From Loripinus fragilis (Eukaryota; Mollusca; Bivalvia; Lucinida; Lucinidae): a stretch of 64,000 bases of DNA. The notes beneath the pieces were generated by a model. It was not told the origin of the DNA. It made no database searches and was given only the letters and a program-made list of their open reading frames with translations. Below are positions 1 to 64,000 of this stretch, piece by piece. Location of the stretch: the NCBI GenBank assembly GCA_964019695.1, contig CAXHUL010000250.1:1364001-1428000 (forward strand), in the 5' to 3' direction. A program made the position numbers and the translations under genes. Each line of letters opens with the position of its first letter. The first letter of the stretch is position 1.

Positions 1-529
1 TAAAATAATTTAGGTGTGAAAATAAACTAACTGGAACCAATGAAACGATGCTTAAGGCGTGGCATGAAGGTCACATGGTCAGTTAATCTCTCTACAGTGG
101 GCAGAGTTTTGTTATTGTCTCCAAATGTCTCCTGTTTATTGGTGTTTATTAGAAACTACCAAATTTACCAAAAAAGACCTGTGAGGCAAAGGTCAGCAGG
201 CACTCTGAGTTGGGCTGCTCGGGATCTTCGATGACCATTCAACGTTAGGTAATTTAGGCCCAAGCTAGTCATTCAAAATATGAATGTTGGGTTGAGTTTA
301 TAGTTCGACATTCGCTATTCAAAAGATTTAAATCTTGGATTGAGTTATATATTCGTTATTTAAGATACTGGATATATGAATGTTGAATACTGAACATAAA
401 AAAGGAGTATTGTTTACTTAGTTTCCAACATTTTTTTGAAAAGCGATTTTTGATAAGTCAGCTCATCAGGGTCCACATTTTGTTTCACATTCAAATGAGC
501 CCTTCAGTCGACATAACACCGCACAGAGA
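1..529. other. Unassigned non-coding DNA
   Basis: AT-rich sequence with short AT-rich direct repeats around 265-400. The only open frame is short and lacks recognisable motifs. I see no gene here. Confidence 0.4.
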
Positions 530-895
530 CCCGATGGGGGGTACTCTGATTTTTCTTCATACGTCGGCTCGGGCCCCGCATCTACCGTTCACAAAAAAAA
601 ATATCAAGAATTTCAAGCACCCCTAAAAAATATTTGAAATTTTAGCAACCCAAAAAATATCCCCATTCTGCATTTTGACCTTAAGAAAAGACCCTAGAAT
701 GCATAGAAATGACCCCTAATTATAGTCCAATTTTGTGATGACCCCAAAAATTTCCACAAAATTTTCATACCAAAAAATATATTCATTTTTCTGAAAACCC
801 CCAAAAATATTGAAATTCAAAATTTTGAGCCCAAAAAAATGGCCCGAGCCTACGTATGTATGGAAATATCAGAGTACCACCACCCCTGGGACGGA
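530..895. mobile_element. MITE-like element with GGTACTCTGA inverted ends
   Basis: The left end (about 534-578) contains GGTACTCTGA, CATACGT and GGCTCGGGC. The right end (841-890) holds the reverse complement of the same blocks. The interior (590-830) is a degenerate run of short A-rich units of the form CCCAAAAAATAT, with no coding potential. The structure is that of a non-autonomous inverted-repeat element. Superfamily not determined. Confidence 0.6.
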
Positions 896-2040
896 AACGC
901 TCATTAGATGAACATTTCCGTGTGGAAAACGTATGAAGATCCAATCAGCGTTTTTAACGTAAAGCTCATGTTCTATTAAACAAGGAGGTCCGACAGTGAG
1001 GTCATAATATGTTTTAGTGCAAAGTTTGAGGTATCAGCTAACGGGTTTGGGATTTACCTTTCGTCACTGTCATAAACGACTTGTGGAATAGTACAATGTT
1101 ATTGCTCACGAAGATATGTGTACTTTTTTGGCAATCGTAAACACAGTTTTCGCATAAAAAGGTGCACATACCGTCAATGCCGTCGTTTGAACCGCGAAAC
1201 GAAAAAAAAATTGAAATGAGTGTCCAGTGAAGACTCAAACTAGACAAGGTATCAGTTAAGTCAATTCAAATTTCGATGTCCACAGCACATATACTAGTAC
1301 GTTCGTCTCTACATAGGTACATGTGTACATACATACAGACAGACATACAGACGGACAAACAGACGAAATATCAGACAAATGGACGGACGGAAGATAAAAT
1401 GACGAGCACATCGATATACAATCATAAGTCACACAGAAAGACGAGCAGAAGCAACAGATTAAGAACAAAAGGACGAGCAGAACACGCTGGCACGCCCACG
1501 CTTATGCACAATGTGGATGTGGACATTAGTATGAACCCACATCATTCGGCATACATTCATCGAAGTTGGTTAAGTCAGACCTACCGTAAATATGACATTG
1601 AACTCTTTTCTCGTCAGTCGCATTCTGGAAAGTGAGCAGTCTGATATTTTACTCAAAACGTATCCTCTACATATACTTTTAGAGTTTGACTTTGGTATTT
1701 TCCGCATATACAGTGTGTGCATAAAGGAGATAAATAATAATTATAATAATTAGCACTGCGAGTGTGAAACAAACCAGGCTAAAAGGTGCAAATTGTCTTT
1801 GTTGGTCATCATTTAAATAGACTAACGATTTCCCCCTTCTATTTTGACATCGCAGTACCCAGAAAACAGTAAAGTTAGAATTTGTACCCCGTCCCCCTGC
1901 CATAAAACCGTTTACCCCTTCCTCATCTCGGCTGATTAACGATAACCCTACCCTTAAAGGCGAACATGCAATTGAACTACTTTGTCAAAGTTTAGACACA
2001 TCTGTTCCATATCAATTTTACCCGCAAAACATATTACGAA
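896..2040. other. Unassigned DNA with a CAGA-type low-complexity tract
   Basis: Contains a degenerate (CAGA/GACA)n run at about 1333-1395 that produces shadow open frames on both strands. No gene is supported. Confidence 0.35.
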
Positions 2041-2215
2041 TAAATGATTCTCACTTTGTCCCGATTCGCACTTTGCGCACGGACAATTCCAGAATTGAAC
2101 CGCGCAAAGTAAGAATTCTCACTTTGTCCGCCAATTTAGGAATTCTCACTTTGCGCAGAGCGATTCCGGAATTGTCCAGATTTTCACTTTGCGCAGAACA
2201 TATATATAATTCTAT
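2041..2215. repeat. Short interspersed repeats of 'TTCTCACTTTG'
   Basis: The motif TTCTCACTTTG or a close variant recurs at about 2049, 2113, 2147 and 2174, with 'AATTCC(A/G)GAATTG' blocks in between in both orientations. It looks like a small fold-back repeat with no coding frame. Confidence 0.45.
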
Positions 2216-2408
2216 CCCAGATTGTGAATAAGTTCCCATTTCCCAATACAACTGCATTAAAATATATTCACACTTTTGTTACTAGGACCAGCATGACTGC
2301 ATTTGACCATAATTTCAAAAGCCAAGGATAATTGCTCAATTTCTGCCCTAAAGGTGTGAATCACAGTCAAAACAATACTACTGTTATTTTTCTAAATTTT
2401 GGGATTAA

Positions 2409-3135
2409 GAGTATCCTTCATATGTATTGTTGTGGGACAAGGAAATCCCACCCGAGGACTAGAATAATTCGTCAGAAACGAGGCTCTGCCGAGTTTCTGA
2501 CGAAATTATTCAGGTCCGAGGGTGGGATTTCCTTGTCCCACAACAATACATCATGATGGATACTTTTTCTCGCCCAGTTTGTGATTTTTTAAGGTTAAAT
2601 ATGAATTCTGTCAGTTCGGTATAATTTTTTAGATTTTTTGCGTTTGTTCCAATCTAAAAAATAAGTTCACCAACGAATTTTCCAGATGCAGATATGGGTG
2701 TAAACGCAGTTTAGCACCTAAAAACGGAAGCGAAATAGCATTTTAAGCGTCGGTTTGGTTTTTATTGGGGTTTGAAACTAACGTTGGTATCAGTATCTAT
2801 TGACAAAGACGTCGTGGCGCCAAACTGTGTCAATAACGTGCGTCACATTGTTGTTGCATTTTAGTGACGTCAGAATTGTTTTTGACGTCATTCAACAATG
2901 CGCAAATGGCGGACGCGCTAAACATTGTCGTTTTGATATTTCTACATAATATTTAGGCGTGAATTGCTCTGAAAACAGCCTAAATTGTTATAATTTGAAG
3001 TCACGTGGATGGGATAAGCAGGTCATGTGGACGGGATAAGCAGGTCACGTGGATGGGACAAGGAAATTCCGCACTGCGTTTTGCCTATGGAACAGCTTGT
3101 CTTGAGTGATAAGTGGGCGAGAAACATGTATCCCA
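2409..3135. mobile_element. Fold-back element with GTGGGACAAGGAAATCC arms
   Basis: A strong hairpin lies at 2410-2568: arms with TGTATTGTTGTGGGACAAGG and its complement surround a short GAGGCTCTGCCGAG loop. A second inverted match, CTCGCCCA near 2570 against TGGGCGAG near 3114, suggests a longer element. Three direct copies of a ~25-bp unit (GGATGGGATAAGCAGGTCA) lie at 3000-3065. Non-coding. Confidence 0.5.
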
Positions 3136-3317
3136 ACAGTTTTTTGTAATCATCCTAAAATTTACCACAAAGTAATACCATCAAAAGATGCAGACAGAAA
3201 TGCAGACAGCTTTTACCTGAACAGACTGTTTCTCTTTAGACCAGCACTATTAGCACAGAAAAACTGTAAGGTAGCAGCTGGTTGTGGGAGTCATGGTAAA
3301 CTTTCAGAATCACCTAC

Positions 3318-3405
3318 ATAAAACCCATAAAACCCCCAAAACCCACCCTCATAAAACCTGTAAAACCCACCGGGTTTGGCTTTATGATCTGGTTTTATGC
3401 CAACC
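3318..3405. repeat. Short tandem repeat of 'ATAAAACCC'
   Basis: About six imperfect units of (A/G)TAAAACCC(A/C) run head to tail, followed by an inverted GGGTTT / GGTTTTATG block. Non-coding. Confidence 0.55.
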
Positions 3406-3417
3406 CTGACTTTTGTA

Positions 3418-3625
3418 GAGATTGATCATGAAATAATTTCTGCGGTCATTCTCTTCCCTTCTGCTGAATCCTTCAAGAAAGGTTGTTGTCAGTTACAAGT
3501 GAAAGAATGTACAAGTGCTGGTTAACCGCTTGTTCAAGCTTGTCCAGGAAAAAGAGTGGTTAGGTGAACAAACCATCCTCTGTTGATTGGGACGTAAAGC
3601 AACAAAACAAACAAACAAAAACAAA
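3418..3625 (+). mobile_element. SINE-like element, second family (copy 1)
   Basis: Starts with AGATTGATCATGAAATAA and ends with GGGACGTAAAGCAACAAAAC followed by an A/C-rich tail. A diverged copy is at 12224-12415. The tail resembles that of the tRNA-derived SINE at 25576-25779 (GGACGTAAAGAATCAAATC), suggesting both use the same LINE for retrotransposition. I do not see clear A and B boxes, so the 5' part may be truncated. Confidence 0.45.
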
Positions 3626-3833
3626 AAAGTTATTCCATGGCTATCCTATAAGTGGGGAGGGGAGTAGCTATTATTTGACTTTTCACTTACTGTAAAGGCG
3701 GCGCCTCATGAATGCGTAATTAGGACTAATCAACCTTAGACTTAGGTAAAAGCTGAAAATGAGGCGGGGTTTTATTCAAAGGTACCTGTATCATCTTGCG
3801 CCATTACCTCAGTATGGACGCAAAACACATTAT

Positions 3834-4036
3834 TTAGTCCTTAAAACGCCAGCAAAATAACTGCTTCTGAAAATGTCTATTTAACATCAGCATAGAGGCA
3901 AACATTGTGGATCCAGATCAGACTGCTCCTACAGGAGCAGTCTGATCTGGGTCCACACTGTTTGTATATAAGGCTTCAAATATTTTAGTAGAAGACAAAA
4001 AACATACATTTTGTGATTATGCGCTTTAAGGGTTAA
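3834..4036. mobile_element. TTAA-type MITE (AAAGCGCC ends), diverged copy
   Basis: The ends read roughly TTAGTCCTTAAAACGCC and GCGCTTTAAGGGTTAA. Inside is a near-perfect hairpin (3908-3965) around CTCCTACAGGAG, flanked by CAGATCAGACTG and its complement. Related copies are at 10998-11212, 47920-48142 and 52081-52335. TTAA borders are typical of piggyBac-type insertion; that assignment is inferred. Confidence 0.55.
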
Positions 4037-4759
4037 TAAATGTGAGTTCAGTGTGTATACGGTTAGGAATTTCATGAAATGCAGGCACGTTTGCGCGGCC
4101 CAAAAAGCTTGTTAACTCTTTACCACATTATAAATAAAACCTGATTTCCCTTCCTTAGCAGATGAAATGGCCGAACCAAGCCCAGATATGAATATTAAAG
4201 TTGCCGCCTTTACAGTTAGTGAAAAGTCTAGTAATACAAATAACTGGTGCATTATGTGTTTTGTCACGAGAAAACCTGTGTAGCTACATGCAAACACTAA
4301 AGGCACATCTGCACAGTCCGATCAGCTCCTTTTGTTGTATCCAGAATAGAAGGGTTATAATGTTAAACATGCTTCAAAATAGATGATTGTGCTCCCATTT
4401 AAAAAAATCTCTGAAACCATGAAGTCAAGAGATCAGGTGAGCAGTATTAACCATTACATATTTAGGTTTCATGCACGATGCTTCATGAAGAAAACAAATT
4501 TCTTGTAAAAACTGTTCACAAGCAGTTATATAATAGAATAATCATCTATTTACCCTCGAGCCATTATGAGAACTTTTCTGGGTTGGCAGGTGGTCACAAG
4601 CAACTTGCATTATTGTATTGGCCATTCATTCATTGATTATAGGGAACAATAAATATTATTACATCCCAACTAACAATTTAGGTACAGATTCCCTATGAAC
4701 TGTTTGCAATTTTGCATCTTCTGCTGATATTCTTTGTAAACTGTGGACCCAAAGTGTAA

Positions 4760-4985
4760 CCAGAGGCTGCTGAGATCCAAACTGTATGACACTCTCGATA
4801 GTGTTCAGGAAAGAATTTTTTTTTAAATGTTATTTTTTTAAAATCAACAGATAAAAAAATTACCCAGCATGAAAAGACTGCCGAGATCTAAACTATATGA
4901 CACTCTCGATAGTGTTCAGGAAAGAATTTTTTTTAAAAATGTTAATTTTTCTAAAATAAACAGATAAAAAAAATACCCCGCTTAA
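4760..4985. repeat. Two tandem units of about 111 bp
   Basis: GACACTCTCGATAGTGTTCA occurs at 4788 and 4899. The surrounding sequence, with its poly-T and AAACAGATAAAAAAA blocks, is duplicated with the same spacing. Non-coding. Confidence 0.65.
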
Positions 4986-5659
4986 AAGAGTTAAAACGCT
5001 TGCGAAATGTGAATGTAAAAATGCTGCCTGCTGAAGTCGTCTGCTGCATATGTGGGACATTCTCTGGGAATTTAGGTCTTATTGAGGTACATGGTCGATT
5101 TTAAAATTTCTGCATTTTCTAAGACCATGGCACCTGCCAAAACGTTTGGTGTAATATGAGAACTGTATGAACCCTTATTATAGAATTATAGCTCTTTGAA
5201 TAACACAGCTGATAAGCCAAATCTAGACTGACGCCGTTACATTGATTGATGTCATGACGCTCATGAGAAACGTCTCTTGCATACCCGGTACGATTTTGCT
5301 GTGGAATCCAGGTGTGATGTTCATTGCATCATTTGTTCCAAACATTAAATAGATACATGTACTACAGATCAACCCGTTTAAGCAGTATACGTTGCATTAA
5401 TCATTGTATACATTGTAATTCGCTTGCCAATATTTATAGACTAGGACTCTCATGCTGTTCTTTAAAAAGCCAGTCTGGTCAGTAGAGAGTCCATTTGAAA
5501 TTTTGATTAGAAGCTTTGTCTTCCTTTCTAGAGATTATTTCTTTTGGTGTGCAATTACAATAAGAATCATATTGCCAGAGGCGAATCTTTTTAGTACATA
5601 AATGTATGCACACAAAGCATTCCTGAGTTTGAAGTGCAAATGTTTATGTAATCGCCCCA

Positions 5660-6321
5660 TTTAAGGTCTAAGATAAAAAAAACCTAGCAAGGTTAGAAAC
5701 CCAAAAATTATATCAGCGGATACATCAATCTTCTGAGAAGACGTTTTAAATTTTAGTTTGCGGATGATACTAATTAAGTCAATTTTCGAACATCACGAAC
5801 AAGGCATGTTTTTGGCATTTTTAATGTTATTGACTGGACCATTAAAACTTCGTATTTTCGCAATCTATTGTGATAAGATAACACTTGGCTGTAATCTAAA
5901 ACTTTTATAGGCTTTTCGGCTTCGTTTTCGAGTATTTTTTCATCAAAGGCAAAAATGAACGTATTTTGAATATGTTCGGAGTCACAATTTCTTGTGATTT
6001 AAAGTTGGCCGTGTGTAAAAACTATATGAACTTTGCAGATACAGTTGGCATTTATAAATATCAACAGTTTGGTGCAAAAACTTTAGAAATCAGCCCGTAC
6101 CTTCTAGATTTATTGCGAAAATACGAAGTTTTAATGGGCCCGTCAATAGCGTAAAACAGCGTCAAAAACATGCCTTGTTCGTGACGTTGCAAAAATGACG
6201 TAATTAATATCATCTGCAAACTAAAATTGGAAGCGTCTCCTCAGAAGATTGATGTATCAGCTGATATAATTTTTGGGTCTTTAACCTTGCCAGGAGGTTT
6301 TATTATCTTAGACCTTAATGC
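5660..6321. mobile_element. Fold-back element with ~215-bp inverted arms
   Basis: The left arm (5660-5877) is the reverse complement of the right arm (6104-6321); for example AACAAGGCATG near 5799 pairs with CATGCCTTGTT near 6169. Arms differ by scattered substitutions, so it is not young. The roughly 225-bp loop is AT-rich and the short frame crossing it is probably chance. Confidence 0.65.
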
Positions 6322-6761
6322 AATTGATTTGGCATTAATGCAATTGATTTGGCATTATCTGGGAACTATCTTATTCATGGAATTACCCAAACAAACATGT
6401 CTTTCCAGGGACATAATTATTCGCCACTTTGTGACATCGCAGTTTTTAACAGTGCAATTCCATTTATTTTTTTTGCAAAACTTACAATGACAAAGTTTAT
6501 GGGTGCAATTTTACAAAAGCTTAGAGTGATAAAAAGCAAATAGAAAATAGAAATATACAATAAAATATTAAGATAATTACACTATAGTTTTTTCCAATAA
6601 GAGCGCATGTAAATGTTAAAATTATTACAATTCCAATGGACGCTAGCATTATCAGAAAGGGGTATTTGTGTTTAAATGACTACCATACGAAAACAATAGA
6701 CAAAAGGAAGCTACACTGAAAATGTCTTTTGCATAAGTCAATTTGCTTTCATTTGATATTT

Positions 6762-7950
6762 TTTATCCCCCGACGAAGTTGGAGGGATATAGTTTTGGCG
6801 TCGTCCGTGCGTCCGTCCGTCTGTCCGTCCATTCAGTCCGTCTGTCCACACTTATTGTCTGTCCGGGACCATATCTCAGTACCTATTGGTCAGATTTATT
6901 TCAATCTTGGTGCAAATGATAAGTACCATGAACTCTCTATATCCTATAAGTTTGGTCAAAATCGACCTTTTAACACTTGTTATTGCCCTTGTTTTAGAAT
7001 AGGCAATTATAAGGCAAAACCTATATAAGCTTTTTTGTGTGATGATCTTCACATTTCATCAAAGCTATTATATTAACAGCTTCTCACTATTAAACCATGA
7101 TTGCCAAGTGCCTGTAGATAAGTATGGCAGTGTCAAAGTTTTACCCCACCCCCTTTGACCCCACCTAAGGGGTCAAAGGTCAAATATTTAAATTTTGCAA
7201 TTACTAAGGCAATTGTAAATATTTTTTACTGAAATTTTGCATGCAGGCAGAGCAGCAATATATGAAACATATCAAACGGGATTTTAGTTTGAAGGCCTAG
7301 GTCTGAGCCTGTTAGGTGGACTTAGGGGGTGGGGCTGAGGCCAAAATTAAACTTTTTCAGAATATGGTCATGTTGCATATCAAATTAAAGCTGACGACGC
7401 TGACAGCAACATGGTAGCAAATATTTTGTCCACAGACACTCCCTCGACCCAGGGGGTGGGGTCAAAAGGTCAAACTTTATCCTTTTCTGAAAGTAGTCAT
7501 GTTGCATATCAAATTATAGCTGACGACGCTGGCGGCAACATGGTAGCAAATATTTTGCCCACAGACACACCCTCAGGGGTGAGGTCAAAAGGTCAAACTA
7601 TATCTTTTTCTAAAAGTAGTCATGTTGCATATCAAATTAAAGGGAATTGAGCATAGAGCACCATGAAAGCAAATATGCTGTCATTACACACACCAACGAC
7701 CCCTGGGGTGGGTCAAAAGATCATTTTTTTCTTCTAAAGGTAAGACTTTGAATTTACAGACACCCTTGACCTCTGGGGCTGGGTTTAAAGGTCAGATAAG
7801 CCGGGAACTAAGCACTAAAACATACTTGACAGGCATTTGTTATGATCTGAATAATACTGAAGGTGAACTTAAAGGGTTAGATAAAATGGGATTTATGTTT
7901 TGTGATTTACATGTTTCTCTCAATAACCCTTTGTCGGGGGATATAAATTC
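6762..7950 (+). mobile_element. 1.2-kb repeat element with CCCCGACGAAG ends (copy 1)
   Basis: Begins CCCCCGACGAAGTTGGAGGG followed by a GTCCGTCCGTC run, and ends at CTTTGTCGGGGGATATAAAT, an imperfect inverted match to the start. A second near full-length copy is at 29247-30503 and partial copies lie at 12578-13275 and about 30890-31995. The middle (7340-7650) holds tandem units of about 127 bp containing CATGTTGCATATCAAATTA. These create open frames that carry no known domain. Class undetermined. Confidence 0.55.
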
Positions 7951-8040
7951 GTCGAATTTGTCTTGTTCATGATTGTAGCTTCTATTGTTGAGCCCCTCTC
8001 CGGGGGGTCTGTGCTCCCTTGCTCCCTTAAAATAATGCAT

Positions 8041-10020
8041 TGATCTTCCTAAATCCCTGAAAAAAAATCCTCAGCTCCCTGATAGTATTTTGTCTTGTTC
8101 CACAAATCCCTAAAATTAATTCGGCTTCTCCCCAAACCCACAAAAATATAAGCCAATGCTCCCTAAAATGGTCTTTTCTCTCCGAAGGATTACATTCAAA
8201 TACTTAAAATCTATGAAGCTAGACAAGCTGTTCACTTAATATTTTGTGTCATACATGTAAAGACAGTGCTTAGCCATAGAATACATGACATATAATTATT
8301 TTAATGAAATACATGATATATAGCTCAAAGTATGAGGCCATCCTTAAAATGCTATTGCTGTACCTGGTAGATTTCATTCTTTTTTAAAATTAGGGACAGA
8401 CCATATGTTTTTCTGGTAGGGGGAGGGGCTGTTTTTTTCCCAACAGCTTAAACTAGAATTGTTTTAAAAGTACGCTATTATCAACCAAAAAATCATCAAT
8501 TAAATTATTTTTTATAAATCAACAACAACAAATATTATTCACCATAATTTTCTCTTCAATATGTAAATAAACAAGTACATTTTATAAGGGGGGTTTGGGA
8601 AAGAGCGCAAGGGGCAGTATCAAAGAAAGGGAGAATGCCAATTACTTGTATATGTACCACAAATACATATAATGGCAAAAAGAGTAAATTTTATTTCAAA
8701 TTTATCTAATTTACACAGAGAATGACACCTTGAAGCCCTATTATATTCAAGTGGTACATGTTTCAAAATTATTTCCGTTGCTGATAAAAGCTATCAACTT
8801 TTCGCATAAATCTCAAACCATGTATATCAAGACAAGCTAATTTCAATGATATTTTGACAGCCTTTCTGGGATGGCGAAATTAGCTCCTCAATTGATCTAT
8901 CCGGGGATATACTGCATTGTATCCGTTTTTTTTCCAAAAGAGGGCATACATAGACAGTGTAGACCCACAGACAAACACTCCAACCCCTTCATCAGCAACA
9001 GAAAAAGTTTGGAAATGCCTTCCAATTTCGCTAACAGGAATATCAATACGTCTCATTTTAACCTTTAAAAGTAATAATTTGGACATGATCGCACTTAATT
9101 AAGAATTGTCAAAATAAAGCAAAATATTGTTTGCAGTGAAGCAATTTTGTAAGCTATATTTACTTTTTTAGAAGTGGTAATGGAGTGAAACCTCAACAGC
9201 TCGAACCCTGATAGCTTGAAGTATCCGCGTATGTCGCATAAAATACATGACACATTGGATTCAGAGTATAGGGTGTATTTCTGAATGTGCCATATTTTGC
9301 TGATACAAAAGAAAATCCTAGTGAGACGGTTGTTTTATAGAATATGTATTCAAATGCATATTTGATAAGATTGGAGGAGAGTAATGGATTAAATAGTATT
9401 TGCAACCAAACTGCTTTTAGCTCGAATTGCTAATAACCCTTAGCATAGTGATTGTGATGGGTTCTCTCACTTGATATGGGAGCGTTCATTGTACATATAA
9501 AGGGGTAACTGGTTATAATTTCCAACTTAAATTTAATTTCTTCGTCTCAATATTGCTTTAGACCTAGAACAGACCCTGGTGAAATGCCGCATTATGTGGT
9601 ATTTCAACTTGATCTTTCCTGTTTGCAAAGTAATTGTGGGTTAATAGATCTTTTAAGATAGTTTGTATAAATTTTCTCAGGGCCTCCATTAACTTTCAAA
9701 TCCAGGAAGTCCAGACTTCCTACCTTTGAAATTTGGAAGTCCCATTGATTTTTTTGGAAGTCAAACTTTTTTCTGTGATACTTTTGCAGTGTGGTGGATT
9801 GTCAAACTTGCTTTGAATAATAAACATATATATTTCAGAGATAATTTTTCTTTGTTCCTACAATGCATTTTTACCTTAAAACTGCTTATAATGCTACAGA
9901 GGGGATGTCTGGTATCTCCTGAATTGTCATGTAATCAGCTTAGATGAGGAAGAGGGAGCTGGTTACTTTGCATTGTTTGTCTTCCTGGTGTCTTGTGATT
10001 GTTGTGTGGCTCTTCCACAC
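8041..10020. other. Unassigned non-coding DNA
   Basis: AT-rich sequence without recognisable genes. An open frame on the minus strand at 8880-9086 has coding-like composition but no recognised domain and no convincing splice borders. Short imperfect duplications of GGAAGTCC occur near 9705-9765. Confidence 0.3.
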
Positions 10021-10022
10021 AA

Positions 10023-10024
10023 TG

Positions 10025-10112
<88 letters not shown>
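10023..10112. repeat. (GATA)n microsatellite
   Basis: An uninterrupted run of about 22 GATA/TAGA units. It gives a false Ile/Tyr/Leu/Ser-rich frame on the minus strand. Confidence 0.98.
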
Positions 10113-10114
<2 letters not shown>

Positions 10115-10429
10115 GAATTTGTCTGGGAGAGTGTTTGTGTAGCAATTATTATTTTAAAAGCTTGTATTTGTTTGTGAAACAATTATTTATTAAAAGCTTG
10201 TACTTTTTGTGTAACTTTTTTTTTAAGCTTGTACTTGTACAGAGTAAAAATTGCAACAAAAAAGCCCATGCCATTCAATTTTAATAAACTGTATGTTCGT
10301 TGGTGTAGTGCCTGTGTAGAAGGTCAGCGCTCAAGTACTAAATTATCACATGCACAGGCTCAAGAAAACAATTAATTAAGTCGCAGACATGTAGAGTTTG
10401 TAAAGCATGCAAAGTGTCACGTCGGCATT

Positions 10430-10800
10430 TTCTGTATTTCAAAGATTCCTCAACTGTCAAACAAAACCGATACTGATTGGCCGTTTCGCTTTATTGCTCA
10501 GGGATTGGATGCCTACCTCGCGATCTGAAGTAGCAGGGATTGGTTTCTAAGATGTGTCCATGTTTTCACACCTGTTGGGTGACATGCTTTAATAATTACG
10601 CTTTCGACTGAAGCCTACACGTGACAACTGGCTGTCAATAAAACTCGAAATCAGTCAAGTGGGACGTCCTAGCGTGGTCAATAAACAAAATAAATGAGTT
10701 TCCAATATGAAGGCGGGACATAAATCACATAATCTGGTAAATGTAGGCGGGGTTTTTCTGCAGACAGGACGTCTCGATATCCATTTATGGTCGTACTAAG
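10430..10800 (+). promoter_or_regulatory. Possible promoter region upstream of the PHD-SAM gene
   Basis: Between the GATA tract and the first recognised exon, this stretch is richer in CpG than its surroundings and contains GATTGGC, GATTGGA and GATTGGT (inverted CCAAT boxes). No start codon exon could be placed, so this is only an inferred 5' region. Confidence 0.2.
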
Positions 10801-10997
10801 AAATTTTCATAAGTCTGCAGTACGTCTTTGATGTGTAATTTCGGCATATGCAGCCGATTTTGGGATGTAATATACGGTGTACGCCCGCCTAACAGAAGCC
10901 CTGATTTACTTGAAAAATTCACGGGTAGAATTTCTATAGATGTCTTACTTCATTGCAGTATTAGGTATCCCTTTTGAATAAGAAACAGAAATTTGCA

Positions 10998-11212
10998 TTA
11001 ACCCTTAAAGCGCGGCCTATAATTTGCAGCAGACGGCACTTTCAAATCTTGCTGCCTTTTCTAAAATAACAAATAAGGCATGATATTTCATGATAATTGT
11101 CTGCTGGCAGACGATCCTCCTCAAATATCATACCTTATTTTTTTCAAAAATTGGGAAAGATTTCGCAAAATTTTTCTTCTGCTGCAGTTGTGATTGGCGT
11201 TTTAAGGGTTAA
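10998..11212. mobile_element. TTAA-type MITE
   Basis: Precise ends TTAACCCTTAAAGCGC and GGCGTTTTAAGGGTTAA flanked by TTAA. The interior contains the complementary blocks TCTGCTGGCAGACGA and 'ATATCATACCTTATTT' around a short loop. Same family as 47920-48142. Confidence 0.7.
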
Positions 11213-12122
11213 TTTTCTATTTTTGCAACTGAATATCAATAGATATGTAAACCAAATTTAATCACAACTGAGTTTTGTTTATTTATGAATTCCAATTTTT
11301 CAACAATCATGGCCCCACGTATTGGATTCCTTTTTTGAAGGAAGCCAACTTGTTTGTTTATTTTTGGGACCTCATTATCCTCAAGTTGTTGAATGTTTTG
11401 TTCTTTAATTATTATAACAATGGGCCATTAATTATTCACTATAATATTATTAAACCCATCCAGGCTCTCATTAGTGAATCTACAAAAATGCTTAAAAGGT
11501 TCTACTCTGAAGAAAAGGGCTGCCAAAGCTAAAAACGAAATTCTTTGAGCAACATCTCTTTAATCACCGACCACTTTCAAATATTTCACACAAATGTTCC
11601 CAGGAATGTCACCAACCAAATTTACTCAAATAACTCACTTCTGCTAAACAAAATGGTGTACAGAGCTTAAAATAGAAAACAATTTTTCTCTGCATGCTTG
11701 GTAATTCTGCATGCTTTTGTTATCGTCTGACCTTTTTTTCCTCCAAATTAATGTTTTCAAAAAGGTTTTGGGAAACACTAAGGGTGTACATCAAACATTT
11801 ATGGATCCAGTTCAGGACCAATTTTCTGTTGGTCCTGATCTTGGTCTGAACTGTTTGCAAGTTATATCAGCAGACATAAAAAGTTACCTTTAACAAGGAA
11901 AGAGTTAAAGAACCTCTTTGAAGCTTAAACCCCAAATAAAAATGATTTCAAACAGGTCAGGTACCCCCAGGGCAAAGTTCCATTTGGCTTTAAAAAAATT
12001 GCTTCCAGGGCTAAAAATATTCACTTGAGCCATCCAAGGCCTTTATAGTCCTGTTGCTTGAAAATTGCACAGCCTTAATGGTGTGTTGAAAACATATACA
12101 ACATTTTTCTTAATTATTTCAG

Positions 12123-12159
12123 ATACGGACTTGTTTCAAGAAGATATGGACCTGTCTTG
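12123..12159 (+). CDS. PHD-SAM protein, N-terminal coding exon
   Basis: A 37-nt exon between a pyrimidine-rich TTATTTCAG acceptor and a GTAAGT donor. In the frame forced by the next exon it reads TDLFQEDMDLSW, a short acidic stretch, beginning two bases into a codon. Joining to 15063 restores a Trp codon across the junction, which supports the model. The upstream start-codon exon was not found. Because the exon is so short, its inclusion rests on splice signals and phase, not homology. Confidence 0.5.
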
Positions 12160-12223
12160 GTAAGTCAGTCTAGATGATCATGATTAATGGTAGTGAACCT
12201 GTAGCCTAATCCCATACTATTGA

Positions 12224-12415
12224 AGAGATTGATCATGAAATAATTTCTACGGCCATTCTCCTGATTCAAGAAAGGTTGATGTCAGTAACAAACTACTGGT
12301 TAACCTCTTGGCCAAACTTGCCCAGATAAAAAAGTGTGCCTGGGTGAACTGATCGCCTGGACATGACCATAGGTTTTGACCGAGGCATCAAGAATCAGAA
12401 CAAACAAAACTAACA
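12224..12415 (+). mobile_element. SINE-like element, second family (copy 2)
   Basis: Diverged copy of the element at 3418-3625: shares AGATTGATCATGAAATAA and AAGAAAGGTTG, and ends in an A/C-rich AACAAACAAAAC tail. Lies in the first recognised intron of the PHD-SAM gene. Confidence 0.45.
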
Positions 12416-12471
12416 TCTGTATTGAAATGACGACAGTGAACTAGTTTATTAAAGGTACATCTATATTTAAA

Positions 12472-12590
12472 TGATGGTGTTGAACCTGTAATTTATAGGT
12501 TAATCTGTAACTAGTTAATGGTGTTGAACCTGTAAATAATAGGTTCATCTGTTGCTAGGTTATGGTGTTGAACCTGTAATTTATGGGGCA
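12472..12590. repeat. About 53-bp tandem repeat of 'GGTGTTGAACCTGTAA'
   Basis: The core GGTGTTGAACCTGTAA appears three times in tandem, with a related single copy near 12190. Intronic and non-coding. Confidence 0.6.
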
Positions 12591-13275
12591 ATTGTCAATA
12601 TTTTTTGCTGAAATTTTGCATGCAGGCAGAGCAGCAATAGATATGAAACATATCAAACAGGATTTTAGTTTGAAGGCATGGGTCCGAGCCCCTGGGGTAG
12701 ACTTCGGGGGTAGGGCGGAGGCCTAAATTAGACTTTTTAAGAATATGGTCATGTTACATATCAAATTAAAGCTGACGACTTTTGCAACAACATGGTAGCA
12801 AATATTTTGCCCACAGACACACCCTCAACCCAGGGGGTGGGGTCAAAAGGTCAAACTATATATTTTTGTGAAAGTAATCATGTTGCATACCAAATTTAAG
12901 GGAATTGAGCACAGAGCACCATGAAAGCAAATATGCCATATTTACACACACCAACGACCCCTGGGGTGGGGTCAAAAGGTCATATTATTTTTTCTTTTCT
13001 AAAAGTGGTCATGTTGCATATCAAATTAAAGTGGAAGAAGTGTAGACCTACATGCAAGGTAACACTTTGAATTTACACACACCCTTGACCTCTGGGTTTG
13101 GGTTGAAACTTCAGATATTGAAATTGTGTAGATGTAAGTATATTTTTTTTTAATTAAACTATAAGCATTAAAACACACTTGACAGGCGTTTGTTATGATC
13201 TGAATATGGGATTTATGTTTTGTGATTTACATGTTTCTCTGAAATAACCCTTCGTCGGGGATATAAATTCGTTGA
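12591..13275 (+). mobile_element. CCCCGACGAAG element, 5'-truncated copy
   Basis: Matches the 3' half of the element at 6762-7950: CATGCAGGCAGAGCAGCAAT, the CATGTTGCATATCAAATTA tandem units, GGGGTGGGGTCAAAAGGTCA, and the CTTCGTCGGGGATATAAATT end. The 5' end with the GTCCGTCC run is missing. Confidence 0.55.
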
Positions 13276-13311
13276 ATTCGTCTCGATGGAACTAATTTTC
13301 AAATTGGATAT

Positions 13312-13453
13312 AGGAATGAATTGTTATTTTTGTGGATTTTATCGATGTGTAAACTCCGCTGAATCACTCACAAACTGAGTTTATTTAAAGTTTGTGAGTG
13401 ATTCGCCTGAGTTTACACATTAATAAAATCCATTAAAATAACAATTCATTCCT
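13312..13453. repeat. Large perfect-type hairpin (GGAATGAATTGTTATTTT arms)
   Basis: Arms of about 65 bp start GGAATGAATTGTTATTTT and end with its complement. The centre is CACAAACTGAGTTTATTTAA. It looks like a fold-back MITE. Confidence 0.65.
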
Positions 13454-13963
13454 TATAATTCCAACTTTGAAACAAAACAGCACATTTGTAAAGGGTTGAT
13501 GACAATATTTCAAATTTTAAAGCCCGCTGAAGGAAAGTAGTTTGTAACCGCTGTCCATGAAAGATGGGACAGCCATCTTGAAAATTTTGTCAGTTCAAAA
13601 CTTTGTTTTGCTAAATAATGATTACAATGGCATTCTATTGGGAGTGAATATGTGAGTATGAGCTCAAAACAACTCCATTTAGTTTGGAATTGTTTTCTTT
13701 TGTCAAACCTCTTGCTGGGCTCATTGAAGAACATTTAGATTTAGGCGCTACCACCACAGATCGACAGGTTTTAAAACACTTACCTTCACAAGTCCCTGCC
13801 TAATATCCCAGCATTAGTAGGACCTAAGCGTTTTTTTTATAACAGTAAGAAAAAAGGCAAACATCAGGAATAGATACAATCAAGCCCCACAGTAGACAGT
13901 TTGCCGTCAAAATGCATTGAAACATTTCCTTGTTGATGTAGACTTGACATAGTTTTGATTACT

Positions 13964-14143
13964 TTGTTTGATTTGATTCTTTACATCCCATCAACAATCT
14001 TTCAGTTATATAGGGACGTATCTTCCTGGGTTGAACCAGTACTAAGCTAGGATAAATGTGTCTTGCTCAAGGACCACAACGCAGTGAGGCCAGTGAGGCT
14101 CGAACCCAGTCAAGCACTCTACCACTGAGCCACTGTGCTCCCT
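13964..14143 (-). mobile_element. tRNA-derived SINE (minus strand)
   Basis: On the minus strand it reads GAGCACAGTGGCTCAGTGGTA (A-box region), then a GGTTCGAGCC-type B box, the conserved body GAGCAAGACACATTTATCCT, and the tail ending GATGTAAAGAATCAAATC. Same family as 25576-25779, more diverged. Confidence 0.75.
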
Positions 14144-14619
14144 AGTTTTGATTACGATTCTCTTCAATGATAATGACGTCACATAACCTCGTCATCCAGT
14201 TCATGTCTTAAGAGTTTCCCCCATTGCTTTGAAGATGTACCACCATACGGGGTAAGGGTTTTAAAATGAGCTTTCAGCATGCTTAACTATATTAAAACTT
14301 GTGAATATTTATTTCTGACATTTTATGTACAGAGTGTTATTATTAACATTAACAGAACTGTGAAATCAAGGCAGATATCAAATATTCATACACATGGGTT
14401 TTTAGCGAAGTGTAAAACCTATTTAATTTTGTCAACGGACCAATCTAAATCGCTTAAAAAACAATAAAAACAATAGTTGGAATTACACAAACATAAAAAG
14501 ATCTAATTTTTTATGCAAAACTGGCAGAATTCATTTTAAACCTTAAAATTATTCTGGTCCTTGTGTGGAATTCCTTGTCCGAGAACAAAACATATAAAGG
14601 ATACAGTCGTGTCTTATTT

Positions 14620-14735
14620 CTCAACCAAAACATATGTTGTGATGCCAGTACTCAAAAGAACTGTCTCAGTGAGACGGTTCTTTTGAGCACCCAAAACATA
14701 TGTAAAAACTGACAGGTAAAAAAATATTCAAAATT
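14620..14735. mobile_element. Hairpin-core MITE
   Basis: The core GTACTCAAAAGAACTGTCTC / GTGAGACGGTTCTTTTGAGC forms a 20-bp stem, flanked by AAAACATATGT on both sides. Family member of 15226-15416. Confidence 0.65.
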
Positions 14736-15062
14736 TTACACTCAAAAATCTAAACCTGTGTGAAATAATATATATTTTTGCATGTGGCAGACCAATTAAA
14801 CAATCTCAGATTGAAATTTTCAATTCAAAAAGACATTTTTTTTATGGAATCATTGTCAGAGCTATTATCTTGCTTATTAAGTATAAAATTCATCATTTAA
14901 TATTTTTCGAACAACTCATTGTTATAACTTTTGCTACTCTCCCTACTTGTTTAAGCTGATATTCCCCACTTTTTAACTATATTTTGCAATTTTTATCCCT
15001 ACTTTTTCCCTACTTAGTGGAGATTACTTTAAACATGTAATGATGAACAATTATTATTTCAG

Positions 15063-15193
15063 GGATTATTGTGATCTCTCCCTGGAAATAGAGCTGGATG
15101 TGGTCTGTTGTGTGTGTGAAACCGATGTGGGCCTCTTTGATGAAGTAATGATCTGCCAGTGTTGTTTGAACAAAGCCCATCAGACATGTACCA
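15063..15193 (+). CDS. PHD-SAM protein, exon with first part of PHD finger
   Basis: A 131-nt exon with a TTATTTCAG acceptor and a GTAAGT donor. It encodes an acidic lead followed by most of a PHD finger: CCVC (zinc pair 1), DEVMICQCC (zinc pair 2) and AHQTC (His and Cys of pair 3). PHD fingers bind histone H3 tails, usually reading lysine methylation, so the product is probably a nuclear chromatin reader. It ends in phase 1; the last Cys pair comes from the exon at 19010. A MITE has inserted just 33 bp past the exon. The full domain fits C4-H-C3 exactly, so the family call is firm; the specific orthologue is not identified. Confidence 0.8.
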
Positions 15194-15225
15194 GTAAGTA
15201 CCTAAATTTACCAGAATTCTGTCTC

Positions 15226-15416
15226 ATAGGTCCAGATAAGGACATTTTATTTGCCTAGAATTTTAATTATTTTCTTACCCATTAATTTAAACATGTGTTT
15301 TGGGTAATCAAAAGAACCGTCTCAATGAGACGGTTCTTTTGAGTACCCACAACATATGTTTTGGATGAGAAATAAAGAAACTAATTTTCCAATACACACT
15401 CTTATCTGGAGGCCTG
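15226..15416. mobile_element. Hairpin-core MITE, complete copy 1
   Basis: About 190 bp. Ends are AGGTCCAGATAAG and its approximate complement CTTATCTGGAGGCCT. The centre is a perfect stem AAAAGAACCGTCTC / GAGACGGTTCTTTT flanked by ACATGTGTTT and ACATATGTTT. A second complete copy at 27983-28173 is about 90% alike over its whole length. Confidence 0.75.
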
Positions 15417-15433
15417 CTGTCTGCCCTTAATTA

Positions 15434-16898
15434 CAGTCAAACCTCAGTTATTCGAAGTACCATAGACCACAGGAATCCTTTCGAATAATTGTTAGTTTGG
15501 ATTATCAAAATCGGTAGTTTGGTATTGATACTTTCAGTAAAAACTCGGAGACTTTCATAGAACGTCATTTTTTTGCCAGAACTTGCATTTTCAACTGGGT
15601 TTTTCCGTGAAGTATTGCAAATATCAGTCTGTCAAAGCATTGACAAAAATGAGCTGCTTGGAGGTTGTGGTCATATCGTCTCTAATGCTTTGCAGGTCTA
15701 AGAAAGCAGAAAAGAAAAGAATAGAAAATCAAGAGTTTATCCACTATATACATGTACCTACATTGATAACAATAATGGCTAGAACGTGCAGTCAATGGGG
15801 CGCCATGGCAAATCCCAACGCTAAAGTTTTGACCCACCAGCACCCACAAGTCCCACCCCTGGGGCATGACCCTAGCAACAGATTCAATATGTTTTCTATA
15901 TTTTATTTGTGAGAACACACACAAAGTTTGGTATAAAAATCTTTGAAATTGACATGGTAACGGAAATGCAAGTAAAATTTTCATCCTATGGTCAAACTGG
16001 TTACCTTGGGTTGAGGTCGAAAGGTCAAATATCATTAAATTTCAGCTACCATGTCATATTCTATGATTTTTATACCAAACTTTGTGTGTGTTCTTACAAA
16101 TATAAAACATATTGAACAGAATTTTCATTCTGTTGCTGGGGTCATGCCCCAGGGGTGGTACTTGGGGGTGCTGGGTGAGTCAAACACTTTAGCGTGGGGA
16201 TTTGCGATGGCGCCCCATCTACTGCGCGCTCAAATTATTTTTGTTGTTATCCGTTTCATAACCATTATCTTCCTATAGGTGGGTGTGCTTAAAGCTGCAT
16301 AGTCTGTAACTTTGAACATTTTTCGAAAAATTTTCTTTTCTTTTTAAATCATTTGTAAAAATAGAATTAAGTTATGTTTTCACAATAAATAAGTTCAGTA
16401 TAGCTGAAAACTGCATAGAAAAGTGAATTATCTTATAAAAACAGGTTTTTTTTCTCTTGTAAGTAATTATTTGGGTCCCTCCAATAATTCTAGTCAGTTG
16501 TTTGTTAACATAAACACTCTTGTTTTTATTGTGAAGATTTACGAAAATGGTAAAATCTTTACGTGAATTTGAGTATTTTTACTGTATCCTTGAAAAATAG
16601 AAACTTTACAACAAAAATTAAAAGTTCAAAAGTTACAGACTATACAGCTTTAATATAAATACGTGACATTATTATTGGCAATTAGGAATTTGAAATTGAA
16701 GGGTAATTTAACAGCAATTTCCATAATCGGCACCAACAAATCTCTTTGAAAAATTGAATTTTTTTCAGAAAATCGAAATAAGAAAAAACAGTAGTTTTAT
16801 TGCAATAGATACTAGAGAAAAAAGTCGGGGACGTCCGTCATCTTCAAAAGATCCAGTAACTTCAGATAATCGACGTTCAGATAACCGTGATTTGACTG
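15434..16898. mobile_element. pogo/Tigger-like DNA transposon remnant (non-autonomous)
   Basis: Starts CAGTCAAACCTCAGTTATTC and ends GATAACCGTGATTTGACTG, an inverted match, and is bordered by TA on both sides, the target site of Tc1/mariner/pogo elements. At 1,465 bp it carries no transposase frame. A second element is nested inside (15757-16260). The pogo/Tigger assignment rests on the terminal sequence and TA site. Confidence 0.6.
15757..16260. mobile_element. Nested fold-back element (GGCGCCATGGCAAATCC arms)
   Basis: The left arm (about 15766-15953) with GGCGCCATGGCAAATCCC, CCCCTGGGGCATGACCC and ACACAAAGTTTGGTATAAAA is matched in reverse by 16048-16252. The short frames on each strand are mirror images of one another. 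A related, longer and more decayed copy is at 22880-23470. Confidence 0.65.
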
Positions 16899-16902
16899 TA
16901 TT

Positions 16903-17308
16903 CTCAGTACCCATTGGTCAGATTTGATGCAGTTTTGGTATAAATGATAAGTACATGGTCTGCAGACCTTGAAATATCTTAAAATAGGCACTTACCCTGC
17001 TTCAAAACAGTTATTGACATATAATGGATAAAAAATTGTTAATCTACACAGAAAATCATCCAAATTTCCACTTGCCTGACAGTGACTTTTAACCCAATTG
17101 CAGCAGCCAACAAATTTTGTGATATTTTTCCTAATTTTTGAAAAAATGTAAGGTATTTTTACCCACAGCAGTTTTAACCTAGCCATTTTTTGATCATTGC
17201 AGTGCATACCTTGTTTGAATTGTTTTCCATTTCAGCTTAGAGGGCAGGCCTATTGTTTTGATTGTAATAATTCCTTGTCATTGCTTAGTTTTAACTTGGT
17301 CTTTTTAG
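16903..17308. other. Intronic DNA, nothing recognised
   Basis: AT-rich intron sequence between the pogo-like element and the next repeat. It includes a short fragment resembling the TTAA MITE interior (GCAGCAGCCAACAAATTTTG near 17097). No coding signal. Confidence 0.35.
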
Positions 17309-18130
17309 CTCACCTGAGCCATTGGCTCATGGCAAGCTATTGTGATGGTTAGATGTCCGTCATGGGACGTCCATCGTTAACAATGGCTTCAAATGACATC
17401 TCCTAAACTACTGGCTGGATTTTGATCATACTTGGTAGGAATGATCCTTATATGGCCCCCTTCAAAAATTGTTCAAATGGTTCTGGTCCAATGCATATCT
17501 AGGTCACACAGGCTAAAAATAGATTTTCAAGATGAAAACTTTAAAAAATTTCATTTCTGAAACCACAAAGCCTAGAGCTTTGATATTTGGTATGTAGCAT
17601 CACCTAGTGGACCTTTACCAAGTTTGTTCAAATTATACCCATAGAGTCAAAAATGGCCCTGTCCTAGGGATCACATGTTTTACAAAGGCTAATTTAGGGA
17701 AAAACATGGGAAAATTTTCTTCTCTGAAACCTCAAGGCCTACAGCCTTGATATAAAGTGGGTAGCATCACCTAGTGAACCTCTGCTAAGTTTGTTCAAAT
17801 TATACCACTGGGGCCAAAAATGGCTCCGCCAAAGGGGTCACATGTTACACATAGGCTTATATAGGGAAAAACATGGAAAAATCTTCTTGTCTGAAACCAT
17901 AAGGCCTAGAGCCTTGATATATGGTATGTAGCATCACCTAGTGGACCTCTACCAAGTTTTTATCAAGATATATCCTTGGGGCCAAAAATGGCCCTGTCCC
18001 GGGGTCACATGTTTTACTAAGGCCTATATTAGTAAAAAGATGAAATAAATTTTCTTTTCTAAAACCATATGGCCTAGAGCTTTGGTATTGAGTATGTAGC
18101 ATCACCTAGTGGACCTCTACCAAGTTTGTT
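17309..18130. repeat. Tandem-unit repeat beginning TTAGCTCACCTGAGCC
   Basis: After TTAGCTCACCTGAGCCATTG there are four imperfect units of roughly 170 bp. Each contains ATGTAGCATCACCTAGTG(G/A)A, 'CCTCTACCAAGTTTGTT' and GGCCAAAAATGGC. Non-coding; this kind of repeat is common in mollusc introns. Confidence 0.6.
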
Positions 18131-18745
18131 ATACCCCTCACAAACTTAGTTTGTGGGGGGTATACTGTTTTCACGTTGTCCGTGCGTCAGTCCATCTGTC
18201 CGTCCTTGTGTCAGTGTGTAACGTTTTGTTTCCTTAATATCTTGAAGAGTCATTGCTGGATTTTCATCAAACCTTGCAAACATGTTCATATATGCAAGAC
18301 AAATGCTTTAAACAAAAAAGTAAGGGCCAGGGGCCAATTCTATTAGAGTTATTTCCCTTTGTAGTTCTAAATGGCTTTTTATATAGGGTTTTATGCTTAT
18401 TCTATTATAGTCCATACACGGGCTGATCAACTCCTACCACAGCTTTTGATGGAACAATTTAATACTTTTCCTATACAATGTAGACACATTGAACATATGC
18501 ATGAAGGAGTTTGGTTCAGAAAAAATAATTTTTGACAAAATGACAGCTGTGAGAACTTAGACAATTTTTCCATGAGAGGTCTTTTGTATATGCATTGGTG
18601 GTGGGTTCATGGGCCGATCAACTTCTACCACAGCTTTTGATGAAAAAATTTGATACTTTGCCTATACAATGTAGACACATTGAACATATGCATGAAGGAG
18701 TTTTGTTCAGAAAAAATAATTTTTGACAAAATGACAGCATATACT
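18131..18745. repeat. TATACCCCTCACAAAC element with two ~190-bp satellite units
   Basis: Begins with a TATACCCC...GGGGGTATA fold-back and a GTCCGTGCGTCAGTCC run. It is followed by two units containing CATTGAACATATGCATGAAG and TCAACT(C/T)CTACCACAGC. The same family is expanded at 40380-41960. Confidence 0.6.
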
Positions 18746-19009
18746 TGTTGTGCAGTATATTTTCGTTCACTACAACCCTCCCCAATGTTTATCTAGTTCA
18801 CCCACAGAATTCCAGTAACTTATATGCCTGTATCTTCAGACTGGAAACTTGAAGAAGCCAGTTGATCTGGATCTACAGTGTTTTCATAAATGAATAAATC
18901 TGTGTTCAACAGGACAAGGGTTAATATTGCCACTCTATAATGAATATATTGTGCTAATTGTTGTCTGTTGCATTATTGTCTATTTAAATGTACTGTTATA
19001 ATATTTCAG

Positions 19010-19051
19010 TGTCTGGTGAGGCTGCAGCCAGCTGGTCATGTTCTTCCTGTG
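19010..19051 (+). CDS. PHD-SAM protein, exon closing the PHD finger
   Basis: A 42-nt exon (acceptor ATATTTCAG, donor GTGAGT). Spliced to 15193 it reads MSGEAAASWSCSSC, supplying the conserved aromatic (W) and final CxxC of the PHD finger. The phase (one base carried in, one carried out) matches its neighbours. The exact completion of the C4-H-C3 pattern is strong evidence the exon is real despite its size. Confidence 0.8.
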
Positions 19052-19099
19052 GTGAGTATCTTTTCATAGTATCTGGTTAAAAAACAAAAAAAAAACTTG

Positions 19100-19810
19100 T
19101 ACGTCACGGGTAGAAAACTACATAGACAGAACCTAAGTTTGTCACAGGTAGGAAACTACATAGACAGAACCGTAAGTTCTGATAAGGAAATCTTATGAGG
19201 CTTTTTCTGGATTTGTATATGGAGACTGAAAATAATGCCTAAAAGATTTCCATTATTGTATTGTAAATTAGTAAAAAGAGAATGTAGTGCTCTGATCTGG
19301 TTGTTTAACTTCTAATCCAAGCTGATGCGAGTTGAAAATTGTGTATGGTTTTATCTGAATTGTTTTTGTTGTGAGGTAAACGAAGGCTAATGCATAGAAT
19401 GACAACTATCATTTTGTGTATATGTCTCTTCAAAGCTATAAACTTAATAAGTGTTTGGAGAGTTGAAATGTGATATTTGGTTGTCTGATCCAGCCCCATT
19501 TATGAAAAACGAGAATTTTAAAAAAAGAATTTTGAGAAGAAAAAAATATAGATTGACTTTCATTTTCCTCACGACAAAAAGGATACAAAACTGTACACAA
19601 TTTGCAGCTCGCTTCAGCTTAGATAAGTAGTTAAAAGACCAGAGTGGAGAACCACTTTCACCATTTTTCGCTATTTTACACTATAAAATCACTTAACAGA
19701 AAACTTAACAATTATTAGGCATTTTTTTAGACTACATATACAGAATCAGAAAGAGCCTCATATACGAATTAATGGTTCTGTCTATGCAGTTTCCTGCCTG
19801 TGTACATAGG
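19100..19810. mobile_element. Inverted-repeat element (GGTAGGAAACTACATAGACA ends)
   Basis: Two direct copies of a block with AACTACATAGACAGAACC (19107-19170) are matched in reverse near 19772-19805 (GGTTCTGTCTATGCAGTTTC). The roughly 700-bp interior has no supported frame. Probably a decayed DNA transposon. Confidence 0.45.
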
Positions 19811-19879
19811 AATAATCAATTAATTTTAATAGTGTAAAATTTTAGATAATCTCCTATCTATCAGTTTAAATAATCAAAT

Positions 19880-19945
19880 GTGTTGGGTGCTCAAAAGTAC
19901 TATATTTCATTAAGATGGTTCTTTTGAGTACCCACAGCATAAGTT
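19880..19945. mobile_element. Hairpin-core MITE fragment
   Basis: Contains GGTGCTCAAAAG and GGTTCTTTTGAGTACCCACA around a decayed stem. Same family as 15226-15416. Confidence 0.5.
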
Positions 19946-20846
19946 TGGATTCAACATTAAGAAAAGCAGTTTTTAGTTACACACTCTTATGGCCTGCAAA
20001 TTATGATTTTTATTCTTTTCTGGAGAACTAGGGGATCTTTTCAAATGAAACTTTATCTGTCCATGCATAACCACATCTCTGTACTTCTTGGTTATATTTA
20101 TCAATAATACAAAGGAGGCTTGACTACCAATAAATTATGGAAGAATTGAATGTGTTAACACTTGAGTTACTTCCCTTGATTTAACCAGAATATGCAACAA
20201 TAGCATTATATACTCTGTCCAGATAAGAGACGTTGGGCGGTTCTTAGCTAAGTTCAACCCCTGGACAAATACATTTGGAAATCAGTTAGTCAGGTCGCAA
20301 TGTTTGCGTATTCATCCATCTGTGAAACTCTCCAAACCAATATTATATACCTGTAATTTTATAGTTGCCGTATCGTGAAAAATAGCGTAACGAGAATTAT
20401 TGCAGAAGAATATGAGCAGTCCAGATACCTATATGCTAAGGCAGTGACGTATATTTGATCATATAAGTCATTGGCTGTACTACATGCAACTTAAACTATA
20501 CAAGCAAAAAATCAATTTTCGACAAACACAAGTTTTATTGTTTCATAAAAGGTATGTGAACCCTTTCCCCGTGGTCCAGATAATGAACCTTTATCATGCT
20601 GAATTTTAATTGGTGTTGTGTGTGTGTAGGTTTGATATAGTTGTTTTTTTGTAATGCTATTTTTTCTAAGTCCGAGCTAAAACCCAAATCATTTTCTTGC
20701 CAAACAAACAGAATTTTGAAGAATGTTTTCATACACAAATATTTTCCAAGTAGCCTACTTAGAAGTTTTGTGATTATTTTGCCCAATGCAGGAGCCATTA
20801 TTGAAATCGTTTAGGTTAATTCTTATATATTTTCTCTTTGTTTCAG

Positions 20847-20930
20847 ACTGGATGTCAGAAGACTTAGACCAGTTTGAAGAAGCCCTAACAAGCAATCCAG
20901 GGGAGATCAATCGTAATAGTTCACTGACAG
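20847..20930 (+). CDS. PHD-SAM protein, acidic linker exon
   Basis: An 84-nt exon with a TTTGTTTCAG acceptor. The donor is GTATAAAG at 20931. A stronger-looking GTAGGT lies 35 bases further on but would break the phase with the next exon and sits at the edge of a transposon. It encodes an acidic stretch starting DWMSEDLDQFEEALTSNPG and ending with a Ser/Thr-rich tail. No domain. One base is carried in and one carried out, as in the other exons. Confidence 0.65.
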
Positions 20931-22307
20931 GTATAAAGAAATTAGTTCAAGCATTTCAAGGTTTGGGTAGGTATATATGATAGTAGTCTACAGTCGAGGT
21001 GGGTGTGCAAAAAATTAGGCTGGTGAAAGTCTTCCAAATGGCTGACATTCAAGATGGCCTCCAAAATTATGAACTTTATAGAACTGAGTGAAAAACATAC
21101 CTATCTCGGGTTTAATTGCGTCTAAGTTTTTCAAATGTTGATATTTTTATATATTTTGTTTATGCGTCAAAAATGAAAGCTTTTTAAAAACAATATTTTG
21201 ATGTTCTCAGGTGTTACATATGTTACTTAATTAACATTACTCCCTAAGAATCATAATATTGACTGTTGTTGTTTGCTGTCAATGTTCCCCTTCATAGTTT
21301 TTGAAGTCTTTATTAATTTGATTTCATAAAAGGCTTAAAGCGATTTCAAATAAAAACAATTTGAGCATTCTATCCTCAGAAGTTTTTCAGCAATAGCTCT
21401 TTGAATACATAAGCCTCAGTTTACTGAAGGCCAATTTTTAAGTTTTAAATTATTTTTTTTCACATTCATCAATATCACAAAGATGAAGCTATATATACTT
21501 GTCTGATAACTGTTATATATGTTACTTACTTTAATATATATTTGTATTGCTCACTTGACCACATGCTGCCTAAAGACCTGTGGAGAGGCTGTTTAGTGCA
21601 TTAAATTTTGTCAACCACATTATATATGACAAATCTAATGTATAGTGGCTCCTTAGAAATAGATGTATTACCATGCAACAGTCAAGTCAAATACGTTACC
21701 ATTAAATAATAGTGGAACTCATATTATTATAGTGCTATTAGTGTTTGTTTCATTTTTTTACATACCATCTTGATCTCTGAATTGAATAAGCTTACTAGCA
21801 GAATGATAATTATTAGCTTAGGCACCTGGTATTTCTGTAATATACGTTACTTTTTGTTAAATATTATTTTTGTACAATGTTATAACTATTTGAGTTGAAA
21901 CACTTAGTGGATGAAAATGAAATTGACTACCATCTAAGTGCTCAAAAATACATTTATTGTGAGTATTTTCTTTTTAAACATATCAAATGAATGATTTTCA
22001 GCTTCAACAAAAGCATAGTTGCTTTAAAGGGAAAAACTAACTTTTAAAGCACAAAAAATGTTGTACTTTTTTTCCTGAATAGTTTCAATTGGATTTTAAT
22101 ACCTATTTATTTTTCATAAACAAATGATGTCTAAAGAAAGATTAAATGATTCTTTTATCTCTGCCACTACCTAGTTTTTGGTTCTTTTAATTATGCATTA
22201 AATGCCATCTACAAGACATTTCCCTTCACTGTCACAGCTCAATTCAGCTGAAATAAATAAAAGCAAGAAGCAATATAGTAATAGGTTCCATAAACAATTT
22301 TATAAAA

Positions 22308-22378
22308 AGTAAGAAAGGTGACCAAGATCCGGAATCGATACAATCAATTAATTACCACATCTGACCCAGGATACCAAG
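22308..22378. repeat. Interspersed repeat fragment (GACCCAGGATACCAA)
   Basis: Shares AAGTAAG, GGAATCGATACAATCAA and CTGACCCAGGATACCAA with an insertion at 41038-41168. Type unknown. Confidence 0.45.
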
Positions 22379-22849
22379 CATTCATTTTTTTTGCATTGAT
22401 AATCATCTATTGACTACAACAGCTATGTTCTTAACAAGTCACAAAATCTAACTTACAATTCTAAGAACTGTAAGTCATTCTAAGTATAAGTCCAAATCAA
22501 GAAGTGAAACATTAAATAATGAATTCCTCCATGTAAAATAAACAGCTGAAGTTTGTGGAAATTATAATGGTTCTGTCTCACAATAAGCACCCACCATACA
22601 TATCCTTGTGGTCATAGTATTTTAGTATCTACAGAGTAACCAGTTTGGTAAAAGAAATGAAATTTATGTTGGTAATGTATATAACAAAACGCGAATGAAC
22701 CATTGTTGGGTAATTTAGATTTCCTAAGTTTCTGGGATTTGTTGGGTACTTACGCTTTCTTTGCTACTATTTCTAACACAGTAAGTACCCAACAAGTATC
22801 TAAATGTAAGAGCGTTGGTCTGTCCGTATTGCTATCTCCTCCTAAACCA

Positions 22850-23470
22850 TTTGACAAAATTCAACCAAATTTCGTGATTGAGTTTCTCACATGAATGGGG
22901 CATGCAACGGCAATTTTTTTTTGGCCCAACCACCTTGGGCCCTGGGGAGGGGTCAAAAGGTCAAATATCATTTAATTTCAATTACAAAGTCAATTTCAAA
23001 GATTTTTATACCAAACTTTGCGTGTGTTCTCACAAATGAAAGATACAAAATATATCAGACGAGATTTTCATTCTGTCACCTGGATCATGCCTCAGGGGTG
23101 GGACTTGGGGCACTGGGGTGCCCAAGGGGTCAAAAAATTATTGGGGTACCATGGGGGGTTGGGGTCAAAAAGATTTTTTTCAGAAATTCAACCAGATTTG
23201 GTGTGTGAGTTACCTACATGAATGACACTTGCCCCGGCACAAATATTTGGTTCTCCAACCCCTGGGGCCTTGGGGAGGGGTCAAAAATTTAATTTTCTGA
23301 ACATGGTCATGTAGCATATCAAATTAAAGGGGAAAAGCAGTAGACTAGGATACACTGAAAAAATTTTTAACCTACGATCAAACTGGTGACCTTTGGGTGG
23401 GGTCAAAGGGTCAATTACCATTAGATTTCTTTGAGAGCGTGGGGATTTGCAATGGCGCGCCATTGAATGT
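22850..23470. repeat. Decayed copy of the GGCGCCATGGCAAATCC fold-back family
   Basis: Contains TTATACCAAACTTTGCGTGT, ATTTTCATTCTGTCACCTGG and GTGGGGATTTGCAATGGCG, all seen in 15757-16260, plus several GGGGTCAAAAGGTCA blocks. The open frames here follow the repeat and have no known domain. Confidence 0.5.
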
Positions 23471-23479
23471 GTTCTAGTT

Positions 23480-24360
23480 ACTCTTACATCCACCAACACT
23501 CTAAAATACTTGTATAAAATCTGTTTAAAGGAATTTGAATGCCACCTTGTCAAATATGACCTAAACTTATTCTGTCTGTTAAAGTTTTTATAGGCTATAT
23601 GCAATGTCTCACCCACTGAAAAAGGAGGTGCTGAAAATGCAAAAATGAAAATTCTTAGCAAACCCAAATAAATTTGGTACCAAAATATTTGTCATGTTCT
23701 GACTAAGAAAATGCATACCCACACTTGATGTTTTTGTTCACAAATAAGAAAGTTATGGGCGTTTGAAGTTTTGAAGTGAAATGCATTAAGTGAATGGAAA
23801 AAAGTCAGAGGTAATCCAAAAACACTACAGTGAAAATATAACATTTCACTAGTAAATGATATCACTTTTATTTGTTTTTGATATGTATTGATATCACTGC
23901 CAAGTATAAAATAAATACTACTATTAAGTCGGGTGCCATCAGGTGCATAAAAGCTAATAGAAAGAATTGCTTGCTTAAATCTGAAAGTTAAGGGTTCTAA
24001 ACTTATATAACGTTTTATCAGAGGTCATCTAATTGAACATTTTATATACAACAAAGTATTTGTGATAGAACATAACTGTTTGCAGTTTTGAAATGGTCAG
24101 TAAATGGTCCTTTGAACACATGTTATCATAAACTAAAATACCTGTTAATAATTTTTGTCAACTGCAACTATTTAACATAATATAGTGGATTTTAAGGGTA
24201 TAGTTGAAATGAAACATAAATGACATCTAAAAATACAAACATCAAATATGCATAGACATGTTCTTACAGATTGCATAACTGTTTTGTTTATTTTAACATT
24301 TCAACTGCTACCTTGACAGACAAATTTACATATTTATGTTTTTAAGAAAATGAGGGGTAA
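23480..24360. other. Interior of the 3.5-kb element, nothing coding
   Basis: AT-rich sequence without recognisable frames. Confidence 0.35.
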
Positions 24361-24441
24361 CATAATTAACAACCATTTTGGAGACTTTCGCCGGCCTAAT
24401 TTTCTATACACCCACCTGGATTGTATACTACCAGCATATAC

Positions 24442-24747
24442 CTACCCAAAACAAGCATCAAAACTTCTGGCCAAGATCATGTAGGGTAAATAAAAAATTT
24501 GGATCTTGGATTCCGGACTAATGAGGGAATGATGAATGTCCAGGCTTCCCTGTGCAACTGCGCAGTCACACAAGGGCCTTTTTAGGTCGCAAAATACAAG
24601 TGTGATGTCCATGAATGTTGCGGGGAAGTCTTTGACTTTCGGATCTAGAACTATAATTATTAGTTGTGGATCCTCATTTGAGCATTCCTGTATGAGGACA
24701 GTTCTAGGTATCAGATTATGTGAGCCTTTGTATGGCAATACCGACAA
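24442..24747 (-). other. Unassigned 101-codon open frame
   Basis: An open frame with non-repetitive, coding-like composition, including Cys-rich DLKRPLCDCAVAQG. It has no clear splice borders and no domain I recognise. It begins at the edge of the 3.5-kb element, so it may be an old exon or transposon fragment. Confidence 0.2.
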
Positions 24748-25499
24748 TTTGAATTTATGTGCAGAGAATACTCAGCTTAGCCTTGAGACTTGCCTTTTCT
24801 GATCAAAGTTTTGCTGTGTGATTAAAAATTGTTACATGTAAGGACCAATGCTTTCAATATCAAACCAGCATACTATTATGGGCCACAATCAGCCCGCTAG
24901 CAAAACACTGTTTGAATAGTGTTTCGTTGGTGCGCCCAATCTTATCCACTTGTATATGCTCACTTGGACCCCGCCCCTGGGGAGGAGCTCTTTTGTACTC
25001 AACATGTATCCGAACTGCTCACAATTATTGCTAGTTGCAAGAGTCAAATTATTGCTTTTGTCACACACATGCATATATGTTTCACATTCGTATGAAAGTT
25101 ACTTGTCATATGAATGAGTAGTGGAGTATTGGACACACCTTTTCAAATGTCATCTTGTCCGAGTTTCTACTGCCCACAAGGATTCTGTATTGAAGTAAAT
25201 GATGATACAGAAATGAAATTAGTCACTCAGCTCCGCTGGCTACCTGCACATGCATGTATAAAAAATATGGTAATCAAGGATTTACTATGAAAATATTCAT
25301 GAGCTGGTATCCATCAAAAGATACAAGTTGGCAAGTGCTCTAGTTGAAGACTCAGATCAGCCTGCACATCTGCTCCATGCCAAGAATCAAATGTTACTTT
25401 GGATGGAAAACTAAGACTCTGATCAGATTCTGAGGATGCTCATACTGATTTGAATCTTTTCTGCATGTACATGTCAACTTGTACCTCATGCTAGATACC

Positions 25500-25985
25500 T
25501 GACTGTATACCCTTAAAAACACCAGATTCTGCTTATCTGACAAGAATTTTAGTGTAATGACCCTAAAGAACATGGAAGGAGCGCAGTGGCTCAGTGGTAG
25601 AGTGCTTGACTCGAGACCGAAGGGCCGCGGGTTCGAGCCTCACTGGCGTCACTGCGTTGTGGTCCTTGAGCAAGACACATTTATCCTAGCTTAGTACTGG
25701 TTCAACCCAGGAAGACCGTCCCGCATAACTGAAAGATTGTTGAGTGGACGTAAAGAATCAAATCAAACAAACAAACAAACTAAAGAACATGGTCACATAT
25801 CGATTACACTGGATAATGACTGTATACCCTTACAAACACCAGATTCTGCTTATCTGACAAGAGTTTCAGCATAATGACCCTAAAGAACATGGTCACATAT
25901 TGATTACACTGTATACCCTTACAAACACCAGATTCTGCTTATCTGACACAGATTTCAGCCTAATGGCCCTAAAGAAAGAAATTTT
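25500..25985. repeat. ~107-bp tandem repeat interrupted by a SINE
   Basis: Three units with TGTATACCCTTACAAACACC, GATTCTGCTTATCTGACA and CCCTAAAGAACATGGTCACA. The first unit is split by the SINE at 25576-25779 exactly between AACATGG and TCACATAT; the other units show the uninterrupted state. Confidence 0.75.
25576..25779 (+). mobile_element. tRNA-derived SINE with intact target-site duplication
   Basis: The 5' head resembles a tRNA gene: A box in TGGCTCAGTGGTAGAGTGC and B box in GGGTTCGAGCC, i.e. an internal RNA polymerase III promoter. The body carries GAGCAAGACACATTTATCCT and TACTGGTTCAACCCAGGAAG, and the tail is GGACGTAAAGAATCAAATC plus (AAAC)n. It is flanked by a perfect 13-bp duplication, CTAAAGAACATGG, at 25563-25575 and 25780-25792, showing retrotransposition. 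Retrotransposition would depend on a LINE in trans. Confidence 0.9.
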
Positions 25986-26121
25986 CAAACAAAGCTTAAT
26001 TTATTCATGTCCAGTCATTTGGAACAATTTACCAGACTGTTTAAAGTATTTAGAAACTGTTGATTCTTTTCGTTTACATTGTTTTAAGTGGATGAAATCC
26101 AGTCTATCCTTCAATCTTTGA
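25985..26121 (+). pseudogene. LINE reverse-transcriptase C-terminal remnant
   Basis: The frame contains IWNNLPDCLKYLETVDSF followed by a basic tail. The 'WN-LP-L-S-F' pattern is characteristic of the extreme C-terminus of reverse transcriptase ORFs of non-LTR retrotransposons of the Jockey/CR1/RTE kind. No polymerase motifs remain upstream, so this is a 5'-truncated fragment. Confidence 0.6.
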
Positions 26122-26206
26122 AACGGAAGCATATGTCCAATGCATGAACATAATTTTGAGTGTAAAATTGTGAATATGTTTTGATCCCCAGTTTTATCAT
26201 TTAGTT

Positions 26207-26270
26207 TGGTGCTCAAAAGAATTGTCTCATTGAGACGCTTCTTTTGAGTACCTAAAACATGTTTTTGAAA
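26207..26270. mobile_element. Hairpin-core MITE fragment
   Basis: GGTGCTCAAAAGAATTGTCT / ATTGAGACGCTTCTTTTGAG stem followed by ACCTAAAACATG. Family of 15226-15416. Confidence 0.6.
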
Positions 26271-26743
26271 TTGAGTAACTATTAAAGCACTTTTATCTAT
26301 GTATATAAAGTTTGTGTATGTGGGTTTGAAAGAGTTCCATGCTGCTTGTATTATTTTGTATACATGTAAATCATTTTTGTACTTTATAATTGTATTATTT
26401 TTTGGTGGTAGTTTATAGAGGGTCTCATGGAAGATTAGCTTTTTTTTTCGCTAAATGTGTTACCCTCTGAAAATATAGACTATTATTATTATTACCGGTA
26501 TAATTATTAAGAACATGGTCACATATTGATGAACTCTATACTTGCTAGCTGTGACTTTTGTTGTTTGCTGATAACATTTGCAAACAGGTTGGATCCAGAC
26601 CAGGACCAACAGAACGTCATTTCTGATCTGGATTTATACCATTTGACACTTTGATACTTTTTTGAGGAAAAAGTTAATTTTGAAAATAGACAGGCGACAA
26701 AAGCATGTAAAGATCTAAGAATCATTTTTTTAATTCTTTACAG

Positions 26744-27535
26744 ACCTCCCAGCAGCTGCCCATGAACAAACCAGTAGCGTGATCAGCACACAACAGACCC
26801 ACAAGGAAAATCCACAGTTGAAATCCCATTGTGACATAGAGGACCGTGAAATGCCTGTCCTGGAAAAAGAAGTTGATTTCGAACTGCCAGCCCAATCTGT
26901 ACAGCCTGCACAACGGAACCTATTTCCATCTACAGTTACGTCACCACCTATAGCACCATTAAGCGGACTTCCCGACTTGGACGAGATCAAGGGAGAACTG
27001 AAAAATATTGATAGTCATGTGTTCCAATCAAGATCATCGTCAGTAGGAGGACCACAGCTAGAAATAAACTGTAGTGTTGATCATAAACGTGATAAATCGT
27101 ACATTGTCCTGGATAAATTGTACAGTGCCATGGATAAACCCTACAGTACTAGTACTATTGATGATGTTAAACGCTACAGTATTGTGCATAAACCATCTTA
27201 CAATGTTGACAAACAATTGTATAGTAGAGACAACAGACCGTACAGTGTAAGCAATAAGTTGTACAGTGTTGAAAACGAGCCATACAGTATTCAGAATGCA
27301 GCATGTAGACCAAATTCATCTAGGCCCTTTTCTCCTCAGACTTTCAGTTCTGCTCAGGGTAACGAAACTCCCCAGGACAACAAAACTCCCCAGATCAAAA
27401 AGACTCAGAAACGGAGCATATATAATCCAATGTGGAGTGGTGTGACTAAAGTACTACCTGAAGATATTACTAAGTGGACAGTAGATAATGTGGTTGTATT
27501 CTTGGGGTGTTTAGAAGGCTGTACGGAATATGAAG
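26744..27535 (+). CDS. PHD-SAM protein, large exon with Y-S repeats and SAM start
   Basis: A 792-nt exon (acceptor TTTACAG, donor GTGAGT), open throughout and in phase with the exon at 20847. It encodes about 264 residues: a polar, disordered-looking first part; then (27091-27297) eight or nine copies of a loose 8-11-residue unit ending in Y-S, such as DKLYS, DKPYS, NRPYS and NKLYS; then a Lys/Pro/Gln-rich part; and finally ITKWTVDNVVVFL with EGCTEYE. That last piece matches the first helices of SAM domains of the SAMD11/L3MBTL/SCML type, which polymerise or mediate contacts in chromatin repressors. The exon stops inside the SAM domain, so at least one more exon is needed. Exon length and lack of stops make it a secure coding region. 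Confidence 0.8.
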
Positions 27536-27605
27536 GTGAGTATCAAAAGGTTGGTCCTCAGACCTGGAGATAAAATAAAAATCATTTTCTTCTTTCCATC
27601 CAAAA

Positions 27606-27670
27606 CATGCTGTGGGTGCTCAAAAGAACCACCTCAATGAGACGGGTCTTTTGAGAACCCAAAACAAATG
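27606..27670. mobile_element. Hairpin-core MITE fragment
   Basis: GGTGCTCAAAAGAACCACCT / AATGAGACGGGTCTTTTGAG stem with AAAACAAATGT. Starts 71 bp after the end of the large exon. Confidence 0.6.
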
Positions 27671-27982
27671 TTTGAACTAATGGATATGAAAATATTCACA
27701 ATTTTAGGCCAATTTTTTTCTTTATTTGGACATATGGCTCGGTCTCATCATGAGAAAACCTGTCTTTGGGGTTTGTCACCCAGTCATGCTCAAACCTCCC
27801 TGCTCAGCTACAGAGACAAGATAATATCTTGAAACTTTGCAATCCATGTGGCTAGTTTTGCTATCATACCTTGCAGAAAACAAACAACAAATGTGCTCAT
27901 GAGACTGTGCAGGCTGGTCTGCACCTTAGTTGTTCTCAAACAAGGAATAAGGCTTTCTCTTGACAACCTGGAAACCACTCTC

Positions 27983-28173
27983 ATAGGTCCAGATAAGGAA
28001 CTTTTATTTGCGTAAAAATCTAATTATTTTCTTACCCATTAATTTAAACATGTGTTTTGGGTGCTCAAAAGAACCGTCTCATTGAGACGGTTCTTCTGAG
28101 TACCCACAACATATGTTTTGGATGAGAAATAAAGAAAATATTTTTCCAATACACACTCTTATCTGGAGGCCTG
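27983..28173. mobile_element. Hairpin-core MITE, complete copy 2
   Basis: Same ends (AGGTCCAGATAAG ... CTTATCTGGAGGCCT) and same central GAACCGTCTCATTGAGACGG palindrome as 15226-15416. It appears inserted in another repeat: GAGAAAACCTGTCTTTGGGG at 27752 belongs to the 38510-38730 family. Confidence 0.75.
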
Positions 28174-28179
28174 TGTCTA

Positions 28180-28960
28180 TTTTAAGTCTTTAATCTTTGT
28201 ACAAAAAGGATTTTCAAAGCCACCTGCCTCCTTCCTGTGGACAGGGAAGAATGATCAGACTGGATGTATGGCCAGGCTGACCAAGTCCTCCCTGCACACA
28301 AATCTAATTTCGCTGGTTTTCTGGTGCAATCAGTTAAACAATAAACATTTCATTATTTAGGACCAGTAACACTAAAGTTGGGTCTGCCCAGCTTCATAGA
28401 TTGGTTAGAGTCTTTTAAATTATGATAACATGAGAATAGCTATTGTTCTGTGGATGAAGATATTGTTAGTAATTGCCGAAATGCTCTGTGTCACTTGATA
28501 CATATCATCTTCTGGGAGTACTCTGAACACACAAAACAGTAGAAATCAAGTATGACCCTAATCAGGGAGTAACAAAGGTACTGACCAGACTGCGCATTTG
28601 CACAGACTGACATGCTGCTATGTTTTTCTTATACAACGTCACTCAAATATATTATACTGTCGATTTGAAGGTGCATAATAATAGGACTATACCATTATTA
28701 ATAGAAAAAGTTAAATTATGGTAAATACATATTGACATTACAGGTAGACCCAGTGCATGATATACCTGTATGAAATACCCATTATCTAGATCAATTGGGC
28801 TTGATCTGGGTCCAAACTGTTTGCAAAGGTGGCAGTTATTGATACACATTACATCAGATGAATGTTGGATAGTTCAATTATACCAAACTATAAAACCTAT
28901 AAGAATCTAAATTTCTCTAGATAAGACATCTATTTCAACAAAAATATTACAATATTGTTG
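28180..28960. other. Intronic or intergenic DNA with a repeat fragment
   Basis: Mostly unrecognised. A short TGATCTGGGTCCAAACTGTTTG block at 28801 recurs in the window (11820, 26595, 45060, 46620, 46800) and is part of a MITE family. Confidence 0.35.
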
Positions 28961-29246
28961 TGTGGCCTGCGAAGCATGGATGAAACATAGGGATCATGTC
29001 TCTGTCGTCGTCTTCGGCGGCTTCTGCGTCCGCCTTGTCACACTTTTGGTTTCCTATTGATAACTCTTGAAGGGATTCATTAATTTCACTCAAACTTCAC
29101 AGAAGGGTCCAGCATCATAAAATACAGGTCAAGTTTGAAAAGGGGGTAATGCACAAAATGTTTGAATGAGTTATGGCCCCTTTTCAACTTATATTTTGGC
29201 TTAATTGTGGTTTCCAATCAATAACTTTTGAAAGGATGCAATAATT

Positions 29247-30503
29247 ATCCCTCGACAAAGTCGGAGGCATATAGTTTTGACATCGTCCGTCCGTCCCTCC
29301 ATCCATTCCGTCCGTGGGTCTGCACTTTTTGTCTGTCCGGAACCATCTGTATCTCAGTACCTATTGGTCAGATTCAATTCATTCTTGGTACAAATGATAA
29401 GTACCATGAACTCTCGATATCCTATAAGTTTGGTCATAACTTGAGTTATTTCCCTTGTTAAAGTATAGGCAATTATAAGGCAAAACCTATATTAGCTTTT
29501 TTTGTGTGATGATCTTCACATTTCATCAAGGCTATTATATTTAAAAACTTCTCGTTATAGACCATGATTGCCAAGTGTCTGTAGATAAGAATGGCAGTGT
29601 CAAAGTTTTACCCCACCGTAGGGGTCAAAGGTCAAATATTTAAATTTCGCAATAACTAAGGCAATTATTAATATTTTTGCTGAATTTTTGCATGCAGGCA
29701 GAGCAGCAATAGCTATGAAACGTATCAAACGGGATTTCAGTATGAAGGCCTGAATCCGAGCCCCTTGGGTGGACTTAGGGGGTGGGGCCTAGGCCAAAAT
29801 TAAACTTTTTCAGAATATGGTCATGTTGCAAATCAAATTAAAGCTGACGACGCTGGCAGCAACATGGTGGCAAATATTTTGCCCACAGACACACCCTGGA
29901 CCCAGGGGGTGGGGTCAAAAGGTCAAACTATATATTTTTCTGAAAGTAGTCATGTTGCATATCAAATTAAAGCTGACGACGCTGGCAGCAACATGGTAGC
30001 AAATATTTTGCCCACAGACATACCCTTGACCAAGGGGGTGGGGTTAAAAGGTCAAACTATATCTTTTACTGAAAGTAGTCATGTTGCATATCAAATTAAA
30101 GGGAATTGAGCACAGAGCACCATGAAAGCTAGTATGCTGTCATTACACACACCAGCGACCCCTGGGGTGGGGTCAAAAGGTCATTTTTTGTTCTTTTCTA
30201 AAAGTGGTCATGTTGCATATCAAAGTAAAGTGGAAGAAGTGTAGACCTACATGCAAGGTAACACTTTGAATTTACATACAATCTTGACCTCTGAGGTTGG
30301 GTTTAAAGGTCAGATATTGGTATTGTGCAGATGTAAGTATATTTTTTATAGAACTAAGCACTAAAATATACTTGACAGGCGTTTGTTATGATCTGAATAA
30401 TACTGTAGGTGAACTAAGGGTTAGATAGATGGGATTTATGTTTTGTGATTTACATGTTTCTCTCAAATAACCCTTCGTCGGGGATATAAATTCATCGAAT
30501 TTG
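29247..30503 (+). mobile_element. CCCCGACGAAG element (copy 2, near full length)
   Basis: Starts ATCCCTCGACAAAGTCGGAGG with GTCCGTCCGTCC and ends CTTCGTCGGGGATATAAATT. It is inserted into another repeat: CAGAAGGGT...AAAATACAGGTCAAGTT occurs on both sides (29100 and 30527). The interior has tandem 127-bp units (29818-30090). Confidence 0.6.
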
Positions 30504-30627
30504 CCTTGTTTCATTCAAGTTTTACAGAAGGGTACAGCATGATAAAATACAGGTCAAGTTCGAATTTGGGGTTCATTTGCAAACTTTTGACTGAGTTATG
30601 GCCCTTTTTTACTTAGGTTAGGTTTAT

Positions 30628-30864
30628 GAGCCGGGACATGTGATTTCCAACAATGTGACATTTTGACAAGTGTAGACTCAGATGAGCCTGTGCAGCCTCC
30701 TTTGAAACTTAGAAACTTCAAATGATGTTCGGTCAGTAGCTTAACAGTCATAGAATATTCAAGCGACTAGCAAAAGCTTTGATCAGACTATGCATATGCG
30801 CAGGCTGATCTGAGGTTTTGCTGGTCGCACATACCACATTGTTGGAAATCTTATGTCGCGGCTC
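30628..30864. mobile_element. GAGCCG-ended MITE, copy 1
   Basis: About 237 bp. Ends TGAGCCGGGACATGTGATTT and its complement near TTGGAAATCTTATGTCGCGG. Interior has TGCGCAGGCTGATCTGAG. Other copies: 38780-39017, 44577-44816 (reverse), 48743-48975 (reverse), 52405-52495 (partial). Confidence 0.7.
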
Positions 30865-30889
30865 ATATTGGCTTTTTCGTGGATAAACT

Positions 30890-31995
30890 TTTTATTTCTC
30901 TAAAACTATAAAATCTGAAAACATCTCACTATAGGCCATGATTACCCAGTGCCTGTAGATAAGCATGACATTGATTAAAATTTTACCCCACCACCCTGAC
31001 CCCTTAGGTGGGGTCAGTGGGGTCAAAGGTCAAATATCTAAATTTTGCAATAACTCTGTAAGTTGTCAATATTTTTACTGAAATTTAGAGGTACAATAAA
31101 TATGAAATATACCAAATGTGATTTTTTATCGAAGGTCTGGGTCCGACCCCCTGGGTGGACTTGGTGTGTGGGGTCAAAAGGACAAATTGCAACTTTATCA
31201 GAACATTGTCAAGTTGCATATCAAATTAAAGACAAAGATTACTGTCCAATAGAGATCATTAAAGGATTAACTGATAAGGGACAGTTTCAGTATCTCACAA
31301 AATTAATGGGGCCTCAAGAGGGGACTTACCTGTATGCAACACAATTTCATTCACTAAGATAAAGATCAATATTTTATCATAAAATACCTAATCCCTTTAT
31401 GGGACCACTTTATTGCCCCAGTGAGGAAGTCATAATCACCTCATTATGGCTGTCCTTTTGATCTGCCCAGTATGACCCCTGGAGAGAGTCATAATGAGTG
31501 GTACCAGTATTATTGCTCAAATATTTGTCCCTTTAAAGGGAATCAGGTATGCAGCAACATGGTAGCAAATATTTTGCCTGCAGACCCCCCCCCACACACA
31601 CACACACACACCTCCCCCCAAAACATGGTCATGTTGCATATCAAATTAAAGGTAATCAGGAATGCAGCAAAATGTTAACAAATGTTTTTCCGGCAAACAC
31701 CTACCCTAGGATCCCACCCCCGCCTGGGGGTGGGGTCAAAAGTTCAAAATTCAATTTTTTCAAACACTTTGACCTTACACACACCCCTAGCATCTGGGTC
31801 TGGTTGAAGTCAGATATTGAAATTGTACAGAATCTGATAGTTTTTTTTTAAATAACCACTGAAAACTATTTTATAGTCATCTAGTTTTGATCTGTATGAT
31901 ACCCAAGAAGACCTTAGGGGTTGGAGAAATGGGATTTATAGTTTGTGATTTAGAAGTTTCTCTAAAATAACCCTTTGCTGGGGATATAAATTTGA
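30890..31995 (+). repeat. Diverged CCCCGACGAAG element, copy 4
   Basis: Contains GATTACCCAGTGCCTGTAGA, GGGGTCAAAGGTCAAATATC and CATGTTGCATATCAAATTA, and ends CTTTGCTGGGGATATAAATT. A (CA)n tract lies at 31588-31612. Open frames follow the repeat. Confidence 0.45.
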
Positions 31996-32170
31996 CAAAT
32001 TTGCCTTGTTTTACTTCAGTTTTGGCAAGCCACCCATCCGATTTTGGAATTCTAGTTATTTTTCTCACCAAAAGAAATATGATGTTGCACATGGAAAGTG
32101 TCTGAGTGAATGAAACTCTTGCAGTGGTTACCCATTTATAGTGAATTATTTTGAACTTTATCCAACTATA

Positions 32171-32372
32171 CACAGTAAAACCTGTCTTAAGCGGCCACTC
32201 AAAAAGAAGACCAAAATGGTTTTCAAGACTGATTATCACTTAATGCAGGTCAAAAGTATTGCAGAATGCTCAAAGGGGAGCATTCTGCAATACTTTTGAC
32301 CTTCATTAAGCAACCATTTGTCATTAAGATCTATGTTTTGTCTGTTTTTGAGTGGCCACTTAAGACAGGTTT
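32171..32372. mobile_element. MITE with ACAGTAAAACCTGTCTTAAG ends (copy 1)
   Basis: The left end has CAGTAAAACCTGTCTTAAGC and GGCCACTCA. The interior is a hairpin AAAGTATTGCAGAATGCTC / GAGCATTCTGCAATACTTT. The right end GAGTGGCCACTTAAGACAGG is cut where a SINE begins. A second copy at 43629-43838 keeps the right end CACAGGTTTTACTGT. Confidence 0.7.
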
Positions 32373-32526
32373 GATTTGATTCTTTACACCCCAGTCAACA
32401 TTTTTTCAGTTATTTTGGGATGGGTCTTCCTGGGTTGAACCAGTACTAATCAATAATTGATTTTTCTTGCTCAAGGACACAACCCCTCAGTCTTGAGTCC
32501 AGCATTCTACCACTTAGCCACTGGCT
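32369..32526 (-). mobile_element. tRNA-derived SINE (minus strand, diverged)
   Basis: Minus-strand copy sharing the tail (TTTGATTTGATTCTTTACAC), CTGGGTTGAACCAGTACTAA, TTGCTCAAGGACACAAC and the remains of the tRNA-like head (ACCACTTAGCCACTGG). Confidence 0.65.
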
Positions 32527-32637
32527 CAAATATTTAAAAGTCATTAAATCATGGTGTATCTATTTACTTTGTGTCTTGTGTGAGGTCAAAGATTGGTTAT
32601 GGAAAACCTTTGTACATTAATCTTCTTGTCTTTTCAG

Positions 32638-32746
32638 ATCCAGCTATAGTGGAACAGCCCCTTGGAAAAGAACCATTCAGGGAACCTGTATCGTCTACTG
32701 CAGTTGGGTGTCAACTAGATCCTGCAGATCCATTTCTTTCAGTAGT
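32638..32746 (+). CDS. Tentative further exon of the PHD-SAM gene
   Basis: A good acceptor (TTCTTGTCTTTTCAG) is followed by a frame in phase 1, matching the end of the exon at 27535. It reads DPAIVEQPLGKEPFREPVSS and then runs on into tandem repeats with no clear donor. It does not look like the missing SAM helices. It could be a real exon, an alternative 3' exon, or chance. Confidence 0.25.
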
Positions 32747-33282
32747 TTTGCTTTCACCTGTTGTACTCATAATGGACTTATCTTATTTGACTGATGGTCA
32801 TTTTGAATGCAACGGGCTTCCGTATGGTCATGGCTTGTCTGATCTCTTTTTACCTATTGCACTCAGAATGGACTTCTGTCATTGGAGTGGTAGTAATTTT
32901 GAGTGCAACCTTCTACCCCATGGCAGTGGTTTAATTGATCTCCTTACACCTGTTGCAATCAGAATGGACATATACATCAATGGAGTGTTGGTCATTTTGA
33001 GTGCAACAGACTTCATTTTGGACAAGGTTTATCTGCTCTCCTTTTACCCATTGCACTCAGAATGGACTTATCCCATCAGAGTAGTGGTCTTTTTGAGTGC
33101 AATGGGTTTCCTCATGGTCATAGTATGTCTGATTTCCTTTTATCCATTGCACTCAAATGGACTTATCAGAGTAGTGGTCTTTTTGAGTGCAATGGGTTTC
33201 CTCATGGTCATTGTATGTCTGATCTCTGTTTACCTATTGCACTCAAATGGACTTATCAGAGCAATGGTCTTTTTGAGTGCAA
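32747..33282. repeat. Degenerate ~100-bp tandem repeat
   Basis: Five or six units with TTGCACTCA(A/G)AATGGACTTA, GGTC(A/T)TTTTGAGTGCAA and CCTCATGGTCATAGTATGTC. The last units are closest to each other. The long open frame crossing it is carried by the repeat. Confidence 0.7.
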
Positions 33283-34075
33283 CTCACTGGGCCCTAGACA
33301 TATGCAGGTTGTCTAGTGCCTTTGTAGCAGAGCTGCTTGTATCTTTAATACAGCAGGCTTGGATTTTCCAGACAGATAGAATTCCTTCAACTCACTGGGA
33401 CCTAGACTTATGCAGGTTGTCTAGTGCCTTTGTAGCAGAGCTGCTTGTATCTTTAATACAGCAGGCTTGGATTTTCCAGACAGATAGAATTCCTTCAACT
33501 CATTGGGCCCTAGACATATGCAGGTTGTCTAGTGCCTTTATAGCAGAGCTGCTTGTATCTTTAATACAGCAGGCTTGGATTTTCCAGACAGATAGAATTC
33601 CTTCAACTCACTGGGCCCTAGACATATGCAGGTTGTCTAGTGCCTTTGTAGCAGAGCTGCTTGTATCTTTAATACAGCAGGCTTGGATTTTCCAGACAGA
33701 TAGAATTCCTTCAACTCACTGGGCCCTAGACATATGCAGATTGTCTAGTGCCTTTGTAGCAGAGCTGCTTGTATCTTTACTATAGCAGACTTGGATTTTC
33801 CTGACAGATAGAATTCCTTCAATTCACTGGGCCCTAGACATATGCAGGTTGTCTAGTGCCTTTATAGCATGGCTGCTTGTATCTTTAATACAGCAGGCTT
33901 GGATTTTCCAGACAGATAGAATTCCTTCAATTCACTGGGACCTAGACATATGCAGCTTGTCTAGTGCCTTTATAGCAGAGCTGCTTGTATCTTTAATACA
34001 GCAGGCTTGGATTTTCCAGTCAGACAGAATTCCTTCAAATTCAGAGGCAGCAGTTAAAGAGCTATAGCTTGAAGC
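33283..34075. repeat. 108-bp satellite array, block 1
   Basis: About seven head-to-tail units of 108 bp (ACTCACTGGGCCCTAGACAT, ATGCAGGTTGTCTAGTGCC, GCAGAGCTGCTTGTATC, CAGGCTTGGATTTTCCAGAC). The unit length is a multiple of three and one frame lacks stops, so long open frames of 36-residue repeats appear. Differences between units are a mix of silent and replacement changes and one unit has a stop, which argues against protein selection. Confidence 0.9.
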
Positions 34076-34545
34076 ATCTTAGTTGTTAACTGAAAACATG
34101 ACTGGGCAGTTTTGACATATTGGATATTTTTCACATTAATTGTACTGTGGTATTTTATAACTCCACAATAAAATGTTATAGTGTGATCTCATGTGATAAT
34201 ATCTATGAGCAAAAAGGTTCAACCATGTATATGTTTGACTGACTGAGTGTGGTAAGGTTCCTTATCTTAACTGTTTTCACCTTAGTATTTGGGGAGCACA
34301 GTGGCTCTGATTTGACTGGGGAACATAGGATTTCTAGTCTGTCTCACTGTGGGAGGTGTCACTGTGTTGTGTCTTTGAGCAACATTATCCACTGCCAAGT
34401 ACTGGTTCAACCAACAAAGACTCGTCCAACATGACTGAAAAATGTTGACTGTGATGTTAAGAATCAAGACAAACAAAAGCTTCATATTTGCTTTTCTGCT
34501 CCTACTCTTTAATTAAATCTTAAGTTTTCTTTTATTTTCTTAAGG
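34076..34545. repeat. Array spacer with captured SINE, copy 1
   Basis: A spacer of about 470 bp between array blocks, carrying a diverged SINE at about 34293-34480 (GGGGAGCACAGTGGCTCTG, TACTGGTTCAACCAAC, GTTAAGAATCAAGACAAAC). It is repeated nearly unchanged at 35446-35925 and 36285-36765, so the SINE was in the ancestral unit before the larger duplications. Confidence 0.8.
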
Positions 34546-35445
34546 TTTGCTCAACTCACTTGGGCCATAGACATATGCTGGTTGTCTAGTGTCTCTACAG
34601 CAGAGCTGCTTGTATCTTTAATACAGCAGGCTTGGATTTTCCAGACAGATAGAATTCCTTCAACTCACTGGGCCCTAGACATATGCAGGTTGTCTAGTGC
34701 CTTTGTAGCAGAGCTGCTTGTATCTTTAATACAGCGGGCTTGGATTTTCCAGACATATAGAATTCCTTCAACTCACTGGGCCCTAGACATATGCAGATTG
34801 TCTAGTGCCTTTGTAGCAGAGCTGCTTGTATCTTTAATACAGCAGGCTTGGATTTTCCAGGCAGATAGAATTCCTTCAACTCACTGGGCCCTAGACATAT
34901 GCAGGTTGTCTAGTGCCTTTGTAGCAGAGCTGCTTGTATCTTTAATACAGCAGGCTTGGATTTTCCAGACAGATAGAATTCCTTCAACTCACTGGGCCCT
35001 AGACATATGCAGATTGTCTAGTGTCTCTACAGCAGAGCTGCTTGTATCTTTAATACAGCAGGCTTGGATTTTCCAGACAGATAGAATTCCTTCAACTCAC
35101 TGGGCCCTAGACATATGCAGGTTGTCTAGTGCCTTTGTAGCAGAACTGCTTGTATCTTTAATACAGCAGGCTTGGATTTTCCAGACAGATAGAATTCCTT
35201 CAAATCACTGGGCCCTAGACATATGCAGATTGTCTAGTGCCTTTGTAGCAGAGCTGCTTGTATCTTTAATACAGCAGGCTTGGATTTTCCAGACAGATAG
35301 AAATCCTTCAACTCACTGGGCCCTAGACATATGCAGGTTGTCTAGTGCCTTTATAGCAGAGCTGCTTGTATCTTTAATACAGCATTGGATTTTCCAGTCA
35401 GACAGAATCCCTTCAAATTCAGAGGCAACAGTTAAAGAGCTATAG
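34546..35445. repeat. 108-bp satellite array, block 2
   Basis: About eight units of the same 108-bp repeat as block 1, ending with the same terminal variant (GACAGAATCCCTTCAAATTC, AGAGCTATAGC). Units alternate in variants such as GTCTCTACAGCAGAGC against GCCTTTGTAGCAGAGC. Confidence 0.9.
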
Positions 35446-35925
35446 CCTGAAGCAACTTAGTTGTTAACTGAGAACATGACTGGGCAGTTTTGACATATTG
35501 GATATTTTTCACATTTATCATACTGTGGTATTTTATAACTCCACAATAAAATGTTATAGTGTGATCTCATGTGATAATATCCATGAGCAAAAAGGTTCAA
35601 CCATGTATATGTTTGACTGAGTGTGGTAAGGCTACTTATTTTAGCTGTTTTTACCTCAGTATTTGGGTAGCGCAGTGGCTCTGATTTGACTGGGGAACAT
35701 AGGATTTCTAGTCTATCTCACTGTGGGAGGTGTCACTGTGTTGTGTCTTTGAGCAACATTATCCACTGCCAAGTACTGGTTCAACCAAGGAAGAAAATGC
35801 CCAACATGACTGAAAAATTGTTGGCTGTGATGTAAAGAATCAAGACAAACAAAAGCTTCATATTTGCTATTCTGTTCCTACTCTTTAATTAAATCTTAAG
35901 TTTTCTTTTATTTTCTTAAGGTTTG
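35446..35925. repeat. Array spacer with captured SINE, copy 2
   Basis: Copy of the spacer at 34076-34545, about 95% alike by eye. Confidence 0.8.
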
Positions 35926-36284
35926 CTCAACTCACTTGGGCCATAGACAAATGCTGTTTTTCTAGTGTCTCTATAGCAGAGCTGCTTTTATCTTTAATAC
36001 AGCAGGCTTGGATTTTCCAGACAGATAGAATTCCTTCAACTCACTGGGCCCTAGACATATGCAGGTTGTCTAGTGCCTTTATAGCAGAGCTGCTTGTATC
36101 TTTAATACAGCAGGCTTGGATTTTCCAGACAGATAGAATTCCTTCAACTCACTGGGCCCTAGACATATGCAGGTTGTCTAGTGCCTTTGTAGCAGAGCTG
36201 CTTGTATCTTTAATACAGCAGGCTTGGATTTTCCAGTCAGACAGAAACCCTTCAAATTCAGAGGCAGCAGTTAAAGAGCTATAG
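35926..36284. repeat. 108-bp satellite array, block 3
   Basis: About three units plus the terminal variant. Shorter than blocks 1 and 2, showing that unit number changes between blocks. Confidence 0.9.
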
Positions 36285-36765
36285 CCTGAAGCAACTTAGT
36301 TGTTAACTGAGAACATGACTGGGCAGTTTTGACATATTGGATATTTTTTCACTTTAATCATACTGTGGTATTTTATAACTCCACAATAAAATGTTATAGT
36401 GTGATCTCATGTGATAATATCCACGAGCAAAAAGGTTCAACCATGTATATGTTTGACTGACTGAGTGTGGTAAGGTTCCTTATCTTTACTGTTTTCACCT
36501 TAGTATTTGGGGAGCACAGTGGCTCTGATTTGACTGGGGAACATAGGATTTCTAGTCTGTCTCACTGTGGGAGGTGTCACTGTGTTGTGTCTTTGAGCAA
36601 CATTATCCACTGCCTAGTACTTGTTCAACCAACGAAGACTCATCCAACATGACTGAAAAATGTTGACTGTGATGTTAAGAATTAAGACAAACAAAAGCTT
36701 CATATTTGCTTTTCTGCTCCTACTCTTTAATTAAATCTTAAGTTTTCTTTTATTTTCTTAAGGTT
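36285..36765. repeat. Array spacer with captured SINE, copy 3
   Basis: Third copy of the spacer. It is closest to copy 1 in the SINE part. Confidence 0.8.
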
Positions 36766-37470
36766 TGCTCAACTCACTTGGGCCATAGACATATGCTGGT
36801 TGTCTAGTGTCTCTACAGCAGAGCTGCTTGTATCTTTAATACAGCAGGCTTTGATTTTCCAGACAGATAGAATTCCTTCAACTCACTGGGACCATAGAAA
36901 TATGTAGGTTGTCTAGTGCCTCTTTGGCAGAGTTACTTATATCTTTCATCCAGCAGGCTTGGATTTTCTAGCTGGGTTGAATTCCTTAAAATTCAGAGGA
37001 AATAGTTGAAGAGCTATAGCCTGAAGCATGATAGTAATACTGTAATAATATATATCTCTCCACAATATATTGTTTCAGTGTTTATGTCCATGAGCAGTAA
37101 TATGCAGCCATGTATATGTGTAACAGATTAAAAGTGTGGTAAGGTTACTGTTCTTAAATATTACATCTTCAGGAAAACTTCTTCAAATTTGCTTTCCTCT
37201 TCGTACTCATGTATTTAATTAGATATTTCATAATGTTTCTTTAATTTGCTTCTGCTTTGACCAAACTCACTGGGGCTATAGAACTAATTGAGCTGCCAAG
37301 TGCTTCTTTAGTAGAGCCTCTTGTATCATTTATACAGCAGAGCTTCAGGCCTAATGTCTGATAGAAGTCCTCTGCATCCAGAGGTAACAGTTACAGAGCT
37401 AAAGCCTGTAGCAAGTTAACTGAGTAAATGTCAGTGCAGTTGTTTCAAATAGGGCAATGGTTTGACTGCT
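36766..37470. repeat. 108-bp satellite array, decayed edge block
   Basis: One or two recognisable units to about 37013, then increasingly diverged copies of unit and spacer sequence (AGAGCTATAGCCTGAAGCA, TTTAATTAGATATTTCAT), as expected at the old edge of an array. Confidence 0.65.
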
Positions 37471-37659
37471 TTGGAATCTCATAACTGTTCAGTCATCAGG
37501 AAAACCTCTATATTTGTTTTCCTGATGGAGATCATTTAACTTTAAACCATTCAGTCAATTTTCAAACTCGCTTATCTTTGCACCCACAGTTAGATTAGGT
37601 TGTTGTATTTCTGAATCAGGATAATGGATCTGTAGGGTTCAGTTGAGAATCTGATGCAG

Positions 37660-38420
37660 TGGGATGTATTGTAACCTGTTTTGGAACTTTGTAGAGCAGA
37701 ACAACTACAAACCATGAACTAAACCACAGTGAGGAGAACAAAATTAATGAGTTTGGAACTGATTGCTGCAAGTTCACAAAAAAAGAACGACTGTGAACCA
37801 TGAGCTAAATGCTACAGAGAGAACAAGTCTAGAACCGATTGCTGCAAACTCACAAAACAGAACGACTGTGAACCATGAACTAAATACAGAGAGATCAAGT
37901 CTAGAACTGATTGTTGAAAGTTCACACATTGAACAGAATCACTGTGGACCATGAACTAAACACTACAGAGTGAAAAAGTCAATAACTGTTTGCTTTAAAC
38001 TCACAAAACAGAACAACTGTGAACAATGAACTAAATACTATAAGTCTAAAATTGATTGCTGTTAAGTTCGCAATTAGAACTGTGAGCCATGAACTAAACT
38101 CTAAAGAGAGGAGAAATAAGTCTAGACCTTATGCTGTAAATAGAACAACTGTGAACAATGAACTAAATACTACAGAGAGGAGAAATAAGTCTCGACCTTA
38201 TGCTGTAAATAGAACAACTGTGAACAATGAACTAAATACTACAGAGAGGTGATAAGTCTAGAGTGGATTGTTGTGAATAGAACAACTTTTCACCATGAAC
38301 TAAATACTAGTGCGATCAAGCCCAAGACTGATTGCTGCAAGTTCACAAAGCAGAACAACTGAACCAAGAATTAAATGCCACAGAGAAGGGAAACAGTCTA
38401 GAACTGATAACTGTAAGTTT
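37660..38420. repeat. ~70-85-bp tandem repeat of 'AACTGTGAACCATGAACTAA'
   Basis: About ten units with GAACAACTGTGAACCATGAA, CTAAATACTACAGAGAGG and AAGTCTAGAACTGATTGCTG. Unit lengths vary from 68 to 87 bp. Non-coding. Confidence 0.8.
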
Positions 38421-38509
38421 ACAAAAGTTTATATTTTTATCTTGTCAAATCCCAATGAGAATGAACCGTTTGAAGACCAGAAGTCCTTAAATGAGTATGT
38501 TCCATTTGG

Positions 38510-38730
38510 GCCGTGATGTGAGAAAACCTGTCTTCGGTGGTTTGCGAACAACAAAGGCGCAGACCAGAGTCTGATCAGCGCCTTTGTTATTCCCTTATTT
38601 GAAAGTATCATATACAAACTTGATACTAGCGAAATTTCAATTTTCAAGGTAGTCTCTGTAGCTGAGCAGGTTGGTTTGGGTATGACCATTTCGGAAACAG
38701 GTTTTTTCGCATGGAGGCCCATTTCATCCA
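38510..38730. mobile_element. MITE with GAGAAAACCTGTCTTCGG ends, copy 1
   Basis: Left end GGGCCGTGATGTGAGAAAAC / CTGTCTTCGGTGGTTTGCG; right end GAAACAGGTTTTTTCGCATG. The interior contains a hairpin AACAAAGGCGCAGACCAGAG / CTGATCAGCGCCTTTGTT. Other copies: 51268-51510 (complete), 43850-44010 and 27733-27980 (partial). Confidence 0.65.
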
Positions 38731-38779
38731 GATCTTCACTGTTTGTAAGATAAAATTGATCTTACAGAAATACAATATT

Positions 38780-39017
38780 TGAGCCGTTACATGTGATTTC
38801 CAACAATGTAGCATTTTGACAAATGTAGACTCAGACAAGCCTGTGCAGCCTCCTTTTAAGCTTAGGAACTCAATGATGTTCGGTTAGTAGCTTAACAGTC
38901 AAAGAATATTTAAGCAACTAGCAAAGGCTCTGATCAGTCTGCGAATATGCGCAGACTGGTCTGAGCCTTTGCTTGTCGCACATACCACATTGTTGTAAAT
39001 CTCATGTCACGGCTCAT
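38780..39017. mobile_element. GAGCCG-ended MITE, copy 2
   Basis: TGAGCCGTTACATGTGATTT start, with CCAACAATGTAGCATTTTGA; ends TGTTGTAAATCTCATGTCAC and GGCTCA. About 85% like copy 1 by eye. Confidence 0.7.
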
Positions 39018-39060
39018 TTTACAAAACAAACTTGAGGCAGATCCAGAATCTGCCTTAATG

Positions 39061-39264
39061 AGCGCAGTGGCTCAGTGGTAGAGTGCTTGACTCGAGACCG
39101 AAGGGCCGTGGGTTCGAGCCTCACCGGCGTCACTGCGTTGTGGTCCTTGAGCAAGACACATTTATCCTAGCTTAGTACTGGTTCAACCCAGGAAGATCCG
39201 TCCCGCATAACTGAAAGATTGTTGAGTGGACGTAAAGAATCAAATCAAACAAAAAACAAACAAA
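39061..39264 (+). mobile_element. tRNA-derived SINE with target-site duplication, copy 2
   Basis: Almost identical to 25576-25779, with the same A and B boxes and tail. It is flanked by CTGCCTTAATGAG at 39050-39062 and 39265-39277. The close match between the two copies suggests recent activity. Confidence 0.9.
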
Positions 39265-39277
39265 CTGCCTTAATGAG

Positions 39278-40370
39278 AATTTAACTAATTCATCCCCCTC
39301 AAATTAATATTTTAGACTTCTGCTTGGCTTAAAAAGTAAGGGAGGATGATCAGGATATACTACAATCACACACTGCAGACCAACCCACGGCACTGGGAGG
39401 AAATGACACAGAACATTTACAGTAACATCTGTAGGACAATAAGAGCAAACCAACCAGCTTTCTCTTCCTTTTCAAGATGATTGCAAAACTTGAATGGACA
39501 CAAAATATTGCATACCAAAACAAAGACATAGAACCCCACAAACAATGGGAATTGAGAAGTACCTTAACAAAAACGCAACATCAGAACCACCACCTTAGAA
39601 CGGACAGCAACCTAAGCCACCGTGTTGCTTAAACGCTTTTGAAGTTTGAAGCACTCTCAAAGTGAGTACATGTTTATAAATAAGTCATATATTTTACTCG
39701 CTGATCAATTTTATCATTTGGGGAGGCGTAACATCAATGTGAGATCTACTGTGGACAGTGGTGCATAAGTAAATTATATTCAAAACTAACTAAAAATATG
39801 AAAAGTTATTATTTGTCTAAATTGACCCAAGACAAATGAATTTCAATTACCTTTCACCCAATCTTTGGGAATCTTCATAAAAAGTGCGCTTAGATTGCGG
39901 TACAATTACTTTTCTGAATGAAAAAAAAAACACACACACACATAATTCCTAGATAGCCTAATGGATAAATGGCTGTCCATAGCACTCAAAAGATGTGGGT
40001 TTGAGTCCAGTAGCTTAATCAACCATAAGATGAGTTACATTTTAAGCCTATGATATCTTTGTAAACTGATTCTCTGTTGAATTGAAACACCAATTAACAT
40101 TAGAAATTAATCAAATGATTACTACTTTATAATGTCATTCAGATGTCAGCTGATTTTTTTGCATGAAATTGCTATCACATCTGTCACATAACCAAAAGTT
40201 TTATAGGGGTATGATGCATGAGGAAGATGTTAATGAGACCACCGATCAAAATATCAACTGCTTATCATTTTAACATTACTTACAACGGATGTGAATTTTG
40301 CTTACTGACCCCTCCTGCAATTCTTGATCTCCCCAAATGCATATTAAAAGTAAATTTGTGGTTTCATTTG
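39278..40370. other. Unassigned non-coding DNA
   Basis: No genes recognised. A short (AC)n tract lies at 39926-39942. Confidence 0.35.
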
Positions 40371-40379
40371 CCAAGATCC

Positions 40380-41960
40380 TGTTCTCGACATTATACTGTT
40401 TTCATGTTGTCCGTCAGTGTGTGCGTGTGTGCGTCAGTCAGTCCGTAACGTTTTGTTTCCTTAATATCTTGAAGAGTCATTGCTGGTATTTTGTCAAACT
40501 TTGCAAACATATTTATATATACAAGACAAATACTTTAAACAAAAAAGTAAGGCTAGGGGCCAATTTTATTAGAGTTATTTCCCTTTGTAATGCTAAATGG
40601 CTTTTTATATAGGGGTTTATGCTTTTGCTATTATAGTCCATACATGGGTCGATCAACTCCTACCACAGCTTTTGATGGAGCAATTTGATACTTTGCTTAT
40701 ACAATGTAGACACATTGAACATATGCATGAAGGAGTTTGGTTAAAAAAATATTTTTTGACAAAGTAACAGCTATGAAAACTTAGACAATTTTTCCCTAAT
40801 ATCGCCTTATGTATATTGCATAGATAAGTGCCTTCATGGGCCGATCAACTCCTACCACAGTTTTTGGTGGAGCAGGTTGATTCTTTGCCTATCCAATGTA
40901 GACACATTGAACATATGCATGAAGGAGTTTGGTTAAAAAAAAATTTTTTGACAAAATGACAGCTATGAGAACTTAAGACAATTTTTCCCTAATAGGGCTT
41001 TTGTATATGCATAGTTAGTGCCTTCATGGGCCGATCAAAGTAAGTAAGGGTGCAAAGATCAGGAATCGATACAATCAAGTACCACACCTGACCCAGGATA
41101 CCAATGGGAAAGTGACAAACTCACAGCTAGACACCACAAACGAGAGCCAAGAGGTCAGCCCTTTCTCAACTCCTACCACAGCTTATGATGGAGCAATTTG
41201 ATACTTTGCCTATACAATGAAGACGCATATAACATGTGCATGAAGGAGTTTGGTTCAAAAAATAATTCCTACATGGGCCGATCAACTCCTACCATAGCTT
41301 TTGATGGAGCAATTTGATGCTTTGCCTATAGAATGTAGATGCATTGAACAAATGCATGAAGGACTTTGGTTAAAAAAAAAAATGACAAAATTACAGCTAC
41401 GAGGACCTGGACATTTTTTCTCTAATAGGGCTAGCTACTGTGCCTTTATGGGCTGATCAACTCCTACCAAACCTTTTGATGCAGCAATTTGATACTTTGC
41501 CTCTACAATGTAGATGCATTGAACATATGCATGAAGGAATTTGGTTAAAAAAAAAATTGACAAAATTAAAGCTACGAGAACTTAAGACATTTTTTCCCTA
41601 ATATTGCTTTTGTATATGCATAGATAGTGCCTTCATGGGCCCATCAACTCCTACCACAGCTTTTGATTCAGTAATTTAATACTAAGTCTTCACATTGTAA
41701 ACACATTGAACATAGGCATGAAGGAGTTTGGTTAAAGAATTGAATTTTGACAAAATGACAGCTATGAGAACTTAGACAATTTTTCCCTAATATGGCTTTT
41801 GTATAGGCTAAGATAGTTTGTTCATGGGCTGATCAACTCAGGAGTACCACAGCTTTTGATAGAACAATTTGATACTTGCCTTCACAATATAGACACATTG
41901 AACATATGCATGAAGGAGTTTGGTTAAAAAAAGTTTTTTGACAAAATGACAGTTATGAAA
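40380..41960. repeat. ~190-bp satellite array (TCAACTCCTACCACAGC units)
   Basis: At least seven imperfect units with CATTGAACATATGCATGAAG, GAGTTTGGTTAAAAAAA, GACAAAATGACAGCTATGAG and ATGGGCCGATCAACTCCTAC. The 5' edge has the TATACTG...GTCCGTCAGTG block seen at 18160. One unit is interrupted at 41038-41168 by a repeat also found at 22308. Confidence 0.75.
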
Positions 41961-42380
41961 ACTTAGAACATTTTCTGATATAAGCTAATTTTCTGATATA
42001 AGCTTTGATTTATTGAACTTGCAGGTGTGAACATTTTTGTGTATTCGATCTTAACAAATGTTCCAGATTGCAAGCTTTAAAGATTATTTGCACAGATTCT
42101 ACTGAAATCTTCTTTGCAAAACTAAGGTCTGCTGGTTTGAACTATCACTTGCCAAAACTAAGTATTTTCACTGACCCTTACTGTGCGGTGGGTATCTAAT
42201 AAGCATTGCTTATTGACTTTTTTCATTGCAATTGAAATTGTTCGATATTTCACAATGATGAGCACAAAAAGATGCGAAACATAAGAAATTGCTAAACTTA
42301 TTGTGCATAGTGTATATCTGGGCTCTACAGCTCAAGGTTTATCAGCATGAAATAATTCCATGCTTTTATTTTTATTGCAG

Positions 42381-42511
42381 CATACCTGAGGAAACCCAAG
42401 TGGCCGAGTAACCCAGCGAAGGACCCAACTGTGGGGGATAACTGGGTCGGAAACTGTCTTCAGGATTTGAGGAACTTGGTGAAGAACTGGCAAGTGAAAA
42501 CCTTGCTATAG
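42381..42511 (+). CDS. Tentative terminal exon of the PHD-SAM gene
   Basis: Follows a strong TTTTTATTGCAG acceptor. In the phase left by 27535 it is open for 42 codons to a TAG stop and includes KPKWPSNPAKDPTVGDNWVG and a C-terminal DLRNLVKNWQVK. The composition is protein-like and it sits between satellites, so it stands out. No domain is recognised and it does not supply the missing SAM helices, so other exons must exist or this belongs to another transcript. Confidence 0.35.
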
Positions 42512-42942
42512 TATCAGAAGAAGTGTAGACTTTACTAGGCTTACATAGGATGTGAAGAGTAGACAAAGAATTAATCATTTCTATCCATCAACCTTGATAG
42601 GGTAAAGGTTATGTGATATGAGATTGTTTTATGTTTATTCTCCTTATAAGCTGAGTGCTTGACGGATTGTTTACACTTTACTGATTTCTAGTATATCAAG
42701 TGCTGCTATTTTCGTTATCAATGTACATTCATTGCATGGTTTCAAAACATTGTGGAACCTATACTTCTACCACGATCTCTGATTATGACCTTCGATTCAT
42801 TCGATGCATTTACAGTTACAGTCAGGCCTCAAAGCCTTTTGTGGGAGTACAATTGGCTGGCATCATCAAAAAGCTACAGAATTTAAAACAGTTATACATA
42901 CTTTACATATGCATATTGTTCTATGGTACTTTAGACTCAAAA

Positions 42943-43610
42943 TAGATTTACAGATCAGTGGATTTACCCGTATGCTCTAAGACAGACCACACTTCATTGT
43001 TTTCTAATATGAAAATAACTTTTGGATCAAATGGATTTATAGATCAGTGGATTAACTCATATGCACTAAGACAGACCAAACTTCAATGTTTATTAATATG
43101 ATTCTTACTATAGAATCAAATGGATTTATAGACCAGTGGATTAACACTTATGCACTAAGACAGACCGATTTCAATATGTTCTAATATGATCCTTACTATA
43201 GAATCAAATGGATTTATAGACCAGTGGATTAACACTTATGCACTAAGACAGATCAACTTTCAATGTGTTCTAATATGATCCTTACTATAGAATCAAATGG
43301 ATGTATAGACCAGTGGATTAACTCTTACGCATTAAGACAGACCGATTTCAATGTGTTACTACAGAATCAAATGGATTTATAGACCAGTGGATTAACTCTT
43401 ATGCACTAAGACAGATCAACTATCAATGTGTTATAATATGATTCTTACTATAGAATCAAATTGATTTATAGATCAGTGGATTTTATGCACTAAGACAGAT
43501 CAACTTTCAATGTGTTCTAATATGATCCTTACTATAGAATCAAATGAATTTATAGTTCAGTGGATTAACTCTTATGCACAAAGACAGATCTTCAATTGGG
43601 CCTTGACAAA
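42943..43610. repeat. ~90-bp tandem repeat of 'GGATTTATAGACCAGTGGAT'
   Basis: About seven units with AATCAAATGGATTTATAGAC, CAGTGGATTAACTCTTATGC and ACTAAGACAGATCAAC. Non-coding. Confidence 0.8.
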
Positions 43611-43628
43611 AGTAAACCTGACTGTTGT

Positions 43629-43838
43629 ACAGCAAAACCTATGTAAAACAGCCACTCAAAAATAGACAAACAAAGATCTTAATGACAAATGGTATCTTAA
43701 TGAAGGTTGAAAGTATTGCAGAATGCTCCCCTTGGAGCTTTCTGCAATACTTTCACCTGCATTAAGCTATAATTGGTCTTCGAACCAATATATGGCCATT
43801 TTGTGAGTGGCCGTTTTACACAGGTTTTACTGTATGTG
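43629..43838. mobile_element. MITE with ACAGTAAAACCTGTCTTAAG ends (copy 2)
   Basis: ACAGCAAAACCTATGTAAAA start and CACAGGTTTTACTGT end, with the inner hairpin AAAGTATTGCAGAATGCTCC / GAGCTTTCTGCAATACTTTC. Confidence 0.7.
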
Positions 43839-43849
43839 AACAATAAAGA

Positions 43850-44010
43850 CTCAGACCAGCCTATGCTTTAGGGCAGTCTGTTCAGTGCCTTTGTTATTCA
43901 CTATATTTTCTAAACTGACTCCATGCAAAATTTAAATACCTTATCTGGCCTCTGAATCTGAGTCTGACCTGATTGAAAATTATGAAGATAGGTTTTCTCA
44001 CAACAAGGCC
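43850..44010. mobile_element. Partial MITE (GAGAAAACCTGTCTTCGG family)
   Basis: ACAATAAAGACTCAGACCAG, GTGCCTTTGTTATTC and the end ATAGGTTTTCTCACAACAAG match 38510-38730. Confidence 0.45.
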
Positions 44011-44101
44011 TAATTAAAGTTGAATCATTTCTGAATATAAATTGAAACCTTTCGTGTCTCAAAGTATATAATGGATCAGGCCCCCAGAGAAGAGTAAACC
44101 A

Positions 44102-44497
44102 GGATTGGCACAGGCTTGAAAAGTGCTTGAAATTTATCTTGAAAAGTCCTGTAAATTTTGCCTGGAAAAGTACTTGTAAATCACCCTGAGACCTTGAAAG
44201 AATACTTGAATTATACTATTTTCAGTAGGACTTAACACTGTGGATAGAGAAATAAATCAGCATCAAATTGTTGTGCCGTAATTTGTGCGGCACCTGCTAC
44301 ACCAATTAAAGGCACAACAATTTTAAACTATTTTTGGTCTGATACTAATGTCTTCGTTATATCGGAAGTAGAATTTTAACATGTAAATCAGTTTTTTATC
44401 ATTAACTTGTAGTCCTTAAAAACCATAATATTATATAGGATTGTCTTTCTGAAGTCCTTGAATTGTACACAATATTGCCTGTATGAACCCTGATGGA
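44102..44497. mobile_element. hAT-like MITE (GGCTTGAAAAGT), copy 1
   Basis: GGCACAGGCTTGAAAAGTGC at the left, TTGCCTGTATGAACCCTG at the right, and a central palindrome around GGCACCTGCTACACC. Matches 47386-47780, where both CAGGGTTC-type ends are clear. hAT assignment is inferred from the CAGGG ends. Confidence 0.5.
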
Positions 44498-44576
44498 CTC
44501 CAAATTTATTTTTCTACATCTATGGAACAAAGCAAAATGTTGTGTGTACTCAGAAGAGCATCTCCGACAAAACATA

Positions 44577-44816
44577 CGAGCAGCAACACGGGATTTCCCA
44601 CAATGTGGTATGTGCGACCAGCAAAGGCTCAGACCAGCCTGCGCATACACACAGTCTGATCAGAGCCTTTCCTAGTCGCTTGAATATTCTATGCCTCTTA
44701 GGCCACTGACCAAACATCATTTGGCGTTTCTAAAGCTTAAAGCTTGACTGCACAGGCCCGTCTGCCTACACTTGTCAAAATGCCACATTGTTGGAAATCA
44801 CATGTCACGGCTCAAT
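44577..44816. mobile_element. GAGCCG-ended MITE, copy 3 (reverse)
   Basis: TTTCCCACAATGTGGTATGT, GACCAGCAAAGGCTCAGACC ... TGTTGGAAATCACATGTCAC and GGCTCA. ATGTTGTGTGTACTCA flanks the region on both sides (44536 and 44817). Confidence 0.65.
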
Positions 44817-45149
44817 TATGTTGTGTGTACTCAAACACAGGCTAGAACATCTGCTTTCCAGGAAAGATTTTTGATTAAAAAATCAGTAGACAAAATAAGA
44901 TCATGCAAGCGGAGGTCAATAGATTTTGTATTATTAAAATAAATAGATTAACTCCTTGCCTACAGGGAAGTCTTTTTAGTCATCTGCTGATTTTTTCAAA
45001 ATCAGTTATATTTTTGAAAAAGTTATTTAAGGGCAACCATATTAAATAGTGTGAAACAGTTTGAATCCAGATCAGGTCTGACAAAATGTTGGCCCTGATT
45101 TGGTTCCAAACTGTTTGTAAAGGTTACCAGTAGATGACACAGTAAATGC

Positions 45150-45365
45150 TTTACTATATATTCTCTAGATATTAGGACAGATAGACCTGAGCAAAACACA
45201 TTAAACCAGATTCTGAATTGCAGCTTTACTATATATTCTCTAGATATTAGGACAGATAGACCTGAGCAAAAACACATTAAACCAGATTCTGAATTGCAGC
45301 TTTACTATATATTCTCTAGATATTAGGACAGATAGACCTGAGCAAAAACACATTAAACCAGATTT
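45150..45365. repeat. 75-bp tandem repeat, three units
   Basis: GCTTTACTATATATTCTCTA, GATATTAGGACAGATAGACC and TGAGCAAAACACATTAAACC repeat nearly perfectly three times, suggesting a recent expansion. Confidence 0.9.
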
Positions 45366-45489
45366 TGAAGTAACAGCCTGATTGAGATTTAAACTTTTTT
45401 ACCTTTTTAACTTTCTGCAAACTTTATTACAAAGTCTGAATAGTTAGAGGAAATAAGATAGTGCTTTATTGTAGAAAATTTTTGTAATT

Positions 45490-46140
45490 TACAATCTTTT
45501 AGTTAAGACCAGGTTTTAAAAAAAATCTTATTTCTTAACCAAAACCTATGTTTTTGGTACTCAAAAGAACTGTCTCAATGAGACAGTTCCTTTGAGCACC
45601 CAAAACATAAATTAAAACTGATGGGTAACAAAATATTTACAATTTTATGCTCAAAAATTTTGTTTAACTAAACCTATGGATTTATATTTGTTATTATGAA
45701 GAAATATTGCAGGACTTGAGATAATTTGATTAATATTTTGTGAATATATGCAGGACTTTAGTTAAGAATGTGTATTGAAAAAAAATCTTATTTCTCAACT
45801 GAAACACATGTTGTGAGTACTCAAAAGAACCATCTCAATTTTGAGCACTCAAAACATGTTAAAACTGAGGGGTAAGAAAATATTAACAATATTTCACTAA
45901 CAAATTTTGTTTATCCAAACGAAATATTGCAGGACTGGAGATAATTTTATTATTTTTGTGAATTTATGCAGGAATTAGAAAAGAATGTGTATTGAAAAAA
46001 AACCTTATTTCTCAACTGAAACACATGTTGTGAGTACTCAAAAGAATCATCTCAATGAGATAGTTCTTTTGAGCACCCAAAACATGTAAAAACTGAGGGA
46101 TAAGCAAATATTAACAATTTTACATTAATTTTTTTTATCT
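45490..46140. repeat. Three hairpin-core MITEs in tandem
   Basis: Cores at 45558-45600, 45817-45850 (stem partly deleted) and 46035-46075 repeat with their flanks (AAAAATCTTATTTCTCAAC, ACACATGTTGTGAGTACTC, AACTGAGGGGTAAGAAAATA), so a MITE-containing unit was itself tandemly duplicated. Confidence 0.65.
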
Positions 46141-46909
46141 AAACTGGTGTATATGTATTTAATATTGCTATGCTTTATTATTTGAAAAAAAAACTTGATT
46201 TTTTTTAAGTTATGAGTTTGTAAAATAATTTTTGTCAGATTCTTTAATCATTCATTATTGTCATTAAGATTTCTGGCCCAGAAGTTATACAATTTTTTCA
46301 TGCTCATATTAAGCGTATAATTAATCATGCCTATAAGTGTTACAATGCCAATAATTGTTAGTATTTTAACATTTATGAGCAAGATAAATACATCTAAGAG
46401 TTTGAAAGCAAGAATATCTTGCTTTTTATTAGCAGTTAAAAGTTTCTTCTCAGTTGAGTTGAGCATGAAAAAGTTTTATAACGGAGTTTTGATCATGCAA
46501 AATAATGCATGCTTTACACCTTTCCCTAATTTGTGTCAATTTAAAATGCTGGATTCAATTTATTGGCATGTTTTTTCACAAACAAGGAAAGTGGAAAAGG
46601 TGTGGATCTGGATCAGCTAGTTCTCTGACACCATCTGAACTTGATCTACACTGTTTTCAAGATATGATTTATTGGGAGTTAGTGTTAATAACAGTTCATG
46701 TGATTTTTATACTTGATATCATATTTTTCAAAAATCATTGCCTAGTAATGTGGTCGCCAATAGCTTGTACCCAAATCAGGACAGATAAAATGTTAGTCAA
46801 GATCTGGATCCAAACTGTTTGACACTGTTAAGGTTTGTTGTAAAATCTGATATTGGAAAAAATTACAGAAAAATCACCCAGTAGGTAAAGAGTCATTCTT
46901 TAAACTTGC

Positions 46910-47390
46910 ATTTGTAGCGACCCAGTGTGTCTAGAGATGTAAGGTTTTGTCTTACGTTGCTACTTTCTGTGTGTGAGCAGTGAACGTATTGATGAGACTG
47001 TACATATGTGCAGGCTTGTCTGAATCTCCATTGCAGCAACCTTGTGGACCTAGAGATGTATGTTTTTGTCTGACGTTGCTACTTTCTGTGTGTGAGCAGT
47101 GAAGGTATTGATGAGATTGTACATTTGTGCAGGCTTGTCTGAATCTCCATTGCAGTAACCTAGTGGATTGTAAGATATAAGCTTTTGTCTGACGTTGCTA
47201 CTTTCTGTGTGTGACCAGTGAAGGTATTTATGAGACTGTACATATGTGCAGGCTTGTCTGAATCTCCATTGCAGCAACCTAGTGGACCTAGAGATGTACG
47301 TTTTTGTCTGACATTGCTACTTTCGGTGTGTGACCAGTGAAAGTATTGATGAGACTGTATTCTAGTGCAGGTCTGAGCCTCCATTCAGGG
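46910..47390. repeat. 120-bp tandem repeat, four units
   Basis: Units carry GTCTGACGTTGCTACTTTCT, GTGTGTGACCAGTGAAGGTA and TGCAGGCTTGTCTGAATCTC. The minus-strand frames here follow the repeat and are not genes. Confidence 0.85.
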
Positions 47391-47780
47391 TTCGAACAGG
47401 CTTGAAAAGTACTTTTATATACAGGACTGTCTTGAAAAGTCTTTGAAAATAAAATTTGCCTTGAAAAGTACTTGAAAAACTCTCAAAGGCCTTGAAAAGT
47501 TCTTGAATTTTACCATTTGGTTTTTTGGAGGCCTAATTCAGCATAAAATTGTGGTGCCTTTATTTGGTGCAGCATATGCTGCACCAAATAAAGGAACTAT
47601 AATTTTACACTGATTTTCTAAAACTAATATCTTTTGTAATGGACTCTAGCATTTTAGAAGTAATTTGAACATTTTAATGTGTAAACCAGTATTTTTCATA
47701 AGTTTTCAGTCCTTGAAAACAGTAGAAATGTAATTTAGAAGTCCTTGAATTTTACATGAACTTGCCTGTATGAGCCCTGC
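47386..47780. mobile_element. hAT-like MITE (GGCTTGAAAAGT), copy 2
   Basis: Ends CAGGGTTCGAACAGGCTTGA and TTGCCTGTATGAGCCCTG are inverted matches. A central palindrome GGTGCAGCATATGCTGCACC is perfect. No transposase frame and no clear target duplication. Confidence 0.6.
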
Positions 47781-47919
47781 CATGGCTAGACTATCATGTG
47801 ACAATATCCAAAAGTTTCTGTTCTTGCTCACTTTTGTTTGTTAATTGATTTACTGTTGATCAAATCACCATGGAATTTTATATACATTCAAGTAGCTTAT
47901 GGGCAGATGATACATTGAA

Positions 47920-48142
47920 TTAACACTTAAAGCGCCAATCACAACTGCAGCAACTGCAGCAGACAACAAATTTTGCGACATCTTTCCCAATTTTCGACAA
48001 AAATAAGGTATGATATTACATGAGAGTTGTCTGCCAGCAGACGATTCTCATGAAATATCATTCCTTATTTGATATTTTTGAAAAAGCGGCAAAATTTTGA
48101 ATTGTTGTCTGCTGCAAAAATAGGTGGCGCTTTAAGGGTTAA
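47920..48142. mobile_element. TTAA-type MITE
   Basis: TTAACACTTAAAGCGCC start and GGCGCTTTAAGGGTTAA end, TTAA on both sides, inner GTCTGCCAGCAGAC fold-back. Confidence 0.7.
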
Positions 48143-48742
48143 AAATACAGTAAAACCTCAAATTTTAACGCATTTGAATCAAATTTTTGACTCAATAGAT
48201 TCAATTAAAGAACAAGACTTACATATGAACTATTTTATTGATGCATCTACAGTGTATAAAAATGTTATATGCCAAACATATGTTTGATAGGAAAAAAAAC
48301 TCATAATAAACATTTTGGGGGATTATATACTTCTATGTTTACCTCCTTACCCAGCCGGCACACAACCTTGACTCAATATTGATTCAACGTCATGACGTTG
48401 AATGTTGAGTAAATATAGTGTACCTGCTGGGTTATAATGTAAACTACTGATACTGATAATTCAAAGTACATATCAAGTCCTTGAGACTTCAAATTAATGA
48501 GCTTCTACTGTAAATAAATAAGAGTATCATATTTTCTCGTTATTTCCAACTGATAGATCTGAACAAACAGTATAAACCTAGATCAGCGGGATTCTGAAGG
48601 AGCAGACTAATCAGGGTTTGTACTATTTGCCATTCTCACTTTTTACAGACTTTGTCACACACAAAAAAATGATAAGAAGATCGATGCCTAATATTTGGAG
48701 GAAATATTCTAGCTTTATGTGCAATTACTGTAATTTACATTT

Positions 48743-48975
48743 GAACCACAACATGAGATTTCCAACAATAGGGTATGTGTGACCAGCAAGGGCTCCGATC
48801 AGCCTGCACATATGCGTAGTCAGATCAGAGTCTTTCCTAGTTGCTTGAATATTTTATGATTCATAGGCTACAGAGCAAACATCATTTCGAGTTTCTAAGT
48901 TTAAATGGAGGCTTCACAACCTTGTCCGAAATGTCAAAATGTCACATTGTTGGAAATCACGTAGCGGCTTAGTTG
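48743..48975. mobile_element. GAGCCG-ended MITE, copy 4 (reverse)
   Basis: ACATGAGATTTCCAACAATA ... TCACATTGTTGGAAATCACG. The outer GGCTCA end is partly lost. Confidence 0.6.
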
Positions 48976-49413
48976 TCATTTTCTATGCATTATAAATACA
49001 AACAAGATCATGCATCTTCTCGCCTTCTATTTTATTCCTCAATTGACACTGGATATATGACCAAAAAATCCACAATCACATGCAAAGCTCCAGAGTTATC
49101 TGCCCATTTTACACTATGATGCTACACTTTTTCGAAGTGTCAACAGGCGGATATTGAAAGCAGACATGATTAGCTAAATTTTGAGACCACTTTCATCCTT
49201 TCTAACGATGGGTGTAGTTTTGACTTAGAAAATGGAGTCCATACACCAGCCTATGTAGGGTTAACTCATCGCCACCACTGAGCCGACTTTTAAAGACCAA
49301 CTCCATAGCATTGGCGTCGCTCCCATTAAGCAGTATACGCACGTGTGGAATAAAAATAGTAACACTGAAGGGAGCTCACCTTATGTGGTAAAAGTGATCT
49401 TTCACACCTTAAG

Positions 49414-49477
49414 GAACTGATCTTAAAGGAAAGAATTCGCTCCCTCTGGGAGCAAATTCTTTCCTTCAGAGAAGTTC
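49414..49477. repeat. Strong hairpin (AAGGAAAGAATTCGCTCCC)
   Basis: AAGGAAAGAATTCGCTCCC pairs with GGGAGCAAATTCTTTCCTT around a 3-4-base loop, extended by GAACTGATC/GAAGTTCC. Confidence 0.6.
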
Positions 49478-49749
49478 CCATTTTGAAAAGGTACGTACTT
49501 GTAGAGAATCACTGCTTGATACAGTAGTCTCCCTTTGATGTGCATAACTTTTTCAGCGTTCTGGCTACGCCATTGCATAGCAGCGATGGGTTATCATAAC
49601 TCCCTCTGCCGGTCATTTGCCCACACTATTGCATGTCCCCAAATGTTGTTTACACACCACACCTTGCCAGGTATGCAAGTGATGGGCTGCCGTGTTTCAG
49701 TAATCATTTAGTCTACTACACAGGTCACGCCACGAGAAGTGGCTGTATT

Positions 49750-50880
49750 TGGTGTACCTAATGAGTCAAAAGTAATTATTTTTAGTCTGACTAAAAATAT
49801 TTTTAGTCCAACCAAAATTATATATAGGTGTCACGTATATAAATATACGCACTACCATAAATGATTTTCAGTCTCACGTATTTATTCTATGTCAAACTGA
49901 AACTTATTTTAATCTGATCAGAATTAATTTTAGTCTGACGTTAAATAATAGTGCAACACAAAAGAATGATTTTAGTCGAACCGTAATTATTTTAAGTTGG
50001 AATGAAATTAATTTCAGTTGGTTTCAAATTAATTATAGATCGACGTAAATTAATGATGATGCGACTGAAAATACTTATGGTTGGTAGTATATATATTTCC
50101 GTCGCAGCCGATGATATTTTTAGTGGTACTAAAAATAGTTTTAGTCTGACGGTAAATTTTTACTTTTGATCCTTTCAGTACACCTGCCGAAAGTAATGGG
50201 TTAAAAGGAAGATTTACCGTCCGACTAAAATTATTTAAAGTCTGATGAAAATTATTTTTAGTCCCACCAAAATTATATATAGGTGTCATGTATATAAATA
50301 TACGTCCGACCATAACTGCTTTTCAGTCTCAGGTATTTATTCTATGACGAACTGAAAAGTATCTTATCTGACCAAATTAATTTAAGTCCAATGTAAAATG
50401 ATATTGGTGCAACTCAAAAGATAGGCCACAAAAATTATATATAGGTGTCACGTGTATAAATAAACGTCCTACCATAACTGATTTTTAGTTTCACATATTA
50501 ATTTTATGTCGCAATGAAACTTATTTTAGTCTGATCAAAATTAATTTTAGCGTGACGTAAAAGCAATTCTAGTCCAACATAAAATAAATATGGTGAGACT
50601 CAAAAGAATGATTTTAGTCGACACATTAATATTTCAAGTTGGACTGAAATTAATTTCGGTTGGACTTATATTGATTAAAGTCAAACGTAAACTAATTATG
50701 GTGTGACTGAATATATTAATGATTGGACTATTTATAGTAAACTAATTATGGTGTGACTGAATATATTAATGATTGGACTATTTATATTTCCGTCTCACCT
50801 ATAATATTTTAGTGGGACTAAACACAATTTTAGTCAGATGGTAATTCTTATACTTTTGACCCATTTGGTACAAAATAATA
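49750..50880. repeat. Two-part element built of 'TTTTAGTCTGACG' motifs on both strands
   Basis: Dozens of variants of ATTTTAGTCTGACGTAAAT and its complement fill the segment. Outer ends (GGTGTACCTAATGAGTCAAA near 49753; TACTTTTGACCCATTTGGTA near 50851) are inverted matches, and a similar pair borders an inner copy near 50160-50200. ATATATAGGTGTCACGTATA occurs three times. No gene. Confidence 0.6.
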
Positions 50881-50964
50881 TGGACAATAAAAATACATGT
50901 GTCAATAAAGTATTTATACTTAATCAAGATTATTGTTCATCTTCAAGTTCCCCTCCATCAGTTG

Positions 50965-51170
50965 AACATATGTTTTGGGTGCTCAAAAGGACATTCTCCT
51001 TGAGAAAACTCTTAAGAGCACACACAATTTATGATTTTGTTGGACGATAGGAAAATTAGAATTGATTTCGCCCCTTTATCCTGAGGCCTGAATTTCTTGT
51101 CTATCAGAACAGAATCATTTCTAGTACTCAAAAGAATCATCTCATTGAGACGGCTCTCATGAGTACACAC
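50965..51170. mobile_element. Two hairpin-core MITE fragments
   Basis: Cores near 50970-51020 (ATATGTTTTGGGTGCTCAAA) and 51118-51165 (AGTACTCAAAAGAATCATCT / CATTGAGACGGCTCTCATGA). Confidence 0.5.
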
Positions 51171-51267
51171 AAAGTAAATTATGTTTATCACTGGGCATCA
51201 CTTTTAACCAATTGATAGGTCTAGATAAATTAATACTCTGGTCTTAAACTTGTGATTATCATCATCT

Positions 51268-51510
51268 GGGCCTCGTCGCGAGAAAACCTGTCTACGTGGT
51301 CTCCGACAAAGCTAGTTTCAAATCAGTCTCCTCAGCTACAGAGACTAGCTAGAAAATGGAAATTTCACCTGTAGCAAGTACACGTATGCTTCTTTCCAAA
51401 AAGTTAACAACAAAGGCGCTGATCAGACTGCGCGTATGCACAGGCTGGTCTGTGCCTGTGTTATTCGCAAACCCCCGAAGACAGGTTTTCTCGCATCGTT
51501 GCCCATTTAT
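51268..51510. mobile_element. MITE with GAGAAAACCTGTCTTCGG ends, copy 2
   Basis: GGGCCTCGTCGCGAGAAAAC and CCGAAGACAGGTTTTCTCGC are inverted ends; CAAAGGCGCTGATCAGACTG and TGCACAGGCTGGTCTG inside. Confidence 0.65.
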
Positions 51511-51519
51511 TCAATTTGT

Positions 51520-52080
51520 CACCAGTTCCGAAATATACTGTTCAACAATAGTTTAGCACGGATTTTAATACGATGCCCCTCTTTGAATGAACATGAAACA
51601 TTTTTTTTTGTGTAGTCAACATGAATTTATGTTTTTTTCGTGTCCGCCAGCAAAAAGGTAACCTGGTTAGGCGTCAGTGGATTAACGTTAAATTTGATAT
51701 CATGTGCATGTAAAGGATACACGGCCACATGGGAACATCGGAAATTATAAAGTTAAGCAAAAGGTTCTTAAAGATGAAAACTGTTAAAAACGTCAGAGTT
51801 TGATACCCGTTTATATCTCTTTTTACCATTCCATTATGGCGTTTAAATATTTAAATAATCAAGCGGTCAAGTAATCTTAATGGTGCTTGAGTGACACAAG
51901 CACACGGAACATTTCTGTATGTTGATTCTCTGGAAACGTCTTTAGATAGCGTTACCGCTTACATTTAGCCTAAACTTCAGATTGAGTTAAACACCCAGAT
52001 ACAACATTTTATAAACTTCCCTTACCCTTAATTGTATTGCCACTCTTTTGGCTTCCTCTTAAACACAAAAACCCTTTCAA
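51520..52080. other. Unassigned non-coding DNA
   Basis: No gene or repeat family recognised. Confidence 0.35.
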
Positions 52081-52335
52081 TTAACCCTTAAAGCGTCAAG
52101 CGCAACAAAAGTTGTCTGTTTTTCTCGTCTGCTGAAATGTTTAAGGAGCCTCTATGGCAAACAGTTTAGGACCCAGATCAAGCTGCTTCTATAGGAACAG
52201 TCTGATCCGGGTCCACCCTCTTTGCTTCTATACTTAAATTCACCAGTAATGTTAGGCAATTAATTTTTTGCAGCAGACGACTTCAGCAGACGTCATTTTT
52301 AGATGCATTTTTTCTTGGCGCTTTAAAAGCTAAGC
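52081..52335. mobile_element. TTAA-type MITE, diverged
   Basis: TTAACCCTTAAAGCGTCAAG start, CTTGGCGCTTTAAAAGC end, with GGTCCACCCTCTTTG and CAGATCAAGCTGCTTC inside as in 3834-4036. Confidence 0.6.
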
Positions 52336-52404
52336 CTGTCTACATAACGAAAACAGTACTGTTGTTTTTGACTTGTAAACGTCTTTATAGCAACAACGTT
52401 AGTT

Positions 52405-52495
52405 GTTTTCAAGGCCCACATATGTGCAGGCTGGTCTGAGCCTTTGCTGGTCGCACATACCACAATGTTGGAAATCTCACGCGTGGCTCAATTAT
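52405..52495. mobile_element. Partial GAGCCG-ended MITE
   Basis: TGTGCAGGCTGGTCTGAGCC, TTTGCTGGTCGCACATACCA and ATGTTGGAAATCTCACGCG match the 3' third of 30628-30864. Confidence 0.6.
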
Positions 52496-52904
52496 GGGTG
52501 TATATATACTATAGCGTTTTGGTCAGAGCTATCATCTACACCTTTATGTTTGCGAGCAGCCAAGGCTCTGGTGAGACTGTGCGATTGCCCTGGCTCACCT
52601 GAGCCTTTGCTGTTCTCCAATGTGATAAGTGCCAATGACTTGTTTTGAGGAAAAGCAGACAATTCGGACCTTGGTCATGACACTGACTATTCGGACTTTG
52701 GTCAACTCGGAGCATTTAATTGCCTGTGGTCTATTCGGACTAAAATCAGTGATCATTCTGGATCATTTTGTAAAAAAATCATTGGTCAACTCTGAACAAC
52801 GTTACTACATGTATCACTTCAACTGTGCCAGATCGTCATTTTCGGACATGATTAGTAAAGTTATAAAACTAAAGCTACAGTATTTTAAACATGTTAATGT
52901 ACAA

Positions 52905-53135
52905 GTTACATGCCAAGAGACCCAGAAGTGTATGCGGCATGCCATGATCACAAAATATATCTTCACACCAAATTTGGAATTCCTACCTCAAATTGTATAC
53001 AGATATGCTCTGGGCTTGACCTTGCTAGAACTAAAACCAGAGGTCAAGGACACAGTAAGCTGGAAACAGTTGGTGACTCGCCAGGGCCCAAGATGTATCT
53101 ACATACCAAATATGGAACTGCTACCATCCATAAAT
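52905..53135. repeat. Two units of a ~180-bp minisatellite-like repeat
   Basis: CAAGAGACCCAGAAGTGTAT...CACACCAAATTTGGAATTCC and GGGCCCAAGATGTATCTACA...TACCAAATATGGAACTGC are related units. The open frame of 180 codons crossing them (52629-53171) is repeat-driven and not supported as a gene. Confidence 0.45.
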
Positions 53136-53139
53136 AATA

Positions 53140-53975
53140 CGGTAAATGTTCTAAAATTTCGAACACTCTAAAATTACGAACACCTAAAATTATCGCCGAA
53201 AATAATTTTTAAAACATCCTAAAAATTCGAACACTGCCCTTTTTCGGAAAAGTGAATTTCTAAAATTACGAACACACGTTATTTTCCGCGGAAAATCGAT
53301 GTCAATTTACCTGTTTGTCCCATCTGTGTTTGGTATACTTCTACCGTACAGCACGTGAGCGGTAGCGGCATTTGGAATGTTCCATTCTACTTAGATTTGT
53401 AATCTGGCATGTGGCGTTCTATTTCGCATGCTAGCGCGCGACGTTATACATTATACATTATTCAAGGTCACCAGCATTGACGAACTTGATGCACGGACAA
53501 GTTCCTGCAACGATTCCGAAACTGCTTTGACTAACCCTATTGAGTATATGTATCCACCCGAATGGCTGAGATCATTATTTATTACTGACCAAAGGCCGCG
53601 ATTCAGCTAATTGTACGTTAATTATGCACGCTGACAAACGCATATATAGTGTGCTGTGACACGTACCCGTTTTTTTCTCTATAATACCAGCCCCGAAGAG
53701 AGAGTTAACTTAAGGCTTAAATATGTGTTATTCTCAGGTTATCCGACTGACACCCCCTACCCTCCCCTCCCTTTTAAACATTTTAAAGGATTTTCCAGTT
53801 CGACAATATGTCCAAGTCGCGTGCGACACGGAGGGCACTTCTATCATTCTATATATATAATTCTATGCGTGTGCTCTTTTCTTGAACACAGCTTGGACCC
53901 GAGCATGAAATCAACTTGCGCGGAGCCCCATATGAGCTTGGTACTTATGACAGATGTGAGTAGTATAGGCGCCAC
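53140..53975. other. Unassigned DNA with 'AAAATTACGAACAC' repeats
   Basis: At 53145-53285 CTAAAATTACGAACAC recurs four or five times. The rest is unassigned; CpG content rises toward 54000, so the palindromic element may begin somewhere here. Confidence 0.35.
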
Positions 53976-53986
53976 TATAGCGCATT

Positions 53987-54090
53987 TGACGTCACTTCCG
54001 GTCCAAGATGGCGGCCCCCACGACGTCAGATCCAAGATGGCGGCCCCCACGACACCAAGATGGCGGCCCCCACGAAATCAAGATGGCGGC
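53987..54090. promoter_or_regulatory. CRE + ETS + four YY1-type motifs
   Basis: TGACGTCA (CRE/ATF) at 53987 runs directly into CTTCCGG (ETS/GABP) at 53995. Four copies of AAGATGGCGGC, the activating YY1 motif, follow at 54005, 54034, 54057 and 54080 in units of 29, 23 and 23 bp. In animals this combination marks TATA-less core promoters of housekeeping type, where YY1 sites sit at or just after the start site. It is next to, and perhaps inside, the left palindrome arm. Confidence 0.55.
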
Positions 54091-54488
54091 CCCTGTGACG
54101 CGTTCGGTTACACCTCGGAGGGTGAGTCAACGCCCTAGACCACGAGAAGGTAGCGTCACGTCCTAGAGCGCGGTGTCGTTCTTCTATATACAAGGGTGAG
54201 GGGCCTCTCAATTATTTCCGGGTGTTTTTTTTTACGAAGTTCAGAACGAGATCCAGTCTTTAATGGTGTAGCGCGTCGCAGCGCTCGGTTTATCCCGTTC
54301 CCCCGGTGGGCCCTTTTTTTTCAGCACGGTCCTTTCACATCTTTTTCCACATACTGATCGGCTTCTTAATTGGGTCGTTAAGGCTGAGAGGGATATGATT
54401 GTCTATCAACGTAGAACGGGTTCTTCGCCATGCATATGGCGTCTGGCTAACTTAGGAGCATATTACGCAATTATTTGCTGTTCGTCCT

Positions 54489-54815
54489 TTAGTATCTTAA
54501 TGAATTCCAGTCCGAAGTTGCTGTCTTACGCCCTCCGTTCGTTATACTATGCTCTCCTTTTCGCTTAAGCTCCGATTTTGCCATTTCTAAAGCTTGGGCT
54601 ACTGGGGTGACCAGGTTCACTATGGGTTTTTCCTTTTGTCTCATTTCTTTCAACTCTCTGTATTTCCGTCCACTACCCACAATATAATGACCCTGACTGT
54701 CGCGTTCCGCGTAGCCATCTCTAACATCCAGCAAATGCTGATACCATTTGTCGGGATCCGACACGTACGGAATCCACTTCTGCTGTTGGTAATCGTAAAC
54801 GAGTCTAGTGCCCAT
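54489..54815 (-). CDS. Conserved-looking 108-residue protein (left copy)
   Basis: Identical in sequence to the right-arm copy at 63397-63723; see that entry. Perfect protein conservation between arms that differ elsewhere suggests recent duplication, constraint, or both. Confidence 0.65.
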   Translation of the reverse strand: MGTRLVYDYQQQKWIPYVSDPDKWYQHLLDVRDGYAERDSQGHYIVGSGRKYRELKEMRQKEKPIVNLVTPVAQALEMAKSELKRKGEHSITNGGRKTATSDWNSLRY

Positions 54816-54865
54816 CTCTTTTGATCGATTTCCTCCTTCGTGCTCGAGTTATTCTTACGCTCTAT

Positions 54866-55018
54866 TCATACGAACGGGCGAAAGTCTAGTTCACTATCCT
54901 CAAGCACCTCGATTAATCGCTCAGCAGCCTCTCTGGCTTCGCGCCGTAGTTGTCTACATCTCATCCGAAACAACAGTTCATCAAACAAAGCTATACACAT
55001 AAAAGTAATGGCGAACAT
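54866..55018 (-). CDS. 50-residue protein with hydrophobic start (left copy)
   Basis: Mirror of 63194-63346 with one replacement (Ala for Ser at residue 10). Intact. Confidence 0.45.
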   Translation of the reverse strand: MFAITFMCIALFDELLFRMRCRQLRREAREAAERLIEVLEDSELDFRPFV

Positions 55019-55054
55019 ATTTACGCCTACTCAATACTTAATCCCTTTTCTTAG

Positions 55055-55132
55055 TTACCAGTTTTGATAGTCATTTGGGTTACACTCCGAACACCGTAAT
55101 GCGCCTAACTGATTCATGTGATCACTTTGCAT
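55055..55132 (-). CDS. 25-residue CxxC ORF (left copy)
   Basis: Mirror of 63080-63157: a tiny frame with a CSEC zinc-knuckle-like pair. Low confidence as a real product. Confidence 0.2.
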   Translation of the reverse strand: MQSDHMNQLGALRCSECNPNDYQNW

Positions 55133-55156
55133 GTAACAGGGTACGACCCCGTCTAG

Positions 55157-55540
55157 TTAGGGTAAGACCTTTCCAATTTCTGTTAAGAGTTCTTTGACGG
55201 CAATGTATTCTAGGGGTCTCAGGTATAATCCCTTTTTCGTAGGTATCACCTCTTCTTGCGGCTTCCAATACTGCCTTATATCCATACATGCGCTGCCCTC
55301 GGTGATGGTACAATAAACGTTCCCTCCAAGATGACTCTTATAGTTTTGTTTCTCTGTCCTCGCTTGATCCGCGTATTCTAAGTAATCCACCCAATTCTTC
55401 CATCGCATCAAGGTTAAGCTGATACCTTTTTTGGTCGGTTTGTCATCTTTCCATTCTCTCAGGTCAACACGCAGTTCACCTTTCCATTCTGTGACCTCGA
55501 TAAAGCGATCGTTTCCGAGACTGAATCTGCATCTAGACAT
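55157..55540 (-). CDS. Tandem double PC4-like protein (left copy)
   Basis: Mirror of 62672-63055; intact, 127 residues, with one seen replacement between arms (Lys against Glu at residue 64, in the linker between the two PC4 units). The longer open frame to 55585 would need a non-ATG start; I chose the ATG at 55540, which lies just below the TATA/Inr cassette. Function described under the right copy. Confidence 0.85.
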   Translation of the reverse strand: MSRCRFSLGNDRFIEVTEWKGELRVDLREWKDDKPTKKGISLTLMRWKNWVDYLEYADQARTEKQNYKSHLGGNVYCTITEGSACMDIRQYWKPQEEVIPTKKGLYLRPLEYIAVKELLTEIGKVLP

Positions 55541-55545
55541 GTTTA

Positions 55546-55620
55546 CTGTTTGACTGTCAGAATAGATATGACTAGATTGCTGCAAAGCGCCTTATATAGT
55601 GAGAGGTCTCTTCTGATTGG
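55546..55620 (-). promoter_or_regulatory. CCAAT-TATA-Inr promoter of the double-PC4 gene (left copy)
   Basis: Mirror of 62592-62666: CCAAT (55616-55620), CTATATAA and the conserved downstream block with TCATA and CTGACAGTC. Confidence 0.7.
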
Positions 55621-55683
55621 TCAATTATACAACCATCCGATTGGTCAACCTCCTCACTCCTGATCCCTCCTCCTCATTCTCCG

Positions 55684-56989
55684 TCACGATGTAGTAGAGT
55701 CCTCTTGGTCTTCAGAGGCTTTCTCGGTTTCTATATTATGATTCGGCCATACGTCCATAAATAAATCTTTTCTGAGTTTGATGGCTTGTCTGATAGAGTC
55801 CGCCTGATTCATATCGTGTTGGTTCTTAAACGTTTTAGCCGATTCCAGTATTCGCTGTTGAACAGGATCCTCTTGTAGCTCGTAATAATCTATTAGAAAT
55901 TGAGCGTAATCTCGTCTGAGTTTTTTGCGGAGAGAAGGCAAATCATCATTGGCTGCGAGATGAATAGCTTTATCCGAACTAAAACCGCGCTCTTCATAAG
56001 CATTCACTTTAGCTTTAAACTGCTCTACGTTCTCCTGCCTGATCGGATTTTGAAATCTCCTGTTCCAGATGTCGAGTTTAGAGCGCTCATCTTTGTTTTC
56101 TTCGTTTACCTGGAGGGCTTAAATAGCTTACCCTCCTATTCCATATATACGGTTTATAACTTTCATCTCTTTCTTTATCCGGAGGGCTGATAGAGCGTAT
56201 ATAATCTAGGGACTCCACACTGTCAGCATCTTCATCATCAGAAATATCTCCGTCATCGGGAGACTGTTGATCGACAAATATGTCAGTTTGTAGTCTGTCC
56301 TGTTCGGATGTACTGGATTTAAGATCTAGGACGAGGTAACCATAAGGTCTTGCCGTGGCATCTTCAAATTTCCTCATAAATGTGACGCAAGTGGACGGAT
56401 AAATTCTTCTTGCCAAGGTCGCAACTTGTTGTCTGTCGATCGGATTATTAAACAAGACCAAATATTGCGTATTTAAAGCGATATCCCTGCAAGCTCTACC
56501 TTGAGGAAATACGTTTTGAGTCAAATACACGATAGATATATTTCTGTGGTGACTGCCTTTCGTAAAAAGGTCGGCAATTCTCTGGTCACACTTTGCTTCG
56601 GTCATCAGGTCATCAAAAATGATTAGGTTCCTTTTTGAGGGATCCATAAACTGAGCATTATCTAGATAGTCTGGGATACCCCGTATAAATTCTATACACG
56701 GAATTCTCTTCTGAAGGTCTTCGTACAGGGGCTGCCATTGTCCAAAACACCATAAGATTCGTTCCGGTGGCGGTTGTACTAACGAGGAAAGTAACAGTTT
56801 TCTAGTCCATTCCGTTTTCCCCGATCCGCTGGGTCCAGTTACCATCATAGAGAATGGGTGTCTAAATGTCATTTCCTTCAATGGTTGTGACTGGTCGGTA
56901 TATTTCCCACTGCCATGGACATTGCGTTCATGTCTTTGCAATGCATCACGCCTACTATAGGACTGGTTGCAGATCAAACACCTGATCAT
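55684..56989 (-). pseudogene. Packaging-type ATPase, frameshifted (left copy)
   Basis: Same gene as 61221-62528, but two bases are missing near 56090-56092 relative to the other arm. The frame meets a stop at once, after residue 300. The first part (56087-56989) keeps the C2H2 finger, Walker A GPSGSGKT, Walker B-like IIFDD and the YLTQN sensor. The C-terminal part remains open at 55684-56007 in another frame. A truncated protein with a complete P-loop domain could still be made, so loss of function is likely but not certain. Seen replacements against the right copy include residues 22, 32 and 132. Confidence 0.85.
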
Positions 56990-57060
56990 TTTGTCTCAGT
57001 TAGTATTGCTTGTCTACCTTCATACGGGTGCCATCCTTCTTACGATCATTGGATCATTGT

Positions 57061-57235
57061 TACCACCACCACCACCGACAACACCACCAGCACCGACACC
57101 AACCACCACCACCACAGACACCACCACCCACCACCACCACCACCACCACCGACACCACCCACCACCACCACCACCACCACCACCACCGACACCTACAACC
57201 ACCACCACCAAACACCACCACCACCACCACCACAT
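57061..57235. repeat. (CCA)n tract, left arm
   Basis: Near-pure ACC/CCA triplets with occasional GAC; G/T-rich on the strand that is sense for the ATPase. It yields false His/Pro/Thr-rich frames. Somewhat longer than the mirror tract in the right arm. Confidence 0.95.
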
Positions 57236-57249
57236 GGTGGACCATTGTT

Positions 57250-57945
57250 TCCTGACTGTACATTCACTGTATCCTCACTGTATCCCTACTGAACCCTCAT
57301 TGTGCCCCAATATACCCTCACTGTATCCTCACTGTATCCTCCCTGTACCCACACTGTATCCCACTGTACCCCAACTGAACCCTCACTGTGCCCCAATGTA
57401 CCCTCACTGTACCCCACTGTACTCTCACTGTATCCCTAATGTATCCTCCCTGTATCCTCAATGTATCCTCCTTCTCTCCTCCTCCTCACCCTCTCCTCCT
57501 CCCTCCTAATCCCAATGTACCCCAACTGAACCCTCACTGAGCCCCAATGTACCCTCACTGTACCCCACTGTACTCTCACTGTATCCTCCCTGTACCCTCA
57601 ATGTATCCCAATGTACCCCAACCGAACCCTCACTGTATCCTCACGGTGCCCCAATGTACCCTCACTGTATCCTCACTGTACCCCACTGTACTCTCACTGT
57701 ATCACCACTGTATCCTCCCTGTACCCTCAATGTATCCTCCTTTCCTCCTCCTCCTCGCCCTCTCCTCATCCCTCCTAATCCCACTGTACCCCGACTGAAC
57801 CCTCACTGTGCCCCAATGTACCCTCACTGTATCATCACTGTACCCCAATGTACTCTCACTGTATCCCCACTTTATCCTCCCTGTACCCTCACTGTATCCT
57901 CCTTCCCCCCTACTCCTCACCCTCTCCTCCTCCCTCCTAGCTCCA
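57250..57945. repeat. 'ACTGTATCCTC' minisatellite, left arm
   Basis: About sixty imperfect 10-11-bp units (CACTGTACCC, CACTGTATCC, AATGTACCCT), interrupted three times by CTCCTCCTC-rich blocks. The periodic frames (Y-P-H-C repeats) are artefacts. Confidence 0.95.
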
Positions 57946-58047
57946 TTATGAATTTGAACTATCATGATCACTGTTTTTACGGCCATTATACTCGTTGTAG
58001 AACGTTCTATCATCGTAGGTTCACCGGTAATTGTTGGTTGACCATGA

Positions 58048-58191
58048 TTATATAATGATTAAGCATAACAGTTTCGCTTTAAACAACCAGTCGTCAGCAT
58101 TTGCGCTATGTATAGTCTTAAGATGATGTACTTTATTTAGCACATACTTTCTATCGCATATTGGACACTGGATCTTGTATCTATGAGGCAT
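58048..58191 (-). CDS. 47-residue zinc-finger protein (left copy)
   Basis: Mirror of 60000-60143. Cys and His ligands are kept; Lys replaces Ile at residue 20 and one residue differs in the C-terminal Ile-rich tail. Confidence 0.55.
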   Translation of the reverse strand: MPHRYKIQCPICDRKYVLNKVHHLKTIHSANADDWLFKAKLLCLIII

Positions 58192-58405
58192 AGTTTTGAT
58201 CTGTTTTTAAACACCATTTAAAACGAAACTTTATGTATACCAGCTTGCTGGGCAAGCCTTTCCTTTTAAATCGAAACTTTTATAATACAAACGCGAGCCT
58301 TACTTTTAAAACGACACTTTTATGTATAACCTGGCAAGCCTTTCCTTTTAAATCTAAACGCTTGTAATACAAGTGCGAGTCTTCCCTTTAAAACGACACT
58401 TTTAT
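58192..58405. repeat. 82-89-bp direct repeats (left arm)
   Basis: Mirror of 59786-59999. Confidence 0.75.
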
Positions 58406-58538
58406 GTTTCAGCTTCCTGGGCAAGGCTTTTCACGCAGTCTTATAACGCGAAGATGAACAACGCTATGAAAAAAACGTGTGGTGTTCCAAATCACCAAAC
58501 GTTTGCGCTACATCGTATCATTTAAACTGTTCAATTTG

Positions 58539-58615
58539 CTGTTCAATTGTCAGATTAGCTATGACTCGATTGCATACGATGCGCATTATATAGCGAGAGG
58601 TTTTTTTCTGATTGG
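58539..58615 (-). promoter_or_regulatory. CCAAT-TATA-Inr promoter (left copy)
   Basis: Mirror of 59576-59652, with the TATA box as TTATATAG on the + strand at 58587. Confidence 0.65.
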
Positions 58616-58731
58616 TCAATAATTAATCATAGTAATATCGTTATAAATGTATATCATAAGCCATACATTTCGCAATTCGTCTCTAGACTATGAACAGACG
58701 ATACGTAAGTTGAATTTAGGGGTTAACTGTC

Positions 58732-58785
58732 TCATGTACCTACCTGTACACGAGCAGCGAAGACTCTGACGTCTGACTCTGCCAT
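58732..58785 (-). CDS. Short ORF or first exon behind the central promoter (left copy)
   Basis: Mirror of 59406-59459, including the potential CAG|GTAGGT donor. Confidence 0.3.
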   Translation of the reverse strand: MAESDVRVFAARVQVGT

Positions 58786-58825
58786 CTAACAAAGGCGAAG
58801 AATGAGAATAATCGCATTATTGGTG

Positions 58826-58835
58826 TATTTATATA
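58826..58835 (-). promoter_or_regulatory. TATA box of the left central promoter
   Basis: TATATAAATA on the minus strand, mirror of 59356-59365; an Inr-like TCATTC lies 30 bp downstream. Confidence 0.65.
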
Positions 58836-59040
58836 CCCTAGACATTTGGAATGAAAAGGGCGAAAATCGCCATCGCCTTTCCTAGTACACGCTATAGATA
58901 CATCAAACGTCTGGTCCGATGGACAGGCTCATCTGCTTGAATAACGCACTCTGATCAGTAAATTCGATGTGGAACAGCGAAGACCCAACGCAATGATACA
59001 GCACAGTCGTGCGTATTGAAAAGGTGGGTTTTCCGTGGGC

Positions 59041-59150
59041 CTGTCTCAATTCATTCAACAATATAATCAGCTGCTGACCGGATCTGACCAGATGCCTCCA
59101 CTTTGATCCATGTAATGAAATCGCTTATCGATTTTACAATTCAGGAGTAT
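59041..59150. other. Unique 110-bp spacer at the palindrome centre
   Basis: The only part of the palindrome without a mirror copy. Arms meet it at ...TTTTCCGTGGGC and GCCCACGGAAAA.... It contains a small hairpin AAATCG-CTTAT-CGATTT (59118-59134) and a GATCTGACCAGATG block. No ORF. It separates two outward promoters. Confidence 0.8.
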
Positions 59151-59355
59151 GCCCACGGAAAACCCACCTTTTCAATACGCACGACTGTGCTGTATCATTG
59201 CGTTGGGTCTTTGCTGTTCCACATCGAATTTACTGATCAGAGTGCGTTATTCAAGCAGATGAGCCTGTCCATCGGACCAGACGTTTGATGTATCTATAGC
59301 GTGTACTAGGAAAGGCGATGGCGATTTTCGCCCTTTTCATTCCAAATGTCTAGGG

Positions 59356-59391
59356 TATATAAATACACCAATAATGCGATTATTCTCATTC
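59356..59391 (+). promoter_or_regulatory. Central outward promoter (TATA + Inr)
   Basis: TATATAAATA at 59356-59365 with TCATTC, an initiator match, 30 bp downstream at 59386-59391. A mirror copy drives the other arm, so the centre is a divergent promoter pair. Confidence 0.65.
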
Positions 59392-59405
59392 TTCGCCTTT
59401 GTTAG

Positions 59406-59459
59406 ATGGCAGAGTCAGACGTCAGAGTCTTCGCTGCTCGTGTACAGGTAGGTACATGA
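59406..59459 (+). CDS. Short ORF or first exon behind the central promoter
   Basis: The first ATG after the TATA/Inr promoter opens a 17-codon frame (MAESDVRVFAARVQVGT). It contains CAG|GTAGGT at 59447/59448, a strong splice-donor match, so it may be the first coding exon of a spliced transcript. A possible acceptor is TTTTTTTCATAG at 59727, but I cannot fix the splice partner. Present in both arms. Function unknown. Confidence 0.3.
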   Translation: MAESDVRVFAARVQVGT

Positions 59460-59575
59460 GACAGTTAACCCCTAAATTCAACTTACGTATCGTCTGTTCA
59501 TAGTCTAGAGACAAATTGCGAAATGTATGGCTTATGATATACATTTATAACGATATTACTATGATTAATTATTGA

Positions 59576-59652
59576 CCAATCAGAAAAAAACCTCTCGCTA
59601 TATAATGCGCATCGTATGCAATCGAGTCATAGCTAATCTGACAATCGAACAG
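59576..59652 (+). promoter_or_regulatory. CCAAT-TATA-Inr promoter cassette 1
   Basis: GACCAATCAG (CCAAT box 59576-59580), CTATATAA at 59598 and, 28 bp below the TATA start, GTCATAGCTAATCTGACAAT with CGAACAG. The same order and spacing occur at 62592-62666. Likely drives the 47-residue zinc-finger gene and possibly the ATPase. Confidence 0.65.
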
Positions 59653-59785
59653 CAAATTGAACAGTTTAAATGATACGATGTAGCGCAAACGTTTGGTGAT
59701 TTGGAACACCACACGTTTTTTTCATAGCGTGGTTCATCTTCGCGTTATAAGACTGCGTGAAAAGCCTTGCCCAGGAAGCTGAAAC

Positions 59786-59999
59786 ATAAAAGTGTCGTTT
59801 TAAAGGGAAGGCTCGCACTTGTATTACAAGCGTTTAGATTTAAAAGGAAAGGCTTGCCAGGTTATACATAAAAGTGTCGTTTTAAAAGTAAGGCTCGCGT
59901 TTGTATTATAAAAGTTTCGATTTAAAAGGAAAGGCTTGCCCAGCAAGCTGGTATACATAAAGTTTCGTTTTAAATGGTGTTTAAAAACAGATCAAAACT
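59786..59999. repeat. 82-89-bp direct repeats upstream of the zinc-finger ORF
   Basis: ACATAAAAGTGTCGTTTTAA starts near 59785 and 59867, with a third partial copy near 59956. Each unit also has AAGGCTCGC, TTGTATTA and TTTAAAAGGAAAGGCTTGCC. They lie in the leader between promoter cassette 1 and the zinc-finger ATG, so could be regulatory or part of an intron. Confidence 0.75.
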
Positions 60000-60143
60000 A
60001 TGCCTCATAGATACAAGATCCAGTGTCCAATATGCGATAGAAAGTATGTGCTAAATATAGTACATCATCTTAAGACTATACATAGCGCAAATGCTGACGA
60101 CTGGTTGTTTAAAGCGAAACTGTTATGCATAATCATTATATAA
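60000..60143 (+). CDS. 47-residue zinc-finger protein
   Basis: Small intact frame with one C2H2-like finger: Cys9 and Cys12 in CPIC, then HH (22-23) and His28 in HHLKTIH. The gap between the Cys pair and the first His is ten residues, shorter than the classical twelve, as in some viral and zinc-knuckle proteins. The C-terminus is Ile-rich. It lies behind promoter cassette 1 and before the minisatellite. Both arms keep the zinc ligands. DNA or RNA binding is inferred; the specific role is unknown. Confidence 0.55.
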   Translation: MPHRYKIQCPICDRKYVLNIVHHLKTIHSANADDWLFKAKLLCIIII

Positions 60144-60245
60144 TCATGGTCAACCAACAATTACCGGTGAACCTACGATGATAGAACGTTCTACAACGAG
60201 TATAATGGCCGTAAAAACAGTGATCATGATAGTTCAAATTCATAA

Positions 60246-60944
60246 TGGAGCTAGGAGGGAGGAGGAGAGGGTGAGGAGTAGGGGGAAGGAGGATACAGTG
60301 AGGGTACAGGGAGGATAAAGTGGGGATACAGTGAGAGTACATTGGGGTACAGTGATGATACAGTGAGGGTACATTGGGGCACAGTGAGGGTTCAGTCTGG
60401 GTACAGTGGGATTAGGAGGGATGAGGAGAGGGCGAGGAGGAGGAGGAAAGGAGGATACATTGAGGGTACAGGGAGGATACAGTGGTGATACAGTGAGAGT
60501 ACAGTGGGGTACAGTGAGGATACAGTGAGGGTACATTGGGGCACCGTGAGGATACAGTGAGGGTTCGGTTGGGGTACAGTGGGATACATTGAGGGTACAG
60601 GGAGGATACAGTGAGAGTACAGTGGGGTACAGGGAGGGTACATTGGGGCTCAGTGAGGGTTCAGTTGGGGTACATTGGGATTAGGAGGGAGGAGGAGAGG
60701 GTGAGGAGGAGGAGAGAAGGAGGATACATTGAGGATACAGGGAGGATACATTAGGGATACAGTGAGAGTACAGTGGGGTACAGTGAGGGTACATTGGGGC
60801 ACAGTGAGGGTTCAGTTGGGGTACAGTGGGATACAGTGTGGGTACAGGGAGGATACAGTGAGGATACAGTGAGGGTATATTGGGGCACAGTGAGGGTTCA
60901 GTTGGGGTACAGTGGGATACAGTGAGGATGTAGTGAATGTACAG
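60246..60944. repeat. 'GAGGATACAGT' minisatellite, right arm
   Basis: Purine-rich on the + strand: GTACAGTGAGG, GATACAGTGAG and GTACATTGGGG units of 10-11 bp, interrupted by GAGGAGGAGAGG blocks. Between the zinc-finger ORF and the ATPase. Periodic frames on both strands are artefacts. Confidence 0.95.
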
Positions 60945-60965
60945 TCAGGAAACAATGGTCCACCA

Positions 60966-61148
60966 TGTGGTGGTGGTGGTGGTGGTGTTTGGTGGTGGTG
61001 GTTGTAGGTGTCGGTGGTGGTGGTGGTGGTGGTGGTGGTGGGTGGTGTCGGTGGTGGTGGTGGTGGTGGGTGGTGGTGGTGGGTGGTGGTGTCTGTGGTG
61101 GTGGTGGTTGGTGTCGGTGCTGGTGGTGTTGTCGGTGGTGGTGGTGGT
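60966..61148. repeat. (GGT)n tract, right arm
   Basis: Near-pure GGT triplets on the sense strand of the ATPase, ending about 70 bp before its ATG. Such G-runs of two can form G-quadruplex or R-loop structures. Shorter than the mirror tract, so it has changed length since the arms were formed. Confidence 0.95.
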
Positions 61149-61220
61149 AACAATGATCCAATGATCGTAAGAAAGATGGCATGTGTATGAAGGTAGACAA
61201 GCAATACTAACTGAGACAAA

Positions 61221-62528
61221 ATGATCAGGTGTTTGATCTGCAACCAGTCCTATAGTAGGCGTGATGCATTGCAAAGACATGAACACAATGTCCATGGCAG
61301 TGGGAAATATACCAACCAGTCACAACCATTGAAGGAAATGACATTTAGACACCCATTCTCTATGATGGTAACTGGACCCAGCGGATCGGGGAAAACGGAA
61401 TGGACTAGAAAACTGTTACTTTCCTCGTTAGTACAACCTCCACCGGAACGAATCTTATGGTGTTTTGGACAATGGCAGCCCCTGTACGAAGACCTTCAGA
61501 AGAGAATTCCGTGTATAGAATTTATACGGGGTATCCCAGACTATCTAGATAATGCTCAGTTTATGGATCCCTCAAAAAGGAACCTAATCATTTTTGATGA
61601 CCTGATGACCGAAACAAAGTGTGACCAGAGAATTGCCGACCTTTTTACGAAAGGAAGTCACCACAGAAATATATCTATCGTGTATTTGACTCAAAACGTA
61701 TTTCCTCAAGGTAGAGCTTGCAGGGATATCGCTTTAAATACGCAATATTTGGTCTTGTTTAATAATCCGATCGACAGACAACAAGTTGCGACCTTGGCAA
61801 GAAGAATTTATCCGTCCACTTGCGTCACATTTATGAGGAAATTTGAAGATGCCACGGCAAGACCTTATGGTTACCTCGTCCTAGATCTTAAATCCAGTAC
61901 ATCCGAACAGGACAGACTACAAACTGACATATTTGTCGATCAACAGTCTCCCGATGACGGAGATATTTCTGATGATGAAGATGCTGACAGTGTGGAGTCC
62001 CTAGATTATATACGCTCTATCAGCCCTCCGGATAAAGAAAGAGATGAAAGTTATAAACCGTATATATGGAATAGGAGGGTAAGCTATTTAAGCCCTCCAG
62101 GTAAACGAAGAAAACAAAGAGATGAGCGCTCTAAACTCGACATCTGGAACAGGAGATTTCAAAATCCGATCAGGCAGGAGAACGTAGAGCAGTTTAAAGC
62201 TAAAGTGAATGCTTATGAAGAGCGAGGTTTTAGTTCGGATAAAGCTATTCATCTCGCAGCCAATGATGATTTGCCTTCTCTCCGCATAAAACTCAGACGA
62301 GATTACGCTCAATTTCTAATAGATTATTACGAGCTACAAGAGGATCCTGTTCAGCAGCGAATACTGGAATCGGCTAAAACGTTTAAGAACCAACACGATA
62401 TGAATCAGGCGGACTCTATCAGACAAGCCATCAAACTCAGAAAAGATTTATTTATGGACGTATGGCCGAATCATAATATAGAAACCGAGAAAGCCTCTGA
62501 AGACCAAGAGGACTCTACTACATCGTGA
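61221..62528 (+). CDS. Packaging-type P-loop ATPase with N-terminal C2H2 finger
   Basis: 435 residues, intact. Residues 4-25 are a C2H2 finger (Cys4, Cys7, His20, His25). Residues 52-59 GPSGSGKT are Walker A; NLIIFDD (121-127) is Walker B with a double Asp; YLTQN (155-159) fits the sensor strand; LARRIYP near 197 may hold an arginine finger. An acidic stretch follows around 245-270, then a basic SPPGKRRKQR likely to be a nuclear signal, and a helical C-terminus. The layout matches the FtsK/HerA-type DNA-packaging ATPases of Polinton/adintovirus elements (A32-like), which pump DNA into capsids using ATP. There is no TATA box just upstream; TACTAAC (a perfect branch-point match) lies at 61206, so it may be expressed from a spliced transcript starting at cassette 1. 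The class is firm at the P-loop level; the packaging role is inferred. Confidence 0.8.
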   Translation: MIRCLICNQSYSRRDALQRHEHNVHGSGKYTNQSQPLKEMTFRHPFSMMVTGPSGSGKTEWTRKLLLSSLVQPPPERILWCFGQWQPLYEDLQKRIPCIEFIRGIPDYLDNAQFMDPSKRNLIIFDDLMTETKCDQRIADLFTKGSHHRNISIVYLTQNVFPQGRACRDIALNTQYLVLFNNPIDRQQVATLARRIYPSTCVTFMRKFEDATARPYGYLVLDLKSSTSEQDRLQTDIFVDQQSPDDGDISDDEDADSVESLDYIRSISPPDKERDESYKPYIWNRRVSYLSPPGKRRKQRDERSKLDIWNRRFQNPIRQENVEQFKAKVNAYEERGFSSDKAIHLAANDDLPSLRIKLRRDYAQFLIDYYELQEDPVQQRILESAKTFKNQHDMNQADSIRQAIKLRKDLFMDVWPNHNIETEKASEDQEDSTTS

Positions 62529-62591
62529 CGGAGAATGAGGAGGAGGGATCAGGAGTGAGGAGGTTGACCAATCGGATTGTTGTATAATTGA

Positions 62592-62666
62592 CCAATCAGA
62601 AGAGACCTCTCACTATATAAGGCGCTTTGCAGCAATCTAGTCATATCTATTCTGACAGTCAAACAG
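62592..62666 (+). promoter_or_regulatory. CCAAT-TATA-Inr promoter cassette 2
   Basis: CCAAT at 62592-62596, CTATATAA at 62613-62620, and AGTCATATCTATTCTGACAG with TCAAACAG at 62639-62666. The TCATA lies 27 bp from the TATA box, where an initiator is expected. Nearly the same module as 59576-59652. The double-PC4 ATG follows 6 bp after the block. Confidence 0.75.
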
Positions 62667-62671
62667 TAAAC

Positions 62672-63055
62672 ATGTCTAGATGCAGATTCAGTCTCGGAAA
62701 CGATCGCTTTATCGAGGTCACAGAATGGAAAGGTGAACTGCGTGTTGACCTGAGAGAATGGAAAGATGACAAACCGACCAAAAAAGGTATCAGCTTAACC
62801 TTGATGCGATGGAAGAATTGGGTGGATTACTTAGAATACGCGGATCAAGCGAGGACAGAGGAACAAAACTATAAGAGTCATCTTGGAGGGAACGTTTATT
62901 GTACCATCACCGAGGGCAGCGCATGTATGGATATAAGGCAGTATTGGAAGCCGCAAGAAGAGGTGATACCTACGAAAAAGGGATTATACCTGAGACCCCT
63001 AGAATACATTGCCGTCAAAGAACTCTTAACAGAAATTGGAAAGGTCTTACCCTAA
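62672..63055 (+). CDS. Tandem double PC4-like ssDNA-binding protein
   Basis: 127 residues from the ATG at 62672. Two PC4 (p15/Sub1) domains occur in one chain. Unit 1 (about 13-55) has VTEWKGELRVDLREW and TKKGISLTLMRW; unit 2 (72-122) has CMDIRQYW and PTKKGLYL. These match the PC4 signature of an 'IRE-Y/W' strand, a short loop, 'KKGI-L' and a C-terminal helix. Cellular PC4 works as a homodimer of single domains that binds ssDNA and assists RNA polymerase II; here the dimer appears to be fused. In a virus-like element it could serve late transcription or protect ssDNA during replication. It has its own promoter cassette. Domain call is firm, role inferred. Confidence 0.88.
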   Translation: MSRCRFSLGNDRFIEVTEWKGELRVDLREWKDDKPTKKGISLTLMRWKNWVDYLEYADQARTEEQNYKSHLGGNVYCTITEGSACMDIRQYWKPQEEVIPTKKGLYLRPLEYIAVKELLTEIGKVLP

Positions 63056-63079
63056 CTAGACGGGGACGTACCCTGTTAC

Positions 63080-63157
63080 ATGCAAAGTGATCACATGAAT
63101 CAGTTAGGCGCATTACGGTGTTCGGAGTGTAACCCAAATGACTATCAAAACTGGTAA
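63080..63157 (+). CDS. 25-residue CxxC ORF
   Basis: Tiny frame between the double-PC4 gene and the 50-residue ORF, with LRCSECNPNDYQNW at its end. CxxC alone could be half a zinc site. Kept in both arms, but too short to be sure it is translated. Confidence 0.2.
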   Translation: MQSDHMNQLGALRCSECNPNDYQNW

Positions 63158-63193
63158 CTAAGAAAAGGGATTAAGTATTGAGTAGGCGTAAAT

Positions 63194-63346
63194 ATGTTCG
63201 CCATTACTTTTATGTGTATATCTTTGTTTGATGAACTGTTGTTTCGGATGAGATGTAGACAACTACGGCGCGAAGCCAGAGAGGCTGCTGAGCGATTAAT
63301 CGAGGTGCTTGAGGATAGTGAACTAGACTTTCGCCCGTTCGTATGA
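63194..63346 (+). CDS. 50-residue protein with hydrophobic start
   Basis: Intact in both arms. It begins with a hydrophobic stretch (MFAITFMCISLFDELLF), continues with a basic, Arg-rich region (about 18-33) and ends acidic (EVLEDSELDF). This could be a small membrane-anchored protein with a cytoplasmic helix. It lies between the double-PC4 gene and the 108-residue gene. No family recognised. Confidence 0.45.
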   Translation: MFAITFMCISLFDELLFRMRCRQLRREAREAAERLIEVLEDSELDFRPFV

Positions 63347-63396
63347 ATAGAGCGTAAGAATAACTCGAGCACGAAGGAGGAAATCGATCAAAGGAG

Positions 63397-63723
63397 ATGG
63401 GCACTAGACTCGTTTACGATTACCAACAGCAGAAGTGGATTCCGTACGTGTCGGATCCCGACAAATGGTATCAGCATTTGCTGGATGTTAGAGATGGCTA
63501 CGCGGAACGCGACAGTCAGGGTCATTATATTGTGGGTAGTGGACGGAAATACAGAGAGTTGAAAGAAATGAGACAAAAGGAAAAACCCATAGTGAACCTG
63601 GTCACCCCAGTAGCCCAAGCTTTAGAAATGGCAAAATCGGAGCTTAAGCGAAAAGGAGAGCATAGTATAACGAACGGAGGGCGTAAGACAGCAACTTCGG
63701 ACTGGAATTCATTAAGATACTAA
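63397..63723 (+). CDS. Conserved-looking 108-residue protein
   Basis: Intact and identical in both arms. The N-terminal half is aromatic-rich (YDYQQQKWIPYVSDPDKWY) and includes GHYIVGSGRKY; the C-terminal half is Lys/Arg-rich with NLVTPVAQALEMAKSELKRK. It resembles in outline the small basic proteins that accompany packaging ATPases in virus-like elements, which may be virion or core proteins; I cannot name a family. Its ATG is preceded by a purine-rich AAAGGAG. It follows the 50-residue ORF by 50 bp, so the genes may share a transcript from cassette 2. Confidence 0.65.
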   Translation: MGTRLVYDYQQQKWIPYVSDPDKWYQHLLDVRDGYAERDSQGHYIVGSGRKYRELKEMRQKEKPIVNLVTPVAQALEMAKSELKRKGEHSITNGGRKTATSDWNSLRY

Positions 63724-64000
63724 AGGACGAACAGCAAATAATTGCGTAATATGCTCCTAAGTTAGCCAGACGCCATATGCATGGCGAGGAACTCGTTCTA
63801 CGTTGATAGACAATCATATCCCTCTCAGCCTTAACGACCCAATTACGAAGCCGATCAGTACGTGGAAAAAGACGTGAAAGACCGTGCTGAAAAAAAAGGG
63901 CCCACCGGGGGAACGGGATAAACCGAGCGCTGCGACGCGCTACACCATTAAAGACTGGATCTCGTTCTGAACTTCATAAAAAAACCCACCCGGAAATAAT
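63724..64000. other. Outer part of the right arm, CpG-rich, cut by the window
   Basis: GC-rich sequence with GGGCCCACCGGGGGAACGGG and GAGCGCTGCGACGCGC, mirrored at 54211-54488. No ORF recognised. Confidence 0.4.

Follow-up and report, generated by a model that had tools for sequence, protein, structure and literature searches.

The stretch analyzed (the window) covers 64 kb (positions 1,364,001 to 1,428,000) of contig CAXHUL010000250.1 in the 1.99-Gb genome of Loripinus fragilis (assembly GCA_964019695.1), and carries at 53959 to 64252 a palindrome with arms of ~5.08 and ~5.10 kb (Table 1). The first-pass annotation had described two inverted arms of ~4.85 kb around a 110-bp spacer, and gapped alignment of 54211-59040 against 59151-64000 confirmed them (39 substitutions and 5 indels over 4852 columns). 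The palindrome it had placed at 54211..64000 is thus real, with ends that were set too short: the first 252 bases past the window end (L009:1-252) match 53959-54210 at 100%, so the right end reaches 64252 and 64000 is merely the window edge. The palindrome terminates in AGTAGT and is flanked on both sides by a 6-bp target duplication.

Table 1. Features of the palindrome in the window (L009, stretch following the window; L040, left-end stretch of the full-length Polinton)
Feature	Position	Strand	Remarks
Target-site duplication GATGTG, left copy	53953..53958		Right copy at L009:253-258, outside the window
Left arm	53959..59040	-	Main genes read outward (leftward)
Terminal part shared with full-length Polinton terminal inverted repeats	53959..54345	+	Starts AGTAGTATAGG
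Remnant of Polinton 416-aa capsid-type gene	54346..54416	-	91.5% to L040:1033-1103
108-aa protein, left	54489..54815	-	Residues 1-89 matched at 80% by the full-length Polinton's 123-aa protein
PC4-like protein, left	55157..55540	-	Listed frame 55157-55585; ATG at 55540 matches right arm
C2H2 zinc finger/A32-type ATPase gene, left	55684..56989	-	Frame broken; open copies elsewhere
Low-complexity block, left arm	57062..57939		(ACC)n, then 11/22-bp minisatellite
Inner arm end, left	58900..59051	-	96.7% to internal full-length Polinton segment L040:4723-4873
Loop, 110 bp	59041..59150		Homologous in 12/12 copies aligned
Right arm	59151..64000	+	Runs on to 64252 (L009:1-252)
47-aa frame	60000..60143	+	C2H2-like zinc finger; profile matches all below curated cutoff
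Minisatellite and (GTG)n block, right arm	60252..61148		Repeat content
435-aa protein, right	61221..62528	+	C2H2 finger (below cutoff) and Pox_A32-type packaging ATPase (Pfam 7.3e-07, above cutoff); open
PC4-like protein, right	62672..63055	+	Pfam PF02229, 1.9e-19
108-aa protein, right	63397..63723	+	Frame

An arm comprises genes for a C2H2/A32-type ATPase, a PC4-like protein and a 108-aa protein, plus a small frame whose zinc-finger match is weak. The three main genes read outward in both arms, as had been noted from the outset for the packaging-type ATPase and PC4-like genes, and because the arms carry the genes, every gene of the palindrome is present in two copies. Packaging ATPases are a Polinton/Maverick trait, and that of the window arm, recognized by the Pox_A32 profile, is 36% identical to its counterpart in a full-length Polinton of L. 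fragilis. This Polinton also revealed the kinship of the 108-aa protein through its 123-aa protein; searches of Pfam and PHROGs with the former yielded nothing credible. Sequence searches of the PDB returned only zinc-finger matches for the ATPase (E 0.05-0.15) and a single match for the capsid-type protein (E 0.74), and scans of virus contigs with a single ATPase and with an 18-sequence alignment yielded no confirmed relative; a scan of prokaryote genome contigs likewise yielded none. By tblastn, the window copy showed no match to family B DNA polymerase (PolB; queries, 900 aa of one family's PolB and the N-terminal 315 aa of the helper family's), to two retrovirus-like integrases or to a protease (a single query, from another family); two capsid-type queries picked up no more than a capsid-type remnant of ~25 residues. 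The arms had been credited with a complete set of virus-like genes, which is wrong because the window palindrome is without polymerase, integrase and capsid genes.

Exact loop cores were found at 104 places in the genome. Ten copies, the window's and nine others, were read across both arms, and every one was a palindrome of 10.0 to 10.7 kb with AGTAGT ends. Eight of the nine further places are other loci with target duplications of their own, and one, on a second contig (C342), is the window insertion again, with identical flanks. The 6-bp duplications were perfect at eight of the nine distinct loci, and at the remaining one five of the six bases agreed. Such duplications and AG/AGT-type ends are both Polinton/Maverick traits. 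Ten more same-sized elements sampled in both arms comprised nine clear inverted repeats and one weak one, and one sampled element had the full-length Polinton's capsid/123-aa region in both arms. These counts bear out the earlier suggestion that the normal form of the element is palindromic. An opposite-strand match of at least 225 bases at ≥82% identity accompanied 36 of 40 scored loop-centre matches; at the other four, such matches were short or weak. Pairing the first 100 of 607 ends gave 35 end pairs, of which 23 were mid-size and 6 longer; PolB lay between the ends in three of the longer pairs.

The full-length Polinton (C2:97724906-97741056; ~16 kb) has terminal repeats of 661 bp and a duplication of its own (AACGGA), and encodes an rve/chromo integrase, an ATPase, a capsid-type protein and PolB. 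Its left repeat is 97.2% identical to 53994-54345, and its right repeat (L041) is 91.5% identical to 53959-54345 with gaps counted. Within the loop, 59120-59144 matches L040:4705-4729 at 100%, and this segment and the right-arm start are collinear with L040:4705-4873, in the same order as in L042, a 5-kb sample of a 23.4-kb element on C1 that belongs to the same Polinton family over ~2.8 kb and is otherwise unmatched. By eye, the likeness of the loop to Polinton extends to ~L040:4675, with indels in mid-loop. Two marks of a snap-back genome were found: in the Polinton one side of the loop is contiguous with one arm, and both termini come from the same parent end, the arms being one sequence inverted. 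Loop and arms thereby fit the head-to-head dimer or hairpin-ended genome proposed as one option in the first-pass annotation. The inner arm segment is inverted relative to the Polinton left-end order, so the window's cargo type (type 1) is a rearranged hybrid and not a simple end duplication. A parent with PC4 and C2H2-ATPase genes was absent from the stretches read at three Polinton loci, each partly read, among them the 5 kb sampled of the C1 element. A Polinton with a 1585-aa PolB (L028, L038 and L039) was rejected as parent; the parts of it that were read have no DNA in common with the arm and are without AGTAGTATAGG ends.

Overall, the palindrome resembles Polintons/Mavericks in its (AGT)2 ends, 6-bp target duplications, A32-type ATPase and terminal repeat, which is 97% identical to the left one of the full-length Polinton; the available part of PMC8097293 reports both the (AGT)2 motif at the ends and duplications of 6 bp for vertebrate Mavericks. 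It differs in length (10 kb versus 16 kb), in that PolB, integrase, capsid and protease genes were not found, and in that the ~110-bp loop is its sole single-copy part. The contrast initially drawn with Polinton-type elements is nonetheless not supported, as the palindrome has the ends and target duplications of a Polinton and takes part of its sequence from one.

Two cargo types surround one common centre. Type 2 (3/10 copies) is the integrase end of the Polinton twice, its integrase-end genes being joined to the 5′ end of the C2H2-ATPase gene at a base that is identical across all six arms of the three copies; in type 2 copies C17 and C6, tblastn found integrase residues 276-378 of 378 only. 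Instead of the window's cargo, another type carries the ATPase of the full-length Polinton together with a TBP-like factor. Divergence and trees were computed from arms matching ≥85% of a segment within one fetched stretch (10 of 20 arms for the inner segment, 14 of 20 for ATPase and PC4-108; copies C17, C6 and C5 are without those genes). The arms of one copy were on average closer to each other (0.23-1.38%) than to those of other copies, and between-copy divergence was equal whether the arms compared lay on the same side or on opposite sides (2.56/2.59, 1.70/1.72 and 2.39/2.41%, sets in which the window/C342 pair gives the lowest values). Arms were not sisters in one of seven copies in each segment tree (C3 for ATPase and C10 for PC4-108, both with low support), and the window copy and its C342 counterpart had the same side-specific differences in both trees. 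With gaps and the minisatellite (bases 2950-4150 from the outer end) omitted and the window's right arm taken to 64000 only, arms differed by 0.53-1.04% in 10/10 copies; differences were clustered in three (P < 0.01) and evenly spread in seven.

Between-copy pN/pS was 0.33 for the ATPase, 0.41 for PC4 and 0.44 for the 108-aa protein (sums exclude window-versus-C342 pairs, and pairwise sums are not independent). The within-copy value for the ATPase (0.52, from 9 changes) was not clearly different from its between-copy value, and the ATPase frame was open in only 7 of 14 arms. With pN/pS of 0.72 between copies and 0.47 within them, the 47-aa frame was left out of the genes under selection, and a fifth small frame, open in 0/14 arms at assumed boundaries that are probably wrong, was dropped.

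An ordinary double-stranded element could have its arms kept alike by chromosomal gene conversion, as in sex-chromosome palindromes. The clustered differences in 3/10 copies fit some post-insertion gene conversion, variants at the loop edge resemble arm-to-arm copying, and intrachromosomal conversion could carry the type 2 junction into both arms. We consider this explanation unlikely, however, given that an even spread, as in the other seven copies, is expected if arms were identical at insertion, and that those side-specific differences have undergone no conversion since the window and C342 copies separated, because both copies keep them. A recurrent form of similar size and pN/pS below 0.5 between copies for three genes would suit a virus-like genome integrated as a dimer, whose normal free form would be a duplex of 5 kb closed by a hairpin at one end, with a life cycle of its own, and not a defective by-product. 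This is rather improbable for window arms in which tblastn found no polymerase, integrase or capsid gene, and whose ends are common to a Polinton that does have those genes.

Fold-back artefacts do occur in long-read data (PMC12870357, available text), and misassembly had been among the options first raised. Yet fold-back reads, collapsed haplotypes or other assembly or sequencing artefacts are a very improbable source of palindromes with target duplications at their outer ends at nine loci, with arms differing by 0.5-1.0% within a copy, and with the same arm-specific differences and flanks on two contigs; the opposite-strand matches at 36 of 40 centres also speak against them. Two independent head-to-head insertions of one element, 110 bp apart, would explain the window taken alone. 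They deserve almost no credence and are refuted for the copies read by the recurrence of the same loop, at 104 exact places and in 12/12 aligned centres, and by target duplications that enclose the whole palindrome.

The palindrome is therefore likely a nonautonomous satellite of a Polinton/Maverick, born by fold-back and mobilized by a full-length Polinton; hairpin replication, a helper and packaging are steps that we infer as part of this reading. A replicating Polinton strand would fold back at an internal point and copy itself. The product would carry the same Polinton end (presumably the replication origin and integrase site) at each terminus and a central loop of ~110 nt. As the strand is self-complementary, each round may involve a hairpin whose one arm pairs with the other, is repaired from it or is copied from it; the arms would then be near-identical after each round, and new sequence in one arm would spread to both. 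Polinton integrase acting in trans would integrate the palindrome and generate the 6-bp target duplications, and the cargo (packaging-type ATPase and PC4-like protein, or Polinton ATPase and TBP-like factor), partly kept by selection, may aid its own packaging or expression. More tentatively, the palindromes might form a stable, self-perpetuating satellite class with a hairpin life cycle, homogenizing its arms each round, swapping outer arms with several Polinton ends, exploiting the helper with its own packaging ATPase and transcription factor, and outnumbering that helper here, in keeping with the 23 mid-size against 6 longer end pairs.

Palindromic defective genomes of adenovirus and the hairpin or palindrome derivatives of yeast killer linear plasmids are fold-back products of protein-primed linear genomes, and we know of none that exists as an integrated family of high-copy transposons. 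In AAV, replication starts from hairpin ends and is not protein-primed. Its defective particles include snap-back genomes, helper-dependent and self-complementary derivatives of one viral genome end (PMC8235507, in the part available). The palindrome would be alike in deriving from one end and, by inference, in needing helper functions; AAV snap-back genomes are found in virus particles, whereas the palindrome belongs to a family that is integrated in chromosomes and carries several types of cargo. Foldback and Galileo elements resemble the palindrome in that their terminal inverted repeats are very long and their middle is short; the repeats of Galileo are largely noncoding. The palindrome's genes are instead Polinton-type, and its Polinton ends and 6-bp duplications speak against identity with these elements, Galileo being placed in the P-element group in the accessible text of PMC3573991. 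No report of palindromic Polintons was among the matches listed in literature searches, whose scope left out most subscription papers.

Free Polinton/Maverick particles are described as not yet observed in the available portion of PMC8097293, and integrated snap-back genomes would be indirect evidence that Polintons replicate extrachromosomally as linear DNA with usable ends. If arms are identical at insertion, their divergence would date each insertion, as the repeats of retrotransposons do. If the proposed origin is true, L. fragilis harbors a chromosomal family of defective-genome-like satellites with genes of their own under selection, and such palindromic satellites may act as a brake on, or a parasite of, Polintons.

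The window palindrome consists of two inverted arms on either side of a 110-bp spacer (the loop), and gapped alignment of the arms gave 39 substitutions and five indels over 4,852 columns. Beyond the window the contig carries 252 further bases of the right arm, 100% identical to window 53959-54210, so that the whole element extends from 53959 to 64252 (~10.3 kb). The genome (1,987,113,829 bases in 685 contigs; window at C244:1364001-1428000) was searched with a 401-base probe spanning the palindrome centre, yielding 361 candidates, of which 40 were scored. Each of the 40 aligned to 376 or more bases of the probe at 93% identity or higher, and 36 also matched on the opposite strand (at least 225 bases at at least 82%); the other four did so at 73-74% (two) or over short pieces only (two). 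Nine more copies, fetched with 10 kb each side of the centre, were all palindromic (arms 98.65-99.48% identical; total length 10.0-10.7 kb). The exact 30-base loop core was found at 104 places in the genome (42 + 62; reversed control, 0).

Both termini were AGTAGTATAGG in 10/10 copies, flanked by 6-bp duplications (GATGTG for the window and C342 copies; otherwise ATCAGA, GACGTA, CCTGAC, TCTAAT, GAGTGG, GTTACT and AATGCA), with a single imperfect pair, CCACGA/CCTCGA. These features agree with the ends, (AGT)2//(ACT)2, and 6-bp duplications reported for vertebrate Mavericks (PMC8097293). The copy on contig C342 has the flanks of the window copy: identity on the left is 99.6-99.9% across 5.5 kb, and on the right it is 99.1% across 585 bases, with no match beyond. 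This copy is an allele or duplicated haplotig of the window copy. The end pattern AGTAGTATAGGYSCC occurred 607 times in the genome (320 + 287; control, 3 + 3). Pairing of the first 100 occurrences (C1, C2 and part of C3) produced 35 facing pairs and 30 unpaired ends; 23 pairs were spaced at 8.5-11.5 kb, six were shorter (5.3-7.9 kb) and six longer (15.1-23.7 kb), three of the longer ones overlapping PolB matches. Some facing ends lie only 5.3-6.5 kb apart (see table) and may mark palindromes of smaller size or deletion derivatives of another kind. Among the 23 mid-size pairs, an exact loop core lay near the middle in 10 (listings compared by eye), two of which were read through both arms, while four more had opposite-strand centre matches. 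For ten of the remaining 13, a single 300-base piece was taken from each arm at mirrored positions, and in eight the pieces were reverse-complementary (97-100% over 291-300 bases). At C1:11.78 the pieces overlapped by 59 bases at 100% and both matched a single arm type, in opposing orientations; at C2:55.1 they lay within the minisatellite and matched each other, in opposite directions, at only 81%.

Coordinates of the window palindrome, the full-length Polinton and neighboring or related features
Feature	Location	Remarks
Left arm, aligned part	window 54211-59040	
Spacer	window 59041-59150	
Right arm, aligned part	window 59151-64000	
CCAAT box + TATA box stretches	window 59573-59607, 62590-62622	Similar by eye (gaccaatcag...ctctc.ctatata); one upstream of PC4 gene, other close to arm's inner end; possible shared promoters
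108-bp tandem repeat array	window 33280-36990	Several blocks
Element with ~129-bp tandem repeat	window 7367-7694, 12734-13278, 29806-30235	Related copies
Full-length Polinton genes	C2:97724906-97741056	416-aa capsid-type, 123-aa protein, PolB, integrase (rve + chromo domains), 174-aa TBP-matching (3.9e-26), 217-aa ATPase, 109-aa protein
TATA-binding-protein homologue (PF00352, 3.9e-26)	L041:1721-2242	Adjoins packaging ATPase in full-length Polinton and likewise in type 2 palindromes
TATA-binding-protein homologue, type 2 palindromes	e.g. L016:6871-7392	
Close-set facing Polinton ends, 5.3-6.5 kb	C1:981408-986680, C2:85863748-85869400, C1:105090263-105096780, C3:1472760-1479274	
Exact loop cores, same strand	C370:928645, 932622	4.0 kb apart; palindromes may be nested or in tandem here
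Exact loop cores, same strand	C2:124064918, 124072284	7.4 kb apart; likewise possibly nested or in tandem

The 108-aa, PC4 and C2H2-ATPase genes were present in 7/10 copies (type 1: window, C342, C3, C10, C1, C14 and C13). The other three (type 2: C17, C6 and C5) instead had Polinton integrase-end genes (109-aa, ATPase, TBP-like 174-aa and integrase C-terminus) fused to the beginning of the C2H2-ATPase; beyond it followed the same inner half and loop as in other copies. The fusion point was the same, to the base, in each arm of each type 2 copy. Integrase-end proteins of C17 and C6 were 94-100% identical to those of the Polinton, and the ATPase frame of C5 was shorter. In the element at C2:37.5, two 300-base samples, one per arm and inverted relative to each other, were 99% identical to the Polinton capsid/123-aa region, suggesting a possible third cargo type. 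Between copies, pN/pS was 0.33 for the ATPase, 0.41 for PC4 and 0.44 for the 108-aa gene, with frames open in 7, 12 and 10 of 14 arms, respectively; within copies it was 0.52, 1.75 and 1.04, on 8-10 changes each. The protein cluster closest to the palindrome ATPase (96% identical) held 1802 sequences and that closest to the Polinton capsid-type protein (98%) held 361, a ratio that is only suggestive because the source assemblies of the clusters are not stated.

The candidate helper, the full-length Polinton at C2:97724906-97741056 (16.15 kb), was read at its two ends (L040 and L041) and has 661-bp terminal repeats (98.6% identical) and the target duplication AACGGA. Its 217-aa ATPase scored below profile cut-offs and was 36% identical to the palindrome's ATPase. 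Pfam gave no match to the 416-aa protein, and PDB none that was credible. Proteins named "F54H12.2-like" (Ruditapes, Mercenaria, Mytilus and oysters) were among its relatives, as were proteins from Thiodiazotropha and Sedimenticola assemblies; such relatives support a bivalve as the probable host. "F54H12.2-like" proteins are Polinton capsid proteins, and the 416-aa protein is called capsid-type on this basis. A second Polinton family on C4 (L028, L038 and L039), without AGTAGTATAGG ends in the stretches read, encodes a 1585-aa PolB alongside PC4-like, integrase, capsid-type, ATPase and adenovirus-like protease frames (protease profile below cut-off); of 11 listed PolB matches of the same range, nine lay in open 1585-aa frames.

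The terminal part of the window palindrome (53994-54345) was 97.2% identical to the left repeat of the full-length Polinton and 91.5% to the right, gaps counted. The palindrome also keeps 71 bp of the capsid-type gene, and its 108-aa frame holds the 5' half of the Polinton's 123-aa coding sequence at 95.7% identity. The inner arm end (58900-59051) was 96.7% identical to the Polinton, and loop positions 59120-59144 were 100% identical and collinear with the right-arm start; a second Polinton (L042) has the same inner match as L040. The loop is thus Polinton interior continuing one arm, as expected of a fold-back; the middle of the loop matched only partially, by eye. Two observations speak against simple duplication of a Polinton end: compared with the order at the Polinton's left end, the inner arm segment is reversed in orientation, and neither PC4 nor the C2H2-ATPase gene was found in the Polinton stretches read, where relatives were only 31-36% identical.

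Between copies, mean divergence did not depend on whether same-side or opposite-side arms were compared (inner, 2.56/2.59%; ATPase, 1.70/1.72%; PC4-108, 2.39/2.41%). Within copies, arms diverged by 0.39-1.05% (inner, four copies), 0.23-1.38% (ATPase, seven) and 0.42-1.01% (PC4-108, seven), or by 0.53-1.04% across ten copies with the minisatellite removed; differences were spread evenly in 7/10 copies and clustered in 3/10 (P < 0.01). With the window and C342 treated as one locus clade, arms clustered by copy in 6/7 copies in both the ATPase and PC4-108 trees, and the exceptions, C3 and C10, were poorly supported. Arms of the window and C342 copies grouped by side in both trees, indicating that arm differences predating their separation persisted. 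At the loop edges of 12 copies, C3 and C10 had the Polinton's edge, six including the window had another variant, C1, C2 and C6 had an edge resembling a copy of the opposite one, and C14 had its own variant. The plainest account of these patterns is that both arms are derived from one another in each round and then diverge after insertion.

Fold-back of a protein-primed linear element would yield a molecule with one and the same end at both termini and a short loop that continues a single arm, and this molecule would depend on a helper. A comparable published case is that of AAV, whose defective genomes include a snap-back class (PMC8235507). The replicating form of the palindromes would be a hairpin, and the full-length Polinton may provide polymerase, integrase and capsid.
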